NCBI GenBank assembly: GCA_026196495.1
Contig: JAPHSY010000010.1
Coordinates: 21,311-85,310 of the forward strand
Direction of reading: 5' to 3'
From: Magnetovibrio sp.
GTDB taxonomy: Bacteria > Pseudomonadota > Alphaproteobacteria > Rhodospirillales > Magnetovibrionaceae
Length of the DNA stretch: 64,000 nt
Shown here: positions 1 to 64,000 of the stretch, in pieces
Numbering within the stretch: position 1 is the stretch's first letter
Layout of the letters: each line of letters starts with the position of its first letter
Notes under the pieces: generated by a model
What the model saw: only the letters and a program-made list of their open reading frames with translations
What the model was told of the DNA's origin: nothing
Databases searched by the model: none
Made by a program: the position numbers and the translations under genes

Positions 1-37
1 TGCAGTCTCGATCTATTGTGTCATCAGACATTTCTGA

Positions 38-1897
38 TCATCCGCCTCGTTTCAATACATATGTCCCTGGTGCGTCACAGATAGCTTTTAATCCTTTTTG
101 GCCCGGCGTGCGAGCCGCTTGGTCTTTTTTGCCTGCGTGTCGGTTGATCCATTTGCTCCAATCGTTCATCCATGACCCATTATGTTCTTCGGAAAGCTCT
201 AGCCATTCTTCTGGGCTATTTGGACGTTCTTTTCCGCCTTTGGTTCTGATTCTGTAAGCATACTTGTTTCGTCCTGGTGGATTGATAACACCAGCGACAT
301 GACCAGATCCCGCTAACACATATTTAGTTGGACCACTTAACAGTGTTGCACTTTCATAGACGGTTTTCCACGGTGCGATATGGTCATCTTTGGTGGCCAG
401 GAAATAGCTGGGTGTTTTAATCTTCGAAAGATCAATGGGCACGCCCAGAATTTTAATGCCGCCTTTTAGACGCAGGCGGTTTTCCAGATACATATTGCGT
501 AGGTAGTAGGCATGCATAGCGGCCGGCATATTGGTGCTGTCGGAATTCCAATACAAAATGTCGAACGGCTGCGGCTCTTTACCCAACAAGTAACTGTTGA
601 TAGCGAAGTTCCAGATAAGGTCATTGGCACGTAATTGCGAGAATGTCGATGCCATCTCATGGCCGTAAAGGATGCCGTTGTCCTTCATATGCTCTTCAAG
701 ACGTTCGACCATTCCTCCGTCTGTAAAGATAGACAACTCACCCACATCAGAAAAGTCCAAAAGTGTGGTGAAAAATGTTGCCGATTTGATGCGTTTCTTT
801 TGCTTGGTTTGCACCAAATAAGCCAATGTGGTGGCCAAGGTGGTGCCGCCGATGCAATAACCGATGGCATTGACCTCGGTTTCACCCGTGGCTTGTTCAA
901 TGGCGTCCAGAGCCGCAAGGGGGCCCTCTTTGATATAGTCTTCAAAGGCTTTGTGCTTGAGGGATTCATCTGGGTTGACCCATGAAATGGCAAACACGGT
1001 ATGGCCTTGTTCGACAGCCCAACGGATAAAGGATTTTTCTTCACCTAAATCCAGGATATAAAACTTGTTAATCCATGGCGGTACAATCAGCAGGGGCGTT
1101 TTACGGACTTTTTTGGTACTGGGTGTATACTGGATCAATTCCATTAGGTCGTTGCGATAGACCACTTTGCCAGGTGTGTTGGCAATTTCGACGCCTAAGG
1201 TGAAGGCGTCTTCCTGGGTTTGGCGCACGGACATGCGGCCGTGACTTTTTTCCATATCCTCCATTGCCATTTCCAACCCGCGCAGCAGATTTTGCCCCTT
1301 GGTCTCAATGGTCTCATGGAGCGCCTTGGGATTGGTCAGCAAAAAGTTTGTCGGTGCCATGGCGTCGGTGATGCGTTGCGTGAAAAACTCAGCTTTACGC
1401 CGTTCGTGGGGGTCCAGACCGCCTGCGCTGCCGACCACGTCTTGCATCCAATCAGTGAATAGCAAGTATTGCTGTTTTAAAAAGTCGAAATAGGGCTCAT
1501 TTGTCCAATCGTCATCGCTAAAGCGTTTGTCGCCCGGCTTCGGGGTCAATATGGGTTCTGGTTTTTGTCCAGCCATGCGCGCGTTCATATAGCCCATCAA
1601 TTTGAGGCTGTTTTCCCAGTATTTTTGCTGGGCTTGGATCAGGTGCTCAGGCTCGTTCATCAATTGACGTGTCAAATCGGCAAAGATTTCAGGAAGCCCA
1701 ACGACCTCGCTCATATTAAATTCTGAACGTGCTGTTTCCTGCCATTCGGGGTCAACAGCGTGGCGTTCATTGAATTCTCTGATCATTTCCTGCGATTTAG
1801 TTGCAACGTCGGCCAAAATTGCAGGAAGTTCTTCTATATTTTCGAAGGAGGTGTCCGCGAGCGGATTCTTTGGCCCGCCTGAGCGTTGATCTGACAT
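38..1897 (-). CDS. phaC: Class I poly(R)-hydroxyalkanoic acid synthase
   Basis: ORF 38..1942; likely start at MSDQRSGG (1897). Motifs WVNPDESLKHKAFEDYI, AIGYCIGGTTL (lipase-like box) and GSGHVAGVINPPGRNKY are typical of PhaC. Confidence 0.95.
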   Translation of the reverse strand: MSDQRSGGPKNPLADTSFENIEELPAILADVATKSQEMIREFNERHAVDPEWQETARSEFNMSEVVGLPEIFADLTRQLMNEPEHLIQAQQKYWENSLKLMGYMNARMAGQKPEPILTPKPGDKRFSDDDWTNEPYFDFLKQQYLLFTDWMQDVVGSAGGLDPHERRKAEFFTQRITDAMAPTNFLLTNPKALHETIETKGQNLLRGLEMAMEDMEKSHGRMSVRQTQEDAFTLGVEIANTPGKVVYRNDLMELIQYTPSTKKVRKTPLLIVPPWINKFYILDLGEEKSFIRWAVEQGHTVFAISWVNPDESLKHKAFEDYIKEGPLAALDAIEQATGETEVNAIGYCIGGTTLATTLAYLVQTKQKKRIKSATFFTTLLDFSDVGELSIFTDGGMVERLEEHMKDNGILYGHEMASTFSQLRANDLIWNFAINSYLLGKEPQPFDILYWNSDSTNMPAAMHAYYLRNMYLENRLRLKGGIKILGVPIDLSKIKTPSYFLATKDDHIAPWKTVYESATLLSGPTKYVLAGSGHVAGVINPPGRNKYAYRIRTKGGKERPNSPEEWLELSEEHNGSWMNDWSKWINRHAGKKDQAARTPGQKGLKAICDAPGTYVLKRGG

Positions 1898-2084
1898 GGG
1901 GTGGCCCTTTGGTCTTATATATCTTCTGGCTGTGTTAGTCATAGCAGTTTACACGCAAGAAACGAAGCATGAGTTATATTCTTAACAAATTCATGTGAAT
2001 GTGCCATTAATGTACACGAATTCAGGTATTTGGGGACTTCCCACAATGGTCGCGAAGAGCAATTTAAAAAAGACGGGGCAAAAC

Positions 2085-3227
2085 ATGGCTAATTTGCAAA
2101 TCAAATCAGGTGTCGTGCGTGGTGTTGCATCGGCATTGGTGCTGAGTTTTGCGTTGGGTGCGTGTTCATCTGTGCCAGATGCTGTTAACCCCGTGTCTTG
2201 GTATGAAAAAACCACGGACTTCTTCTCGGGTGACAGCCAAGCCGCTGATACGCAAAGTGAAAGCACGCAGCAATCTGCAAACAAAGGCTTGTCTGCAGAT
2301 CCAGATGCGCCGCCGCCTGCACCGATTTCCACACCTTCTCAAGACATTGCATCGGCTTCAGGTGGCTTAAGCGGCGATCAATCCGTTGCGGGCAATTACG
2401 CGTCGCCACCAATTGCACGCCAAGGTGAAGCCTCAAATGTTTTGGTCCCGCAGGATCAACAGGCAAAAGCTCCGCCTGTGCCCAAGGCACAGCCAATGGC
2501 ACCTGTGATGCCGACGCCAATTCCGGGTACAATGCCAAAATCTGTGGCTTCATCTTCGCAGCCTCCTGCTGCGCCGACCATGCCGGGATCAGCTATGTTG
2601 ACCCCGCCAAGCGAAGCTGAAATGGCAAGCGCATTTCCATCTGCCCCCAAACCGTTCGAGTTTCCGCCAGTCAACCAATCTAGTACGTATGGTGCGGATG
2701 ACTTTGAAACTGTTGTGATTTCATCGGATGGCATGGAAAGTACGCCAAAACCACGTCCGCAAGTTGCTAATGCACAGTCACAGGAATCTGCTGTTTCCAG
2801 TGCGATGTTTCCACAACCGGGCACCACTGTTACGAGTTCTTCCGATGCTGTAAGCGTCGGTGGTATGCTGCGTGTGGCGACCATCCACTTTGCCAACAAT
2901 TCCGCACAGCTGGACCAACGTGATCGTTCAATTTTAGGTGCGGTTATTCAGTTGCAGCGTGAACGCGGTGGTCGTGTCGTTGTGATCGGGCATGCCAGCT
3001 CACGCACCAAAGATATGGACTACATTAAACACCAAATGGTGAATTTCGAAATTTCGATGCATCGTGCCAGCTCTATTGGTGCGCAGTTGACGTCTATGGG
3101 ACTGAACGAACAAATCCTGGAAATTCAAGCGGTTGCAGATTCTAAGCCGCTGTTTTTAGAAGTCATGCCATCGGGCGAGGCGGGTAACCGTCGCGTCGAA
3201 ATTTACCTCGCGGGTGCGGCCACTTAA
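2085..3227 (+). CDS. OmpA-family lipoprotein with a C-terminal peptidoglycan-binding domain
   Basis: Signal with lipobox-like LGAC; Pro-rich linker; C-terminal domain IHFANNSAQLDQRDRSIL...VVVIGHASSRT...NRRVEIYL is OmpA-like. Start chosen at MANLQIKSG. Confidence 0.8.
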   Translation: MANLQIKSGVVRGVASALVLSFALGACSSVPDAVNPVSWYEKTTDFFSGDSQAADTQSESTQQSANKGLSADPDAPPPAPISTPSQDIASASGGLSGDQSVAGNYASPPIARQGEASNVLVPQDQQAKAPPVPKAQPMAPVMPTPIPGTMPKSVASSSQPPAAPTMPGSAMLTPPSEAEMASAFPSAPKPFEFPPVNQSSTYGADDFETVVISSDGMESTPKPRPQVANAQSQESAVSSAMFPQPGTTVTSSSDAVSVGGMLRVATIHFANNSAQLDQRDRSILGAVIQLQRERGGRVVVIGHASSRTKDMDYIKHQMVNFEISMHRASSIGAQLTSMGLNEQILEIQAVADSKPLFLEVMPSGEAGNRRVEIYLAGAAT

Positions 3228-3253
3228 AAAGGCGACGCTTCGGAGAAATCCGG

Positions 3254-3287
3254 CGCCGCCGTCTCATACCTGGGACGGCGGCGTTTT
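3254..3287 (+). terminator. Rho-independent terminator
   Basis: Inverted repeat cgccgccgtc (3254-3263) / gacggcggcg (3274-3283) followed by tttt, just after the OmpA-like gene. Confidence 0.8.
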
Positions 3288-3359
3288 CGTTTGGAAAATA
3301 GGCCAAAACCGCACAATTACACTTGTTTGAACATCAACCTTCTGGCAGAAACGAGCACC

Positions 3360-4580
3360 ATGGAACAAGAATTTCACCGCATCCGTCGCCTTCCCCCTTA
3401 TGTCTTCGCTGAAGTCAATAAGATGAAGGCCCATGCGCGCGCCGCCGGAGAAGACATTATCGACTTCGGAATGGGCAACCCCGATCAGCCGACGCCTCAA
3501 CATATCGTCGATAAGCTGTGCGAAACCGCCAACAATCCCAAAACCCACGGTTATTCGAATTCCCGTGGTATCCCGGGATTGCGCAAGGCACTTTCGGCTT
3601 ATTATGAACGCCGTTGGGGCGTATCGATCGACCCGGAAACGGAAGCCATCGTGACCTTGGGCTCTAAGGAAGGGCTTGCCAACCTTGCCAGTGCGATAAC
3701 CAGCCCTGGTGACGTCATTTTGGTGCCGAATCCGAGCTATCCAATCCACCAGTTTGGTTTCATCATTGCCGGTGCTGCTGTACGCAACATTCCGGTGTCT
3801 ACGGGACCTGAATTTTTTGAATCTTTGAAAAGCGCTGTACAGCACTCTGTGCCGAAGCCATCGTTGTTGGTGATTAATTATCCCAACAATCCAACGGGTG
3901 AGGTTGCAGATCTGGACTTCTACGAGGCTGTGGTTGATTTTTGTCAGTACCACGGCATCTATGTGTTGTCTGATATAGCCTATTCTGAGCTTTATTTTGA
4001 TGGTAACCCACCGCCCAGCATGTTGCAGGTGAAGGGTGCTAAGGATATTTGTGTGGAATTTACCTCCATGTCCAAGACCTACAATATGCCCGGGTGGCGT
4101 ATTGGTTTTGCTGCAGGTAACCAGCATTTGATTGCGGCTTTGACGCGGATTAAGTCCTATTTGGATTATGGTGCTTTCACACCGATCCAGGTTGCTGCGG
4201 CTACGGCGCTGAACGGCCCACAAGACTGTGTTCACGACATTCGTGAAATGTACAAAGAACGCCGTGATGTGTTGATTGACGGTCTTGCCAATGCTGGTTG
4301 GAACGTGCCAAGCCCGGCTGCGACCATGTTTGCTTGGGCACCGTTGCCGGATGAATTTAAGCACTTGGGTTCGCTGGAGTTTTCTAAACTGTTACTGAGC
4401 CATGCCCAAGTGGCTGTTGCGCCGGGTATCGGTTTTGGTGAACACGGCGACGACTTCGTGCGTTTCGCTGTGGTGGAAAATAAGCACCGCACACGTCAAG
4501 CCATTCGCTCTATTAAATCCTTTATGGATAATCATCAAAGCATTCTTGAGAACGCGGAAAAAGTCCGCGCGGAGGCCTAA
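3360..4580 (+). CDS. PLP-dependent class I/II aminotransferase (LL-diaminopimelate / alanine aminotransferase AlaC-like)
   Basis: MEQEFHRIRRLPPYVFAEVNKMK...DFGMGNPDQPTP...SMSKTYNMPGWRIGF (PLP lysine motif); followed directly by hom. Confidence 0.9.
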   Translation: MEQEFHRIRRLPPYVFAEVNKMKAHARAAGEDIIDFGMGNPDQPTPQHIVDKLCETANNPKTHGYSNSRGIPGLRKALSAYYERRWGVSIDPETEAIVTLGSKEGLANLASAITSPGDVILVPNPSYPIHQFGFIIAGAAVRNIPVSTGPEFFESLKSAVQHSVPKPSLLVINYPNNPTGEVADLDFYEAVVDFCQYHGIYVLSDIAYSELYFDGNPPPSMLQVKGAKDICVEFTSMSKTYNMPGWRIGFAAGNQHLIAALTRIKSYLDYGAFTPIQVAAATALNGPQDCVHDIREMYKERRDVLIDGLANAGWNVPSPAATMFAWAPLPDEFKHLGSLEFSKLLLSHAQVAVAPGIGFGEHGDDFVRFAVVENKHRTRQAIRSIKSFMDNHQSILENAEKVRAEA

Positions 4581-4584
4581 TTAA

Positions 4585-5877
4585 ATGAGCCAAGAACCCT
4601 TTAAAGTCGCTATTGCCGGTCTTGGTACGGTTGGCGGCGGAACCGTAAAGGTTCTACGTGACCATGCCGATGTGATCGCAAAGCGCTGCGGGCGTCCTGT
4701 TGTCATCAGTGCTGTATCGGCGCTGTCCAAAGACGGGCTTGATTTCGATGTGTCCGGTTATGAGTGGTATGGCGATGCTGTTGACATGGCCAACAACTGT
4801 GATGCCGATCTGCTGGTTGAATTGATCGGTGGATCAGACGGTATTGCCAAAACGGTGGTCGAAGCTGCGTTGTCTGCTGGCCGTCATGTGGTTACGGCGA
4901 ATAAAGCCCTGGTCGCGCATCATGGTGCGGCTTTGGACAAACTGGCCGAAGAAAACAATGTAAGCCTCAACTACGATGCTGCCGTTGCCGGGGGCATTCC
5001 GGTGATCAAAACGATCCGTGAAAGCTTGGCGGGCAATAACATCACCAAGGTTCAAGGTATCTTGAACGGAACGTGTAACTACATTCTTACGACCATGCGT
5101 GAAGAAGGTCGTGATTTTGCCGATGTGCTCAAAGACGCGCAAGAGCTGGGCTATGCCGAAGCTGATCCGACCTTTGATATCGAAGGTATCGACGCTGCGC
5201 ACAAGTTGGCGATCTTGGCCTCTGTGGCATTTGGTGTGGAAATCAACTTCAAAGATGTTCACGTCGAAGGCATCACACATGTATCAGCCGTGGATATTCA
5301 GTTCGCTGAAGAATTGGGCTATCGCATTAAATTGTTGGGTGTGGCGTTGCGTCACAACGGCACGGTTGAACAGCGCGTGCATCCGACCATGGTGCCGTTG
5401 AGTGCGCCCATTTCGCAAGTTGAAGGCGTGTTCAACTCGACGGTCATTGATGGTGATGCCATCGACACGTTGGTCCTGGTCGGTCGTGGTGCAGGTGAAT
5501 TGCCAACGGCATCGGCTGTCGTTGGTGACATTTGTGACATCGCCCGCGGTCTTTCTGTGCCGACGTTCTCTGTCCCCGTAAACGAACTTAAACAGGTTCC
5601 AACCCGCGCTATGAGCGAACACGTTGGGGCATACTATGTGCGTTTGTCATTGATGGATGAGCCTGGGGTCTTTGCTGATGTTGCCGCTGCGTTGCGTGAT
5701 CACAATGTGTCCATGGAAGCGATGATCCAACGCGGACGTGAAAAAGGCAAACCGGTTCCTGTGGTGATGACCACCCATGAAACCTCTGAAGCGAATATGA
5801 CGGCTGCTTTGGCAGCTATCGAAGCTTTGGACAAGGTTGTCGAACCACCGCGCATGATCCGCATCGAAAACGCGTAA
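4585..5877 (+). CDS. hom: Homoserine dehydrogenase (ACT domain)
   Basis: VAIAGLGTVGGGTVKVL Rossmann motif; AAVAGGIPVIKTIRESLAGN; C-terminal ACT-like segment. Confidence 0.97.
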   Translation: MSQEPFKVAIAGLGTVGGGTVKVLRDHADVIAKRCGRPVVISAVSALSKDGLDFDVSGYEWYGDAVDMANNCDADLLVELIGGSDGIAKTVVEAALSAGRHVVTANKALVAHHGAALDKLAEENNVSLNYDAAVAGGIPVIKTIRESLAGNNITKVQGILNGTCNYILTTMREEGRDFADVLKDAQELGYAEADPTFDIEGIDAAHKLAILASVAFGVEINFKDVHVEGITHVSAVDIQFAEELGYRIKLLGVALRHNGTVEQRVHPTMVPLSAPISQVEGVFNSTVIDGDAIDTLVLVGRGAGELPTASAVVGDICDIARGLSVPTFSVPVNELKQVPTRAMSEHVGAYYVRLSLMDEPGVFADVAAALRDHNVSMEAMIQRGREKGKPVPVVMTTHETSEANMTAALAAIEALDKVVEPPRMIRIENA

Positions 5878-5898
5878 GGTCGAGGGGAGGGAACACAG

Positions 5899-7701
5899 AT
5901 GCCCTCCACCTCTGATTCCGTCAGTGAATTTTTCAAAGACGGCGAACTTTCACTGTCTGGCAAACGTTGGTTGGTGAAAGCCGCCGATGAACGTCAAGCC
6001 ATGGCGTTAACGCAGCGTCTGCGTGTCCACGAAGTGGTTGGGCGGGTGTTGGCGTCGCGTGGCTTGGATGTGGAAAGTGCGGAAGGCTTTCTAGAACCCA
6101 AGCTCAAAACGCACCTCCCTGATCCAGGTCACCTCAAAGACATGGATAAGGCTGCTACGCGTATTGCCGATGCGGTGGAAAATGATGAACAGATCGCCAT
6201 TTTTGGCGACTATGATGTGGATGGTGCGACTTCGTCCGCCTTGCTGAAACGTTTCTTAGAAGCCGCTGGTGCCAAGGTTCGAGTTTATATCCCTGACCGT
6301 ATGGAAGAAGGTTATGGCCCGAATGCACCAGCACTGTTGAAGTTGAAAGATGAGGGGGCATCAGTTGCCATTACGGTGGATTGCGGCCAAGTGGCGTTTG
6401 AGCCATTGGAAGCCGCAACGGATGCTGGTCTCGATATCATTGTTGTGGATCACCACGTGGGTGAACCGCGCTTACCCAAAGCCGTAGCGGTCATTAACCC
6501 CAATCGCATTGATGATGACAGTCCCCATGGTCAAATGGCGGCTGTGGGTGTGGCGTTCTTGGTTGCTGTTGCGGTGAACCGGGAACTGAAAGATCGCGAT
6601 TGGTACGCAGAACGTACGCCCCCAAACTTAATGCAGTGGTTGGACATTGTTGCTCTTGGCACTGTGTGTGATGTGGTGCCGCTAACGGGTGTGAACCGAG
6701 CATTGGTTTCGCAAGGCCTGAAGGTCTTGGCACAACGTACAAACCCAGGCTTGCGTATGTTGGGGGATGTTGCAGGCATTAAAGAAAAACCTGGTGCTTA
6801 TCATCTTGGGTTTGTCTTGGGGCCACGTATCAATGCAGGTGGTCGCGTTGGCCAATCTGATTTGGGCACGCGGTTGTTATCCACCGCTAATGAGAGCGAA
6901 GCACTTTCCTTGGCACAACGCCTCAACGACTTCAATGCTGAACGGCAAGATATCGAAGCTGCCGTATTGGATGAAGCCGTCGTTCAAATCGACAACCAAT
7001 TGGATGGTGGTGAAGCTGGCCCAATTGTGATTGCACACGGTAAGGGTTGGCACCCAGGTGTGGTGGGGATTGTTGCGTCACGCCTCAAAGATAAATACAA
7101 CCGCCCCAGTTGCGTCATCAGTTTTGACGGAGATGTCGGGACGGCTTCTGGACGTTCCGTCAGCGGTGTGGATCTCGGTGGGGCTGTTATCGCGGCACGT
7201 CAAGCAGGGTTGTTGGTTAAGGGCGGTGGACATGCGATGGCGGCCGGGTTTTCTATCGAGCGTGAAAAACTTCCCGAGCTGGAAGCCTTCCTGGCAGAAC
7301 GTGTTGTCAAAGCCGTAGGAAATAATCCGCCGCCGCCGGGCGTTTATATCGACACCATCACGTCAGCCGCGGGTGCGAATATGCACTTGGTGAAAACCCT
7401 GGAACAAATCGGTCCCTTTGGTGTCGGCAATCCAGAACCGCGTTTTTGCATCAAAGATGCGATTGTTGCCAAGGCAACACCCGTTGGGGCAGACCAAAGT
7501 CACGTGAGTTTGATTTTGACCGATACAGGTGGAGGAGGGCGCTTGAAAGCCATCGCCTTTCGGGCCTTTGATACGGACCTTGGCAAGGCCCTCATGAACC
7601 ATGGTGGGATGCCGTTCCATTTTGTTGGGCGGTTGCGCATCAATGTCTGGAATGGCTATGAAAGCGTCCAGTTGATGGTCGATGATGCCGCTAAGTCATG
7701 A
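5899..7701 (+). CDS. recJ: Single-stranded-DNA-specific exonuclease RecJ
   Basis: FGDYDVDGATSSALL, VDHH, GPRINAGGR, GGHAMAAGFS (DHH/DHHA1 motifs). Confidence 0.97.
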   Translation: MPSTSDSVSEFFKDGELSLSGKRWLVKAADERQAMALTQRLRVHEVVGRVLASRGLDVESAEGFLEPKLKTHLPDPGHLKDMDKAATRIADAVENDEQIAIFGDYDVDGATSSALLKRFLEAAGAKVRVYIPDRMEEGYGPNAPALLKLKDEGASVAITVDCGQVAFEPLEAATDAGLDIIVVDHHVGEPRLPKAVAVINPNRIDDDSPHGQMAAVGVAFLVAVAVNRELKDRDWYAERTPPNLMQWLDIVALGTVCDVVPLTGVNRALVSQGLKVLAQRTNPGLRMLGDVAGIKEKPGAYHLGFVLGPRINAGGRVGQSDLGTRLLSTANESEALSLAQRLNDFNAERQDIEAAVLDEAVVQIDNQLDGGEAGPIVIAHGKGWHPGVVGIVASRLKDKYNRPSCVISFDGDVGTASGRSVSGVDLGGAVIAARQAGLLVKGGGHAMAAGFSIEREKLPELEAFLAERVVKAVGNNPPPPGVYIDTITSAAGANMHLVKTLEQIGPFGVGNPEPRFCIKDAIVAKATPVGADQSHVSLILTDTGGGGRLKAIAFRAFDTDLGKALMNHGGMPFHFVGRLRINVWNGYESVQLMVDDAAKS

Positions 7702-7760
7702 AATTACACATTGAACAGAGCATTTGACAAACCTATTTTTGATGGAGGATAGGAGGGTAA

Positions 7761-8102
7761 ATGTCGGACCAAAACCATCTTGATCATTTCGAAGGTATGA
7801 AGGGTGCACTAACAGAGGTGCATGCTGATGTGCGTGGTTATGATACCAAGGCGCAAATTATGGGAATTGGGTTCATTTTTTCCTTAGGTGTCATCTTTAA
7901 CATATTGGAAGGCTTTTCCACTGACCGGGACCTCGGTTGGTTTCAGTTGTTGGCCGCATTTGTACTCTCTATTGCTCCTGTGGTGCTGTATGGCGCCGTG
8001 CTTTATCCATATGTTAAGCGTCAACGCTTTATCCGTGCATTGGTTGCATCCTCCATCAGCTTTTCCATTTTGATGGGGGCAAGCCTGATACAACTTACGT
8101 AA
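7761..8102 (+). CDS. Small three-TM membrane protein; possible DUF5706 (Pycsar-effector-like) fold
   Basis: 113 aa; YDTKAQIMGIGFIFSLGVIF followed by two TM segments and an LYPYVKRQR motif. Confidence 0.6.
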   Translation: MSDQNHLDHFEGMKGALTEVHADVRGYDTKAQIMGIGFIFSLGVIFNILEGFSTDRDLGWFQLLAAFVLSIAPVVLYGAVLYPYVKRQRFIRALVASSISFSILMGASLIQLT

Positions 8103-8150
8103 ATCCACATTTGATGGACGAGAACTCCACCTAGGTTTATCCTTAATATT

Positions 8151-9434
8151 ATGGATCTTTTCTATGTCCTTTTGGTGCTGTTGGTGGTGACACGCACCTT
8201 CGGCATCGCAGTGGAAAGGTTGGGGCAGCCCGCTTTGATCGGCGAACTGGTCGCAGGGATTGCTTTGGGCATGATTGGGGCTTCGATGGCCCCTGAACAC
8301 CCGTTCATCGGTGATCTCAAGCACAATGAAATCTTCATTGCACTCACCAATTTAGGGATGTTTTTTTTGATGCTTCTGGCAGGCATTGAAATGCAACCCC
8401 ACAAGATTATGAAGTACTCACTAAGTGCCTTTATGGTGGCCTTAGGGGGGTTACTTTTGCCATTGGGTTTGGGATTTGCCTTAGGTTGGTTTTTTCTGCC
8501 GGAAAGCTCTCTCAAAATTGCACAGTGTTTCTTCTTAGGCACAGCCTTGGCCATTACTGCGGTGCCCGCGTCCGTTCGTGTGCTGATGGATCTGGGTAAA
8601 CTCAACACGCCAGTAGGGCAGGTCATCGTGACAGCAGCCGTGTTTGATGACGTTTTAAGTTTGTTGCTGTTGGCTTTCTTAACTGGATTGATTAGTGGTG
8701 ATGGTACCGCAACTGTTCAAGAAGCTGGTGCCTTGGGCCTTGATATCATCAGCTTCTTTGCCATCACCATTTTGATCGGTGTTTACGGCTTTCCCAAAGG
8801 GGCGGTGCTGCTGAAATACATTAAGGAAAAAGAGTTTGATTTTTCGCTTATCTTGATTGCTGCCTTTGCTTTTGCGGTGTTGGCCGAAGTGATGGGTTTG
8901 CACTTTATCCTCGGCCCATTTGTTGCTGGGATGTTTGTTGGGCGTCGGGTGTTGGACAAAGCAACCTACACTGCTGTGAAGTCGAAAATTAGTGCTACCA
9001 CATTGGGGTTCTTGGCTCCTGTATTCTTTGCATCCGTTGGTCTGAACTTAGAAATTTCTGCCTTTACAGAAGTTCCTGCGTTCTTAGGGCTTTTGATCGT
9101 GGCTGCGTTTGTCGGAAAAATTGTCGGGGCAGGAGCAATGGCCCGTGCCGCAAACTTTAATAATCGTGACAGTTTGGCGGTTGGTGTGGGGATGAGCGCG
9201 CGTGGTGCTGTTGAATTGGTTATTGCCGATATTGCTTTAAAAGCGGGATTATTTGCGGCTGTTAATGGTGCAGATGCCACAAACCCTGTGGTTGCGAACA
9301 TATTTTCCGCAGTGGTGGTGATGGCTATCGTCACCACGTTTGTGACCTCCATGAGCCTACGCTACATCTTGACGGCTACGCATGGGGGGAAGGATGAAGG
9401 TGATGAATGGGATGAAGAAGATGCTTCTCCATAG
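8151..9434 (+). CDS. Cation:proton antiporter (CPA2 / KefB-like)
   Basis: 427 aa polytopic; RLGQPALIGELVAGIALG, AVPASVRVLMDLGKL, GPFVAGMFVGRR, GMSARGAVELV. Confidence 0.9.
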   Translation: MDLFYVLLVLLVVTRTFGIAVERLGQPALIGELVAGIALGMIGASMAPEHPFIGDLKHNEIFIALTNLGMFFLMLLAGIEMQPHKIMKYSLSAFMVALGGLLLPLGLGFALGWFFLPESSLKIAQCFFLGTALAITAVPASVRVLMDLGKLNTPVGQVIVTAAVFDDVLSLLLLAFLTGLISGDGTATVQEAGALGLDIISFFAITILIGVYGFPKGAVLLKYIKEKEFDFSLILIAAFAFAVLAEVMGLHFILGPFVAGMFVGRRVLDKATYTAVKSKISATTLGFLAPVFFASVGLNLEISAFTEVPAFLGLLIVAAFVGKIVGAGAMARAANFNNRDSLAVGVGMSARGAVELVIADIALKAGLFAAVNGADATNPVVANIFSAVVVMAIVTTFVTSMSLRYILTATHGGKDEGDEWDEEDASP

Positions 9435-9549
9435 TCCTAAGTCATTAGGCATAAAGATAAAATTCTCGTAAATCTCATATTTATTGTTACAGTTTTGTTA
9501 CAATGGGTATATGATTCTGCCGGGCGTTTCGTGTACGGGGGATCGATTT

Positions 9550-11514
9550 ATGGGCATTCTCAAATCTATCAAGATCAGTGTGCAAACGGCACTGATCGGT
9601 CTTGTTGCTTTGGTCGGCTTTGTCATTGTCGGCGGTATTTACGTCATCAACTCATCAGTTCAGCATGAATTGCAGGCGACCCAACTTCACGAAACCAAAG
9701 GCGTGTCTTATGTGAACGCGATCAAGATTGGTTTTTTGCAAGAACGTCGCAATGAAAAGGATTTTTTGCTGCGAAAACTGATGAAGTATGCGGATCGTCA
9801 TCAAAAGACTGCTGATGAAGTTATGCCGTATTTCGATAAGTTGAAAACAATTCATCAAGAACCAGATGAACAGCAACTCGTAACCGAAATGCAAGAAGGC
9901 TTTACTGCCTATGTTGAAAGTTTCCAAAAAATTGTTAGTACGTGGCAAACCATCGGCCTGACACCAAAAGAAGGTTTGCGGGGTAAGCTGCGCAAGGCCG
10001 TAGCTACGGTTGAAGGTGAGCTCAAAAAATATGACAAGCCCCGTTTGACGGTGATCATGTTGATGATGCGTCGTCATGAAAAAGATTTCTTTATGCGCTT
10101 GGATCCCAAATACATCAAACGTCAAGATGCACGCATGGCAGAATTTGATGATTTGTTGGCAACTACTGACATTCCTGAAGCTGAAAGAGCGAATATAGAA
10201 AAGCTTTTGGACGTTTATTTGGCTGCATTCAAAGAAGTCGCAACACTCATGCTTCAAGAAGCTAAAGATAAGAAAGTCATGAGTAATTTGTATGCAGAGG
10301 TGCAGCCCAAACTGGATTTTTTGGATGAAAAGGGAACCGCTGATGCCGAAGCGGCAACGGTTGAGCTGGAACACAACATTGAAACGACCTTTGTCGTCAT
10401 TATGGGAACAATGGTTGGTGTCGCTATCCTTGTCTTGGCAATCGGAACATTGATCGGTCGTGGGATCAGCTCCCCCATTGGTGGGATGACCGACAGCATG
10501 GTGAAGTTGGCTGATGGTGCATTGGATACTGAAGTTCCATCACAGGACTTTGGTAATGAACTGGGACGGATGGCGGCGGCTGTTCAAATCTTCAAGGATA
10601 ATGCCATTGAAGTGAAGCGTCTGGAAGAAGAGCAAAAAGCGAACGAAGAACGTGAAGCCAAAGAAAAACGTGACATGATGTTGAATATGGCAGATACGTT
10701 TGAAAGTAGTGTCGGCAGTGTGGTCAATTCTGTTTCATCTTCTGCTACTGAAATGCAATCGTCCGCAACGACTTTGTCTGCAACGGCAGAACAAACATCT
10801 AAACAATCTACAACTGTTGCTGCGGCTTCTGAAGAAGCTTCAGCTAATGTGCAAACTGTTGCTTCTGCTGCGGAGGAACTGAGCAGTTCAATTTCGGAAA
10901 TTTCGCGGCAAGTTGCACAGTCGACGCAAATTTCATCTACAGCAGTAGCTGAAGTAGATGGTGCCAATACCCAAGTTCAAGGTTTAGCCGATGCAGCACG
11001 CAAAATTGGTGAGGTGGTGGCCTTGATCACCGACATTGCCGATCAAACCAATTTGCTGGCACTGAATGCGACCATTGAAGCCGCACGTGCTGGTGAAGCT
11101 GGCAAAGGCTTTGCGGTTGTTGCATCGGAAGTCAAAAACTTGGCAAACCAAACGGCCAAAGCAACGGAAGAAATCTCGTCGCAAATTGGTGGTATTCAAC
11201 ATGCAACGGATGATGCTGTTCAAGCGATCGGTTCAATTGGTGGCATCATCAATCAAATGAATGAAATCGCCTCAACCATTGCTGCGGCTGTCGAAGAACA
11301 AGGTGCAGCTACGCAAGAAATTGCCCGCAATGTCGAACAAGCCTCTGCTGGAACAGGCGAGGTTTCAGCCAACATTGCAGGTGTGACACAGGCTGCAGGT
11401 GAAACCGGTGAAGCCGCCAGTGAAATGCTCGGGGCTGCACAGGAACTCTCTCAACAGTCTGAAATTCTGCGTAGTGAAGTTGATAAGTTTCTCGCCAATA
11501 TCCGTAATGGATAA
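9550..11514 (+). CDS. Methyl-accepting chemotaxis protein with HBM-like helical sensor domain
   Basis: HAMP plus [45 protein letters not shown] signalling hairpin; periplasmic [10 protein letters not shown]...[10 protein letters not shown] repeats typical of HBM domains. Confidence 0.95.
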
Positions 11515-11531
11515 CTTATATCTGGAAAGTG

Positions 11532-11560
11532 AACTGCAGGCTAAGTTCTAGCCTGCAGTT
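11532..11560. other. Perfect stem-loop between convergent genes
   Basis: aactgcaggcta (11532-11543) / tagcctgcagtt (11549-11560), 5 nt loop, at the 3' ends of the MCP gene and the opposing PDC gene. Confidence 0.7.
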
Positions 11561-12546
11561 CCAAACCAGAACTCAATTCCGTTTTTCAGAAATTCGTCAT
11601 ACCGAATATAGTGTGATCCATCGCACGAGAAGTTCAACGCCACCATGCCATTACAGATGTTGATGGAACCTGAACGTAGATAAATATTGTCATCTGCAAA
11701 GCGTAACTCACGAAACATTTCAAATATGGGATTGAGGGTTTCTGGCGGTACGGTTGCCTGTTTCATATAATCGCGATGCGGATAAGCAAGGCACGTATTG
11801 GGGTCAATGAGGTCCTCAAAGCCCAAAAGGCGATAACCAAATGGATTATCGACCTGCCAAATAGTGGCACGACTTGAAGAAAAGTGAATCTTTGAGTGAA
11901 ACACCCCGTGATGCATCATCAATTCAGTAAGTAGTGGGATGGCATCGTCCAAACGGCTATCTAGCTGACTGTCGACACGTTGTTGTTCAAATAGATTTCC
12001 GCGAATGGACGGATCACCTTTGATCTGTTGCCAGTCTTGCTTTTCTTCATAAAGGCCTTGGGTCGCAGGAAGCTCACGCAAATCGTAATCGGCACCCAAA
12101 AAGCCAACGTGCTTAGAATTGGAGTCTCGAATAACGCGAATAGCGGTCAGTGATGGGCGTTTGGAATTCTTGGAAATATAGGCTTCAGACAGGCGGAAGT
12201 TGCCGCTGGCTAATACTCCCAACATGTAGGGGCGCTTTGAGCGATCACGACCATAATGGGCGTGGTCTGCTCCTGTACGGGTGATGTTGTCGACGGTTTG
12301 AATACCATCGATGTTCATCACGTAAAGATGCTTACAATATGGGATTTCATCTAAAGCTTTGGTGAGACGAGCTTCCATGGCTTCACGGTTATGCATCAAA
12401 TCAACGCAGTCATGAGATAGCTTGCGCATGGCACGTGAAATCATTGAGGTTAGCATTTCGCGCTGTTTGAAAATAGCGCTGCGAATGTCTGATTGTAGTT
12501 CTGAATTATCGACCATGACGCTCACGTGTTTCTCCAAGAAAGGCAC
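11548..12546 (-). CDS. PDC/Cache-type sensor domain protein without an obvious output domain
   Basis: 332 aa; YVMNIDGIQTVDNITRTG...GRDRSKRPYMLGVLASGNFRLSEAYISKNSKRPSLTAIRVI...GFLGADYDLRELP resembles a PDC sensor; no kinase/GGDEF/MCP motif seen. Confidence 0.65.
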   Translation of the reverse strand: MPFLEKHVSVMVDNSELQSDIRSAIFKQREMLTSMISRAMRKLSHDCVDLMHNREAMEARLTKALDEIPYCKHLYVMNIDGIQTVDNITRTGADHAHYGRDRSKRPYMLGVLASGNFRLSEAYISKNSKRPSLTAIRVIRDSNSKHVGFLGADYDLRELPATQGLYEEKQDWQQIKGDPSIRGNLFEQQRVDSQLDSRLDDAIPLLTELMMHHGVFHSKIHFSSSRATIWQVDNPFGYRLLGFEDLIDPNTCLAYPHRDYMKQATVPPETLNPIFEMFRELRFADDNIYLRSGSINICNGMVALNFSCDGSHYIRYDEFLKNGIEFWFGTAG

Positions 12547-12627
12547 AAACAGATAGGGAAAATCCGTATATCAAACTTAACCTGATCTGAGTTCTGGTCC
12601 AATCTAGATTTCGTGACATTTGTGTAA

Positions 12628-12664
12628 ACAAAAAGGCTGCCTCTCTAAAAGAGGCAGCCTTTAA
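12628..12664 (-). terminator. Rho-independent terminator for the phosphofructokinase gene
   Basis: aaaggctgcctct / agaggcagccttt inverted repeat; minus-strand reading ends in TTTTTGTTT. Confidence 0.85.
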
Positions 12665-12689
12665 TGTTATGATGAAGTGAAGAAGTTCA

Positions 12690-13916
12690 TTATTTCTTCT
12701 TCATAATTTTCGGAACTGTGTTGGAGCGATCCAAACGCGATACAACCGGTAGACCGTCAGTGCCCAACAGAGGTGTTAGGTACTTCATAAACTTATCGGT
12801 CACATCGTTGCCGGCTTTGTTGATCATGTTCGGTGCCATGACTTTCGTCAGTGCAGCAACATCGGTCACTTTCGACAGTTTGTATTCGATGGCGTAGTCG
12901 CCGGTGCGGTGGATGGTTACCGTGCCGTGCTTCTTGCCGGAGAAGTGTGCGAATTGTACGGCTTTTTCACCCACTTCACGGGCTTCGATTGCGTCAACGT
13001 CGGACACACAGCCCAAGAAGGAACGTTGCAAGTAACCAAAGGTATCGCCGCGAACGCGGGTGATGCCGGTTTTTTCTTTGATTTGGTCACACAACAGATC
13101 AGCCAGAGCACCAGTGCCGGACAGCTGTACGTTGCCGTGTGCGTCCTTTTCGACGTCTTTCATCAGCTTGGTGATGATCGGCGTGCCTTTGGCGTCGTGG
13201 ATGCCTTCGGAAACGGCAATGACGCAACGACCGTACTTGTCGTAAGTCTTCTTCACGTCCTTGACGAAGTTGTTCATGTTGAACGTGCTTTCCGGCAAGT
13301 AGATCAGGTGTGGTGCATCGCCGTTGTACAAGCGTGCACCCGCAGCCGCAGCGGTCAGGAAGCCAGCGTGGCGGCCCATAACGACACCAACGTAAACACC
13401 TTTTAGTGCGGCATTGTCTTGGTTGATACCCGCAAAGGCCGATGCCACAAACTTAGCCGCAGACGGGAAGCCTGGGGTGTGATCGTTGACCATCAAATCG
13501 TTGTCGATGGTTTTGGGGATGTGAATGCAGGTCAGGTCGTGTTTATTCTTTTCAGAATATTCTGCAACCAAACGGGCAGCATCGGACGAATCGTTGCCGC
13601 CGATGTAGAAAAACGTGCCGATGTCGTGAGCTTTGAGAACCTTAGAGATCTCTTGGAGATATTTGTTATCCGGTTTGTCGCGGGTGGAGCCCAATGCAGA
13701 GCAAGGCGTCGCGGCGACGGCTTCCAGATTAGCTGTGGTTTCTTTGGTGAGATCGAGGAAATCCTCGTTCACGATTCCCGAAACGCCATGCAGAGCACCA
13801 TATACGTGCTCGATGCCTGGGAATTTACGCGATTCTAGGATCGCCCCCACAAGTGATTGATTGATAACGGCCGTTGGGCCACCGCCCTGAGCGATCAGGA
13901 CCTTACCTTTGAGCAT
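12690..13916 (-). CDS. 6-phosphofructokinase, pyrophosphate-type (PFK family)
   Basis: GGGPTAVINQSLVGAI, FYIGGNDSSDAARL, IPKTIDNDL, VVMGRHAGFLTAAAA; start taken at MLKGKVLIAQGG. Confidence 0.92.
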   Translation of the reverse strand: MLKGKVLIAQGGGPTAVINQSLVGAILESRKFPGIEHVYGALHGVSGIVNEDFLDLTKETTANLEAVAATPCSALGSTRDKPDNKYLQEISKVLKAHDIGTFFYIGGNDSSDAARLVAEYSEKNKHDLTCIHIPKTIDNDLMVNDHTPGFPSAAKFVASAFAGINQDNAALKGVYVGVVMGRHAGFLTAAAAGARLYNGDAPHLIYLPESTFNMNNFVKDVKKTYDKYGRCVIAVSEGIHDAKGTPIITKLMKDVEKDAHGNVQLSGTGALADLLCDQIKEKTGITRVRGDTFGYLQRSFLGCVSDVDAIEAREVGEKAVQFAHFSGKKHGTVTIHRTGDYAIEYKLSKVTDVAALTKVMAPNMINKAGNDVTDKFMKYLTPLLGTDGLPVVSRLDRSNTVPKIMKKK

Positions 13917-14129
13917 GGAAAAAACTCCCCCTTGCAGTGTCAAATTTCAAGTTGTCCTTATATTAGCGATTTATATCGCCACGTACAGCTCCCCATAAAG
14001 GTAGCTTTTGGGCAGTATTTTTCACGTAATACGTTGAAAATCAGCACTTTGTGAGAAAAAAACGTTTTTTACATTTATAGGGGTTGATTTCACCTCTGTG
14101 AGCGTTTAGAAAACGCGGGCTTCCAGCGA

Positions 14130-14205
14130 GACCCCTTCGTCTAGAGGCCTAGGACACCGCCCTTTCACGGCGGCAACACGGGTTCGAATCCCGTAGGGGT
14201 CGCCA
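14130..14205 (+). tRNA. tRNA-Glu (anticodon UUC)
   Basis: Acceptor GACCCCT/AGGGGTC, anticodon loop CTTTCAC in CCGCC/GGCGG stem, T-arm ACGGGTTCGAATCCCGT, encoded CCA. Confidence 0.95.
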
Positions 14206-14221
14206 AGCATTGCAAGATGTT

Positions 14222-14246
14222 AGCTCGCCTCATGGCGGGCTTTTTT
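14222..14246 (+). terminator. Terminator of tRNA-Glu
   Basis: agctcgcc-tcat-ggcgggct followed by tttttt. Confidence 0.8.
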
Positions 14247-14571
14247 CGTTTGTATGGAAATTATACGGAAATAACATCTTTTGAATTGAAGTGCGTTAAC
14301 TGCCTTAGTGCTACGATGTGTCGTCGAGTGAGGTGGATGAGGACGACTCATTTGGTTCCAGAAGGGGCATACCCTCGCGCAACCTGTGCCCCTCCGATTT
14401 TGCACGGATATGGTCTCGCAGCTGACAGATAAAATTTACTAGATTCTTGGGGATGTCTGCTTGCCGACAGAAAGAGGATGTAATACTGCTTAAGAAGATG
14501 GGGGCTTTACACCTGAAGCAGGCGTTTTTGTCATTGGCGCGTATTAGCCGCTAACTAGATGTTTGAGTTTT

Positions 14572-17052
14572 CTAATCACCATGCCCAGACTGAACTTTGA
14601 TAATAGCATTGGTAGGTGGTGGGGGTGGCCCAGCAACAAATGAACGTGCCTTGCTGGCAAATTGACGCAAAGTCCTTGCCACTGCACGGTTGACTGAACC
14701 TATGGGGTATTCGCCGCGGGCATTTTTTTCACCGGCACTTACGCCTGTTAGAATTTCAATGCCTTCATCAATGGTGTTTATGGCCCATACATGGAAAGTG
14801 CCTGCTTCCACGGCGGACACAACGTCAGCACGCAACATGAGGTGCTTTACATTTGCAGCGGGGATAATCACACCCTGCGTCCCGGTCAGCTTGCGATGGG
14901 CGCAGATATCAAAGAAGCCTTCGATCTTTTCATTAACCCCGCCAATGGCCTGTACGAAGCCTTTTTGATCTACTGAACCGGTCACTGCTATTCCTTGCTT
15001 GATCGGAATACCCGAAATTGCTGAAAGCAAGGCATATAACTCAGTTGATGATGCACTATCACCGTCAATGCCACCGTAGGATTGTTCAAATACAATTCGC
15101 GCAGTCAGGGCCAAAGGCCCGTCTTGGCCAAAGCGAGAAGTGAGGAAGCTTTCCAAAATCATTATCCCCTTAGAATGTAACGGCCCACCCAATTCCACTT
15201 GACGTTCAATATCCACAACATCTCCTTTGCCCATACTCACCGTAGCCGATATGCGCGATGGTCGGCCAAACATGAAGCTGTCCAATTGCAGTACTGAAAG
15301 GGCGTTGGTTTCACCAGTTTTTGTGCCCTCTGTATGGATCACTAAGGTGCCGCGTTGGATTTCCTCCTGCAAGAGTTCGCGGTATCGGTCAGAGCGATAA
15401 TTTTTTGCGTCGATGGCTTTTTGGACATGTTTGGCGGAAACAATTTTGGATTTACTTCTTCCCGCCCAATAATTTGCTTCGCGCACCAAGTCGACTACGC
15501 TCGCCATGTGAGTGGTCAATTTTTCAGCATCGCTGGTAAAGCGTGCACCTTGTTCGACGACGCGCGCGACTGCGCTTCTGTCCAAATGACGCAGATTTTC
15601 GTGCTCCACCTGGCTGGCTAGCAAGCGGGCGTAATTATTGATCCCACTTGCATCACGGTCCATGCGATCAGCAAAGTCGGCAGCGACCTTGAACAGCTCC
15701 TTGAAATCAGGATCGTACATGGACAGCAGAAAATAGAGTATTGGTTCACCCAGCAGAACCACTTTTACGGTGAGTGGAATTGGTTCGGGTTCCAAGGATA
15801 CGGTCGTCACCAAGCCTAAAGATTCCGCCGGGCTTTCCATGCGAATATGCCCCGCACGTAAAGCCCGCTTGAGATTTTCCCAGGCAAAGGGTTGCAACAA
15901 AATGCGCCGAGCATCCAAGACCAAATAGCCACCATTGGCACGGTGTAATGCTCCCGGTTTTATCATATTAAAATCGGTGACCAGGGTGCCCATCTGGCTT
16001 AAGTGTTCAATACGGCCTACAAGATTAGGGAGGGAAGGATGCTCTTCTTCAACCAGGGGCGCGCCTTTGTCTGGATTGCCGGAGGCTGAAGAATAATCCA
16101 CCAATACATTAACATGATAGCGTCGGAATGAGCCTGAGGATCGGTGCGCACTAAGGCCTTCAACAGGCGCGAGTTGTGTTGATTCTGGTACCAACAAAAA
16201 ATCATCAACATGTTCGATTACGTCATTGCGTACATCTTCCAAGTAGGGCATGACCACATCGACATTGGTCCATTTCATTTCCAATTCTTGAATTAAGTGA
16301 CCAACTGCACGTCGCGTGACGTCACGATTGAATGCGCGTAACTTTTCGCGATGCTCTTTTTCCCGTTTTGGGATATGGGCAACAATCTCTTCCAGCTGAT
16401 CCTCCAAAGCCTCCAATGCCTTTAAGCGCTTCTTCTTGACGCTTTCAGGTAGATTATTGAAATCATCAGGGCTAAGTACCTCGCCGTTTTTGGTTGGCAT
16501 CAAACGCAAACTTGTGGGTGTGCGGACGAGGGCGATTTCCTTTTCTTCGGCGGCTTGATGTAATTTAGTAAAGGCTTCTTCATTTTCATGTTTCAATTCA
16601 TCTTCCAGTGCCTGCTTGCGCTGGTTGTAGTCCTCACTTTCAAAGGCTGCGGGTAACGTGGCTTGCAATTCATCGACCAGTCTTTCCATGTCATGGCGAA
16701 GCTCCACAGCCTTGCCCGATGGTAAGCGCAGGGCACGGGGTTTGTGTGTGTCTTCAAAATTATTAACGTAGCACCAGTCATCAGGTGTTGGCTGTTTTCC
16801 GGCCTCTTGTTCCAAATAACGCCGAACTGTAGAAGATTTACCTGTGCCTTCGGGACCAAAAGCGAACAGGTTGTATCCATCGTGCAGCATGCCTATGGCA
16901 AAACGGATGGCTTCTACGGCACGGTCCTGACCAATTATGCCTTCCAGTGGTTTGATATCTGCAGTTGTTTTGAAATCAAGGTCGTTAACTGGACAATGTG
17001 TGTAGAGCTGTGCGGCATCCAGAGCTTTGAGGGTTTTGATATCACTGTTCAT
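14572..17052 (-). CDS. Lon-like ATP-dependent protease (AAA_32 plus S16 Lon proteolytic domain)
   Basis: 826 aa; FGPEGTGKSSTVRRYLEQ (Walker A), GGIDGDSASSTELYALLSAISGIPIKQGIAVTGSVDQKGFVQAIGGVNEKIEGFFDIC (Lon Ser/Lys catalytic region). Confidence 0.93.
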   Translation of the reverse strand: MNSDIKTLKALDAAQLYTHCPVNDLDFKTTADIKPLEGIIGQDRAVEAIRFAIGMLHDGYNLFAFGPEGTGKSSTVRRYLEQEAGKQPTPDDWCYVNNFEDTHKPRALRLPSGKAVELRHDMERLVDELQATLPAAFESEDYNQRKQALEDELKHENEEAFTKLHQAAEEKEIALVRTPTSLRLMPTKNGEVLSPDDFNNLPESVKKKRLKALEALEDQLEEIVAHIPKREKEHREKLRAFNRDVTRRAVGHLIQELEMKWTNVDVVMPYLEDVRNDVIEHVDDFLLVPESTQLAPVEGLSAHRSSGSFRRYHVNVLVDYSSASGNPDKGAPLVEEEHPSLPNLVGRIEHLSQMGTLVTDFNMIKPGALHRANGGYLVLDARRILLQPFAWENLKRALRAGHIRMESPAESLGLVTTVSLEPEPIPLTVKVVLLGEPILYFLLSMYDPDFKELFKVAADFADRMDRDASGINNYARLLASQVEHENLRHLDRSAVARVVEQGARFTSDAEKLTTHMASVVDLVREANYWAGRSKSKIVSAKHVQKAIDAKNYRSDRYRELLQEEIQRGTLVIHTEGTKTGETNALSVLQLDSFMFGRPSRISATVSMGKGDVVDIERQVELGGPLHSKGIMILESFLTSRFGQDGPLALTARIVFEQSYGGIDGDSASSTELYALLSAISGIPIKQGIAVTGSVDQKGFVQAIGGVNEKIEGFFDICAHRKLTGTQGVIIPAANVKHLMLRADVVSAVEAGTFHVWAINTIDEGIEILTGVSAGEKNARGEYPIGSVNRAVARTLRQFASKARSFVAGPPPPPTNAIIKVQSGHGD

Positions 17053-17202
17053 GCTTCTTCTCCGGCCTCAGTCAGTGCTCTATGTTTGATCCAAGAAATT
17101 GTAGCTGTAGCAAAGGTGAAGTCTATAAACATCCGATCATGAGGGTTCATAAAATTGGGCCTGAATTTGACCAACCAGTTCAATTTAAGGGCGCTATTAA
17201 TT

Positions 17203-18420
17203 TTAGACCAGTATTTCGAATCCCAGCAAAACAATTGAACTGCTGGCACCAACAACAGGAGCCCAGATTGGTGCGGAAAAACTCAAATCGGTTCTTGGGT
17301 TGTTTTGTTTAAGACGAATCAAAGACACATTAACCACCATAAATATAAATAAAAGCATCGCGCTGGTGGCCCTTGCAAGGGTTTCAAACTCCACCGCTGT
17401 CGTTAGCACAAAAACGATTACACCGACCATCAGTGTCGCTTTTAAGGGGGTGCGACGCCCCGTATGGATTTCAGATAAGAATTTTGGCAACCACCCACGC
17501 CGTGACATACCATAGGTGATGCGTGCCATCAGAATGATCTCGATCAGTACGCCATTGAGTGTTGCAGTTAAGGCAATGAGGGCAAAAAATGCCATGTTTG
17601 GTTTCTCACACCCCACCACCAAACAAAGTGGTGCATCTGATGCTGCCAAATCAATCGGGGCAATGTTTAACACTGCGATTAAGACAACCAATATGTAGAG
17701 GACGGCAGAAATTATGATCGATAGAACAACAGCGTGCGGCAGTGTGTGCCCAACATTTTTTGTTTCTTCTGCCATGTTCACGATGGTTTCAAAACCGGTG
17801 AAGGCAAAGAATGCAAGGAAAGTCCCACCCATGACGCCAGTCCAGGCAAGGTTGTCAGTGGGCCACATTTCTTCTAGGCGGACCCCCAGGTTTTCCAGGG
17901 CTGGAAAGCCGACTGTGATGACGATGACCAAGCCCCCCATTTCCAGCAACGTCATGGCACCGGCAATATAAACACTTTCCTTGACCCCCCAGCACGCCAA
18001 TGCAGCAAAAAGTAGGATTACTCCGCCACTGGCGACCGGTAATGGAATGTCTATTAAAGGTAATATGTAACCAGCACCCCCGCGTGCCACACTGGCCGCG
18101 GCAACCATGGCGACAGCTAAGGTCAGAAAGCCGGTCAGGCGTCCCACCCAATTGCTTTTAAACCCTTCTCGTGCGTAAGCGGCTGCGCCTGCGGCTTCAG
18201 GAAAGCGTTGCCCCAGTTCTGCATAACTGAGCCCTGTAAATGCCGCCATAACGCCCGCCAGCAAAAAAGCCAGCGGTGCAGCCATGCCAGCCCGTCCGGC
18301 AACGGCACCGACCAGTACGTAAATGCCTGCACCTATAATGGTGCCAAGGCCGTAAAGCGTGAGACTGGTTAGGCCCAAGACGCGTTTTAAATTTGGTCTG
18401 GTAGAATTTCCTACAGTCAT
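17203..18420 (-). CDS. APC-superfamily amino-acid permease
   Basis: 405 aa; GLTSLTLYGLGTIIGAGIYVLVG...FFAFTGFETIVNMAEETKN; polytopic. C-terminus looks short for the family. Confidence 0.88.
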   Translation of the reverse strand: MTVGNSTRPNLKRVLGLTSLTLYGLGTIIGAGIYVLVGAVAGRAGMAAPLAFLLAGVMAAFTGLSYAELGQRFPEAAGAAAYAREGFKSNWVGRLTGFLTLAVAMVAAASVARGGAGYILPLIDIPLPVASGGVILLFAALACWGVKESVYIAGAMTLLEMGGLVIVITVGFPALENLGVRLEEMWPTDNLAWTGVMGGTFLAFFAFTGFETIVNMAEETKNVGHTLPHAVVLSIIISAVLYILVVLIAVLNIAPIDLAASDAPLCLVVGCEKPNMAFFALIALTATLNGVLIEIILMARITYGMSRRGWLPKFLSEIHTGRRTPLKATLMVGVIVFVLTTAVEFETLARATSAMLLFIFMVVNVSLIRLKQNNPRTDLSFSAPIWAPVVGASSSIVLLGFEILV

Positions 18421-18724
18421 AGTCCAAAGTTGGATTAGCCTAAGCAGGCTGTCAACGTCCCATTAGTGGGTCTTATCATCAGTGCTGTCAGATGTAAGCT
18501 AACTGGTGGGAATTGAATTACACACATCAGTTCCTTAATTACCGCTATGGGTTACAAGCCGACGTAGCCGCAAGTCCCCAAAGAGGTTTGCTCAATCCTC
18601 TAAAGCAGACACTTACAGTGTTAAGAGGGGGCATCAGATAACTTGGATTAAGTCACGTCCTGTATTGGTATGTCGCTTTACGTACCTTAGTCGTTGGAAA
18701 CTTGAGGCAAACTGGGGAAAGTTG

Positions 18725-18777
18725 CCGCCTTTAACGGCGGCAACACGAGTTTGAATACCGTAGGGGTCGCCAGGCAT
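18725..18777 (+). repeat. Diverged duplicate of the tRNA-Glu 3' half (attachment-site remnant)
   Basis: ccgcctttaacggcggcaacacgagtttgaataccgtaggggtcgccaggcat aligns with tRNA positions 14157-14210 with a handful of substitutions and one deletion. Confidence 0.85.
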
Positions 18778-18864
18778 GCGCTAAGCAACTGATGTCCTTA
18801 AAAACATATGTATATTAATAGCTTCCGGATTTCGGCTGTTGCACTTTTCTGCTACACCTGAGGC

Positions 18865-19080
18865 ATGACAGATATGGCAAAATTTCGTGGATTGACCAAA
18901 CGCTCTGGTTCACAGAACTGGTACGTTAGGCGCAAAATTCCTCTTTCAGCACAGCCTTTCTATCCCTCCAAGTCGGATATCGTCTGGAGAAGTACAGGCA
19001 CTCCTGACCACAAGGAGGCCAAGAAGCAGTCATTAATTAAAACCACCAGTTCACCCATATATTTTGACGACGGACAATGA
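18865..19080 (+). pseudogene. Truncated phage/island tyrosine integrase, N-terminal fragment (DUF6538-like)
   Basis: MAKFRGLTKRSGSQNWYVRRKIPLSAQPFY...VWRSTGTPDHKEAKKQ resembles the integrase N-terminal arm domain; the ORF stops at 71 aa with no catalytic domain downstream. Confidence 0.7.
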
Positions 19081-19093
19081 GCAGATATTTCCA

Positions 19094-20320
19094 CTAACGC
19101 ATATTGGTTTGAAGATTACGAGCAACAATTTTGACCCCGTCGTTTACTCGATCACTTGGGTGACTGATAACTTTTACAGCCTCGCTAAGGCCACTCAGGA
19201 CTTGGACCGTGCGCCCATTGGTATGCCCTATTGTGATTGTCGTTAGCTTCGCTGTACCATTGTCATCAATAAATACAGCCCAGTCTTCTCCATTGCGGAA
19301 CAAAGCACCAACAGGAATTTGTAGAACATTATCATTTTGCCATTCACGAATCTGGGCCTCAACACGGAAACCATGGCCCAATTCAGCCCAGTCTTCAGGC
19401 GTACCTACAAAATCAATAATCACGTTTACACGCTGTTCTTCGATGCCAAGAGCTGAGATTTTGGTATAGCCGTATGGCTCAATCCGACGAACTTGTCCCT
19501 TAAGTGTTTTTGTACCACCCCAGCCATCAATATTAACCGTTGCGCCTTCACGGATTCTGACAGCATCAGAAGAGAGAAGATCGACGACAATCTCCATACG
19601 GGTGGGGTCGCCAATTTCTATCAACGGACTGGCAATCTCAATGACACCTTCACTTTCGCGCAGTACGCGCAAAACCTTTCCGCTTACAGGTGCGCGAACC
19701 TCAACACAACACGATGGTTTATGTGCGCTAACATTGGCAGGATTGATCAAGGCGGCACGTGCTGTTTCCAGTTCAAAAGCACGAACTTTAAGTGTGGCAA
19801 GCGCACTGTCGACAGCCGCGACATGCGTTGCAACTTCCAACTCAGCCTGATCAAATTCTCGTTCAGAAATGGTCTGTTTGGCAAACAAATCGCGAGCCCG
19901 GCGTGAATTGGCTTGAGCAAATCTCAGCTCTGCTTGAAAGCGTTTAAGTTCTGCTTGGGCTAAAGAGCTGGCAGCTTCGGCAGCTTTGACGGCGGCTTCA
20001 GCTTGGGCTTGCGCGCGAGCATCTAGGAACTGTGGTTGGGACGGCTCAATCGTCGCCAGAAGCGTTTGGTCGGAAATTACGTCATCGCCGACATGAACCT
20101 CCACACGCTGGATTCGTCCAGATACAGGGGCCGAAACAGTATACATATCATGGACACGGGTGCGCCCTTCTCCGTCAACGGTGACTTCCATCGGTGCGTG
20201 TTGAACCCTTTTGAGGTCAACCGCCACTGGGGCAGGTGTAAATGCCCATAACAGTACTGTCACGCATAAGATGCCGGCAAAAAAGACAGTGAGAATTTTC
20301 TTTATGTATGAGGTAGCCAT
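19094..20320 (-). CDS. HlyD/RND-type periplasmic adaptor subunit
   Basis: 408 aa; N-terminal TM, GEGRTRVHDMYTVSAPVSGRIQRVEVHVGDDV (lipoyl-like), long helical hairpin, VRAPVSGKVLRVLRESEGVI. Confidence 0.9.
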   Translation of the reverse strand: MATSYIKKILTVFFAGILCVTVLLWAFTPAPVAVDLKRVQHAPMEVTVDGEGRTRVHDMYTVSAPVSGRIQRVEVHVGDDVISDQTLLATIEPSQPQFLDARAQAQAEAAVKAAEAASSLAQAELKRFQAELRFAQANSRRARDLFAKQTISEREFDQAELEVATHVAAVDSALATLKVRAFELETARAALINPANVSAHKPSCCVEVRAPVSGKVLRVLRESEGVIEIASPLIEIGDPTRMEIVVDLLSSDAVRIREGATVNIDGWGGTKTLKGQVRRIEPYGYTKISALGIEEQRVNVIIDFVGTPEDWAELGHGFRVEAQIREWQNDNVLQIPVGALFRNGEDWAVFIDDNGTAKLTTITIGHTNGRTVQVLSGLSEAVKVISHPSDRVNDGVKIVARNLQTNMR

Positions 20321-20346
20321 TCTGGTTCCCTTATTATCTCGTTTTC

Positions 20347-22710
20347 TTATTCTCTTGTTTTCAGGGCTTCGACCAAATCTAAGTTATCAAGTTTTCGCCG
20401 CACAATTAGACCTGAGATGGTGACGGAAATAAGTACAATAACAATAGATAAGGCAATGGTAGCACGATCCACAATGAGAGGCATGCGGAACAGTTCGGTA
20501 TCCATTAGTACCGTCCACATCACAGCTTGACCATAACCGATCAGGCAGCCCAGTGGCAGTGCGGCTATTGTCAATACGCCAACTTCACCCAACAGGATGT
20601 AGGAGGCTTCACCCCTGGTGAAACCAAGTACCCGCAGGCTGGCCAATTCACGAGCGCGTTCGGATAAGGAAATACGTGCTGAATTGTAAACCACACCAAA
20701 GGCAATGATGGTGGCAAATGCGACATAAAATGTAATCATCAATCCAATGTTTTCTTCGACCGTATCTTGGAAACTTTGCACCAATACGCCCTGGATAGAA
20801 ACGGCGGCAATTGATGGTATGTTTTTCAATTCTCGATAAAGTGTATCCGCCTGAATCGGGTCAATAAGCAAAGTTGCGCCGTTAACCGTTGGCTGTTCAC
20901 CCAATAAACGATTAAGTGCAGTCAGATCCATGTAAACAGGGGTAGATATATATTCTTCAATTAGGGCCGTAACCGGTAATGTGACAATTGGACGGCGGCC
21001 TTCTTTGACTTCGACAGTGATCATGTCGCCAAGGCCGACACCGAGAATATTCGCCATTTTGGTTGATAGTGCCAAACCATGGGTGGGAAGCTTTATGGGG
21101 TTAAAGTCCGTGCCCAATTGACGAAACATTTTAGCATCGGCATCAAGGCCCATAATGTTTTCGTAACGCTCGAGATGCCCAACAATGAGGCGGACAGGCA
21201 CTGATCGGAACGGTTCGACGGCAAGAACACCGGGCAAGCGTTTTATCTCTGTTATGCTCGAAGCGTTACGTACGTCCACAAAGCTCAACATCACGTCTTG
21301 GCGTTGCGTTTGAAAGAATTGAATATCGATAAGCTGTTTAAGTGATTCGTTGAAAAAAAGTGTGCCGATCAAGATGGATACTGCGAGTGCCGTGCCAAGC
21401 ACACTCAGTCCAGAACGCACGGGCCAACGTAGGGTATGGCGCAGGATCATGCGGTTGGGTTCGCTCAAACCTTTCAATTGAAGCAAGCGTTCGATCCAAG
21501 CCGTTCGGTACGATGTTGGTGGTGGAGGTGTCATTGCAACGGCGGGCATCAGGCGCTGAACACGCCAAACCGACGTCAACGTCCCCACAAGCCCAATGGC
21601 AATGCTGATCAAAGCAGCCGTAATATAAAGTGAGCCATCAATAATGTAGTGAAGGAATGGTAGGCGGAAGTACTCTGTATAAAGTTCTGTCATGCCGCGG
21701 CCCAGCCATGTGCCAAACCCGAGCCCTATAAAAATGCCAAGGAAGATAATGACCATTACGAACTTGACGTATAGCCAAGCAGCAGCAGTGTCGGAATACC
21801 CAAATGCTTTGAGCAGTCCAATCTGTTCACGTTCAGTTTCAATTAGGCGCGAAACCACAATGTGCAGTAAAAACGCCGCAACGCCCAAAAATAAAGGAGG
21901 TATAGCGTTGCCCATGGCGCGCAGCTGATCGATCTCATTGTTTACAAACCAGTTTGATATTTGATCTTTGCGGCCATAAGCACGGATACCGCCATACGGT
22001 TCAGAGAGTCTTTCAAGGGCATCTATTACGTCTGCTTCAATGGCGCCGCGTTGCAATGTCACCGTGGCTTCGGTGAAGGAGCTACCAAGATCAAATGCCG
22101 CTTCCAGTGCTTTTTTGCCCATCCAGATAATGCCGAAGCGTTTATCGTCGGGCATTAAGGCTCCGGGGCCCAGTGCGTAGATGTATTCGGGTGAAAGTAC
22201 GATGCCGACAATTGTCAGTTTGCGTTTGTGTCCGTTAATGATGGCGGAAAAATGGCTGCCGAGCTCAAAGTTGTTGGCCGTAGCAAAGGCTTCGTTGACA
22301 AGAACTTCGTCAGGGCGACCCGGTGTGAGCAAACGACCCTGGCGTAAGTGCAATACGTTAAGGATCTGCTCCCCCGTTTCCGGTAATGAAATGATTCGTC
22401 CCGAAGCTGGTTCCAAAAGTCCTGGGATATCCAACGACACATTTTTTGCAATACGGAGATCGACGGTTTCGACCCCAGGAATGGCAGCGATCTTAGCCTT
22501 GAGGTGTTCTGGTGCACGTTTTAGTGGGGCAAAGACTTGAACAAAGCGGTTGCGTTCGTAATAAGCATCGCGCGCTCCTTCAAGTGAATAGAGCGTGCCT
22601 AAACTCATGATGTAAACGGCAACACCAGAACCGATAATCAATGCGATTGCCAGGGCTTGGCCCTTGATGCGCCAAAGATCGCGTATAATTTTTCGGTTCA
22701 GAGGTGTCAT
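20347..22710 (-). CDS. ABC transporter permease (FtsX/MacB-type, two modules)
   Basis: 787 aa; [19 protein letters not shown] and [21 protein letters not shown] FtsX signatures; N-terminal [24 protein letters not shown]. Confidence 0.93.
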
Positions 22711-22716
22711 AACGGT

Positions 22717-23460
22717 TCACCAACTCAAATCACTAACTGATCGTCGGGTTTTATTGGTTCGTATATCAACAATATTTCCGTCAGCAAAGGTCATCACCCG
22801 GTCAGCCATATCGGCAATGATTGCATTGTGGGTGATCAGGACTGTGGTAGTTCCCATTGTTCGGTTGGTTTGCTCAATAGCTTGTAGAACTCGTAATCCT
22901 GTCTTGCTATCCAGCGCCCCGGTGGGTTCATCACACATTAAAATATCCGGACGTTTGGCGATAGCACGGGCGATGGCAACGCGCTGTTGCTCGCCACCAG
23001 ATAACTGGGCAGGGAAATGATCCATACGCTCTGCAAGCCCGACCATGCCAAGGGCTTCTTCGGCCGATAGCGGGTTGGACGCAATCTCGGTAACGATGGT
23101 GACGTTTTCACGGGCCGTAAGACTGGGAATGAGGTTATAGAACTGAAAAACAAAACCAACATGATTGCGGCGATAGGCAGTTAATCCGCGATTGTCGAAA
23201 GCCGTGAGTTCATTGTCACGGAAAAACACTCGGCCAGAGGTCGGACTGTCAAGACCACCGAGGATATTGAGCAGGGTCGATTTTCCACTACCTGATGGCC
23301 CCAGCAAGACCACCAATTCCCCTTCGTGCAGCTCAAGATCCACGCCCCGTAAAGCCTGAATAATGACTTCTCCAGTGTGATATTCCTTGGTGATATCAAG
23401 GGCTGAAAGTGTCACTTGATTTTCACTCTTGGACTGCTGTTTATCATGCTTAGCTATCAT
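22717..23460 (-). CDS. ABC transporter ATP-binding protein (MacB/LolD-type)
   Basis: [54 protein letters not shown]. Confidence 0.96.
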
Positions 23461-23790
23461 CTAATCACTCGCAATGGATGTATATATTCAGTCTATCACC
23501 ATGTCGCGGCAAATACCCGCTTTGGGTCAGAAACAGTTTAAATCGATAGTGCCGACTTAGGTCCTCTTTTATGTGTTAAGTGGTCATTATCTCGATGAGG
23601 GTATAGGAGTGGTGTTTGCTCCTTGAAACGGGCGCTAAAGCGTATGCCTGTGCTTATTCCCACAAGTCTCAGCAGCTCAATACTCAATCCGGAGGCTTTA
23701 TCTATTTATCCAAATTTGAAACAGGGAGGGGACGGGGAAATTTGGGCTAGACCTTGATTAATTTATGTTCAGTTGCGGGTCAAATATATA

Positions 23791-23805
23791 TGTTATAACA
23801 TAACA
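23791..23805. promoter_or_regulatory. Candidate Zur box upstream of the zrg-like operon
   Basis: TGTTAT-AAC-ATAACA, perfect 6 bp arms, matching the TGTTATANNATAACA-type Zur motif; 123 bp before the DUF2796 start. Confidence 0.65.
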
Positions 23806-23927
23806 TTTTTATGAACTGAGGCGAACGCCATGTCTCCATCACATAGATGTCTGAAAGGCCAAATCCAACTTCATTATCTGTGAGACGTTTATCGTTTGTC
23901 GGGGAAAGGTTAATTAGGAGAGCGTTA

Positions 23928-24554
23928 ATGTTTTTTTCCAATATGTTGCGATTACTTTTTGTTGTTGCTTTGGTTCCTGTATCTACGAGTTTTGCACAGG
24001 AAGGGCAAAATAGAGCTCTCGGTGCCCATGAGCATGGTCATGGCAAAATGATGATTGCCCAGGACGAGTTGGAACTGTTGGTCGAGTTGCATTTGCCCGG
24101 TGTTGACGTGGTCGGATTTGAGCATGTCCCGGAAAACCACGAGCAGGAACATGTCGTGGAATTGGCGCTTAACAATCTCAAGAATGCATCACTCTGGCTG
24201 CGTTTAACGGAGTCGGCGAAGTGCCAAATTGAAGATGCGCATGTTTCTTCGCCTTTCGCCGTTGGTCAGGACGACCATAAGGATGAGGGGCCCCAAGGTG
24301 CACATGGTGATCACGCCCACGATTCTGCCGACAAGCATGATGACAGCCATGACGATGAACACGCAGACGTCATTCACAGCGAGTTTAGCGGGAAATATCA
24401 CTTTCACTGCGAAGCACCGGATAAACTGAATGAGGTGGATGTTGGTCTATTCAATCTCTTCCCGTCTTTGGAAGAAATTGATTTTCAAGCTGTGATGACG
24501 AAGGGGCAATATGCTGGAAAGCTTGATGCAGCCCAATCTCGTATTCGTTTTTAG
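23928..24554 (+). CDS. zrgA: DUF2796 / ZrgA-family zinc-binding periplasmic protein
   Basis: Signal peptide; RALGAHEHGHGKMMIAQDELELLVELHLPGVDVVGFEH; His/Asp-rich loop HKDEGPQGAHGDHAHDSADKHDDSHDDEHAD. Confidence 0.88.
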   Translation: MFFSNMLRLLFVVALVPVSTSFAQEGQNRALGAHEHGHGKMMIAQDELELLVELHLPGVDVVGFEHVPENHEQEHVVELALNNLKNASLWLRLTESAKCQIEDAHVSSPFAVGQDDHKDEGPQGAHGDHAHDSADKHDDSHDDEHADVIHSEFSGKYHFHCEAPDKLNEVDVGLFNLFPSLEEIDFQAVMTKGQYAGKLDAAQSRIRF

Positions 24555-24585
24555 TTCAAGATCATTTCCGGGAGACGTTGTTGGT

Positions 24586-25305
24586 ATGTCAGATGTCCAG
24601 ATACCTCTTGTTGAAGTTTCAAACCTACGGTTTCGTTGGCTCCGTAAAGGAACAGACATTTTGAGTATCGAAAATTTAACGGTACAAAAAGGCGAACGCT
24701 TGTTCGTTAAGGGCAACTCGGGAAGTGGAAAGACAACACTGCTCAACATCATTGCTGGCATTATCACACCGCAAAACGGAAGTGTGAAGATATTGGATGA
24801 GACCATAAGCAGCATGTCATCTTGGAAGCGGGATGGCTTTCGTGCCCAACATATTGGCATCGTTTTTCAAATATTTAACCTGATCCCATACCTCTCACTC
24901 GTCGACAACGTGATCTTACCGTGCCATTTCTCAGCACCGCGAAGAAAAAGGGCGTTGGAGAGATCCTCGACATTGATCGAAGAGGCATCCCGGTTGCTCG
25001 AGCATTTAGGACTAGATATTAACAATCTTGCGGATCAACCTGTCAGTCGTCTCAGTGTAGGACAACAGCAACGTGTTGCGGTTGCCAGGGCTTTGATGGG
25101 GGGACCGGAATTGGTGATTGCTGATGAACCGACGTCGGCACTGGATGCGAATGCCCGCAGTGCATTTTTGAAATTGCTGTTTCGGGAAGTCGAGGACAGC
25201 AATGCCAGCCTGATCTTTGTAAGCCATGACGCGAGTCTGGAACCGTATTTTGAGCGCTCTATACATTTGGACAAAATCAATCATACAGGCCCGAGGGCAA
25301 CATGA
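24586..25305 (+). CDS. ABC transporter ATP-binding protein (ZrgB-like)
   Basis: GNSGSGKTTLLNIIAGI, LSVGQQQRVAVARALMGGPELVIADEPTSALD. Confidence 0.93.
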   Translation: MSDVQIPLVEVSNLRFRWLRKGTDILSIENLTVQKGERLFVKGNSGSGKTTLLNIIAGIITPQNGSVKILDETISSMSSWKRDGFRAQHIGIVFQIFNLIPYLSLVDNVILPCHFSAPRRKRALERSSTLIEEASRLLEHLGLDINNLADQPVSRLSVGQQQRVAVARALMGGPELVIADEPTSALDANARSAFLKLLFREVEDSNASLIFVSHDASLEPYFERSIHLDKINHTGPRAT

Positions 25306-26561
25306 TTATTCTCAGATTGGTGTTTCTCAGTTTACTCAATCGACGCACCGTTGCTGCTTTAACGGTTTTTGCGGTCACCATCAGCGTAACCTTGTTCTTG
25401 AGCGTTGAAAAAATTCGCACTGGTGCCCGGGATGGTTTTGCCAACACCATATCTGGCACGGATGTAATCGTTGGTGCTCGAACGGGATCGCTGCAACTTC
25501 TTATGTATTCGGTTTTCCATATTGGAAATGCGACGAACAACATCACCTGGAAAAGCTATCAGCACATCCAGGACCGGCCAGAAACAAAATGGGCTGTTCC
25601 TATATCTTTGGGTGATTCACACAAGGGTTTTCGGGTTCTGGGAACACACACAGATTTTTTCGACAGGTTTCGTTATGCACGCAAACGCATGTTGACCTTT
25701 CAGCAAGGGCGGCCTTTTGATCAAGTTTTGGATGTCGTGTTGGGCGCAGACGTTGCGAAGACGCTGAACTATGGCATTGGTGATAGCATCGTCATATCGC
25801 ACGGTTTAGGAAAAGTTAGCTTCGCAAGCCATGATAATATGCCGTTTCGGGTTGTCGGCATCCTATTGCCGACGGGAACACCCGTTGACCAAACCTTACT
25901 TGTCCCATTGGAGGGGATCGAAGCCATTCATATCGGGTGGGGGCGGGGTGTGCGTTCCGGACAGAAAGGTGTCGGTCCGCAGGACCTCGAGAACGCGGAT
26001 CTTCAGCCCAAAGCTATTACGGCAGCCCTCGTTGGATTGACCTCAAAAATGAAAGTGTTTCAGTTTCAACGGTCAGTTAATGAGTATTTGGGAGAGCCGC
26101 TCATGGCAATTTTACCGGGTGTTGCCTTGCAAGAACTTTGGACGTTGATGGGGACGGCTGAAAAGGCCTTGGTCATTATCAGCTTATTTGTAGTGGTTGC
26201 GGGGCTTCTTGGCATGTTGACAATGATACTGTCTGGTTTGAATGAACGGCGCCGGGAAATGGCTATTTTGCGATCTGTTGGAGCTAGGCCCATGCACATC
26301 ATTGCCCTGTTTGTGGTCGAAGCGACCTTACTTGCGTTTGTAGGAGCATGCCTGGGAGTGGTGGCAACGATCATTGGTATAAGCCTTGTCGCACCAATGA
26401 TAGAGGCCCAATATGGGGTGTATCTAACCGTTTCCCCGCCGGGGCTGAAGGAAGGGCTGATAGTCGCTGCTGTGAGTGCTTCTGGTTCAATTGTCGGTTT
26501 ATGGCCAGCTTTGCGGGCTTATCGCCTGTCCGTGGCCGATGGGATGATCGTACGCATATAA
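25302..26561 (+). CDS. ABC transporter permease, FtsX family (ZrgC-like)
   Basis: 4 bp overlap with the ATPase; LNERRREMAILRSVGARPMHIIALFVVEA. Confidence 0.92.
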   Translation: MIILRLVFLSLLNRRTVAALTVFAVTISVTLFLSVEKIRTGARDGFANTISGTDVIVGARTGSLQLLMYSVFHIGNATNNITWKSYQHIQDRPETKWAVPISLGDSHKGFRVLGTHTDFFDRFRYARKRMLTFQQGRPFDQVLDVVLGADVAKTLNYGIGDSIVISHGLGKVSFASHDNMPFRVVGILLPTGTPVDQTLLVPLEGIEAIHIGWGRGVRSGQKGVGPQDLENADLQPKAITAALVGLTSKMKVFQFQRSVNEYLGEPLMAILPGVALQELWTLMGTAEKALVIISLFVVVAGLLGMLTMILSGLNERRREMAILRSVGARPMHIIALFVVEATLLAFVGACLGVVATIIGISLVAPMIEAQYGVYLTVSPPGLKEGLIVAAVSASGSIVGLWPALRAYRLSVADGMIVRI

Positions 26562-26567
26562 AGAGAG

Positions 26568-27101
26568 GTGTCAGTGTTTCGTTTTCTTTATGGGATATTC
26601 TTTGTGTGTTTGATGGTGTCGCCACTATCCGCTGTGGCGGAACAGGTGCGAGAGGTTAATTGGGAAGACCTAGCTGCTCCCACTCCACCAGAAATTCAAA
26701 AAGAACTTGATGCCTTGAACGAACTTGATCTTATGGATGAGATCGCACTTGAGGAAGCTGATGCAAAGTGGGAAGCCTTGCAGGAAAAGGCTTATCCTGT
26801 TGTGGAAGCCTTGGACGGGGAAACAATCCGCATTCCTGGCTTTGTTGTTCCGGTTGACCTCGAAGCGGATGTCGTTCGGGAGTTTTTGTTGGTGCCATAT
26901 CTAGGGGCGTGTATACATGTTCCACCGCCCCCGCCCAATCAGGTCATCTATGTAAAATCTCCACAGGAATATACTGTTGAAGAACTGTTTGATCCTGTCT
27001 GGGTGACGGGTCAAATTCAAGTTTCCACCACAAATACTGATTTGGCTGAATCTGGATATATCTTAAATGCAGATGATATCGTTAGATATGTTGTTGATTG
27101 A
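26568..27101 (+). CDS. DUF3299 domain protein (ZrgD-like)
   Basis: GTG start; IRIPGFVVPVDLEADVVREFLLVPYLGACIHVPPPPPNQVIYV is characteristic of DUF3299. Confidence 0.88.
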   Translation: MSVFRFLYGIFFVCLMVSPLSAVAEQVREVNWEDLAAPTPPEIQKELDALNELDLMDEIALEEADAKWEALQEKAYPVVEALDGETIRIPGFVVPVDLEADVVREFLLVPYLGACIHVPPPPPNQVIYVKSPQEYTVEELFDPVWVTGQIQVSTTNTDLAESGYILNADDIVRYVVD

Positions 27102-27176
27102 CCAATCATAATGACTGCATTGGGGTGCATAACTGAGGTTATGCGAGCCTATATAAAGTGAGAAAAAATCTCATAG

Positions 27177-28571
27177 TTACCATCGTGGCATAAAGGGGCG
27201 ATCACGACGTGGTAGTGGGGGGCGCTTGGGGGGGCGTGGCGGCGCACGATAGATGTTGACGTTGTTGTCTTCATAGGCCGTGGTGTTGTTTTCGATATAT
27301 CTTGCCGCGCGGGCCGCAAAGTAACCATCGGGGAAGTCTTGAAGATAAGCACGGTAGTCTTTGACAGATCCCGAGCTTAATGCGGTTCTCCACAGGGGCA
27401 GTTCGCCTGCTTGTAAAAGTGCTATGTTTGCGCGTTTTACAAACCCAATTACACCGTTTGTATCCGTTTCATACCATTTTCCGTCTTCTGTACGTCCGGT
27501 CAGCAATACACTTTGGTCTCTGCGCACAAGCGTCAATTTTTCAGTCGTATCATCCGGTTTTTCGAATACATCGGCTCTTCGCATCGATACTCCATAACGC
27601 CGCGTATAAATAACAACAGGAGAATCCTCAACTGCTTGTGTTTCTATCTTGCTTTCTTGTTTAGGTGTTGGGGCAGAGGCGACAATGGTTTGTGGCTCGG
27701 GTTGTTTTTCTTCTGCTGTATTGGTCTGCGGACGAACAGGGAGTTGTCCAGAGGGGTAGGAGGCAAACACACGATCAAAATTACCCGTAAGCGACGCATG
27801 TTGTTCTCGACCATAGGTGCGACGGGCGGCGCGGGTCATATTCTGATCCAGGAAAGTCTTGAGCTCATCGGCCCAGACCACGCCGTCTTTGTTGGCATCG
27901 GCCTCTCCGTAAACACCGCGCAGGAAATATTCGGTAAACAGCCCCTGGCGGGTCTCATGATCCCAACTGGCCAGTTGATTGGCACCTGATGCTGTAAGCA
28001 CAGTTAGGCTGTCATCAATTGTTTCGTCTATGGGTACGATGACCCCGCCCGACGATGATGGAAACAGCGTGCCACCTGCGCTGGAACCCGAAAAACAGGT
28101 ATCGATCACCACGGTTGCGCGTTTGAAACTTTTGAGATTGTTATAGAGTGTCGACAACGGATAACCGTTTAGTTCTGCAAAATCGGGTAGGGCATCTGTA
28201 GGCAGCAGGTACTGACGGTGATCGCTAAGCCCTGAAACCCCATGTCCTGAATAATACACAAAGACCTCGGCATCCTTTCCCGATCCGGCATAGTGCCATA
28301 GTTTGCCCTTGCGATTGTTGGCGGTGCCAAGAACGGTTTCCATTTGTGCCTTGGTGGCATTGCGTAGATCTATGATGTTGTCAGGTTCAACATGCAAAAC
28401 GTCCGTAAGATACACGCGGATCGCATCGGCATCTCGCTCTGCGTACTGAACGTTGGGTAACCCGGAACCATAATTAGAATTACCGATAATCACAGCAGCG
28501 GTCCCACTGAATGCCGAATTGGCCCATGCAGCTAGACATATAAATAGGATGAAGCTCAATCGCTGGGTCAT
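27177..28571 (-). CDS. Exported caspase-fold (peptidase C14) protein with C-terminal SH3-like domain
   Basis: Signal peptide; AAVIIGNSNY, VFVYYSGHGVSG (His110), VVIDTCFSGSS (Cys159); SH3-like VSMRRADVFEKPDDTTEKLTLVRRDQSVLLTGRTEDGKWYETDTNGVIGFVKRANI. Confidence 0.92.
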   Translation of the reverse strand: MTQRLSFILFICLAAWANSAFSGTAAVIIGNSNYGSGLPNVQYAERDADAIRVYLTDVLHVEPDNIIDLRNATKAQMETVLGTANNRKGKLWHYAGSGKDAEVFVYYSGHGVSGLSDHRQYLLPTDALPDFAELNGYPLSTLYNNLKSFKRATVVIDTCFSGSSAGGTLFPSSSGGVIVPIDETIDDSLTVLTASGANQLASWDHETRQGLFTEYFLRGVYGEADANKDGVVWADELKTFLDQNMTRAARRTYGREQHASLTGNFDRVFASYPSGQLPVRPQTNTAEEKQPEPQTIVASAPTPKQESKIETQAVEDSPVVIYTRRYGVSMRRADVFEKPDDTTEKLTLVRRDQSVLLTGRTEDGKWYETDTNGVIGFVKRANIALLQAGELPLWRTALSSGSVKDYRAYLQDFPDGYFAARAARYIENNTTAYEDNNVNIYRAPPRPPKRPPLPRRDRPFMPRW

Positions 28572-28686
28572 TCAGATTATCGTCCTTTGGTGTTGTCCTA
28601 TTTGTATCCATGAAATATCGGGTCAAACCCCATATTCAGTAGACCTCATTATAAAGGTTTTGTCCGTGACCTGGAATACAACCGTT

Positions 28687-29343
28687 TTACCGAATGTCAG
28701 GCAAAGTCGTTAATATCCGGCGAACGGCATCATTGGCGATGGAATAGGCTAATCCTTCGTTGGTATTGAATGATACTGCTTTGGCCGTATTGGCAAAAAT
28801 AGATAGTGGGGATAGAGGTATACCACCATCGCCGCGCCGGGCAACATGTGCGCCACGCCAGAGCACTTCGTCGTTACTGGTTTTTCGCAATTCAAGTTTG
28901 GCCCCGACCCGTTTGTCGGACCATATTACGGCGAATTGGTCACCGCTTCCCTGTAAGGTGATTGTGAGATGAAACCCACAACGCTGGCTGCGGGCAAAGG
29001 TCTTTAGGTCTTCGGGAACTTTCAGGTCATAACCTTGTTCACGGGCAATGCGGTCACGGGACAGGGGGGAGATGACACGGTCAATTTTTCCAGTGAGCTG
29101 TCGGGCGACGGTGCTTTCAACGAAGCGCGACAGCTCTGTTGGGTTCTTATTGTCCATGGGGGAGATAATTACGCAATTGGGGGCGTTTTGAAAGTATGCA
29201 GGGCTAACGTGATACATAACCGTTTGGTCATTGGCTTGCATTTCTCCCGCGGCATCGGTTTCAACCGACTGGACTTGAGCTGGAACACACGCAGCCAGTC
29301 CCATAAGCAGGATAAGTAGGGAGACTGTACGATATGGTTTCAT
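28687..29343 (-). CDS. Predicted lipoprotein of unknown function
   Basis: SLLILLMGLAACVP lipobox; gene-cluster context. Confidence 0.7.
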   Translation of the reverse strand: MKPYRTVSLLILLMGLAACVPAQVQSVETDAAGEMQANDQTVMYHVSPAYFQNAPNCVIISPMDNKNPTELSRFVESTVARQLTGKIDRVISPLSRDRIAREQGYDLKVPEDLKTFARSQRCGFHLTITLQGSGDQFAVIWSDKRVGAKLELRKTSNDEVLWRGAHVARRGDGGIPLSPLSIFANTAKAVSFNTNEGLAYSIANDAVRRILTTLPDIR

Positions 29344-29345
29344 GT

Positions 29346-30305
29346 CTACGTTCTCCATGCACAGCGAGACGTTTGGGCCTTCAGACCGATCCGTCCTGGA
29401 ATGGGGCGGCCGTCAACCAATAGGTCTTCGACAATAACAGTGTTGCCCTCTAGGCGGTAACGGGCACGAATGGATTTGGTTTGGTCGTACCCATCACCAA
29501 TGTATTTGCGAAGCCCCCCCAATAAGGAAGCATCGACTTGGCGCAAGAATATGCGAACACCAGAGGCTTGTGATTTCATGCTGTGGTGTTTGCGAATGGC
29601 ATATTCTGCATTATGTTCGGATGGCGATAGCCAACCGGCAGGTTGGCGCAGAAATCCACTGTAGCGGTCCATGTTGATGTTCCAAGATGATCCTGGTGCA
29701 CCATCGGCAACAAATAGGCGTGATTGTCCATCCATCAAAGCAACCCGCATGCCAAGACATGATTCCATATGTTTGAACAGGCGACCATGTTGGGAGCGGT
29801 CATCCGGCCAAGCAATCTCAATCATAGGGCCTTTGCCGTGTTCGAGTGTTCTGAGCAGCGTGCGTCCTTCCATCATATCGGTGGCCGCAGGCACGAAGGT
29901 TGTGGGTTCTTTAGGCTTGGGCATAATTTTGGCCTGGTCATTGGCTTTTACGGCAGGCTTTGGTTTCGGCCTGTGAGTGTTCGTTGGTTTTTGTTTTGAT
30001 GTTTGCTTCCCGGGCAGTTTTTGGTCTTTGCCCTTTTGACGGTCTTCAGGTTTTACCTCAGTAACTTCAACAGGTCCTGACTTTAACGTCGGTGTGGGGG
30101 CTGGCGGTGGCGGAAGGGTGAGGGCCGTGGGGATTGGGTTGCTTTTTTCGTTGGGCGTTTTCTCTTTGGGAGTTTTTGGTTCTTTGGCTTCTACTTTTTG
30201 CTCTGGCACAGAGGTCTGGGCGACAAGCATTGTTACAATCCAAGTTGCGAACAACAGGCTGATGACAACGGAAATACGTGCCGTCCATTTTCTACGCCAA
30301 GTCAT
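29346..30305 (-). CDS. TonB-like inner-membrane protein (single TM, Pro/Lys-rich linker, novel C-terminal domain)
   Basis: N-terminal TM then KPKPAVK-type linker and a ~150 aa globular C-terminal region. Confidence 0.65.
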   Translation of the reverse strand: MTWRRKWTARISVVISLLFATWIVTMLVAQTSVPEQKVEAKEPKTPKEKTPNEKSNPIPTALTLPPPPAPTPTLKSGPVEVTEVKPEDRQKGKDQKLPGKQTSKQKPTNTHRPKPKPAVKANDQAKIMPKPKEPTTFVPAATDMMEGRTLLRTLEHGKGPMIEIAWPDDRSQHGRLFKHMESCLGMRVALMDGQSRLFVADGAPGSSWNINMDRYSGFLRQPAGWLSPSEHNAEYAIRKHHSMKSQASGVRIFLRQVDASLLGGLRKYIGDGYDQTKSIRARYRLEGNTVIVEDLLVDGRPIPGRIGLKAQTSRCAWRT

Positions 30306-30308
30306 GGC

Positions 30309-30830
30309 TTACCTCATCATCTTTTCGGCGAACATGCGTTCCATGTCTGAAGCCAGATCATATAGTGCCTTGCGGCGGTCATTGCTTTTGTTTGGTTCTA
30401 CAGTATCTATCTCTGCCATATCTAATGTTGTTGATGTGGTAATTGTGGGCTCTGCTTGGGTTTTGGTTGTGTGTGTTTCAATCTTTGACACCTCTATGGG
30501 CGACACATCCCTAGGTGCTTCGTGGGTCACACGCACTGGGACTTCTTGTGCGGGTGGTAACTCGGGCAGCGTTGGTTGATTTTGCGAAGTGGGTTCTTCT
30601 GCCCTGTGAGAGGGTGAGAGCTTTTTGACAGCGACAGATGCGGCAGTTTTCTCTGCTTGCGGTGGTTCTACACGTTGTTTTGGTTTTTGTGGAGAAGGGG
30701 CTGGTGTCGCCATGTCCATCGGTATGGTGAGCTGTGCAGAATTGTTGTGCGATTCAGACAGTTCAGGGCGATCCATGACCAGAAAGACCATGGCTCCGAC
30801 GACAACAATATTGAAGATTAAGAACCGCAT
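30309..30830 (-). CDS. Single-TM Pro-rich envelope protein of unknown function
   Basis: MRFLIFNIVVVGAMVFLVM anchor, Pro/Ala-rich stretch, C-terminal helix. Confidence 0.65.
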   Translation of the reverse strand: MRFLIFNIVVVGAMVFLVMDRPELSESHNNSAQLTIPMDMATPAPSPQKPKQRVEPPQAEKTAASVAVKKLSPSHRAEEPTSQNQPTLPELPPAQEVPVRVTHEAPRDVSPIEVSKIETHTTKTQAEPTITTSTTLDMAEIDTVEPNKSNDRRKALYDLASDMERMFAEKMMR

Positions 30831-31336
30831 GGGGCCTCCTCTTGCGCTTCGATGCGCGAATGAGAAATTAATATGAGTGCGCGCAGGGCTGCCGAAGTTG
30901 GTAGGCCGACTACGGTGGTCATGAAGGCTAAGCTGAAATGGTCGGTCAGTTGGCTGATGACGTGTTGTACAGTGCTTGGGGTGAGTTCCTGATCGGACAA
31001 GGTGCCAATGCCAAGGCTGATACCCAGCAATGTGTAAGTTAAGGCCAAAGTGGAAACACCATTGGCTGCGTGAAGACCACCTTCAAGCCAGACCGTGCGG
31101 GTTCTGGCCGTCAATTGGCCATCCCCCAGACGTGCCCAGCAGTATACGGTTGCAAAAATGAGTGCAGAAAACAGCGTGATAAATGTGATACCAAATACTT
31201 CTAGGGTCCACCTTGCAATGGCGTCAGGCCCCATTGAAGTTGCACCAACTGCAATGGCCAATCCGATCACGCCCGCACCCAACACATAGCTTAATGAGCG
31301 CGATCCGGTTTCTGCGATGTTGAGGGCGCGGTGCAT
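30818..31336 (-). CDS. Compact MotA/TolQ/ExbB-like membrane protein
   Basis: 172 aa; LLGISLGIGTLSDQ...LTDHFSLAFMTTVVGLPTSAALRALILI resembles the ExbB/MotA TM3-TM4 pattern. Confidence 0.55.
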   Translation of the reverse strand: MHRALNIAETGSRSLSYVLGAGVIGLAIAVGATSMGPDAIARWTLEVFGITFITLFSALIFATVYCWARLGDGQLTARTRTVWLEGGLHAANGVSTLALTYTLLGISLGIGTLSDQELTPSTVQHVISQLTDHFSLAFMTTVVGLPTSAALRALILISHSRIEAQEEAPCGS

Positions 31337-31337
31337 G

Positions 31338-31730
31338 TTATCGTCTCCCGATTTTAGCAGACATCAAGCTGTCGGTATTGACAGAGAATTGATCCAGCCA
31401 GTTGTCTAACATCGTCAGGTTTTTTTCAGTGGCGGAGTGGGCCATGAAGGTGACGTCGTAGTTCAAAAATGCACGCCGCACGATGGGGGTGGTCTTGCCG
31501 CGTAAACTATTGTCACGCAATACCATGCGTTCCATATCGATCAAACGACGTTTGGAGACTTCAATACGGGCATGGCGTTCATTGGGTTGCAGATTACTGT
31601 CAAGGAAATAGTTTACCGTTTGAGCGCGTTCGCGTTCGAGATTTTCCAAAGTACCTGCTTGTGCGACGGTAGAGATAAAGGCGATGACAGCAGAAGCCAT
31701 CAACATAGTTTTGAAGGACTGTATCAACAT
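31338..31730 (-). CDS. Exported protein of unknown function
   Basis: 130 aa with signal peptide; tightly packed in the cluster. Confidence 0.6.
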   Translation of the reverse strand: MLIQSFKTMLMASAVIAFISTVAQAGTLENLERERAQTVNYFLDSNLQPNERHARIEVSKRRLIDMERMVLRDNSLRGKTTPIVRRAFLNYDVTFMAHSATEKNLTMLDNWLDQFSVNTDSLMSAKIGRR

Positions 31731-31751
31731 GATGAAATCTCCTGCTTATGA

Positions 31752-32651
31752 TCAGTTGTTGAGGAAATAGCTGACTGATGTTGCGGGCTGAAGAGAACGA
31801 GTTACGTCGCTATCCGCTAATTCTGCATCCAAACCGTCATCAGCCAGATCCATTGCATCAAGGGCGACCAACTTGGCCATGTAGCCAAGAATGGTTTCTT
31901 CTTGTTCGATGATGGATATTTCTGCTTGAGCATCGGAAACGAGACGGCGTAAATGTTCTTTGCGGGTCATTGGAATTTCTTCCTCACCCATACTCGATGC
32001 ATTCAGTTTATGGTTTTCAATACGTGCAACCAATTGTTCAATGGCTTGCATGTTTTTGGTGAATTGTTGAGCGTAACGGCTTTCCGGTGCCATGCTGTTG
32101 GAGAAAAAGTTACGATCAACATCGGCGTAAGTACGTTCGAAACGTTCAAGGGCCGCTTCTTGGTTGGCAATAACTTCTTCGGCACCAGGGCCGGTGTTTT
32201 CTTGTTGGCTCAAATGATCCAACATGTCTTCAAACAGATTGCGTTTTGTTTCCAGATGCTGACGACGCAGGGCATTGCGTTCTGTCATCATATCCAAATA
32301 TGCACGTTTTTCAGCCAGGAATTCATGGCGTAGTTCTAAGCGTACATCACCCGTTGAAGATGCTATGGCTTGTTGCAGGTCTGCTAATGTTGAGCCTTTA
32401 AGCGAAATGTTTTCTTCAGACGTGCTCAATGCTTCCCCTAGGGAGGATTGTGCAAAATCATTATCCAATGATTTCTTCAAGTAGTTGGTTGGCAACTTAA
32501 CCAAACGCTCACTTGATTGTGGTGACCAATTCACTTGGCTGGCCATTGCAGGTGGCGTGAGCAGTAAGCTCGCCACGAGTAGAGGTGTTACGAAAGCCAG
32601 TCTAAGTACACCGGGATCGCAATGTTGGTTGAAGCGGGGTATGCGTGTCAT
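31752..32651 (-). CDS. Exported coiled-coil protein of unknown function
   Basis: 299 aa; signal peptide LLTPPAMAS then predominantly helical sequence. Confidence 0.65.
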   Translation of the reverse strand: MTRIPRFNQHCDPGVLRLAFVTPLLVASLLLTPPAMASQVNWSPQSSERLVKLPTNYLKKSLDNDFAQSSLGEALSTSEENISLKGSTLADLQQAIASSTGDVRLELRHEFLAEKRAYLDMMTERNALRRQHLETKRNLFEDMLDHLSQQENTGPGAEEVIANQEAALERFERTYADVDRNFFSNSMAPESRYAQQFTKNMQAIEQLVARIENHKLNASSMGEEEIPMTRKEHLRRLVSDAQAEISIIEQEETILGYMAKLVALDAMDLADDGLDAELADSDVTRSLQPATSVSYFLNN

Positions 32652-32676
32652 GGGGCTCTCCTAGCGCTGATGTGGC

Positions 32677-33285
32677 TTAGTGTGTTTGCCAGTGATGCAC
32701 GCGACGCAGTTCTGCTTTGAGTTGTGCATTCACGTTGGCGTCGGAATAACGCCCAATGGTGCTTGGTTTACGCATTCCGAGTAGGACTTCCACGGTGTCG
32801 ATAAATGAAGACCCGTCGGCGTAATAAATGTCCATGTCTGGATATGTTGTGGTGAATTTTTCAAGATTGACACGGGCTGCAGCCACATCACCGCCTTTGA
32901 GGTGGTTTTGTATGCTGAGTGCATAGGCTTGCATCCGTTCATCCTTGGCAACGGAGCGCGCTCCCGGTCCAATGCTTGCTTCGCATTTTTCTAGCATGCG
33001 GGCACTGGCAAGATACTTAGCTGAATCCCCTGTGGTACGGGCTTGTTGGTCTAATTCCAGGGCATCATCGCGGCACTGGCGAAAATCGCGCATGGCTGAA
33101 ACTTCAGCAAACCGTGCTTCGCGGTAACCGATACCCTCATCAAAGGTTTGTGTGGTTACACAGGCCGACAGAACGACACTTGATAGAACGATTGCGGTAA
33201 ACGCAGAGGCGTGTTTGCGGCTACGGTGGTGACTGTTTTTTGTATGGGTTGGCATTGCTTCAAACCTCTTATAGCTGTTGCTCAT
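32677..33285 (-). CDS. Predicted lipoprotein of unknown function
   Basis: VVLSACVTT lipobox; helical-repeat-like body. Confidence 0.65.
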   Translation of the reverse strand: MSNSYKRFEAMPTHTKNSHHRSRKHASAFTAIVLSSVVLSACVTTQTFDEGIGYREARFAEVSAMRDFRQCRDDALELDQQARTTGDSAKYLASARMLEKCEASIGPGARSVAKDERMQAYALSIQNHLKGGDVAAARVNLEKFTTTYPDMDIYYADGSSFIDTVEVLLGMRKPSTIGRYSDANVNAQLKAELRRVHHWQTH

Positions 33286-33335
33286 AAGGGTTATGGATGG
33301 GCCAGAAGCATTTTTTTAGGGAGGTGTGAAAAAAA

Positions 33336-34586
33336 TTATGGCTCTACCGTGAAAGCGAATTCATCGATGGCCAGGTTGTCGCCAGCTGCAGAATGAAAAA
33401 TCCGAGCAATATCGGCAGCGATAACAGGGGGCAACGGGCCTGTTGTCTCGCCTTTCAAGGGATCAGGAAGATGTGGTGTGATGTCCTCTTCAGTCGCAAA
33501 GCAGGCGATCACTTCTTCCCCAGCAGGTGGGGCCAACCGTATTTTAAATGGGAAAAAATCTTCGCTTGGAACATGATAGGCGACATTAGCTTCAAAGCGG
33601 AAAACCTCATCTACGTATGGATTGGGGTAAAGCTGCAATACTGTTCCATCTGCTTGAAAGTAAAAGCAATTTAGCCAAGAATCCCGGTTGATTTCGATGG
33701 TAAATTCAAGGTGGTCACCGAAATTGAAAACGGGTTCATCGTCGTGTTTGCTATATAACTCGATGCTCAATTCTTCGGTATTTTTTTCAGGCTCCAATAT
33801 CTCTAAAGGTTCTTCTTCAGTGGAGATTGTCGGGGCAGGTAAAGGGATTTCTGTGTTGATGTTAAGGGGGGCTTGGGCAATAGAGGTATTATCAGACTCA
33901 AAGTCTTGTAAATTGAACAAGATTACGGCGAATGCAACGGCAACGACGGCGAACAAGGCCCATCCAGGGCGGCCGGGCTTGGGACTTTCGTTGATTTGCA
34001 GTGTTTCGGGAGGAGTGTTGATTAGGTTGAGAGTGTTGAGAACTTCTTTGATGCGATTGGCGGGAAGAATTTGCACACCATCGGGTAAGTGGCTTGAGAG
34101 CAACTCTTTGTGATTGTTGCCTTTGGGGACAACAGCATAGACACGTTTGTTATCTTTGAGCCAACGTGCAAACTCAGCCTGGGCAGCGTTGGCTTTTTCT
34201 GCAATGTGATCTACGGGTTTGATGTGCAGATCATAGTCAACCATGCCCGTCATCCACAAAACCACATCGGCTTCATCAGGAGTGCTGAGGGCAGAGGATT
34301 CATTTTGTTCAACGGAATGAGCCGTAAAAACGCCCAGTTGCCAGCTACGCCCCGTACCAATGGGGCCAGAGGCATCCAGGCGGAAGGCGTTTTCTTCGAA
34401 TGGTCCGAATTCACGCATAATAATGCCGCTGCCGAGCTTGACGAAATCGTCATAGTCCCCGCTTATGGGTAACACTTCGGATGAACGCCCCAGGCAGATC
34501 ATGGATTGGGGCGCGTATTCGGGCGTAATGCGCTGGATCAGGACTGGGCCGCCGGTGGTGGCGACGTAAACGGCTATGCGTTTCAC
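33336..34586 (-). CDS. Bitopic membrane protein with C-terminal DUF4384 domain
   Basis: ~210 aa N-terminal domain, TM WALFAVVAVAFAVILF, then IEINRDSWLNCFYFQADGTVLQLYPNP (DUF4384 signature). Confidence 0.8.
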   Translation of the reverse strand: MKRIAVYVATTGGPVLIQRITPEYAPQSMICLGRSSEVLPISGDYDDFVKLGSGIIMREFGPFEENAFRLDASGPIGTGRSWQLGVFTAHSVEQNESSALSTPDEADVVLWMTGMVDYDLHIKPVDHIAEKANAAQAEFARWLKDNKRVYAVVPKGNNHKELLSSHLPDGVQILPANRIKEVLNTLNLINTPPETLQINESPKPGRPGWALFAVVAVAFAVILFNLQDFESDNTSIAQAPLNINTEIPLPAPTISTEEEPLEILEPEKNTEELSIELYSKHDDEPVFNFGDHLEFTIEINRDSWLNCFYFQADGTVLQLYPNPYVDEVFRFEANVAYHVPSEDFFPFKIRLAPPAGEEVIACFATEEDITPHLPDPLKGETTGPLPPVIAADIARIFHSAAGDNLAIDEFAFTVEP

Positions 34587-35119
34587 CTGAGATAGGCCTC
34601 CGACTTCGGATCACTTAATAATCTGACGATATCGGAATTTTTCTCGACAATCACTTGAATAATTCCGTTTCGCGAAGGTGGGAGAGATATTTGATAAATG
34701 CGGTCATCCGTGCCGGAAACCACCAGGGTCTCTGGCTTGGAATCGGTAAAGTCTAAAAGCTCAACAATCAAATACAGTAGGTTCTCTTCTGCGCGTGATG
34801 GTTTGAACGAAAGTTTGCACCCACGTCCTTTGCGTTCAGGCAATTCATTAGGGCTTGCAGCAGCCATGGCTTCGGGAAGGATGAACAGGGCGGTATTCCT
34901 GATCATTGTGCGATGAGCTGCGCGTAGGTCTGGGTTCGCGTTCAGAGCATTTTCGATATCAGTAGTGTCTCCGTCCAATTGGCCTTGGGCATACGCCTGC
35001 AATCGACTGGGGCTGACAAAATGACCATCGGCTTGGAGCAAGTTATCAGCACTGACAAGCGCCTGGAACTCCTCTTGAACCTTCTCTATGTCTTGGGAGG
35101 TGAGCATATAGGTGATCAT
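34583..35119 (-). CDS. Unknown protein with anti-sigma-like N-terminal segment
   Basis: SPSRLQAYAQGQLDGDTTDIENALNANPDLRAAHRTM; 4 bp overlap with the DUF4384 gene. Confidence 0.6.
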   Translation of the reverse strand: MITYMLTSQDIEKVQEEFQALVSADNLLQADGHFVSPSRLQAYAQGQLDGDTTDIENALNANPDLRAAHRTMIRNTALFILPEAMAAASPNELPERKGRGCKLSFKPSRAEENLLYLIVELLDFTDSKPETLVVSGTDDRIYQISLPPSRNGIIQVIVEKNSDIVRLLSDPKSEAYLR

Positions 35120-36669
35120 GAAGTTTCTCCGTATAGCGCGGTGAATTGTTGATGAAAATTGTTTCGGTCTACATCAAACAAAGATTCCAAATCCAGACCA
35201 TCAAGGGCTTTTAGTAATCCTTCTAGTTGGCTGCCGACTGACAAGAGAGGATCTGCGGCCAACTTAAAGGGTTCTGCTTTATCCGCATCGTTAAGAACGT
35301 GGTCTTCAAACCCTTTGCGGGTGAGCTTTTTAAATGCTTTGGCACCATCATCCAAAACCGCTTCAGAAGATGGTGAAGGATCCGTTGTCACCGTACCTGG
35401 GAATGCAATTAGAGTTCTGTCTTCCGTTTGTTTATCGATATGGGAAAGAATGTGTAGACTTGCTTGGATCAACAAACGAACATGATCCTGTAATCCTTTA
35501 TAGAGTTCTTTACGCTGGGGATATGGTTCAGCATCTGTACAAGCAATTCGATTTTGTATGGAATCCTGTCCTCGACCGATTTGAAGATCATTGGTGATGC
35601 CAGATTGGATTTGACCGAAGACTTCGTAACGCATAAAGGCAAGTGGTAAGGACATCACCTTCGGGCCGTAAGTCATGAGTGCTTCGAGCGGCTTGCGTTC
35701 GGTACTTTTTTTGAAGAACTTAATGTTGTCGAGGGGTGGGGTGTCGAACATGTCCATGGGAGATTCCCACAAGCCGGGAAGTTCTTTCACAGCGGTGTTG
35801 GCGAGGTCAAGTTCGCCATGATCCTGATTTGAACCCAGTCGCCCGGCTTCCGCAGCCGAACGTCGAGATGTGACTTCATCGAGAGCTTGAATAAATTTGA
35901 AGAACAAATCGAACACGGTGCGATAACCTTTATAATCATTTCTTTGGTTATGGAGGGACCAGAACTCAAAAATTGCCGCGTCATCAATTGTGATGCTGTT
36001 TTCCGGGCTGCGCTCTTGCAAGAAATTGTAAACAGTGGTGAATTTCCCGTCGCTTTCTGCAGATACCAGGTGGGCGATGCGGTATCGACGCATCTGGCTG
36101 GATAATTTATTGGCGGCCGTTTTGATGGAAGCTGATGAGGGCGGTTCACTTTCTAGGGAATTGAAAATCTCATTAAACTCACTGAAAAAAGCAAACCCTT
36201 CCATACCTGCCAGAAATTCATAGAGGGCGATGAGGCGGGGCATGCGCCCATAACGAATTGAGAAGTGTGTCTGATCACAGTCAATTGTGATTTGATGATC
36301 TTCGATGCGGAGGTTTTCGGGTGCCGGTTGGCTATGAAAAAAAGATTTTAAGGATGAAGGGCTGATCGGGGTGAGGCCTAAGAAAAACAAAGACCGCTGT
36401 TCACTGCTGCTTTTGCTCAGTAAGCCTAAGGCGGTGACCAGATGACAGAGTTCATATAGAGGAGCATCCTTGTTGGGACCGCCTGTTGCACCCGTTACGA
36501 ACCGGGAAAGCCATTGCATGGTGGGTGTTTCGGCATACCGGGGTTGTCCGTCGGGTGTTGTCGCCTCGGCGACAGCCTTGAAATCTTGGATCAGAGTGTC
36601 GCGGCCTCCAAAATTCACGAGGTTGCTGATCGCAGTGCTCACGAGGGATATCTCCTTAGTTTTCCTCAT
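35116..36669 (-). CDS. Large protein of unknown function (about 517 aa from internal start MRKTKEISL)
   Basis: ORF 35116..36900; 4 bp overlap with the next gene. I chose start 36669 because the upstream 77 aa overlap the lytic transglycosylase 3' end and are Arg/Pro-rich. Confidence 0.7.
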   Translation of the reverse strand: MRKTKEISLVSTAISNLVNFGGRDTLIQDFKAVAEATTPDGQPRYAETPTMQWLSRFVTGATGGPNKDAPLYELCHLVTALGLLSKSSSEQRSLFFLGLTPISPSSLKSFFHSQPAPENLRIEDHQITIDCDQTHFSIRYGRMPRLIALYEFLAGMEGFAFFSEFNEIFNSLESEPPSSASIKTAANKLSSQMRRYRIAHLVSAESDGKFTTVYNFLQERSPENSITIDDAAIFEFWSLHNQRNDYKGYRTVFDLFFKFIQALDEVTSRRSAAEAGRLGSNQDHGELDLANTAVKELPGLWESPMDMFDTPPLDNIKFFKKSTERKPLEALMTYGPKVMSLPLAFMRYEVFGQIQSGITNDLQIGRGQDSIQNRIACTDAEPYPQRKELYKGLQDHVRLLIQASLHILSHIDKQTEDRTLIAFPGTVTTDPSPSSEAVLDDGAKAFKKLTRKGFEDHVLNDADKAEPFKLAADPLLSVGSQLEGLLKALDGLDLESLFDVDRNNFHQQFTALYGETS

Positions 36670-36727
36670 ATAGGGGTGGCTTGTGAGTGTACGGGCAGGG
36701 GGAATGCAAATCAAACACATGAAATGA

Positions 36728-37489
36728 TCAATCCCAGAAATGTGGCCGGTGATTGCCACGGTAGATGCGCGGCGGTTTGCGGTGACGCGGCGGCGGTGGT
36801 CTGTCAAAGGCCAACTGGCGGGTGCGGGGGGCGGGGTAGATGGTTTCCCATTCCTGGCCTTGATCATCACCCTCTTCTGGCAGCCATTGTACGATTTCAA
36901 GTGGGGCTGGCGGGCGTGTTTCCGCGTAGCGCGCCTGGATTATGCTCTCGGTTTGTCTATCCGGTGTTGCTTGATTATGGTTCGACAATGCCATCCAGAC
37001 TGCATTTTGTTCATCGTAAACCCGCTGCCACTTCATGACAGAATCGACATATCGACGCGTATATGCATGGGGGCGAGCATGCTGGCCGCTGCCGTCAAGC
37101 GTGCCGCCGTTATAGTGAGACAATGCCAACTCCCAACGCTGTCCATACATGTTGTGGAGCTGTTTTAAAAACCGAATTCCGAGATCAACATTGGTTTGGG
37201 CATCCCACAATTTATCTGAATTGACATCAAAGTCTTCTTTGGCGGTTTTGGGCATGATTTGCATGACACCGCGTGCACCTGCCGGGCTTAAGGCCCGTGC
37301 ATCAAAGTTTGATTCAACCTTTGCCACTGCCAGTGCCAAGGAAGGAGGCACTTGATTGTCTAATGCTGTTTCAACGACCAGACGTTTAATCTCGACACGG
37401 TTCAGAGCCCAAGATGGGGCCATGGTCACAATCCAACAGGTGGCAGAGAGAAACCCGAGAACGACAAGACGGTTTAACGCATAGGTCAT
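36728..37489 (-). CDS. Lytic transglycosylase (SLT domain)
   Basis: VPPSLALAVAKVESNFDARALSPAGARGVMQIMPKTA...LWDAQTNVDLGIRFLKQLHNMYGQRWELALSHYNGG. Confidence 0.93.
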   Translation of the reverse strand: MTYALNRLVVLGFLSATCWIVTMAPSWALNRVEIKRLVVETALDNQVPPSLALAVAKVESNFDARALSPAGARGVMQIMPKTAKEDFDVNSDKLWDAQTNVDLGIRFLKQLHNMYGQRWELALSHYNGGTLDGSGQHARPHAYTRRYVDSVMKWQRVYDEQNAVWMALSNHNQATPDRQTESIIQARYAETRPPAPLEIVQWLPEEGDDQGQEWETIYPAPRTRQLAFDRPPPPRHRKPPRIYRGNHRPHFWD

Positions 37490-37896
37490 GGTTGTTTCTC
37501 CTTCAATGCTTTTTGCCAGCGCTCGTCCAAGGGGGCGATGGTCAAATTTGTGACTGGGACACCCTCGCGCGCACTTAGAGCCTCGGTCATGGATAGGGTT
37601 CCATCAACGGCAAGTATGATGTGTTCTCGTGATGCCAAGCTGGTTGGGTCAATGGGGATTAGGTCGGCATTCAAGTATTGACCTTTGTAATAAATTACCA
37701 AGTCAGAACTGGATACTTGAGTTTCCTGACTTTTGGGTTGGTCTTGGTTTTTTGATGTTTCTGAGTGTTGAATATGAACACCGGGGCTGTGATCGGTCGA
37801 AATAGTTTCTGGAACCATGCCGCTGCCCATAGACACCAATGTAAGGACCATGATGGAAAAGAACCCCATTGCGAGTGCTAGAGCAATTTCTGCCAT
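37486..37896 (-). CDS. ExbD/TolR-like single-TM protein (divergent)
   Basis: MAEIALALAMGFFSIMVLTLVSMG anchor; short periplasmic domain ending TNLTIAPLDERWQKAL. Confidence 0.5.
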   Translation of the reverse strand: MAEIALALAMGFFSIMVLTLVSMGSGMVPETISTDHSPGVHIQHSETSKNQDQPKSQETQVSSSDLVIYYKGQYLNADLIPIDPTSLASREHIILAVDGTLSMTEALSAREGVPVTNLTIAPLDERWQKALKEKQP

Positions 37897-37933
37897 AGCA
37901 TTATTTTGCACACCGTGAATCATCCGTTTGTCC

Positions 37934-38605
37934 TTATCCGTTCAAATCGTTACGCAGTTCTTGGCTATCCACTTGGTCAATGTCTGCAAAATAGTCTTCG
38001 TCACCCAATTCAGCTTGCATATCCTCTTCGAGGTCCTCGAGTTCTTCCGTCAAACGATCAATGAGATATGGTGCAATTGTGTGGCCTGCATCGTTTGTCG
38101 CACGGCGCAAACACGGCTCGTCACATTTCATATTTTCTAATCTCTGTTTGGCAGACTGAACTTTGATCGTCTCCAACACGTCGCCTTCATACGGATCGAT
38201 TACACGAGCGATAATTTTAAGTGTGAATTGGCTATGGTCAGCTCGGTGCTTTACATCACGACGGACGGTTAGCATGACGGCCCAGTCCACGATATCGTCG
38301 GGTAACTGCTCTAGTGCGGTTATGGTTTCTTGAATATTGCGCCGTTTTACATTTTTCCGTTTTGGGCTTTTGGCGATGCCTTTTTCGGTATAAATGCGAA
38401 ACTCAGATTCATTGAGATTATCGGCAATGGCCTCTATCAATTCGGAAAATTGTGGTTGATTGCGTGCCATGGTTTGTGGGTTTCCATCTTCCCCGATTAG
38501 CAGCACGCGCGGTTTCCAATCTGCGGACACAGTAGAAGCAAAGGTCATCGCCATGAGTGATGCAATAATGGCGAGCCAAAAACGGTTGGGATGGAGGGGG
38601 TGCAT
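37934..38605 (-). CDS. Exported periplasmic protein of unknown function
   Basis: 223 aa; signal peptide ending TVSADW; first gene of the co-directional block. Confidence 0.65.
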   Translation of the reverse strand: MHPLHPNRFWLAIIASLMAMTFASTVSADWKPRVLLIGEDGNPQTMARNQPQFSELIEAIADNLNESEFRIYTEKGIAKSPKRKNVKRRNIQETITALEQLPDDIVDWAVMLTVRRDVKHRADHSQFTLKIIARVIDPYEGDVLETIKVQSAKQRLENMKCDEPCLRRATNDAGHTIAPYLIDRLTEELEDLEEDMQAELGDEDYFADIDQVDSQELRNDLNG

Positions 38606-38734
38606 CTCTGTCTCCTAACTTCTTAAAAACAATCTGGAGAGGATATGGAGTGACTAGAGTGCGTTTTCCCAGGAGTTGTTGGAAATATGGGGAAACCTGG
38701 AGAAAAGAGATGTCTTTATTGATTGAATCTCAAA

Positions 38735-39466
38735 CTATCGTTTCTTCTTTTTGCTTTGTTCAAGGTGGACTCGCAGTTCACTTATGCTGGCAATGTGTAT
38801 AGCCTTAGGGGCATTGGTTATGCCGTGTTTGGTAAGGCTCGCCAATAGGCGTGATAGGCTTTCTTTCTTTATTCCCAATTTTTTAGCCAACATTCCTTTG
38901 TCTATTGGAAGATCAAGTGTGTAAGAGCCACTCACATCATCTGGAACGTGTTCCAATATGTATTGAATAATTCTTTGAGACGCGCTGTTCAGCTTTAAAT
39001 TGTCCAATTGAGACGTGAAAATCCTTTCCCACAGTGCCAATGATCCCAAAATTGAAAATGCTGTTTCTGGGGATTGTTCTAATCTTTTGAGAAACAGGGA
39101 TTGGGGGAGGGTGATTAGCCGTGACCCCGCAGCGTATTCAGCCGTTGCCGGATACTTACCTTGTAAGAAGACCGCAGCAACAGCAAAGGTGCGCACGGGT
39201 GTTATCGTTTCAATAAGTACCTGCGAGCCGTCTTCGTGATAGAGAGAGATATTCACCATGCCATCTAAAAGAATGTAGATATTTTCCGCAGGCTCATCGT
39301 GAGTGAACAAAAGGCCTGATTTTCTATATGTCTTGACGACAGCATCTCGGATCAGTTCTGCACGTAAATGTGATGGAACATGGGACAGGAAGGGCACTTG
39401 TTCAAGTTGATCAATATCCGCTTGTGACAGTTCGCTGGTAGTGCTGATTTTTGATTTTTGGGTCAT
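38735..39466 (-). CDS. Crp/Fnr-family transcriptional regulator (copy 1)
   Basis: cNMP-binding-like fold FTHDEPAENIYILLDGMVNISLYHEDGSQVLIETI; HTH LAKKLGIKKESLSRLLASLTKHGI. Confidence 0.9.
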   Translation of the reverse strand: MTQKSKISTTSELSQADIDQLEQVPFLSHVPSHLRAELIRDAVVKTYRKSGLLFTHDEPAENIYILLDGMVNISLYHEDGSQVLIETITPVRTFAVAAVFLQGKYPATAEYAAGSRLITLPQSLFLKRLEQSPETAFSILGSLALWERIFTSQLDNLKLNSASQRIIQYILEHVPDDVSGSYTLDLPIDKGMLAKKLGIKKESLSRLLASLTKHGITNAPKAIHIASISELRVHLEQSKKKKR

Positions 39467-40176
39467 AACGTGCCCTGCGATGTGTCCAAAGCTTCGGCAA
39501 GTTTTTGCGGATCTTCGATCGTGATTTTGCGGCCCTTAACATTGACACCACTGGCTTTTAGTTTTTTGAGGGCACGTGATAAACTTTCTGGAACGATGCC
39601 GAGGTGAGCCGCAAGGTCTTTTTTCTCATAGGGCAAAGTGAACGCCAGGGCATTGTTGTTATTTTTCATGCATTCAAGAAAATGTGCTGCTAAGCGCTGT
39701 TCAGCATTTTGAGCCTTGAGGCTATCGATTTGACCGATTAAACCGTGAATTTTTCGGCTCAGTCCACCCAGCATGGATTGTAGAAGCACCCAATTTGTTT
39801 TCAAAGTGTTTGCCAAGTTTTCAGAGGGGAAGCTCAGGATATGTGATTCGCCGATTGTGCGATAGACGTGTTCGATGTCGCGCATTAGAAAAAGTTCTGG
39901 CAGGCCTATGAAGCTGTTTGTTCCTATGATGTCCACCAACTGTCCATGTTCGTTTGCATCTTTGGTGTATGAGCCGACATGACCTTGGAGGACAAGGTAG
40001 ACGGTGTTGACCGTTTTGACACCTGTGTCCAATTGCGTCCCGGGTGGTAAATAATGCTGCTCAGCAATCTGCAACAAAGCCCGCCGACTGTCTTCAGGAG
40101 CTTCGCTCAGAGACGGCACAAGGCTCAATGCAAAGAGCAAACCCCAATCATCAGCTAAGTCATCTTTTGTCGACAA
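39463..40176 (-). CDS. Crp/Fnr-family transcriptional regulator (copy 2, Dnr/NnrR-like)
   Basis: LPPGTQLDTGVKTVNTVYLVLQGHVGSY; HTH KKDLAAHLGIVPESLSRALKKLKASGV; overlaps copy 1 by 4 bp; divergent from norC. Confidence 0.9.
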   Translation of the reverse strand: MSTKDDLADDWGLLFALSLVPSLSEAPEDSRRALLQIAEQHYLPPGTQLDTGVKTVNTVYLVLQGHVGSYTKDANEHGQLVDIIGTNSFIGLPELFLMRDIEHVYRTIGESHILSFPSENLANTLKTNWVLLQSMLGGLSRKIHGLIGQIDSLKAQNAEQRLAAHFLECMKNNNNALAFTLPYEKKDLAAHLGIVPESLSRALKKLKASGVNVKGRKITIEDPQKLAEALDTSQGTL

Positions 40177-40300
40177 TCGAAGTCTCCTTAAACGCCGAAT
40201 GGTTATTTCGTGCTACGTGCAGATGCTCAAAACAATAAGTATAGGGATGAACGGTGCAGATAGCTAAGTTTGATAATTTTGGTATGCATGTTGCGTAAAG

Positions 40301-40314
40301 TTGACAAATGTTAA
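40301..40314. promoter_or_regulatory. FNR/NNR-type binding site upstream of norC
   Basis: TTGAC-AAAT-GTTAA; the opposite strand reads TTAAC-ATTT-GTCAA, matching the NNR-box pattern; 91 bp before the norC ATG. Confidence 0.6.
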
Positions 40315-40404
40315 AGACCAACTGCCAGCCTCGGACATACGCTTATCCTAAGAATTTGCAATAGCCCATTTCCTTTTTCAGGCGAAACGCAAGGGAAAAT
40401 AAAT

Positions 40405-40857
40405 ATGTCTGAAGGACTTACCAAATCGACCGCAAGAAATATCTTTTTTGGAGGTACGATTTTCTTCTTTGTCATTCTGGTTGCACTGACCGTGCACAGC
40501 TTTGGCTATATCGAAAAGAACTCAACTGATGTTGCCGCTATTACCCCCAGTGTTGCCCAGGGCAAACACGTATGGGAAAGACACTCGTGCATCAATTGCC
40601 ACACCCTGTTGGGTGAGGGTGCCTACTACGCCCCAGAACTGGGCAACGTGTGGGCTCGCTACGGTGGTTATGAGGATGCCGAAGGTGCCCGTGATGGCAT
40701 CAAAGGTTGGATCGCTAACCAACCGACAGGGATTGAAGGGCGTCGCCAGATGCCTCATTTCGATATCAACGAACAAGAACTCGATGCACTCGTCGACTTT
40801 TTCCGTTGGGTCAACACCATCAAGACCCAAAACTGGCCCCCAAATGAAGCCGGTTGA
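40405..40857 (+). CDS. norC: Nitric oxide reductase subunit C (cytochrome c)
   Basis: HVWERHSCINCHTLLGEGAYYAPELGNVW heme-c motif; followed by norB. Confidence 0.97.
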   Translation: MSEGLTKSTARNIFFGGTIFFFVILVALTVHSFGYIEKNSTDVAAITPSVAQGKHVWERHSCINCHTLLGEGAYYAPELGNVWARYGGYEDAEGARDGIKGWIANQPTGIEGRRQMPHFDINEQELDALVDFFRWVNTIKTQNWPPNEAG

Positions 40858-40885
40858 TTGAGCCAGGCACGAGGAGAAATCTATT

Positions 40886-42232
40886 ATGAAATATGAAACT
40901 CAAAAACTGGCTTATCCGTATTTCCTTGCGGCTATGGGCCTATTTGCGGCACAGGTCCTTGGTGGAATGTTGGCTGGTACAGTCTACATCTTTCCCAACC
41001 TGTTGTCGGAAACGGTACCGTTCCACATCATTCGTATGATCCACACCAATGCGCTTATCGTGTGGTTGTTGTTCGGTTTTTTTGGGGCGGCTTACTATCT
41101 GATTCCAGAAGAAACAGAAACAGAAATTCATAGCCCGTTTATTGCCAAGTTGCAGTTCTGGCTATTCCTAATTGGTGCGGCGGCGGCCGTGGTTGGTTAC
41201 CTGTTCGGTATCCACGAAGGCCGTGAATTCCTTGAACAACCCCTCCCAATCAAGGTTGCCATTGTCGTCGTCGCACTGATGTTCCTCTACAACATCACCA
41301 TGACCATGTTGAAGGGCCGTAAAACTGCGGTGTCTTTGATCCTGACCATGGGCTTGTGGGGGCTGGCACTGTTCTTCCTGTTTGCCTTTTACAATCCTGA
41401 TAACCTTGCCCTGGACAAAATGTTCTGGTGGTACGTGGTCCATCTTTGGGTTGAAGGCGTGTGGGAATTGATCATGGCTGCGATCCTATCGTTCCTGTTG
41501 ATTAAGATGACCGGTGTTGACCGTGAAGTGGTTGAAAAATGGCTTTACGTGATTGTCTCCATGACCTTGTTTACGGGGCTATTGGGTACTGGCCACCACT
41601 ACTATTGGATTGGTACACCAGGTTACTGGCAATGGATCGGCTCGATCTTCTCGACCTTAGAAGTCTTACCGTTCTTCGCCATCGTCGTGTTCGCGTTCAT
41701 GATTGTTCGCAAAGGAGGTCGTGATCATCCCAACCAAGCTGCAATGCTGTGGACTTTGGGCTGTGCTGTGCTGGCGTTCTTTGGTGCTGGTGTGTGGGGC
41801 TTCTTGCACACGTTGGCCCCAATTAACTATCTAACACACGGTACGCAGTTAACCGCTGCGCATGGTCACTTAGCGTTCTATGGTGCCTATGTGATGGTGA
41901 ATTTGGCAATTATCACTTACGCCATGCCCCATCTCAGAGGTATGCAACCTTATAACCAAGTGCTCAACATGTGGAGCTTCTGGATCATGTCCAGTGGCAT
42001 GGTGTTCATGACCTTGAGCCTAACCGCAGCAGGCATTTTGCAGACACACCTGCAACGTGTCATGGCTATGGGCTTTATGGATGTGATGGATGAAATTGAT
42101 TTCTTTTTCATCCTGCGCGGTCTGTCTGGATTGGTTGTCGTGATTGGTGTGGTGTTGTTTATTTACGCAACACTCAGCACTGAAAAAGCTCAAGTTAAGG
42201 CTAAAAATATGACTCCCCAAGCGGCGGAATAG
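40886..42232 (+). CDS. norB: Nitric oxide reductase subunit B
   Basis: Heme-copper-oxidase-like, IRMIHTNALIVWLLFGFFGAAYYLIPEE, WVEGVWELIMAAI, GTGHHYYWIGTPGYWQWIGSIFS. Confidence 0.98.
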   Translation: MKYETQKLAYPYFLAAMGLFAAQVLGGMLAGTVYIFPNLLSETVPFHIIRMIHTNALIVWLLFGFFGAAYYLIPEETETEIHSPFIAKLQFWLFLIGAAAAVVGYLFGIHEGREFLEQPLPIKVAIVVVALMFLYNITMTMLKGRKTAVSLILTMGLWGLALFFLFAFYNPDNLALDKMFWWYVVHLWVEGVWELIMAAILSFLLIKMTGVDREVVEKWLYVIVSMTLFTGLLGTGHHYYWIGTPGYWQWIGSIFSTLEVLPFFAIVVFAFMIVRKGGRDHPNQAAMLWTLGCAVLAFFGAGVWGFLHTLAPINYLTHGTQLTAAHGHLAFYGAYVMVNLAIITYAMPHLRGMQPYNQVLNMWSFWIMSSGMVFMTLSLTAAGILQTHLQRVMAMGFMDVMDEIDFFFILRGLSGLVVVIGVVLFIYATLSTEKAQVKAKNMTPQAAE

Positions 42233-42270
42233 CGTCGCTCAATAAAAACGAAGCTGAAGACTAACTAAAC

Positions 42271-42311
42271 GGGGGGATATCCATTTGGACATAGGATATC
42301 TCCCCTTTTTT
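42271..42311 (+). terminator. Hairpin terminator/attenuator between norB and norQ
   Basis: ggggggatatcc (42271-42282) / ggatatctcccc (42294-42305), 12 bp with one G-U, followed by tttttt. Confidence 0.85.
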
Positions 42312-42335
42312 CTTTCGCATTAGGTGCTTTTTCTC

Positions 42336-43127
42336 ATGAACAAAATAGATTCTCGTATTCCATTTTATCTCCCAGTTGCAAATGAGTGTGAGCTTTTTGA
42401 ACACGCCTATAAAAACCATTTGCCGCTTATGCTGAAGGGGCCGACAGGGTGTGGAAAAACGCGTTTCGTTGCACATATGACGGCACGTTTAGGTTTGGAT
42501 TTACACACGGTTTCCTGTCATGACGATTTAACGGCTGCAGATCTAACGGGGCGTTATTTGCTGAAAGGTGGAGACACCCAATGGGTTGATGGCCCGTTGA
42601 CCCACGCTGTTCGTAAAGGTGGGGCGTGTTACCTTGATGAAGTGGTTGAAGCCCGAAAAGATGTCACTGTTGTGTTGCACCCGTTAACCGATGATCGACG
42701 TATTTTGCCATTGGAACGCACAGGTGAAACGCTGATCGCACCCGACAATTTCATGCTGATCGTTTCTTACAATCCTGGCTACCAGAATATACTCAAAAGT
42801 CTTAAGCCCAGTACGCGTCAAAGATTTATCGGTATCAATTTCGATTACCCAACACCAGACATTGAAGTGGATATTGTGCACAAAGAATCCGGTCTTGAGG
42901 CAGAGCGCTGTGTGCCTCTGGTCAATTTGGCATCCCGAATTCGTTCTGTGACTGAACAGGATTTAGAAGAAGGTGCCTCAACGCGCCTGTTGGTTTACTG
43001 CGCCACTTTGATCACATCAGGTATGTCGGCCCTGGATGCCGCCCGCGCGGCGTTGATCGAACCTCTCAGTGATGATGATGATGTCAAAGCTGGCCTAGAG
43101 GAAGTGGTTCGCGCTACATTTGGATAA
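42336..43127 (+). CDS. norQ: NorQ/CbbQ-type MoxR AAA+ ATPase
   Basis: LMLKGPTGCGKTRFVAHMTARL, LDEVVEARKDVTVVLHPLTDDRR, VSYNPGYQNILKSLKPSTRQRFI. Confidence 0.95.
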   Translation: MNKIDSRIPFYLPVANECELFEHAYKNHLPLMLKGPTGCGKTRFVAHMTARLGLDLHTVSCHDDLTAADLTGRYLLKGGDTQWVDGPLTHAVRKGGACYLDEVVEARKDVTVVLHPLTDDRRILPLERTGETLIAPDNFMLIVSYNPGYQNILKSLKPSTRQRFIGINFDYPTPDIEVDIVHKESGLEAERCVPLVNLASRIRSVTEQDLEEGASTRLLVYCATLITSGMSALDAARAALIEPLSDDDDVKAGLEEVVRATFG

Positions 43128-43138
43128 GGTGAAATGTC

Positions 43139-45088
43139 GTGGGATTGGCTGAGATATTCGAGCCAGAAGAACTGGTCGGAAAATTTTGGGATCGCTTGAT
43201 CGGTGGGCAAACCAGCTACACCCGGTATCCTGAAGCTGCTGTATGTCTTGAAGATGTACGCACAATGTTATCTGTGTTCTTCCATGGTATTGGTGGTGAT
43301 GGCGGGGTTCAAATTGCAGGGGCCGTCGCACGAGAACGCAAACACCGATTAAGCCTGATCATGAAGCTGGGTGTTGATCAGGAAAAACTGGAAACTGCCG
43401 AACGTGATGCAGAATCTTTAATCTTGCCCAATGTCATCGATTTATTTGAAGATAAGGCCCTCAATCGTCAACTCTACATTTGGTTGGCGGCCTACTTGGC
43501 AATGGCGAAAAGTCCGCCTGAGATCAGTGTCCTACAAGACCCCCTACAACGCGATTTATTGTTACTGCGCACATATGGTGCATGCAGTGGCGATGTATTG
43601 GTACAGTTGCCGGGCTTGCTGCCTGTATATGATCAGTTATCTACCCACTTACGCCAATCACGTCCTCAACTTCGTAAGCCAAAAATTGAACAAGATGTTG
43701 AAAGTATTGTTCAGTCATTGTTGGGGGGGGCGAAGCCCTTGGACTGCCCTATGTGGAATTGGGTCTCCAGTGGGAAACATAACCTCAAGGATTTTGAAGC
43801 ACCCGTAGGCTACAAACCATTTCTTCAGGTGCCACTCTGGGGAGATGTTATAGACAGGGGGCTTCTCTCAGACACTGGGGGGAATCTGGATGATACTTAT
43901 GAAGATAACGATGACAGCCAAAATGCTCAAGACTTACGGGATGGTCGAAAGTTCAAAGCTGAACGCCAAGATAACGATCAAGCCGAACGCGAAGATCCAT
44001 TGGCATTCAATCGTTTTGAACACATTTTGGCCATGGCGGAAATGGTCAATGTTAACCGTCCCATCGACGATGATGAAGACCAAGACCCCATGCGGGCAGC
44101 TGAGGATTTAGATCACATCACCTTGTCAAAGAATGACAAGAAGACGGCCTCAAAAATTCGTCTAGATTTGGACTTGCCTGCAAATGCGGTGGATACCACA
44201 CAACTGTTTGCAGAGAAGACTTTCCCCGAATGGGATTATCGCAAGAAGCATTACCATCCGAACCATTGCGTCGTCTATCCGGGCCTAGCTGATGAAGAAG
44301 GAGAGGATTGGTGTCCCGATAATGAAAGTCGTAAGCGCATTCGCAAAGTGCGCCGTCAGTTTGAAGCACTGCGGCCCAAACGTGAACGCATCCCGCGACA
44401 ATTTGATGGTCGTGAATTGGATGTAGATGCCTTAATTCGGTCGCGTTGTGATTTGATAGCCAGTGGCGATGCCAGTGACCGTATTTATGAAGCATTCCGC
44501 AATGAAAACCGCGATTTGGCCGCCATGATTTTGGTGGATGTTTCATTGTCCACGGATGCCTGGATGGAAGGTCGGCGCGTTTTGGATGTCGAGAAAGAAG
44601 CACTCACCACACTAACGCATGGTTTATCAGCCAGCGGTGATGATCATGCAATTTATACATTCACGTCGCGCAAACGCACCATGGTATCAGTCAACAAGGT
44701 CAAAGGCTTTGATGAATGTCTGTCCCCAACGATTGATCGCCGCATTGCGGCCCTGAAACCTGGATACTATACCCGCATGGGGGCGGCAATCCGTTATGCG
44801 ACAGAACAGTTAAACGAACGTCCCAATCGACATCGTTTGTTGTTGTTGATCAGTGATGGCAAGCCGAACGATTTAGATCATTACGATGGTCGATATGGCA
44901 TTGAAGACAGCCGCATGGCGATACGCGAAGCACGAAAGTCAGGAGCCGCAGTTTTTGGCGTTACTGTCGATGCAGAAGCACGTGATTACTTCCCCTATAT
45001 GTTTGGTCGTGGGGGGTGCGCCATCATCCCCCATATTGATCGGCTCAGTTCAGCATTACCCACAATCTACCAGCATTTGGTGGGTTGA
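43139..45088 (+). CDS. norD: NorD-type von Willebrand factor A protein
   Basis: MILVDVSLSTDAWMEGRRVLDVEKEAL (MIDAS), HRLLLLISDGKPNDLDHYDGRYGIEDSRMA. Confidence 0.95.
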   Translation: MGLAEIFEPEELVGKFWDRLIGGQTSYTRYPEAAVCLEDVRTMLSVFFHGIGGDGGVQIAGAVARERKHRLSLIMKLGVDQEKLETAERDAESLILPNVIDLFEDKALNRQLYIWLAAYLAMAKSPPEISVLQDPLQRDLLLLRTYGACSGDVLVQLPGLLPVYDQLSTHLRQSRPQLRKPKIEQDVESIVQSLLGGAKPLDCPMWNWVSSGKHNLKDFEAPVGYKPFLQVPLWGDVIDRGLLSDTGGNLDDTYEDNDDSQNAQDLRDGRKFKAERQDNDQAEREDPLAFNRFEHILAMAEMVNVNRPIDDDEDQDPMRAAEDLDHITLSKNDKKTASKIRLDLDLPANAVDTTQLFAEKTFPEWDYRKKHYHPNHCVVYPGLADEEGEDWCPDNESRKRIRKVRRQFEALRPKRERIPRQFDGRELDVDALIRSRCDLIASGDASDRIYEAFRNENRDLAAMILVDVSLSTDAWMEGRRVLDVEKEALTTLTHGLSASGDDHAIYTFTSRKRTMVSVNKVKGFDECLSPTIDRRIAALKPGYYTRMGAAIRYATEQLNERPNRHRLLLLISDGKPNDLDHYDGRYGIEDSRMAIREARKSGAAVFGVTVDAEARDYFPYMFGRGGCAIIPHIDRLSSALPTIYQHLVG

Positions 45089-45089
45089 T

Positions 45090-45677
45090 ATGGACGCAAC
45101 CACACCAAAGCAAGACATCAATAGCTCTGAAGGTGGATGGGGGCCGTTGTCCAGTTTGCCGGGCAATCCCATTATGTGGGTCTTGATTTGGAGTGAGCTC
45201 CTTGTCTTTGGTGCGGGCCTAGCTGCATTTGCTGTTGCGCATGCATTGGATGTGCAAACGTTTAATGAATCGCAAGCGGAACTCGACCGTTTTCTGGGGG
45301 CAGTGAATACGATGGTTCTGTTGACCAGTGGATTGTGTGCTGCCCTTGCGGTGCGTGTTCGATCAGATGGGAAAAGCACACAATCTCGGTGGTGGATGAT
45401 CGCAGCAATCTTAATTGGGTCCATTTTTCTGTATGTCAAAGTTATTGAATACGGTGACAAGCTGGATGCCGGCTTCGACATCGAAACCAATACATTCTTC
45501 ACGCTCTATTATCTGATTACGGGCTTTCACTTTATGCATGTGATTATGGGGCTGATCATTTTGGCCATCGTGACGTGGAAGAACAGTCTTGAAAATCTTG
45601 AAACTGGTGCAGCCTTTTGGCACATGGTCGATTTGATTTGGGTGCTCGTGTTCCCGGTTATCTATTTGGTGAGATAA
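45090..45677 (+). CDS. norE: NorE-like cytochrome c oxidase subunit III family protein
   Basis: From MDATTPKQD; NPIMWVLIWSELLVFGAGLAAF...TGFHFMHVIMGLIILAIV...FWHMVDLIWVLVFPVIYL. Confidence 0.92.
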   Translation: MDATTPKQDINSSEGGWGPLSSLPGNPIMWVLIWSELLVFGAGLAAFAVAHALDVQTFNESQAELDRFLGAVNTMVLLTSGLCAALAVRVRSDGKSTQSRWWMIAAILIGSIFLYVKVIEYGDKLDAGFDIETNTFFTLYYLITGFHFMHVIMGLIILAIVTWKNSLENLETGAAFWHMVDLIWVLVFPVIYLVR

Positions 45678-45680
45678 GAA

Positions 45681-45962
45681 ATGCATATGAAGCTCCCGTC
45701 AACGCGAACATTGTATTTTGTTTGGGCCATATTAATGGCTTCAACCATTGGCCTCATGGGGGCAGGGCGTGTCGATGTGAATATTGACTTAGGCCCCGCA
45801 TGGGTAACGGTGTTGTTGGTTCTGGCTGGCGTTAAGTCGTCTTTGATTTTGTGGTTTTATCTCAATCTTGGGCAAAGTTCACCAGGGTGGAAAAAGGGCT
45901 TTATCGGTTTTCTCTGTGCTATTTTAGTCTTCGTATGGGGCGTTTCTTTCGTTAGCACCTAA
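45681..45962 (+). CDS. NorF-like / cytochrome c oxidase subunit IV family small membrane protein
   Basis: 93 aa, three TMs; directly after norE. Confidence 0.75.
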   Translation: MHMKLPSTRTLYFVWAILMASTIGLMGAGRVDVNIDLGPAWVTVLLVLAGVKSSLILWFYLNLGQSSPGWKKGFIGFLCAILVFVWGVSFVST

Positions 45963-45983
45963 TTTTGATGATGGATATGTACG

Positions 45984-46148
45984 ATGGATAACAATCTTGA
46001 TTCGTTGATTGCCTTGTTGATCGCAAGTTTCGCAATTGGGGTTATGATCGTGATGCTCTACCGCAATGGGGCCATGCCTTTAAAAGGTCTAGTTGTGGTG
46101 AGCACTTTTTTGGTCGTGATCACCACGGTGTTGGCAACGACACTGTGA
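45984..46148 (+). CDS. 54 aa two-TM small membrane protein (absent from the ORF track)
   Basis: Manual translation MDNNLDSLIALLIASFAIGVMIVMLYRNGAMPLKGLVVVSTFLVVITTVLATTL*, 21 bp after the norF-like stop. Confidence 0.6.
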   Translation: MDNNLDSLIALLIASFAIGVMIVMLYRNGAMPLKGLVVVSTFLVVITTVLATTL

Positions 46149-46233
46149 TTGTTGGTGTTTGTTGACCATATCCCCGACAATACGGCTTATAAATTGCTTG
46201 ACCCTTCTATGCTTCGTACCTAAATCTGCACAC

Positions 46234-46578
46234 ATGTGTAATGCTCTTAGTCCCGAAAAAGCTGTGATTTGGTCTGTTTTGCAAGGTTTGTCGGCAGACG
46301 AATTAGAAAGCAAATATTTCCGCCACCCCATATACCGTTCGTGGTTTGATGCTGCGATCAATCTACAGCGATCTGGCCAGCCCTTGGATTATGTGAACAT
46401 TGAACGTGTGCTGAATGCACAGGGGCATTGCCAAAGTGATGCCAATCAGCGTTCTCTCAAACGTTTGTTGCGTATAACACCGCCACCACGAATTCGCGAA
46501 AATGCTCATGTTTTCATACAGTCCTTGGTTGATATTCACCATGGTCGCCGTGTTCACATTGAAAGCCTAATCAACTAA
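46234..46578 (+). CDS. Small protein resembling a lone DnaB N-terminal-like helical domain
   Basis: PEKAVIWSVLQGLSADELESKYFRHPIYRSWFDAAINLQRSGQPLDYVNIERVLNAQG. Confidence 0.5.
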   Translation: MCNALSPEKAVIWSVLQGLSADELESKYFRHPIYRSWFDAAINLQRSGQPLDYVNIERVLNAQGHCQSDANQRSLKRLLRITPPPRIRENAHVFIQSLVDIHHGRRVHIESLIN

Positions 46579-46622
46579 CATGTCTTGTGCATACGGCTTG
46601 ACGAATTGGGGGCACAAGATTG

Positions 46623-46802
46623 ATGGCTGACAATATTAAATGCCCGGAGTGTGGAGAGACATTTACGTGTGATCCTGACGGGGATTGCTGGTGTAAAACG
46701 TATCCAGTTATTGAAATTCCCGATAATCTTAAAAGTGAGCGTTGTTTGTGCCGTTGCGTTCTGAACAAATTGCGCCAAGAGCAAGCTACAGAAGATAACT
46801 AG
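46623..46802 (+). CDS. Cysteine-rich CWC-family small protein
   Basis: IKCPECGETFTCDPDGDCWCKTYPVIEIPDNLKSERCLCRCVL. Confidence 0.8.
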   Translation: MADNIKCPECGETFTCDPDGDCWCKTYPVIEIPDNLKSERCLCRCVLNKLRQEQATEDN

Positions 46803-46848
46803 TTTGTGAACTGAGATAATGCCTTCATACAACAATTGAGTTATTTGG

Positions 46849-47256
46849 TTATGGGCTTTGTGTGGCAAAGGCGATGCGTTTAATTCCGCTTTGTTTGGCC
46901 ATGGATAGAACCTCTGCGATGCGTTGGTAAGGCACGGCCCCATCACCGCCCAATTTTAAAACACGATCTGAATCTTCATGATGAATGGCTTTCAGCCTTG
47001 CTGGCACGGCGATGTCGTCAATGGCTTCACCATCCAACATTAAGGTGCCGTCGGCCATCACTTCCAAGGTCGTGACTTCGGGCTCTGTCATGTTTTCCGC
47101 TTGGGCTTTGGGCAGATCGACGCGTAAGGCCTGCGCCATCAATGGTGCCGCGACAATGAAGATCACCAACAAGACCAACATCACATCGACCAAGGGTGTG
47201 ACGTTGATCTCACTCATGGGCTGTTCGGGATCACCCCCGGAAATACCGCCTGCCAT
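46849..47256 (-). CDS. exbD: Biopolymer transport protein ExbD
   Basis: MSEINVTPLVDVMLVLLVIFIVAAPLM; DGDGAVPYQRIAEVLSMAKQSGI-type C-terminus. Confidence 0.95.
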   Translation of the reverse strand: MAGGISGGDPEQPMSEINVTPLVDVMLVLLVIFIVAAPLMAQALRVDLPKAQAENMTEPEVTTLEVMADGTLMLDGEAIDDIAVPARLKAIHHEDSDRVLKLGGDGAVPYQRIAEVLSMAKQSGIKRIAFATQSP

Positions 47257-47259
47257 GGC

Positions 47260-47844
47260 TTAGGCCCCCCGTGCTTGTGCTGTGAGGATGCGTACAGTGT
47301 TGCCTTCAACAGCCCCAAAAAGACGTCTCAATTGGCGCAGCAACAGGTTATAGCCCACCACGGCTGGAATGGCGGTGAATAGCCCCGCCGCAGTTGCCAC
47401 CAGGGCCTCAGCCACGGGACCGGCGACCAAGTCCATGCTTAGGGCTTCTGCACCACTGAGACCTTGCAAGGCGTGCATGATGCCCCACACAGTGCCAAAT
47501 AGCCCAATAAATGGGGACGTGTTGCCGATGGTTGCCAACGGTGTCAGGCCGCCTTCCATATGCATGCGGCTTTCGCGCACCATCACACCCGCCATGGTCT
47601 CTTGATCTTGTTGGGGAATGTCTTGGATGCCTGCTAGGACATAAGCCGAAGGTATGCCAATTTTTGGGATGCCTTGCCCCTTAAAGGCCAGCTCGCCGCG
47701 GTAAGCCGCTGCTAATTGCCAAGCTTTGTAGACCATAATGGTCCAACTGATGACGGACAGGGCTACCAAGATAATAAATACCCCGCGAACGATCCAATCG
47801 GCGTCCGACCACCATGACAACAATTCCATATTTGATATTTCCAT
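47260..47844 (-). CDS. exbB: Biopolymer transport protein ExbB (MotA/TolQ/ExbB)
   Basis: LATIGNTSPFIGLFGTVWGIMHALQGLS...LVATAAGLFTAIPAVVGYNLL. Confidence 0.95.
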   Translation of the reverse strand: MEISNMELLSWWSDADWIVRGVFIILVALSVISWTIMVYKAWQLAAAYRGELAFKGQGIPKIGIPSAYVLAGIQDIPQQDQETMAGVMVRESRMHMEGGLTPLATIGNTSPFIGLFGTVWGIMHALQGLSGAEALSMDLVAGPVAEALVATAAGLFTAIPAVVGYNLLLRQLRRLFGAVEGNTVRILTAQARGA

Positions 47845-47858
47845 GGGGGGCTCCTTTA

Positions 47859-48641
47859 CTAGGCGTCGTTCAAAATAAATCGAATGGGGACTTCAATGCT
47901 GGCGGCAATCGGTTTGCCGCCGCGTTTGGCTGGTGCAAATTGCCATTGGCGCACAGCCCGCAAAGCAGCCTTGTCCAAAATGGCGAAGCCGCTGCCTTTT
48001 TTAACTTTCACACTGCTGGGTTTGCCGTTTATGGAAACCTCTACCAACAACAGCACGACCCCTTGCATGGCGCGCCGTTGTGCAAGGGCCGGATAAGTGG
48101 GCTTGGGGTTGCGCAGATATGCTGCCGTACTAGACGGTGGTACATACGCATTTTGACTGCCCGCCGATGCCGTTTGTGGCTGGGGCACTGGTTTGGGTTT
48201 GGGCTTCGGTTTTGTAACTTCTTTAGGTTTGGGCTCGAGCTTAGGTTTTGGTTTCGCCACGGGTTTTGGTTTTGGTTCTGGCTTGGGCTTTGGTTTCGGT
48301 TGAACCACAGGCTGGGGAAGAGGGTCAGGCTCTGGCTCAGCGACTTCAGGTTCTGGCAAAGGTTCCGGTTCGGGTTCCGGCTCGGGTATGGGGTCAACCT
48401 TTGCTTCCTCAACGGGTTTCTCTTCAACCGGTTCGGGTTCGGGCTGAGCTGCAACTCCAAATGCAGATAGGTCCACGACTTCAAAGCCGCCCATGATCTG
48501 GGGTGGATCAATATTCATACGTTCCATTGCCACCAATCCAGCAACGATCGCAATATGCACGCTGGCTGCCACAGAAAAAGCCAGAGCAGAACGCGATAAC
48601 GTTTGGAATGAGTGGTGTTGAAGGCTGTATGACATGATCAC
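47859..48641 (-). CDS. tonB: TonB-family energy transducer
   Basis: N-terminal TM, EPEPEPEP/KPKPKP linker, C-terminal YLRNPKPTYPALAQRRAMQGVVLLLVEVSINGKPSSVKVKKGSGFAILDKAALRAVRQWQFAPAKR. Confidence 0.95.
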   Translation of the reverse strand: MIMSYSLQHHSFQTLSRSALAFSVAASVHIAIVAGLVAMERMNIDPPQIMGGFEVVDLSAFGVAAQPEPEPVEEKPVEEAKVDPIPEPEPEPEPLPEPEVAEPEPDPLPQPVVQPKPKPKPEPKPKPVAKPKPKLEPKPKEVTKPKPKPKPVPQPQTASAGSQNAYVPPSSTAAYLRNPKPTYPALAQRRAMQGVVLLLVEVSINGKPSSVKVKKGSGFAILDKAALRAVRQWQFAPAKRGGKPIAASIEVPIRFILNDA

Positions 48642-48650
48642 GTTTCCCGG

Positions 48651-49313
48651 TTAAACCACCAACAACATGCGGCGCAGACCCAGTGCCACCAAAATGATAG
48701 CTCCGGCCCACCGCATAATGGTGAGCATGTGCGGATGCTCCGCAGTCATTTCACGCCCCAGTTTTCCAAGCAATGGCATAACGATGAACAGTGGCGTGAC
48801 CGCAGCCCCCAATCCGAACATTGAACCCATGGCCAACCCCTGTAAGGGGTCGCCACCCAATGCAGATGCAGCCAGTAAGGCAGCCAACGGTGCACAGGGC
48901 ACAAAGCTGAGAACGAACCCAAGTGCCAATGGTGGAGCACCATTGAATAGCCGCGATGTGCGACAGCCTTTGACGGCTTTGTGGCCAAAGACCAACATGG
49001 CACCAGCGACAACACTGACACCACCAATGAGCCAATGACCAAGATCGCCTTCAACCACATCAAGTAAGATCTCACCGAGGTAACCTGCCGCTGCACCCAA
49101 AAGGGCATAGGCTAGAACCTTGCCTAAGGCGAAGGCTCCGGTTTGGCGAAAGGCATCACCAGCAGAATGTCCGCCGCCCACCACAAGCGCGCCCATAAAG
49201 GGCAAGCAAGTAGCGGTGCAGGCGGTTAACCCAACTGAAAGCCCAAGCACCCATATGGATGTTAGGCTAACAGCGATGGAGGCCCCATCAGGGTCATAAT
49301 ATTCCGGTCCCAT
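48651..49313 (-). CDS. Sulfite exporter TauE/SafE-like (DsbD-like) membrane protein
   Basis: VGLTACTATCLPFMGALVVGGG...FVLSFVPCAPLAALLAAS paired-Cys TM motifs. Confidence 0.8.
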   Translation of the reverse strand: MGPEYYDPDGASIAVSLTSIWVLGLSVGLTACTATCLPFMGALVVGGGHSAGDAFRQTGAFALGKVLAYALLGAAAGYLGEILLDVVEGDLGHWLIGGVSVVAGAMLVFGHKAVKGCRTSRLFNGAPPLALGFVLSFVPCAPLAALLAASALGGDPLQGLAMGSMFGLGAAVTPLFIVMPLLGKLGREMTAEHPHMLTIMRWAGAIILVALGLRRMLLVV

Positions 49314-49317
49314 AGGA

Positions 49318-50358
49318 TTACTCCGCTGGTGCTGGTTGGGTTGATGTTTTTTTCTTCGGCAAAGTCCCGTCGGGTTTGTCAATTTTTGCACGACGTTTCA
49401 TGTAAGCCCCTGAAGACTTAAACAATGCGACTGGGCCAAGCTTCAGTGACAGAACACCATCGTCTGGACAGAACTCAACACAGCGACCACACATGGTACA
49501 ATCGGCATGGAAGGCCTTAGACCCAAACTCAAATGCAACTTCATGGATGTCCATAGGGCAAGCCTGGTAACAGGCTTTGCATTTGCCGCATTTGTCGTTT
49601 GCATCAACTTTTGCCAGACGCAATGGCACCACTTTACGAAAGATTGCATGTAACGCCAGCATGGGGCAGACCCGGCAATAGGGCTGACGCATGCCAAAGG
49701 CTAAGATCAGAATAAATCCGAAAATCGCGCTACGTGCTGCACTAAACAAAAATGCCGTTGTGTCCGCCGTGTTGACGGCTATTTGTTCTGTGTTGGCCGT
49801 GAGTAACGTCGTGACAATACGAGACGGACAGACCTGGCAATAAGCATCACCTGTGACATAGCTGGTGTACCCCAGTCCCGCCATCAACGGCAAAACCAGA
49901 ACCAACAATATTAACACCGCCCATTTGACTGGGCGCACACGCCCAACGGTGTCTTGGGTTAAACGCCGTATACCCAGTTTAAGTCGCCGTCCAAGTTTGT
50001 AGGCGAGTTCTTGCACCGTACCCAAAGGGCAAATCCAACCGCAAAATGCTTTGTTCAGGACCACGAAGAAGGCAAAGAACGTCAACATGGTGAAGCCAAA
50101 TGGGATGATGTATTCGACACTGAATTGTTGCGCGCGAACAATACTTTCACCAACTCGGTGATGGAGTTGATGTTGCATGGGGATCAGTACGCAATAGCCA
50201 GCATTCTGTTGATCAAAAGCACATGATAGAGCTGGAAGTGCCCCGGTAACTTTATCAGCTAAGTAGTGGCCGACGATCGCCCCGCCATAGACCGTAAAGA
50301 ACAGCATAATCACCTGAACGGTGAGACGTAGGCGTGAAAGTGTAAATGCGCTCATCAT
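49318..50358 (-). CDS. NapH/NosR-like polyferredoxin membrane protein
   Basis: GWICPLGTVQELAYK; CRVCPMLALH; CGKCKACYQACPMDI and CTMCGRCVEFCPDDGV [4Fe-4S] motifs. Confidence 0.92.
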   Translation of the reverse strand: MMSAFTLSRLRLTVQVIMLFFTVYGGAIVGHYLADKVTGALPALSCAFDQQNAGYCVLIPMQHQLHHRVGESIVRAQQFSVEYIIPFGFTMLTFFAFFVVLNKAFCGWICPLGTVQELAYKLGRRLKLGIRRLTQDTVGRVRPVKWAVLILLVLVLPLMAGLGYTSYVTGDAYCQVCPSRIVTTLLTANTEQIAVNTADTTAFLFSAARSAIFGFILILAFGMRQPYCRVCPMLALHAIFRKVVPLRLAKVDANDKCGKCKACYQACPMDIHEVAFEFGSKAFHADCTMCGRCVEFCPDDGVLSLKLGPVALFKSSGAYMKRRAKIDKPDGTLPKKKTSTQPAPAE

Positions 50359-51218
50359 GATGATGTCTCCCCATTGGTTTTTTTACGACGACGTACAACG
50401 GGGACAGCCAAAGCCATGCCCAAGACGGCAAACCCAATACCGGCCAACAGGTCTTTATCCCCGTAAGCATCCAGTTCATAACTGTCGTTGTACGTAGCCA
50501 GTAAAGCGCCATCACGGACTGCGATCACAAACTTTGATCTTGGCGGTCTGCCGTGTCGCCACTGGGTTTTGGGGATGTCTTTGAAGTCTTGTGGAAAGGT
50601 GACATCAACAGTGCCATCGGCCTTTGTCATATATTCAAACTTTGACCCGTTTGATGTTTCCAATATGACGGGAAGGCCTTCAACGGGCTTTCCATCCATG
50701 CGAACATTAAAGCTCCAAGTTTCATTTTCGCGATAATGTGAATGTTCGCGTGGCAAGATCGTTGGGGTAATCTCAAACCCAGAGCGTGCAGAATTGAGCA
50801 AGTCACGCGGAGCTGGTCCGGGGTTTGAAAAATACTTCTGAGTAGTTGCTGTGGCTTCCTCTCCGTTTGGCCCATGACCCATAACACGTACTAGGTAATA
50901 GCCGCCCTGGTCGCCAGCTTCCATCGTCAGACCACCATTGTCATCTACTGTGAGGGGACGTGTTGCCGTTTCTAAGTCTTTTGTGTTGTGCCCATAGAAC
51001 GATGCGTAAGATTCTGCCTGCATGGCATGCATGTTATAGGCTTGGTACTTGGCATCGGATCGACTGTAACCACCTGCGGATAGGACCATTGGAAAAGTCG
51101 TCCACGTTGGCGCTGTCGCACCTTTTGGAGCCGCGCCATGACCTGCGTGCTGGGCGAGCGCTGAACTTGATGCCATCAACAGTGTCAAAGCAGATATTCG
51201 AATAATTGATTTTATCAT
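50355..51218 (-). CDS. Exported single-TM protein (DUF4198-like, metal-uptake associated)
   Basis: Signal peptide, GHGPNGEEA...; Ig-like extracytoplasmic part; C-terminal TM LLAGIGFAVLGMALAVPVV. Confidence 0.65.
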   Translation of the reverse strand: MIKSIIRISALTLLMASSSALAQHAGHGAAPKGATAPTWTTFPMVLSAGGYSRSDAKYQAYNMHAMQAESYASFYGHNTKDLETATRPLTVDDNGGLTMEAGDQGGYYLVRVMGHGPNGEEATATTQKYFSNPGPAPRDLLNSARSGFEITPTILPREHSHYRENETWSFNVRMDGKPVEGLPVILETSNGSKFEYMTKADGTVDVTFPQDFKDIPKTQWRHGRPPRSKFVIAVRDGALLATYNDSYELDAYGDKDLLAGIGFAVLGMALAVPVVRRRKKTNGETSS

Positions 51219-51229
51219 TTCGTTTACCC

Positions 51230-53341
51230 CTAAAAATTCTGACGATAGCTGAGAACAAAGGTGCGCGGTTGACCGGCAGAATAACTGCGGTCACCAGACG
51301 TATCTTTTTTCGCTTCAACCGCATATTTTCGGTCAAATAGATTTTCAATATTTAGAGATAATGAAGCATCATCATTAACGTCGTAGCTGGCATTGGCATT
51401 GGTGATGAACTTAAAGCCCGAGTACGTTTCAGTATTGGCATTATCCAATTGGTACTCGCTCCACGTTTCTGTACGGATGCCAGCTTTTAAGCCCCAGCCG
51501 CTGTCATAATTTGCGGATAAAGAGTACTGGTGTTCAGGCACATAAGGCATTCGGTTGCCAGAACGGTCTTGGTTAACACTGCTGACCACTTCGTTAAATT
51601 TAATGAACGTGAAGTCTGAGTAAGCATAGTTTGCGCCAAGCGTGATTTGATCGTTTACGACATAGTTACCCGCGAATTCAAAGCCCCTCTTTTCAACCTC
51701 ACCAGCATTTTGATATGTGGTGCTGTCTTCATAGACGGATACGATTTCGTTATCGACTGTCGTGTAATATATCGCTGCGTCATATCTGAAATCGGCCTGA
51801 CGTCCCTTGGCACCGATTTCGAAGGTACGTGTGGTGGATTTATCCAAAGAAGAATTGGTTTCAATTTCACTATTGGATGGGACTTGGTCGGATTGTGCAA
51901 TGGACCCATAAATGTTGGTGTTCTTGTCAATGGCGTAACTGCCGCCGATTCGAGACGATAGCAAATCAAATCGTTTCACAACAATGCTGGGGCCATCGCC
52001 ATCGGTAAAACTTGCTGATGCCCAGCTATATTGACGGTATTCGTTTTTATCCAGATCAAATTTTGAATGATCGTAACGGAAACTAAGGTCAAGCAAGCTT
52101 TCGTCTGTAGGGTGAAGTGTTTCTTGTACAAAGAAACCCAATTGGGTATGGCTCGCATCTTCGCGCTCCATCAAGGTTCCTTTTTGGTCCGACAAAACTG
52201 CACTAAGGCGCCCGAATGAAGTTGTGTAATCCTTGTATTCATATTTTTCAGCATCGATGCTGAGATCCAATCGTGCACTTACCCCGGCGACCAGCATAGC
52301 CTCACCAAACAGATCGTGTTTGTAATTGATTTCGCCATCACCGCCGATGACGTAGTTATTTGGGCTGTCGTTGATACCAGCCGTCACAGGGTGGTAATGG
52401 CCCCACTTGGTGCCATAAATGCGGGGTTTATAGGTGATGTTGCCATCTTCATATTCGTATTTTGAATTGAAAAAATAACTGTTGGAATCACGGCCGGAAT
52501 AATCCCATGCACTATCATTTCCCGTCTGTTTGCCCGTGGATTTAAAGGTTTCAAACTGTGCGTCATCCATTGATCCGGGCAACTGCATATTGACTTCGGA
52601 AACGCTGAATTCTGTTTCCAATGTTCCACCATTCTCAAAGATATGACCGTGTTTTATGCTGCCCTGTGTGCTTTCAAACCGATTCCATCGGCGCCAGTTG
52701 TTTTCAATAGCACGTCGTGACAACGTCACAGCAAATGCATCATTGTCACCAACCATTGAACCAACACGTGTATGCAGGTTTGTTGTGCCGCTGGTGCCTC
52801 CGCCAAGACGTACACGGTTTTCTTCGGTATCAAATACAGATTTCGAAAGAATTTGAATAACACCACCAGCAGAGCCGCCACCGTAAATTGAGCCGGGGCC
52901 TTTGGTGACCTCAATGCGTTCAATGTCTTGAGTGTCGATAAAATCAAAACGGGTAAAGCTGTCTGGGTCCGTCATCGGCACACCATCACGCAGGACCATG
53001 ATTTCACGCACACCATAGGCGGCCTTTTGTCCGGCACCGCGGATCACCAAACGTGAGTCAAATCCACCGTTTTTGGAATTGATTTGGACACCAGGCGTTC
53101 CTTGGAGTGCATCCTTGATGTTGAACATTTTTTCGTTATCGATGCGTTCAGAACCGATCACGGTGATGGATGCTGGAACTTCTTTGGTGCTGCGTTCAGC
53201 GCGGGTTGCGGTGACGGACACTTCATCGAGTAAAATGGTGCCAGCGTCTTGGGCCAATACAGGAAATGCTGCTGTTGTGCTGAGAAGAAAGCTGCCCAAT
53301 GCTACGTGAGCTTTCCCCACGTTTGTGTATTTAGTAAACAT
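51230..53341 (-). CDS. TonB-dependent outer-membrane receptor
   Basis: TonB box-like TILLDEVSVTATRAER, plug domain ALQGTPGVQINSKNGGFDSRLVIRG, C-terminal LFDRKYAV...RTFVLSYRQNF. Confidence 0.95.
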   Translation of the reverse strand: MFTKYTNVGKAHVALGSFLLSTTAAFPVLAQDAGTILLDEVSVTATRAERSTKEVPASITVIGSERIDNEKMFNIKDALQGTPGVQINSKNGGFDSRLVIRGAGQKAAYGVREIMVLRDGVPMTDPDSFTRFDFIDTQDIERIEVTKGPGSIYGGGSAGGVIQILSKSVFDTEENRVRLGGGTSGTTNLHTRVGSMVGDNDAFAVTLSRRAIENNWRRWNRFESTQGSIKHGHIFENGGTLETEFSVSEVNMQLPGSMDDAQFETFKSTGKQTGNDSAWDYSGRDSNSYFFNSKYEYEDGNITYKPRIYGTKWGHYHPVTAGINDSPNNYVIGGDGEINYKHDLFGEAMLVAGVSARLDLSIDAEKYEYKDYTTSFGRLSAVLSDQKGTLMEREDASHTQLGFFVQETLHPTDESLLDLSFRYDHSKFDLDKNEYRQYSWASASFTDGDGPSIVVKRFDLLSSRIGGSYAIDKNTNIYGSIAQSDQVPSNSEIETNSSLDKSTTRTFEIGAKGRQADFRYDAAIYYTTVDNEIVSVYEDSTTYQNAGEVEKRGFEFAGNYVVNDQITLGANYAYSDFTFIKFNEVVSSVNQDRSGNRMPYVPEHQYSLSANYDSGWGLKAGIRTETWSEYQLDNANTETYSGFKFITNANASYDVNDDASLSLNIENLFDRKYAVEAKKDTSGDRSYSAGQPRTFVLSYRQNF

Positions 53342-53465
53342 ATCGTTTGTTGTGCCCCCCAATATGGGACATCCCCTTACACTATTATTTGATTTTCTGA
53401 AGACCCGCATAACGCATATGCCCAGACCCAATAGGGGCGGGGATGCACTTACGCGGTATTAGGAA

Positions 53466-53882
53466 TCAAACGTTTAGGGGTGGTGCGCGAGACGGCTGGG
53501 GGGTGCCGCGCCAAATGCTGATGCGGTGTTCACTGGTAATTTGGGCGAACGAAACACGGTTGTCAGCATGGCTATCAACAATGATTGTGCTGACTTCAGG
53601 CTGCAACAGTGATGGTGCAGAATATGTAAAGCAGAACGGACACTGTCTTGCATCCTGAGCATCGATGGGGGAACCATCAGCATTGATGGGGATCTGTTTG
53701 ACCCCATTTGCCGTACAGATAATTTGGTATTCAACATCTTGGTCTGGGGCGAAGGCCAAAGCTTGGCCAAATGGCATCAACACTTGGGCCAACAGAGTAA
53801 ACACCGCCAGCCACGCCGGAATTCGGCGTGCTAAATGTGCTGAGCGCGTTGGGCGCAGGGTGTTTTTCTGGCGGGCCATCAA
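53466..53882 (-). CDS. DUF2946-like exported protein
   Basis: LLAQVLMPFGQALAFA signal; TANGVKQIPINADG...QCPFCFTY. Confidence 0.65.
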   Translation of the reverse strand: MMARQKNTLRPTRSAHLARRIPAWLAVFTLLAQVLMPFGQALAFAPDQDVEYQIICTANGVKQIPINADGSPIDAQDARQCPFCFTYSAPSLLQPEVSTIIVDSHADNRVSFAQITSEHRISIWRGTPQPSRAPPLNV

Positions 53883-53982
53883 GGTTGTCCAAGTTATCTG
53901 TTGAACAGATAAAATCATCAATTTTGCGTTACACTAACTACACGCGTTGGATATAACAAGCCACCCAAATGGGTATTTTTCC

Positions 53983-53996
53983 TTGATCATCATCAA
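53983..53996. promoter_or_regulatory. Perfect FNR/Dnr box
   Basis: TTGAT-CATC-ATCAA, between the metal-uptake operon and the hemerythrin kinase. Confidence 0.7.
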
Positions 53997-54035
53997 TTTA
54001 GCTGCAGGGCTAGAGGGTTTATAGATCAAACATAG

Positions 54036-54049
54036 TTGAGCAAGATCAA
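54036..54049. promoter_or_regulatory. Second FNR/Dnr-like box
   Basis: TTGAG-CAAG-ATCAA, 53 bp from the first box. Confidence 0.55.
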
Positions 54050-54239
54050 GGAAGTGATTGAATTATAAGTCGATAGTTAGCATTGTGATCACTATGTCCT
54101 CATCTAAGCTAAATGCAAAGGATGAAGATAGATGTATCATCAACATCAGACGCAGAGAACTGCCTTAGAAGAGCGAGCCTGTGTATATAATTATTGATTT
54201 CAGTTTTGTATTGTTGATTGATATCGCACAAGGTTTCTA

Positions 54240-56699
54240 ATGGGTAACAGCTCGCTCAAGTTTAAAATCTATTCCATGTTGGCCGTAATTGGAATGGTTA
54301 CAGCTGTGGCTATTATTTCAGTCCTCTCGTTGATGGAAGATGCCAAAAACGATAGTGAAATTATTGATGTCTTAGGTCGTCAACGCATGTTGTCCCAGGC
54401 AATGGGTAAGGTGGTTCTGGGACACACGATGAAGAGTTCTTTCGTGCGTCAAGTCGAAAGCAACATTGTTGAGCTCGATCAATTCATCTCCTCAATGCGT
54501 ACGGTTTATACTGATAGTGTGATCAATGCTTCGGAAAACACCGATCTGATGTATTCAATGGATCCTGAAATGGAATCTCATTCGGCTATTCCGTATCCTG
54601 CAACGTTTACCCGCATGGTGAATGCCTTGTTTTCTGAAAAGTCGGAAACCAAGGCTGATATTTTGGCAAAGGATCCAATCAATCCTGATAAAAGTCTGAA
54701 GACCGATATGGATCGAGAGGCCTATGAGGAACTGATCAAAAATCCTGATCAGGTTTTGATGATGCCGCGTGAACAAGATGACAATGTGTTGCTTTACTTC
54801 TATTCGGCCGATCTTGCCACTTCTCAGGTTTGCGTAAGTTGTCACAAGCAAATCCAAGGCAAAGAGTTTGAAATTCATGATTTGCTTGGTATCCGTAAAT
54901 ATACCGTCGTGTTCTCACCCGATGTTGCTGTCGGGAGTGATCTACTTAATCCCTCACTAGAAGAATATGAAACAGCTCTACTGGTTTTTGAGCAAACCTT
55001 GGATGCGATCCGTTCAGGTGGTCAATATCCGGTTGATTTGGACCTAACAAAGTTTGCACACATCGACGCAATTCAAAGTCCATCGTTTCAAGTATCCGCG
55101 GCCAAAACGCAGATTGCCCTGAATAGTTTTATTATGATGGCGATTGATGTTTTGAACGACAATAGAACTTCCGAGGCACGGCAAGATTCTGTTTCTAACA
55201 TTCTCTTCCAAAGTAACAAGCTTCGTGCGCTTAGCAACGAATTGGTTCAGGCGTACCGTGAAATTGCGGATAAAAATCAAACAGCAATTCGGGTATCGTT
55301 GTTGGCTGCAGGGATGGGGATTTTTGCTGTAATTGGTTTAATCGTCATCTTCTTTTCAAAGGGGATCATCACACCGCTGCGCGATATCACCAATGTGATG
55401 AACAAGGTTGCTGAAGAAAACCTTACCGTTAATGTCCCTGAGACAAACCGCGGTGATGAAATTGGTGAAATGGCGAAGGCCCTTGAAGTCTTTAAACTCA
55501 ATATCATTGAGAAAAATAGACGTGAACAAGCTCGTGTCGAAGCCAACTTAGCAAAAGAAAAAGCAGAAGCAGCTAACGTAGCTAAGTCTGAATTTCTTGC
55601 GAGTATGAGTCATGAGTTGAGAACGCCACTCAATGCGATTATTGGCTTTTCCCAGATGTTGCAGTTTGATCCTAAAAATCCGCTTTCGGATGTACAGCGT
55701 GAACATACGGATAATATTTTGAAAGGTGGCAATCACCTTCTTGCCTTGGTCAATGAAATTTTGGATCTTGCACGGATTGAGGCTGACCAGCTTGATCTAT
55801 CGTTGGAAGACGTTAGTGCCAACGATGTCGTTATGGAATGTATGACCTTGATGGCACCGCTTGCAGAACAGCACGAAATTACAATTATCGATAAGTTCAG
55901 CAATCAAGCTGATAGTGTTTTGCACACTGATCGATTGCGTATAAAGCAGGTGATACTGAATTTGTTATCTAATGCCATCAAATATAATAATGCAGGTGGT
56001 AGGGTAACTGTAACAGGTAGCATTTCCCAAGAAGGTTTCCTCAATATTTCTGTTACCGACACGGGCTATGGGATTGCCAGTGAAAATCAGCCAGGTATTT
56101 TCCAAATGTTTCACCGCTTAGTTGTTGATCCAACCATTGCCAAAGAAGGCATGGGGATTGGCCTTGCTGTAACCAAGTTGTTGGTCGAACGTATGGCAGG
56201 ACGTATTGGCTTTGAGAGTAAAGAAGGTGTTGGCAGTACTTTTTGGCTAAAACTACCATTGGCATCAAATGATGAGGTTTTGATCTGGACCAAACGTATG
56301 CGCATTGGTGTCGATGCCATCGATAAAGATCACCAAACCTTATTCTTATTGCTTAACCGCCTCACTCACCGCACAGCTAATGACGCTGACGTTGATGATG
56401 TTTTGGAAGAGCTGATTGACTATACCCTCAATCACTTTAAACGCGAAGAAGCCGTGATGGCAGTGTGTGGTTATCCTGAACTGACAAGTCATCACGAGTT
56501 ACATATAAAACTCTCAAACGAAGTGGATGAATTGGCAAAGTCTTGGCGTGCTGAGCGTGCGCCTGAGACACTGTTTGCGTTACGTGATTTTGTCAAAGAT
56601 TGGCTCTACAACCACATCATTAAAGTCGACACTGAAATAGTGCCTTATACAGAAGGTCGAGATCACGTGATTCGTAAAGCACTTGATAATCTCAACTAG
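54240..56699 (+). CDS. Sensor histidine kinase: PilJ-like + heme-c (DUF3365/Tll0287-like) sensor, HAMP, HisKA, HATPase, C-terminal bacteriohemerythrin
   Basis: [69 protein letters not shown] / HFKREEAVM / HHELH / HIIKVD hemerythrin ligands. Confidence 0.93.
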
Positions 56700-56789
56700 T
56701 TCGGATTGATACTTGGTATGCAGTATTGTGATAAGTGTGGTTTACTGAAGAAGATATAATTTCACTTGTTAGATGCTTGGGGATATTTC

Positions 56790-57326
56790 ATGAAACTTGC
56801 ACCGTTTACCCCATACATGAGCAAACCAACCAATGAAAGTCGGTTGGCTATCACACACCAGATTATGACCGTGTCTGATGAAACGACAGATCAAATTGTT
56901 CAAGGTTTGATACAGGTCATTGCGATGGAAGGCCCAGTCCTGTCCACGCGTGCATTTACGCTGTATGCCAAGAAGGGCGGTTTGGCTAAGCTTAGTGGTA
57001 AGGCTGCCAAGCGGTTTTCTGCGGCCCTTAAAAAGGGCATTGTAGAAGGTAAAATTTCAATGGAACTCGATACCGATGCCGTTGATACTCAGGCATTGTT
57101 GTGGCTACCCACAATGGAACGTGTTAACCCGCGTGAGTCTGGGAACCGTGGTTTTGATGATATTCCTGCATCAGAATTGGGGGAGGTTATGTTTGAGCTT
57201 GCTGCTGAAGTCGGTGATGACAAGGATACTGTATTCCAGGCCATAGCTGATCTTTATGGGCTGAAGCAACTCCCGAAAAATGCCACGACACGCTTGGATT
57301 ACGTGTTTCGAGATTATCTAAGTTGA
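56790..57326 (+). CDS. Unknown protein with DUF3320-like segment
   Basis: VSDETTDQIVQGLIQVIAMEGPVLSTRAFTLYAKKGGLAKLSGKAAKRFSAALKKGIVEGKI. Confidence 0.55.
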   Translation: MKLAPFTPYMSKPTNESRLAITHQIMTVSDETTDQIVQGLIQVIAMEGPVLSTRAFTLYAKKGGLAKLSGKAAKRFSAALKKGIVEGKISMELDTDAVDTQALLWLPTMERVNPRESGNRGFDDIPASELGEVMFELAAEVGDDKDTVFQAIADLYGLKQLPKNATTRLDYVFRDYLS

Positions 57327-57607
57327 TGACAACCATGAAAGAAAGCTGGAAAGGTATTGGGGTGATTTCTGCAATGATCGTCCTGGTGCCCTGGTACATG
57401 TCCGGCTTTTCGACTGTGGCTTTGGGCTATTGGCTCCAAGCCGCTATGGCCTTGGTGATTGGTGCACTAATTGTCGGCCCCTTGATCAATTTGGTTGAGC
57501 GTCGTCTCGGCAAAAGTGCAGCCGGCCTCGTGGCATTATTGATTTTGCCAGAGACCGTGCTGTTTCTTCACTTTTACGTATTCCCCAGTATTACCGGACA
57601 GAGTTGA
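57323..57607 (+). CDS. Small membrane protein of unknown function
   Basis: 94 aa, three predicted TMs; 4 bp overlap with the preceding gene. Confidence 0.6.
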   Translation: MMTTMKESWKGIGVISAMIVLVPWYMSGFSTVALGYWLQAAMALVIGALIVGPLINLVERRLGKSAAGLVALLILPETVLFLHFYVFPSITGQS

Positions 57608-59642
57608 GGAATTTGTCAACCACTCGGCGAAGTTCTTGTGAAGGGGTTTCTAGATCTTGACCTGCCCACAATACCCGGATTGCTGAACTGTAAGACGATG
57701 CTGAGGCACGACTGACATCGGCAACGGCTGTTGACACCAAATGAGAGTCGGAACGAACCTCTTGCATGTTGCGTGCGATTTCAGAAGTTGCCGCACCTTG
57801 TTGTTCAACAGCAGCAGCAGTGGCTGCGGATGACTCGCTGATTCTGGCAATGGTTTCACCAAAGCCTTTAATCGCGGTTGCAGAATCACCAGTTGCATTT
57901 TGCATGTCATTAATTTGGATGCTGATTTGTTCTGTTGCCTTTGCCGTTTGATTGGCAAGGTTTTTGACTTCCGATGCAACAACTGCAAAGCCTTTACCGG
58001 CTTCACCTGCACGGGCGGCCTCAATAGTGGCGTTGAGAGCCAGTAGGTTGGTTTGATCTGCAATATCGGTGATCAATTCAACGACTTCACCAATTTTATC
58101 TGCCGCCTTTGAAAGACCTTGGACCTTTTCGTTGGCTTGATCAGCTTCAGTCACAGCGACCGAAGCAATTTCAGCGCCTTTAGAAATTTGAGCACTGATT
58201 TCGCTGACTGAGGCGGAAAGTTCTTCGGCAGCGGCAGCAACAGTTTCAACGTTTGTAGAAGTCCGTATAGATGCTTCAGCAACCTCAAGTGAACGGCTAG
58301 ATGTCGTGTCGATCTTGTTGCCCATTTTACCCGCAATTGTGACAATCTCACTGGAACCATTATTCACGGCATCGACGATCCCGGTAACTTTGCTTTCCAG
58401 TTCCACAATGGCTTCTTCCATAACGGCACTGTGTTTCAGTTTTTCTTCTTGCTCGGCTTGTTGGGCAGCCGCCAGTTCACTGGCTTTAATCATGTTGTCT
58501 TTGAACACTACGACTGCACGGGCCATTTCTCCAACCTCGTCACCGCGGTGTGTGGCGTTAATTTCAACCGATTGATTGCCTTCAGCAAGAATTGTCATTT
58601 TCTCAGTCAGTCGACCAATCGGGCCGGAGATACTGCGGGCAATAAAGATAACCAAGCTAGCCGTGATAGCGATAAGAATCGCAACGATCAGCAACAATGA
58701 GAAGAATGTTGTTTGGGCAGATGACTTGATAGCCCCTGTTTGTGCCAGCAAATCAGTTGAGATTTTATCTTCAACTTGTTTCAACAAATTGATTTTTTTG
58801 GTGATGGTGCCAAACCAGTAAGGCCCTGTAATACCCTGCATGTCTTTGGTGATAGGGCTTTCGATGGCAATTTTGCGCATGCGCTCGACTTCATCGACAT
58901 CAGGGCCAACCAACGTATTCTTCAAGAAGTCGCGTTGTTCCTGAGTAGAGTAAATGCTGAAGGTGTAAAGGAAGGTGTCCTGCATTGCGATGAGCTGGAG
59001 GAACTTTCTATAAATGACAGGTTTGAATTCACCTGCACCGAAACCTGCACCGCCCATAGCCCGTTCGATGCCTGCACGTTCTTTGCCTTGCAAGAAAGCG
59101 GTGTATGCAGCAATTGATTTTGTGACGTCTGGGTTGTTGCTTAAGACGGCCATTTCTTCAACAATTTTGAGCAACTTTGCAATGGTTGGGGTGTAATAAC
59201 CAGCCATTTGGGGAACAGTAATGCTGCGTTCTTGAACACCCTTGCGAGTTTTTTCCAGTTCTGCAAGAGCATCTTTTGCAGTCTCGATTTTTTTCGTTAG
59301 GTTTGCACCAAATGATTCAGCGTCAAAGGCATTGAATGCACTATTCAGATTGTCATGTTTGCTTGAAGACAGTTCCCATTGCTGCGGCAGTTCCTTAACA
59401 AATTTTGTGCCCTTAGAACCGATAAACACAGCGGACGTGCCACGTTCTTTTTGTAATTCATGCACTAGTGCACTGACTGTAGGAGCAAGGTCCGCAAGTT
59501 CTTGGAGGCTCTCCATCTCATTAACAATGGATCGTTTCTCTAAGATTGTTGCACCGGAAAAATACAACATGCCAAGTACCGGCAGTAACAGACCAACTGA
59601 AATACGACTGCTTACCTTAATATTTTCAAGAAATGAAAACAT
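57591..59642 (-). CDS. Methyl-accepting chemotaxis protein with nitrate/nitrite-sensing (NIT) domain
   Basis: LVHELQKERGTSAVFIGSKG...QGKERAGIERA NIT motifs; [43 protein letters not shown]. Confidence 0.93.
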   Translation of the reverse strand: MFSFLENIKVSSRISVGLLLPVLGMLYFSGATILEKRSIVNEMESLQELADLAPTVSALVHELQKERGTSAVFIGSKGTKFVKELPQQWELSSSKHDNLNSAFNAFDAESFGANLTKKIETAKDALAELEKTRKGVQERSITVPQMAGYYTPTIAKLLKIVEEMAVLSNNPDVTKSIAAYTAFLQGKERAGIERAMGGAGFGAGEFKPVIYRKFLQLIAMQDTFLYTFSIYSTQEQRDFLKNTLVGPDVDEVERMRKIAIESPITKDMQGITGPYWFGTITKKINLLKQVEDKISTDLLAQTGAIKSSAQTTFFSLLLIVAILIAITASLVIFIARSISGPIGRLTEKMTILAEGNQSVEINATHRGDEVGEMARAVVVFKDNMIKASELAAAQQAEQEEKLKHSAVMEEAIVELESKVTGIVDAVNNGSSEIVTIAGKMGNKIDTTSSRSLEVAEASIRTSTNVETVAAAAEELSASVSEISAQISKGAEIASVAVTEADQANEKVQGLSKAADKIGEVVELITDIADQTNLLALNATIEAARAGEAGKGFAVVASEVKNLANQTAKATEQISIQINDMQNATGDSATAIKGFGETIARISESSAATAAAVEQQGAATSEIARNMQEVRSDSHLVSTAVADVSRASASSYSSAIRVLWAGQDLETPSQELRRVVDKFLNSVR

Positions 59643-60417
59643 TTTCTGCTCCTAGTTCAAGATGACTCCCATAAAAAGAATGTTTGTTTAGAGTCAATAT
59701 CGTGATGGACAGCACATTGACCAATGGAACGATGTAATAGATGCAAGCGCAATCATTTTTTCTGAAAACATTTAAACTAATGCTCTCAGTATACTCAGGG
59801 CCGATATCGGAAAGTTGTTTGTGCAGCGCATACAACCATTATTTGGTGTGCTAATCCGTGTTTGTGTGTGTCAGTTCTTATTTTAGTGTTGTTACATTCT
59901 AGTGCATATCCTGGCATTCTTTAATGACCGTAATCAATTCGCAAAATTGAAAATGAAGGGCTGGGCGCTATTTTTGCTGCTGGTGGTTCTCGTGTGAGTA
60001 GTAGTGTATGCAGAAAAAGGCGTGCGTTTGGGAAGGTCCGCCATGTTGGAGAGCTGTATTTGTAACTCATTGGTTGTAAGTATTTTGTATTTTCCAACTC
60101 ATGCGAATATTAATGCACGTTAATATTAGATTGTTCTTACGTAATGTCGGTTGTGTATAAATATAGGAATATTCTAATGTATTTGGCATTTGGGGCTCTC
60201 ATTACTATGATTTAGAGGTGTATATACCAAAGATGTACAGTCTATACCTTTGCCACGCTTGACGTAGACGGCTAAGTGTATTGAACTAAAGGAAAGAGGG
60301 TAAACCTCAAATATAAATGCGTGAAAAAACAATCGACAATGATGTAACTCACACAATAACAATTGCTGGACAAGCAAGAGACTATGGGATTTGGACATCC
60401 TATGGGATGGGGTGAAA

Positions 60418-62367
60418 ATGAAAAACTTAGCCATTCGTTTGCAAACAACACTAATCGCAATTCTTGCAGTGGTCGGATTTGTGGTTACTGGCTTGATCTA
60501 TTGGACGAGCAATAGTCAGCTTCAAAAAGTTTTAGCCAATCAAGAAACTGCTGTTAACGGTCTGAGCATTACCGAAGATGTGAAGTATCAGTTTTTAACG
60601 GCCCGTCGTCATGAAAAGGATTTTATTTTACGTCTCGACAACAAGTATGTTGAGCAACATGGGGTAACGAGTTTCAATGTTGAAGCAGGTCTAGAGCAGA
60701 TGAAGACTATGTATGATGAGCCTGAAGTTATTGATCTCATCACCCAGGTTGAAGCAAAGTTTCAAGCTTACAAATCTCAATTCGATCTTGTTCAATCAAT
60801 GTCAAACACCATTGGCTTGACCCCTGAATTGGGTTTGCGTGGAAATATGGCTGCTGCTGCTGATGCTATAGAAAGCGAACTGGATTTGATTAGTGATCAG
60901 GCACTGCTGGTTAAGATGCAGTTGATGCGCGGTCATGAAAAAGATTTTCTTTTGCTAAAAGATCAAAAGTCAATTGATGAGATGAAGGCGCGATTGGGCG
61001 AGTTTGAGTTTCAGATTGCTTGGTCTTCAGTTCCCAAAGAAGATCGTGAGCCCGTTGTTCTGTTGATGAAGGCATATCACAACGTTTTTAATAAACTGGC
61101 AAAGCTTCAGCAGGAAATTGGCCCGGAAATTGATCAGCTCAGCACGTTGTTTTCTGAAGTCACGCCACTTTTTGCGGAAATACAATCGAAAAGCTTTGAA
61201 TCCCGGACACTGGCAACGGAAGCCGCAAAAAGCAGTATGTCCACCACATTCATTACGATGATGGGGGTTATGGCTGTGATGGCGGCTGTTGTTGGTGTTT
61301 CTGCATTGATTATTGGTGGCTGGATCAGTCGCCCTATTGGTCGCATGACAGAGGTTATGAACACCCTGTCGGGGCAAGATTTGAGTGTGGAAGTACCTCA
61401 CCAAGATCGTACCAATGAAATTGGTGTGATGGCAGAAGCGCTCGAAGTGTTCAAATCAAATATGATTCAGGCCGAAGAAATGGCCCGTGAACAACAGCGT
61501 GAGCATGAGGAAAAAGCTCGGCGTGCTGAAGAAATGGATATTGCGGTTCAAGAATTTGATACCAAAGTGACCCAAATCTTGGAAACTGTAACCAATGATT
61601 CTGACAGCATTGTTAACATTGCCGAACAGATGGGGTCAAAAATCGATCAATCAACAAGCCGTTCTCTGGATGTTGCGGAAGCGTCTGGGCGCACCACGAC
61701 AAATGTTGCGACCGTTTCTGCGGCTGCTGAAGAGCTGTCGTCGTCCATTACGGAAATCAGCCGCCAAGTTTCCAAGGGTTCGCAGATGTCTAATGCCGCC
61801 AAGGAAGAAGCTGATCGTACGATTGTGAAGGTTCAAGGGCTATCTGATGCTGCACAGAAAATTGGTGAAGTGGTTTCGTTGATCACAGATATTGCTGATC
61901 AAACCAACTTGTTGGCACTGAACGCTACCATTGAGGCTGCACGTGCTGGTGAAGCCGGTAAGGGCTTTGCTGTGGTCGCAAGTGAAGTTAAAAACCTCGC
62001 CAATCAAACGGCCAAAGCTACGGATGAGATTAGTGTGCAAATTACAGGCATTCAAAACGCCACAGAGGATTCAGCACAATCCATTCGTGAATTTGGTCAC
62101 ACAATTGCTCAGATTAGCGAATCGTCCGCAGCAACGGCTGCCGCAGTTGAAGAACAAGGAGCCTCTACACAAGAGATTGCCCGAAACATTCGCGATGTGT
62201 CATCGGATGCAGAATTGGTGTCCACAGCTGTTCGTGATGTTAGCCGTTCGTCTGCTTCTTCTTACAGTTCAGCAATTCGTGTATTGTGGAAGGGACAAGA
62301 TCTAAAAAAACCAACCCAAGAGTTGAACCATGTTGTAGAGTCATTTCTCAATACAGTCCGTTCTTAA
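60418..62367 (+). CDS. Methyl-accepting chemotaxis protein with HBM-like sensor domain
   Basis: [22 protein letters not shown]...[24 protein letters not shown] signalling hairpin. Confidence 0.93.
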
Positions 62368-62417
62368 TGCTATATATATGATTGGTCTTATGACCAGTAC
62401 CACGTGGAGAGATAACC

Positions 62418-62720
62418 ATGGATTACACCATCAATAACGACAGTACCCAACGTAATGTAAATATGAACGGGCGGCTGACTTTTAACGATCATGACGTATT
62501 TCGGGAAATTACGAAGTCTTTGGAAGAAACAGGCCCCAGCAAATGTATGATCAACCTCAATGGACTCGAATTTATCGATTCTGCGGGACTGGGATTGTTG
62601 CTACTGGTCAAAGAAGCCGCAGGTGAGAACAATATTTCACTATCGATTACGGGGGCCAAAGATCAAGTGGCCAAGATGCTTGATATCACCAAATTTAATG
62701 AGTTAATCGATATCGAGTAG
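62418..62720 (+). CDS. STAS-domain anti-sigma-factor antagonist
   Basis: INLNGLEFIDSAGLGLLLLVKEAAG. Confidence 0.93.
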   Translation: MDYTINNDSTQRNVNMNGRLTFNDHDVFREITKSLEETGPSKCMINLNGLEFIDSAGLGLLLLVKEAAGENNISLSITGAKDQVAKMLDITKFNELIDIE

Positions 62721-62727
62721 TCAAAGC

Positions 62728-63468
62728 ATGGCCGCAGATCCAGCATCGTTGGCCTTATTGTATTGTGCGACGCTTCCCGACAATGTGGCGGTGTTTGCGC
62801 AAAGCAATGGTATGACTACGACGCAGGTGTCTGTTGATGATGCAGACGATAATGCGGGTGAGAGTGCGCAAAACACCAATGTCTTTGTTATTTCCGATGT
62901 GACGGAACACCGTTTGGACCGGGTATTGCTTCCCAATGTTGATGCATGCGTTGAAGCAACACCGAACTTTTGCGGTATGGATGAGGATGTGTTGGGGCGT
63001 ATTAACGACAGCGACATCTTTATTTCACTGACAACGGCCAGTGCTTACAGCAACGAATTGGCTTTGCATTTTTATCGATGGGTCGCTGCCAAGATTAAAC
63101 TCAATGACGACTTGGCGGGTAACTTGGAACTTGCGTTACAAGAAGCCCTCGCCAATGGTCTGATTCACGGAAATATGGGGTTGAATAAAACCTTGCCCGA
63201 TAGTTTTCATGACCTGGAAAGTTATTCTGAAACGGTCCATGAAAAACTTGAGAGTGAAGATGCTGGGCAAAAGCGCATTGAGGTCTGGGGTAAGTGGGAT
63301 GACAAGGAATTGGCGATTTCAATTCTAGATCACGGCGCAGGCTTTGATGTAAATGCACCCGTAGAAAAAAGCGTGACAGGATGGGGGTTAAACCTTATCC
63401 GCCATCTTGCCAAAGATATCGCGATTACGGATAACGGGTGTAAAATGACGATGCGGTTTGAGCGGTGA
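62728..63468 (+). CDS. HATPase_c protein (anti-sigma-like serine kinase)
   Basis: LELALQEALANGLIHGNMGLN N-box; ISILDHGAGFDVNAP and GWGLNLIRHLAKDI G-boxes. Confidence 0.85.
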   Translation: MAADPASLALLYCATLPDNVAVFAQSNGMTTTQVSVDDADDNAGESAQNTNVFVISDVTEHRLDRVLLPNVDACVEATPNFCGMDEDVLGRINDSDIFISLTTASAYSNELALHFYRWVAAKIKLNDDLAGNLELALQEALANGLIHGNMGLNKTLPDSFHDLESYSETVHEKLESEDAGQKRIEVWGKWDDKELAISILDHGAGFDVNAPVEKSVTGWGLNLIRHLAKDIAITDNGCKMTMRFER

Positions 63469-64000
63469 ACACTTCAGACGACAGCCAAGATACAGAGTTG
63501 GAAAAATTCATCTCTGAAGCCCGGGTGCTCATTGTTGACGATAATGAACGCAACCGGATGCTGATTAGTGCTTTCTTAAAAGCTGCAAATATCAACAACC
63601 AGGAATTTGCCTGTGACGGGGTAGATGGGTTGGATAAAGTTGATGAATTCAATCCCGATTTGATCATTTTGGATATTATGATGCCCAATATGGACGGCAT
63701 TGAATTTATGCACCATCTTCGCAACAGTGCTGACCAAGCAACAACCCCAATTTTGGTGCAAACAGCACTTAGTAGCCCGGATGAATGCAATCGGATTTAT
63801 GCGAGTGGTGCTTCGGATATGGTGTCAAAGCCTATCAATGCGGCAGAAATGATTACGCGCGTTCGAACTCACTTACAGCTGCGTCATTTGGCCAATGTCT
63901 ACCAAAACCAAATGCGTATTGAAACTGAATTGAATGCGGCGCGTCGTATGCAAGAAGCGCTATTGCCTCCCTCAAGTTTATTGGATGAGGTTTGTGAGAA
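63465..64000 (+). CDS. Response regulator, probably fused to a SpoIIE/PP2C phosphatase (truncated by window end)
   Basis: GTG overlaps the previous stop (GTGA). Manual translation VLIVDDNERNRMLISAFL...DLIILDIMMPNMDGIEFM...VSKPINAAEMITRV, then LNAARRMQEALLPPSS typical of SpoIIE linkers. Confidence 0.88.
   Translation, partial: MNTSDDSQDTELEKFISEARVLIVDDNERNRMLISAFLKAANINNQEFACDGVDGLDKVDEFNPDLIILDIMMPNMDGIEFMHHLRNSADQATTPILVQTALSSPDECNRIYASGASDMVSKPINAAEMITRVRTHLQLRHLANVYQNQMRIETELNAARRMQEALLPPSSLLDEVCE

Follow-up and report, generated by a model that had tools for sequence, protein, structure and literature searches.

Does a run of minus-strand genes in Magnetovibrio sp. encode an energy-coupled machine of the cell envelope, and if so, of which kind? 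The window, that is, the whole stretch of 64,000 nucleotides analyzed (contig JAPHSY010000010.1, assembly GCA_026196495.1), contains a locus that a first-pass annotation had read as a proton-motive-force-coupled, cell-wall-spanning apparatus with a caspase as its proteolytic executor. An ORF check verified all coordinates: 14 minus-strand ORFs, overlapping or short-gapped, extend from 38605 down to 27177 and form one cluster, with successive intergenic gaps of 10, -4, 58, -4, -4, 50, 25, 21, 1, -13, 3, -13, and 115 bases. The genes, listed from 38605 downwards, are as follows.

37934..38605, minus strand: exp223, the first gene; signal peptide, loose family of exported proteins with conserved Cys161 and Cys165
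37486..37923, minus strand: ExbDL, ExbD-like; one N-terminal transmembrane (TM) helix, a linker, and a small periplasmic domain
36728..37489, minus strand: SLT, exported lytic transglycosylase; Slt70-type catalytic domain and Pro/Arg-rich C-terminal tail
35116..36669, minus strand: orph517, cytoplasmic all-helical orphan, first gene of a three-gene module
34583..35119, minus strand: asig178, cytoplasmic protein adjoining orph517; weakly anti-sigma-like N-terminal stretch
33336..34586, minus strand: D4384, Lon-like TM protein; N-terminal cytoplasmic Lon/S16-like domain, one TM segment, periplasmic DUF4384
32677..33285, minus strand: lipo202, core lipoprotein; lipobox LSAC, three invariant Cys
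31752..32651, minus strand: cc299, core exported coiled-coil-like periplasmic protein
31338..31730, minus strand: exp130, core small helical exported protein
30818..31336, minus strand: ExbBL, core membrane protein, ExbB-like by model, PDB ranking, and invariant residues
30309..30830, minus strand: tonBL2; single N-terminal TM segment, Pro-rich linker, conserved C-terminal helix DMERMFAEKM
29346..30305, minus strand: tonBL1, core protein of TonB topology; TM segment with S-x3-S, Pro-rich linker, globular C-terminal domain
28687..29358, minus strand: lipoA, lipoprotein
27177..28571, minus strand: casp, exported caspase-fold (C14) protease; SH3-like region and Pro/Arg-rich C-terminal tail

The same gene order is kept in more than 80 loci across genera, so the homologues are not scattered without synteny, and this conservation puts the cluster far beyond chance. 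Its carriers are dozens of Alphaproteobacteria and some Gammaproteobacteria, marine or environmental and scattered, and the cultured ones include Terasakiella, Paraglaciecola, Glaciecola, Colwellia, and Aestuariispira. Among 317 genomes of the same order the distribution is patchy (28 carriers): cc299 occurs in 29 genomes, 27 of which also carry ExbBL, ExbDL accompanies ExbBL in 26 of 28, and these three families share nearly identical sets of about 28 genomes (Fisher p<1e-31). In the 40 loci with enough flanking sequence, cc299, exp130, ExbBL, and tonBL1 are always present and lipo202 is present in 39; tonBL2 is found in 32 (the gamma loci carry a look-alike gene), ExbDL and SLT in 30, and lipoA in 24.

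Most core proteins have no Pfam family match, and almost no part of the cluster belongs to a known protein family. No published description of the cluster was found in the literature, and no described system, secretion and gliding systems included, matched it. The loci of relatives contain extra genes for CsgG and peptidoglycan-binding domains, an OmpA domain, a Ser/Thr kinase, FHA, and a two-component pair, all of which are compatible with a wall-spanning machine. Promoter and terminator scans of the cluster did not exceed shuffled sequences. No FNR-like box lies near the cluster, so the idea that FNR/NNR regulates it together with the neighboring denitrification genes was rejected.

The proposed motor is the pair ExbBL and ExbDL. 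The ExbBL model (pLDDT 91.6) has two long helices (H77-114 and H123-167), and when it was compared with 350,542 PDB chains by Foldseek, TolQ, MotA, and ExbB made up 22 of the 23 best matches. The scores are weak (E 0.01-1, TM-score 0.2-0.4), so that this is a consistent ranking with no significant single match. Thr100, Thr102, and Thr140 are invariant, and Thr141 almost so, in 73 ExbBL sequences, which agrees with the family trait of conserved threonines in the last two TM helices. PF01618 is not matched significantly, with no match in the window member and a best E of 0.047 in 10 of 73 members.

The TM helix of ExbDL reads NAM(T/A)EIALALAMGFFSIMVL, with Glu12 at the helix start, and Glu12, M10, L15, M19, and F22 are invariant (40/40). 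A single N-terminal TM helix with an essential acidic residue is the trait of ExbD, TolR, and MotB, the residue here being Glu in place of the usual Asp. The earlier ExbD-like label has the support of this motif; a Pfam search found neither PF02472 nor an OmpA-like periplasmic domain in the protein. We regard the ExbDL helix as a candidate for carrying protons in a 5:2 motor. Comparisons of both proteins with canonical ExbB/TolQ/MotA and ExbD of relatives (hhalign, hmmsearch) did not beat the controls, the canonical alignments being shallow. The motor reading of the pair is supported by predicted fold and motif rather than by significant sequence homology, the ExbBL model ranking closest to the ExbB/TolQ/MotA fold.

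Alternatively, ExbBL could be an unrelated small membrane protein and the cluster a motorless complex sensing envelope stress, in line with the regulatory genes of the cluster and the failure of sequence profiles to tie ExbBL to MotA/TolQ/ExbB. This seems rather unlikely in view of the consistent TolQ/MotA/ExbB ranking by Foldseek and the polar invariants in the TM helices of both ExbBL and ExbDL.

A canonical set is encoded elsewhere in the window, with ExbD (PF02472) at 46849-47259, ExbB (PF01618) at about 47260-47844, and TonB at 47859-48641, as had been noted on first reading. Since this set stands apart, a role of the cluster in TonB import was rejected. The two proteins of the cluster that were called TonB-like deserve the label by topology only: in sequence, the C-terminal domain of tonBL1 shows no relation to TonB_C (38 members gave no Pfam TonB match), and its TM segment retains S-x3-S, whereas the His of the SHLS type is not conserved.

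The TolQ chains being the best fold matches of ExbBL, one may think of a divergent Tol-Pal-like tethering or constriction system, in which the lipoproteins bind the outer membrane to the wall and SLT remodels the wall. The lipoproteins and Pro-rich TM proteins, as well as the OmpA or peptidoglycan-binding proteins of some relatives, would fit such a system. We consider it unlikely: Tol-Pal is widespread (PMC12204202), whereas the cluster is patchy (28/317), TolA, TolB, and Pal domains were not found (TolB and Pal are absent from every cluster protein by Pfam), and the genome holds further MotA/ExbB-family genes with paired ExbD-family genes.

The transglycosylase assignment is secure (PF01464, E 2.5e-23; Slt70, E 1.5e-8). 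The Pro/Arg-rich C-terminal tail of SLT is common to SLT and casp only, being found in 0 of 729 other ORFs, is restricted to one subclade, and is perhaps a common docking signal. These tails could instead be export signals if the cluster were a secretion or surface-assembly apparatus. In such an apparatus the motor would drive a polymer or protein out through a channel formed by an outer-membrane lipoprotein, and SLT would make the hole in the wall, as happens in type III/IV systems. The dedicated SLT, the tail confined to two proteins, and a CsgG-like protein in many relatives speak for this possibility; the cluster lacks a secretin, an ATPase, and an identifiable channel or substrate, the CsgG-like gene is not universal, and the tails occur in one subclade only, all of which makes it quite improbable. 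For exp223, no relatives were found in PDB or Pfam and a CsgG-like identity was not confirmed, CsgG with peptidoglycan binding being seen only in a separate family (c0) of the relatives. Assignment of lipoA as GNA1162-like was rejected as too weak (Pfam E 0.0078, below the cut-off).

The caspase fold of casp was confirmed (PF00656, E 4.9e-15), with the His110-Cys159 dyad typical of C14 and intact, conserved GHG and DTCFSG motifs. Its proposed part as the central executor was not borne out: by the family criterion applied, casp occurs in only 8 of the 40 well-flanked loci, its position varies (operon end, divergent, or gene absent), and minimal clusters do without it. The caspase is an accessory, added in this lineage.

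Defence, suggested by the first-pass annotation, fared no better. A Zorya-type anti-phage or abortive-infection system with the caspase as executor would fit the ExbB/MotA-like and ExbD/MotB-like pair, a weak PADLOC match to ZorA (E 0.0026), the caspase itself, and the patchy distribution. At E<0.001, PADLOC matched no cluster gene except casp, through a generic caspase model; ZorC, ZorD, ZorE, and a nuclease are lacking, the caspase is accessory, and most gamma sequences group together in the tree. No cluster homologues were matched on plasmids, phages, or viral contigs, so that a mobile plasmid or phage origin was also rejected, and no defence island was seen, the neighbors being ordinary metabolic genes. 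We therefore consider a defence system of this type very improbable.

The genes orph517, asig178, and D4384, originally counted among the parts of the machine, turned out to form a separable, putatively regulatory module outside the core, which occurs also without the motor and, like the caspase, is missing from many loci. The ORF of orph517 opens with TTG at 36900 (594 aa), and the likely start is ATG at 36669, in agreement with the reported length of about 517 aa; its model (pLDDT 87) matches no PDB fold, and the protein has no Pfam match. The similarity of asig178 to an NCBIfam anti-sigmaE-like family is below the cut-off (E 0.0043). The DUF4384 domain of D4384 was confirmed (E 2.6e-16) but is present in only 5 of 25 family members; the conserved part is a hidden Lon/S16-like domain. 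In a PDB profile search, Lon proteases made up 22 of 23 matches in the same register (best E 0.001), the similarity spanning only the C-terminal half of the proteolytic domain. Nearly every member that has the domain keeps Ser81 and Lys131, which constitute a candidate catalytic dyad, in which Lys131 aligns with the Lon Lys and Ser81 is assigned from the motif only.

On balance, we think it probable that these genes specify a so far undescribed machine that spans the envelope and runs on the proton motive force, most likely a predicted proton-driven force transducer under proteolytic control. The apparatus proposed at the outset is supported as undescribed, syntenic, separate from the TonB system, and probably proton-motive-force-coupled and wall-spanning, but without the caspase executor and the defence role. 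Judging from fold, invariant residues, and co-occurrence, ExbBL would form a membrane pentamer around a pair of ExbDL helices, with Glu12 as the proton carrier. The Pro-rich linkers of tonBL1 and tonBL2 may pass the movement through the periplasm, as their topology suggests, and SLT would open the peptidoglycan to allow passage. The proteins cc299, exp130, lipo202, and lipoA, conserved and carrying export signals, could assemble into its periplasmic and outer-membrane end. We suggest that orph517, asig178, and the membrane-anchored Lon-like Ser-Lys protein, linked as they are, act as a cytoplasmic switch, the other half of the Lon-like protein lying in the periplasm, and that the exported caspase added in this lineage may dock through its SLT-like tail. 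The output is likely to be mechanical, with the outer membrane or the wall as the object of the work, such as envelope remodeling or surface export in times of stress, rather than nutrient import. Only tentatively do we go further and propose a categorically new kind of machine, in which a minimal Glu proton motor drives a dedicated wall-cutting complex, with a membrane-spanning Lon-type peptidase as its switch on the cytoplasmic side and, in some lineages, a periplasmic caspase docked by the tail that it has in common with the wall enzyme.

Recent surveys indicate that more 5:2-motor trans-envelope systems, or motor functions, are still to be found (PMC12204202, PMC12505986), and the cluster is a strong candidate for such a system. 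Domain searches miss it because most core proteins match no Pfam family; its occurrence in cultured bacteria makes it directly testable. If confirmed, it would be a single regulated unit in which mechanics driven by protons meet the cutting of peptidoglycan and two types of protease, and an exported bacterial caspase would gain a testable partner.

Among known systems, Tol-Pal (TolQR-TolA) and Ton (ExbBD-TonB) resemble the cluster in the presumed pentamer with long cytoplasmic helices, the single-TM partner with an acidic helix, the TM proteins with Pro-rich linkers, and the lipoproteins. Unlike them, the cluster has no PF01618, PF02472, or TonB_C, carries Glu for Asp, lacks a receptor, TolB, and Pal, and comprises 13-14 genes with a dedicated transglycosylase and a proteolytic module. 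The vWA force-transducer loci with TolQ-like motors, found by gene neighborhood (Williams-Jones et al. 2025, PMC12204202), are likewise undescribed proton-motive-force motor loci with non-TonB C-terminal domains, whereas our cluster has no vWA domain, has other partners, and includes an ExbD-like gene. Zorya (ZorAB) shares the MotA/ExbB-like and MotB-like pair, a locus not devoted to import, and weak ZorA similarity; the cluster lies outside defence loci and lacks ZorC/ZorD/ZorE, the long ZorA tail, and the OmpA domain of the B subunit. D4384 resembles Lon/S16 peptidases in the C-terminal half of the fold and in the pattern of its candidate Ser-Lys dyad, but has no AAA+ domain and is membrane-anchored, with a variable periplasmic half. 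Finally, casp shares the intact His-Cys dyad with bacterial caspases (C14/orthocaspases) and differs from them in being exported, in its SH3-like region and Pro/Arg-rich tail, and in that its gene shares an operon with the gene of an enzyme acting on the cell wall.

All 14 genes of the cluster lie on the minus strand at 38605-27177, where the first-pass annotation had placed them, in a 3.1-Mb alphaproteobacterial genome; among named relatives, a Magnetovibrio MAG is the closest. In the order of transcription they encode the exported protein exp223, the ExbD-like single-TM protein ExbDL, an exported lytic transglycosylase (SLT), the cytoplasmic orphan orph517, asig178, the TM protein D4384 with a Lon-like N-terminal domain and a periplasmic DUF4384, the lipoprotein lipo202, the exported proteins cc299 and exp130, the ExbB-like membrane protein ExbBL, the TonB-topology TM proteins tonBL2 and tonBL1, the lipoprotein lipoA, and an exported caspase-fold protease, at intergenic distances of 10, -4, 58, -4, -4, 50, 25, 21, 1, -13, 3, -13, and 115 bases. 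Export signals were read from the protein sequences, and confident Pfam matches were obtained only for SLT, DUF4384, and the caspase. As also reported earlier, a canonical TonB-ExbB-ExbD set stands apart from the cluster (46849-48641).

One flank (38735-45677) carries norCBQD and two Crp/Fnr-type regulator genes (38735-40176), and the other (23847-27101) carries ABC-type transporter genes and a gene for a DUF3299 protein. In G004, a relative of the same genus without the cluster, norCBQD adjoins the same two crp genes. A perfect FNR-like site, TTGATCATCATCAA, is found at 53983-53996, about 250 bases upstream of an 819-aa ORF (54240-56699).

A first search of 60 relatives with orph517 and ExbBL as queries found both in scattered genomes. 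Scanning of genome contigs with the ExbBL alignment yielded 79 loci, a few of them records already found before; protein families were mapped across them with iterative profiles. The synteny comparison suggested in the first-pass annotation, made on the loci of that first search, showed that several genera keep one gene order across the whole cluster. In the 40 loci with sufficient flank, ExbBL, cc299, exp130, and tonBL1 are always present and lipo202 is missing once (39/40), followed by tonBL2 (32, its place being taken by a similar small TM gene in γ-proteobacterial loci), ExbDL and SLT (30 each), asig178 (28), orph517 and D4384 (27 each), lipoA (24), and exp223 (22). From these counts, the core is ExbBL-cc299-exp130-tonBL1-lipo202 with ExbDL and SLT. 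The caspase, previously listed as part of the system, is accessory (8/40).

Among 317 genomes of the order, ExbBL occurs in 28, cc299 in 29 (27 shared with ExbBL), and ExbDL in 28 (26 shared); the Fisher p-values of co-occurrence with ExbBL, 1e-35 for cc299 and 2e-33 for ExbDL, are overstated due to kinship of the genomes. The ExbDL gene is often several kilobases from ExbBL, yet its distribution tracks that of ExbBL closely, which points to a partnership of the two proteins. The system is scarcer in the samples of the class (20/385) and the phylum (8/399, one match being weak). Its carriers include Terasakiella, Aestuariispira, Sneathiella, and SAR116 in α-proteobacteria, Paraglaciecola, Glaciecola, Ningiella, and Colwellia in γ-proteobacteria, and one MAG labelled Deltaproteobacteria. 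Since 13 of 14 γ-proteobacterial sequences form one supported group in the ExbBL tree, recent exchange is not the main mode of spread. Among species of the genus of the window, some have the cluster, at differing positions, and others lack it; searches of plasmids, phages, and viral contigs yielded no homologues.

ExbBL was modelled with confidence (pLDDT 91.6), residues 77-114 and 123-167 each forming a long helix. In a Foldseek search of 350,542 PDB chains, at least 22 of the best 23 matches are TolQ, MotA, or ExbB chains, although the E-values lie between 0.01 and 1 and the TM-scores between 0.2 and 0.4. All 73 sequences compared keep Thr100, Thr102, and Thr140 in the last two helices, the location of the essential threonines of the MotA/TolQ/ExbB superfamily (PMC12204202). 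By eye, TLLGI and TTVVGL of ExbBL align with GTVWGI and ATAIGL of ExbB/TolQ, and homology was not established by sequence statistics. The single TM helix of ExbDL starts about 10 residues from the N-terminus, and its Glu12, invariant in 40 of 40 sequences, occupies the place of the Asp in ExbD, TolR, and MotB. Judging from the ExbBL fold matches and these residues, ExbBL and ExbDL likely constitute a proton motor.

The genes orph517, asig178, and D4384 travel as a trio, also at loci of a second type. These lack ExbBL and have caspase, SLT-like, exp223-like, or GGDEF/PAS genes in the vicinity.

Loci with the orph517-asig178-D4384 module and without ExbBL
L032, L037: module with SLT and caspase homologues
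L042, L043: module with SLT-like and exp223-like genes
L041: module alone

The constant part of D4384 is the cytoplasmic N-terminal 200 residues rather than DUF4384 (5 of 25 members). A profile search against PDB sequences gave 23 matches, 22 of them Lon proteases (best E 0.00098), and the alignment covers the TGE...EK..A motif that holds the Lon catalytic Lys. Lys131 and the upstream Ser81 in GxSWQ(L/F) are kept in essentially all members with the domain. We infer that D4384 may be a Ser-Lys peptidase of the Lon type, or derived from one, that is anchored in the membrane and has no AAA+ domain. The asig178 protein is weakly anti-sigma-like; orph517 has a confident, mostly helical model that matched no known fold in a PDB search. 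In γ-proteobacterial loci the trio is accompanied by proteins with Ser/Thr kinase, FHA, and FGE-sulfatase domains, in keeping with a role of the module in signalling. At L107:352-2535, L112:5036-7810, and L099, the added proteins combine Ser/Thr kinase and FGE-sulfatase domains, one with a peptidoglycan-binding domain as well, or are FHA-domain proteins. At L089, L090, and L105, minimal clusters lacking orph517, asig178, and the Lon-like gene, a two-component regulator pair is encoded nearby or divergently and may serve as a different control module.

In the Magnetovibrio-Terasakiella subclade, the caspase and SLT, unrelated to each other, both have a Pro/Arg-rich C-terminal tail (for instance, YRAPPRPPKRPPLPRRDRPFMPRW and FDRPPPPRHRKPPRIYRGNHRPHFWD). 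Scored by one pattern definition, the tail occurs in 9 of 66 SLT and 9 of 22 caspase genes, the carriers being closely related and thus of limited independence, and in 0 of 729 unassigned ORFs; it was not found in the other cluster families. L033 and L034 each have it on one of the two proteins only. One possible reading is that the two proteins share a docking partner or a sorting signal.

Taken as a whole, the cluster would encode a proton-driven trans-envelope force transducer under the control of the Lon-like and phospho-signalling module; it would act on outer-membrane lipoproteins by way of an opening cut by its own transglycosylase. The synteny, the co-occurrence, the enzyme families, the export signals, and the similarity to Lon are direct observations; motor function, transfer of force, and regulation are inferred. 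A CsgG-like domain joined to a peptidoglycan-binding domain characterizes the frequent neighbour c0 (L071:2650-3519 and 22 further loci), which may be an outer-membrane component of the apparatus and is missing from the window.

No published description of the cluster was found in the open-access literature searched. Other new motor-linked transducers have been described, with more expected (Williams-Jones et al., PMC12204202), and the diversity of generic ion transporters has been noted (Puente-Lelievre et al., PMC12505986). Because defining features of Tol, Ton, and Zorya were looked for and not found, we file the cluster among the PMF-motor systems as one standing outside all three.
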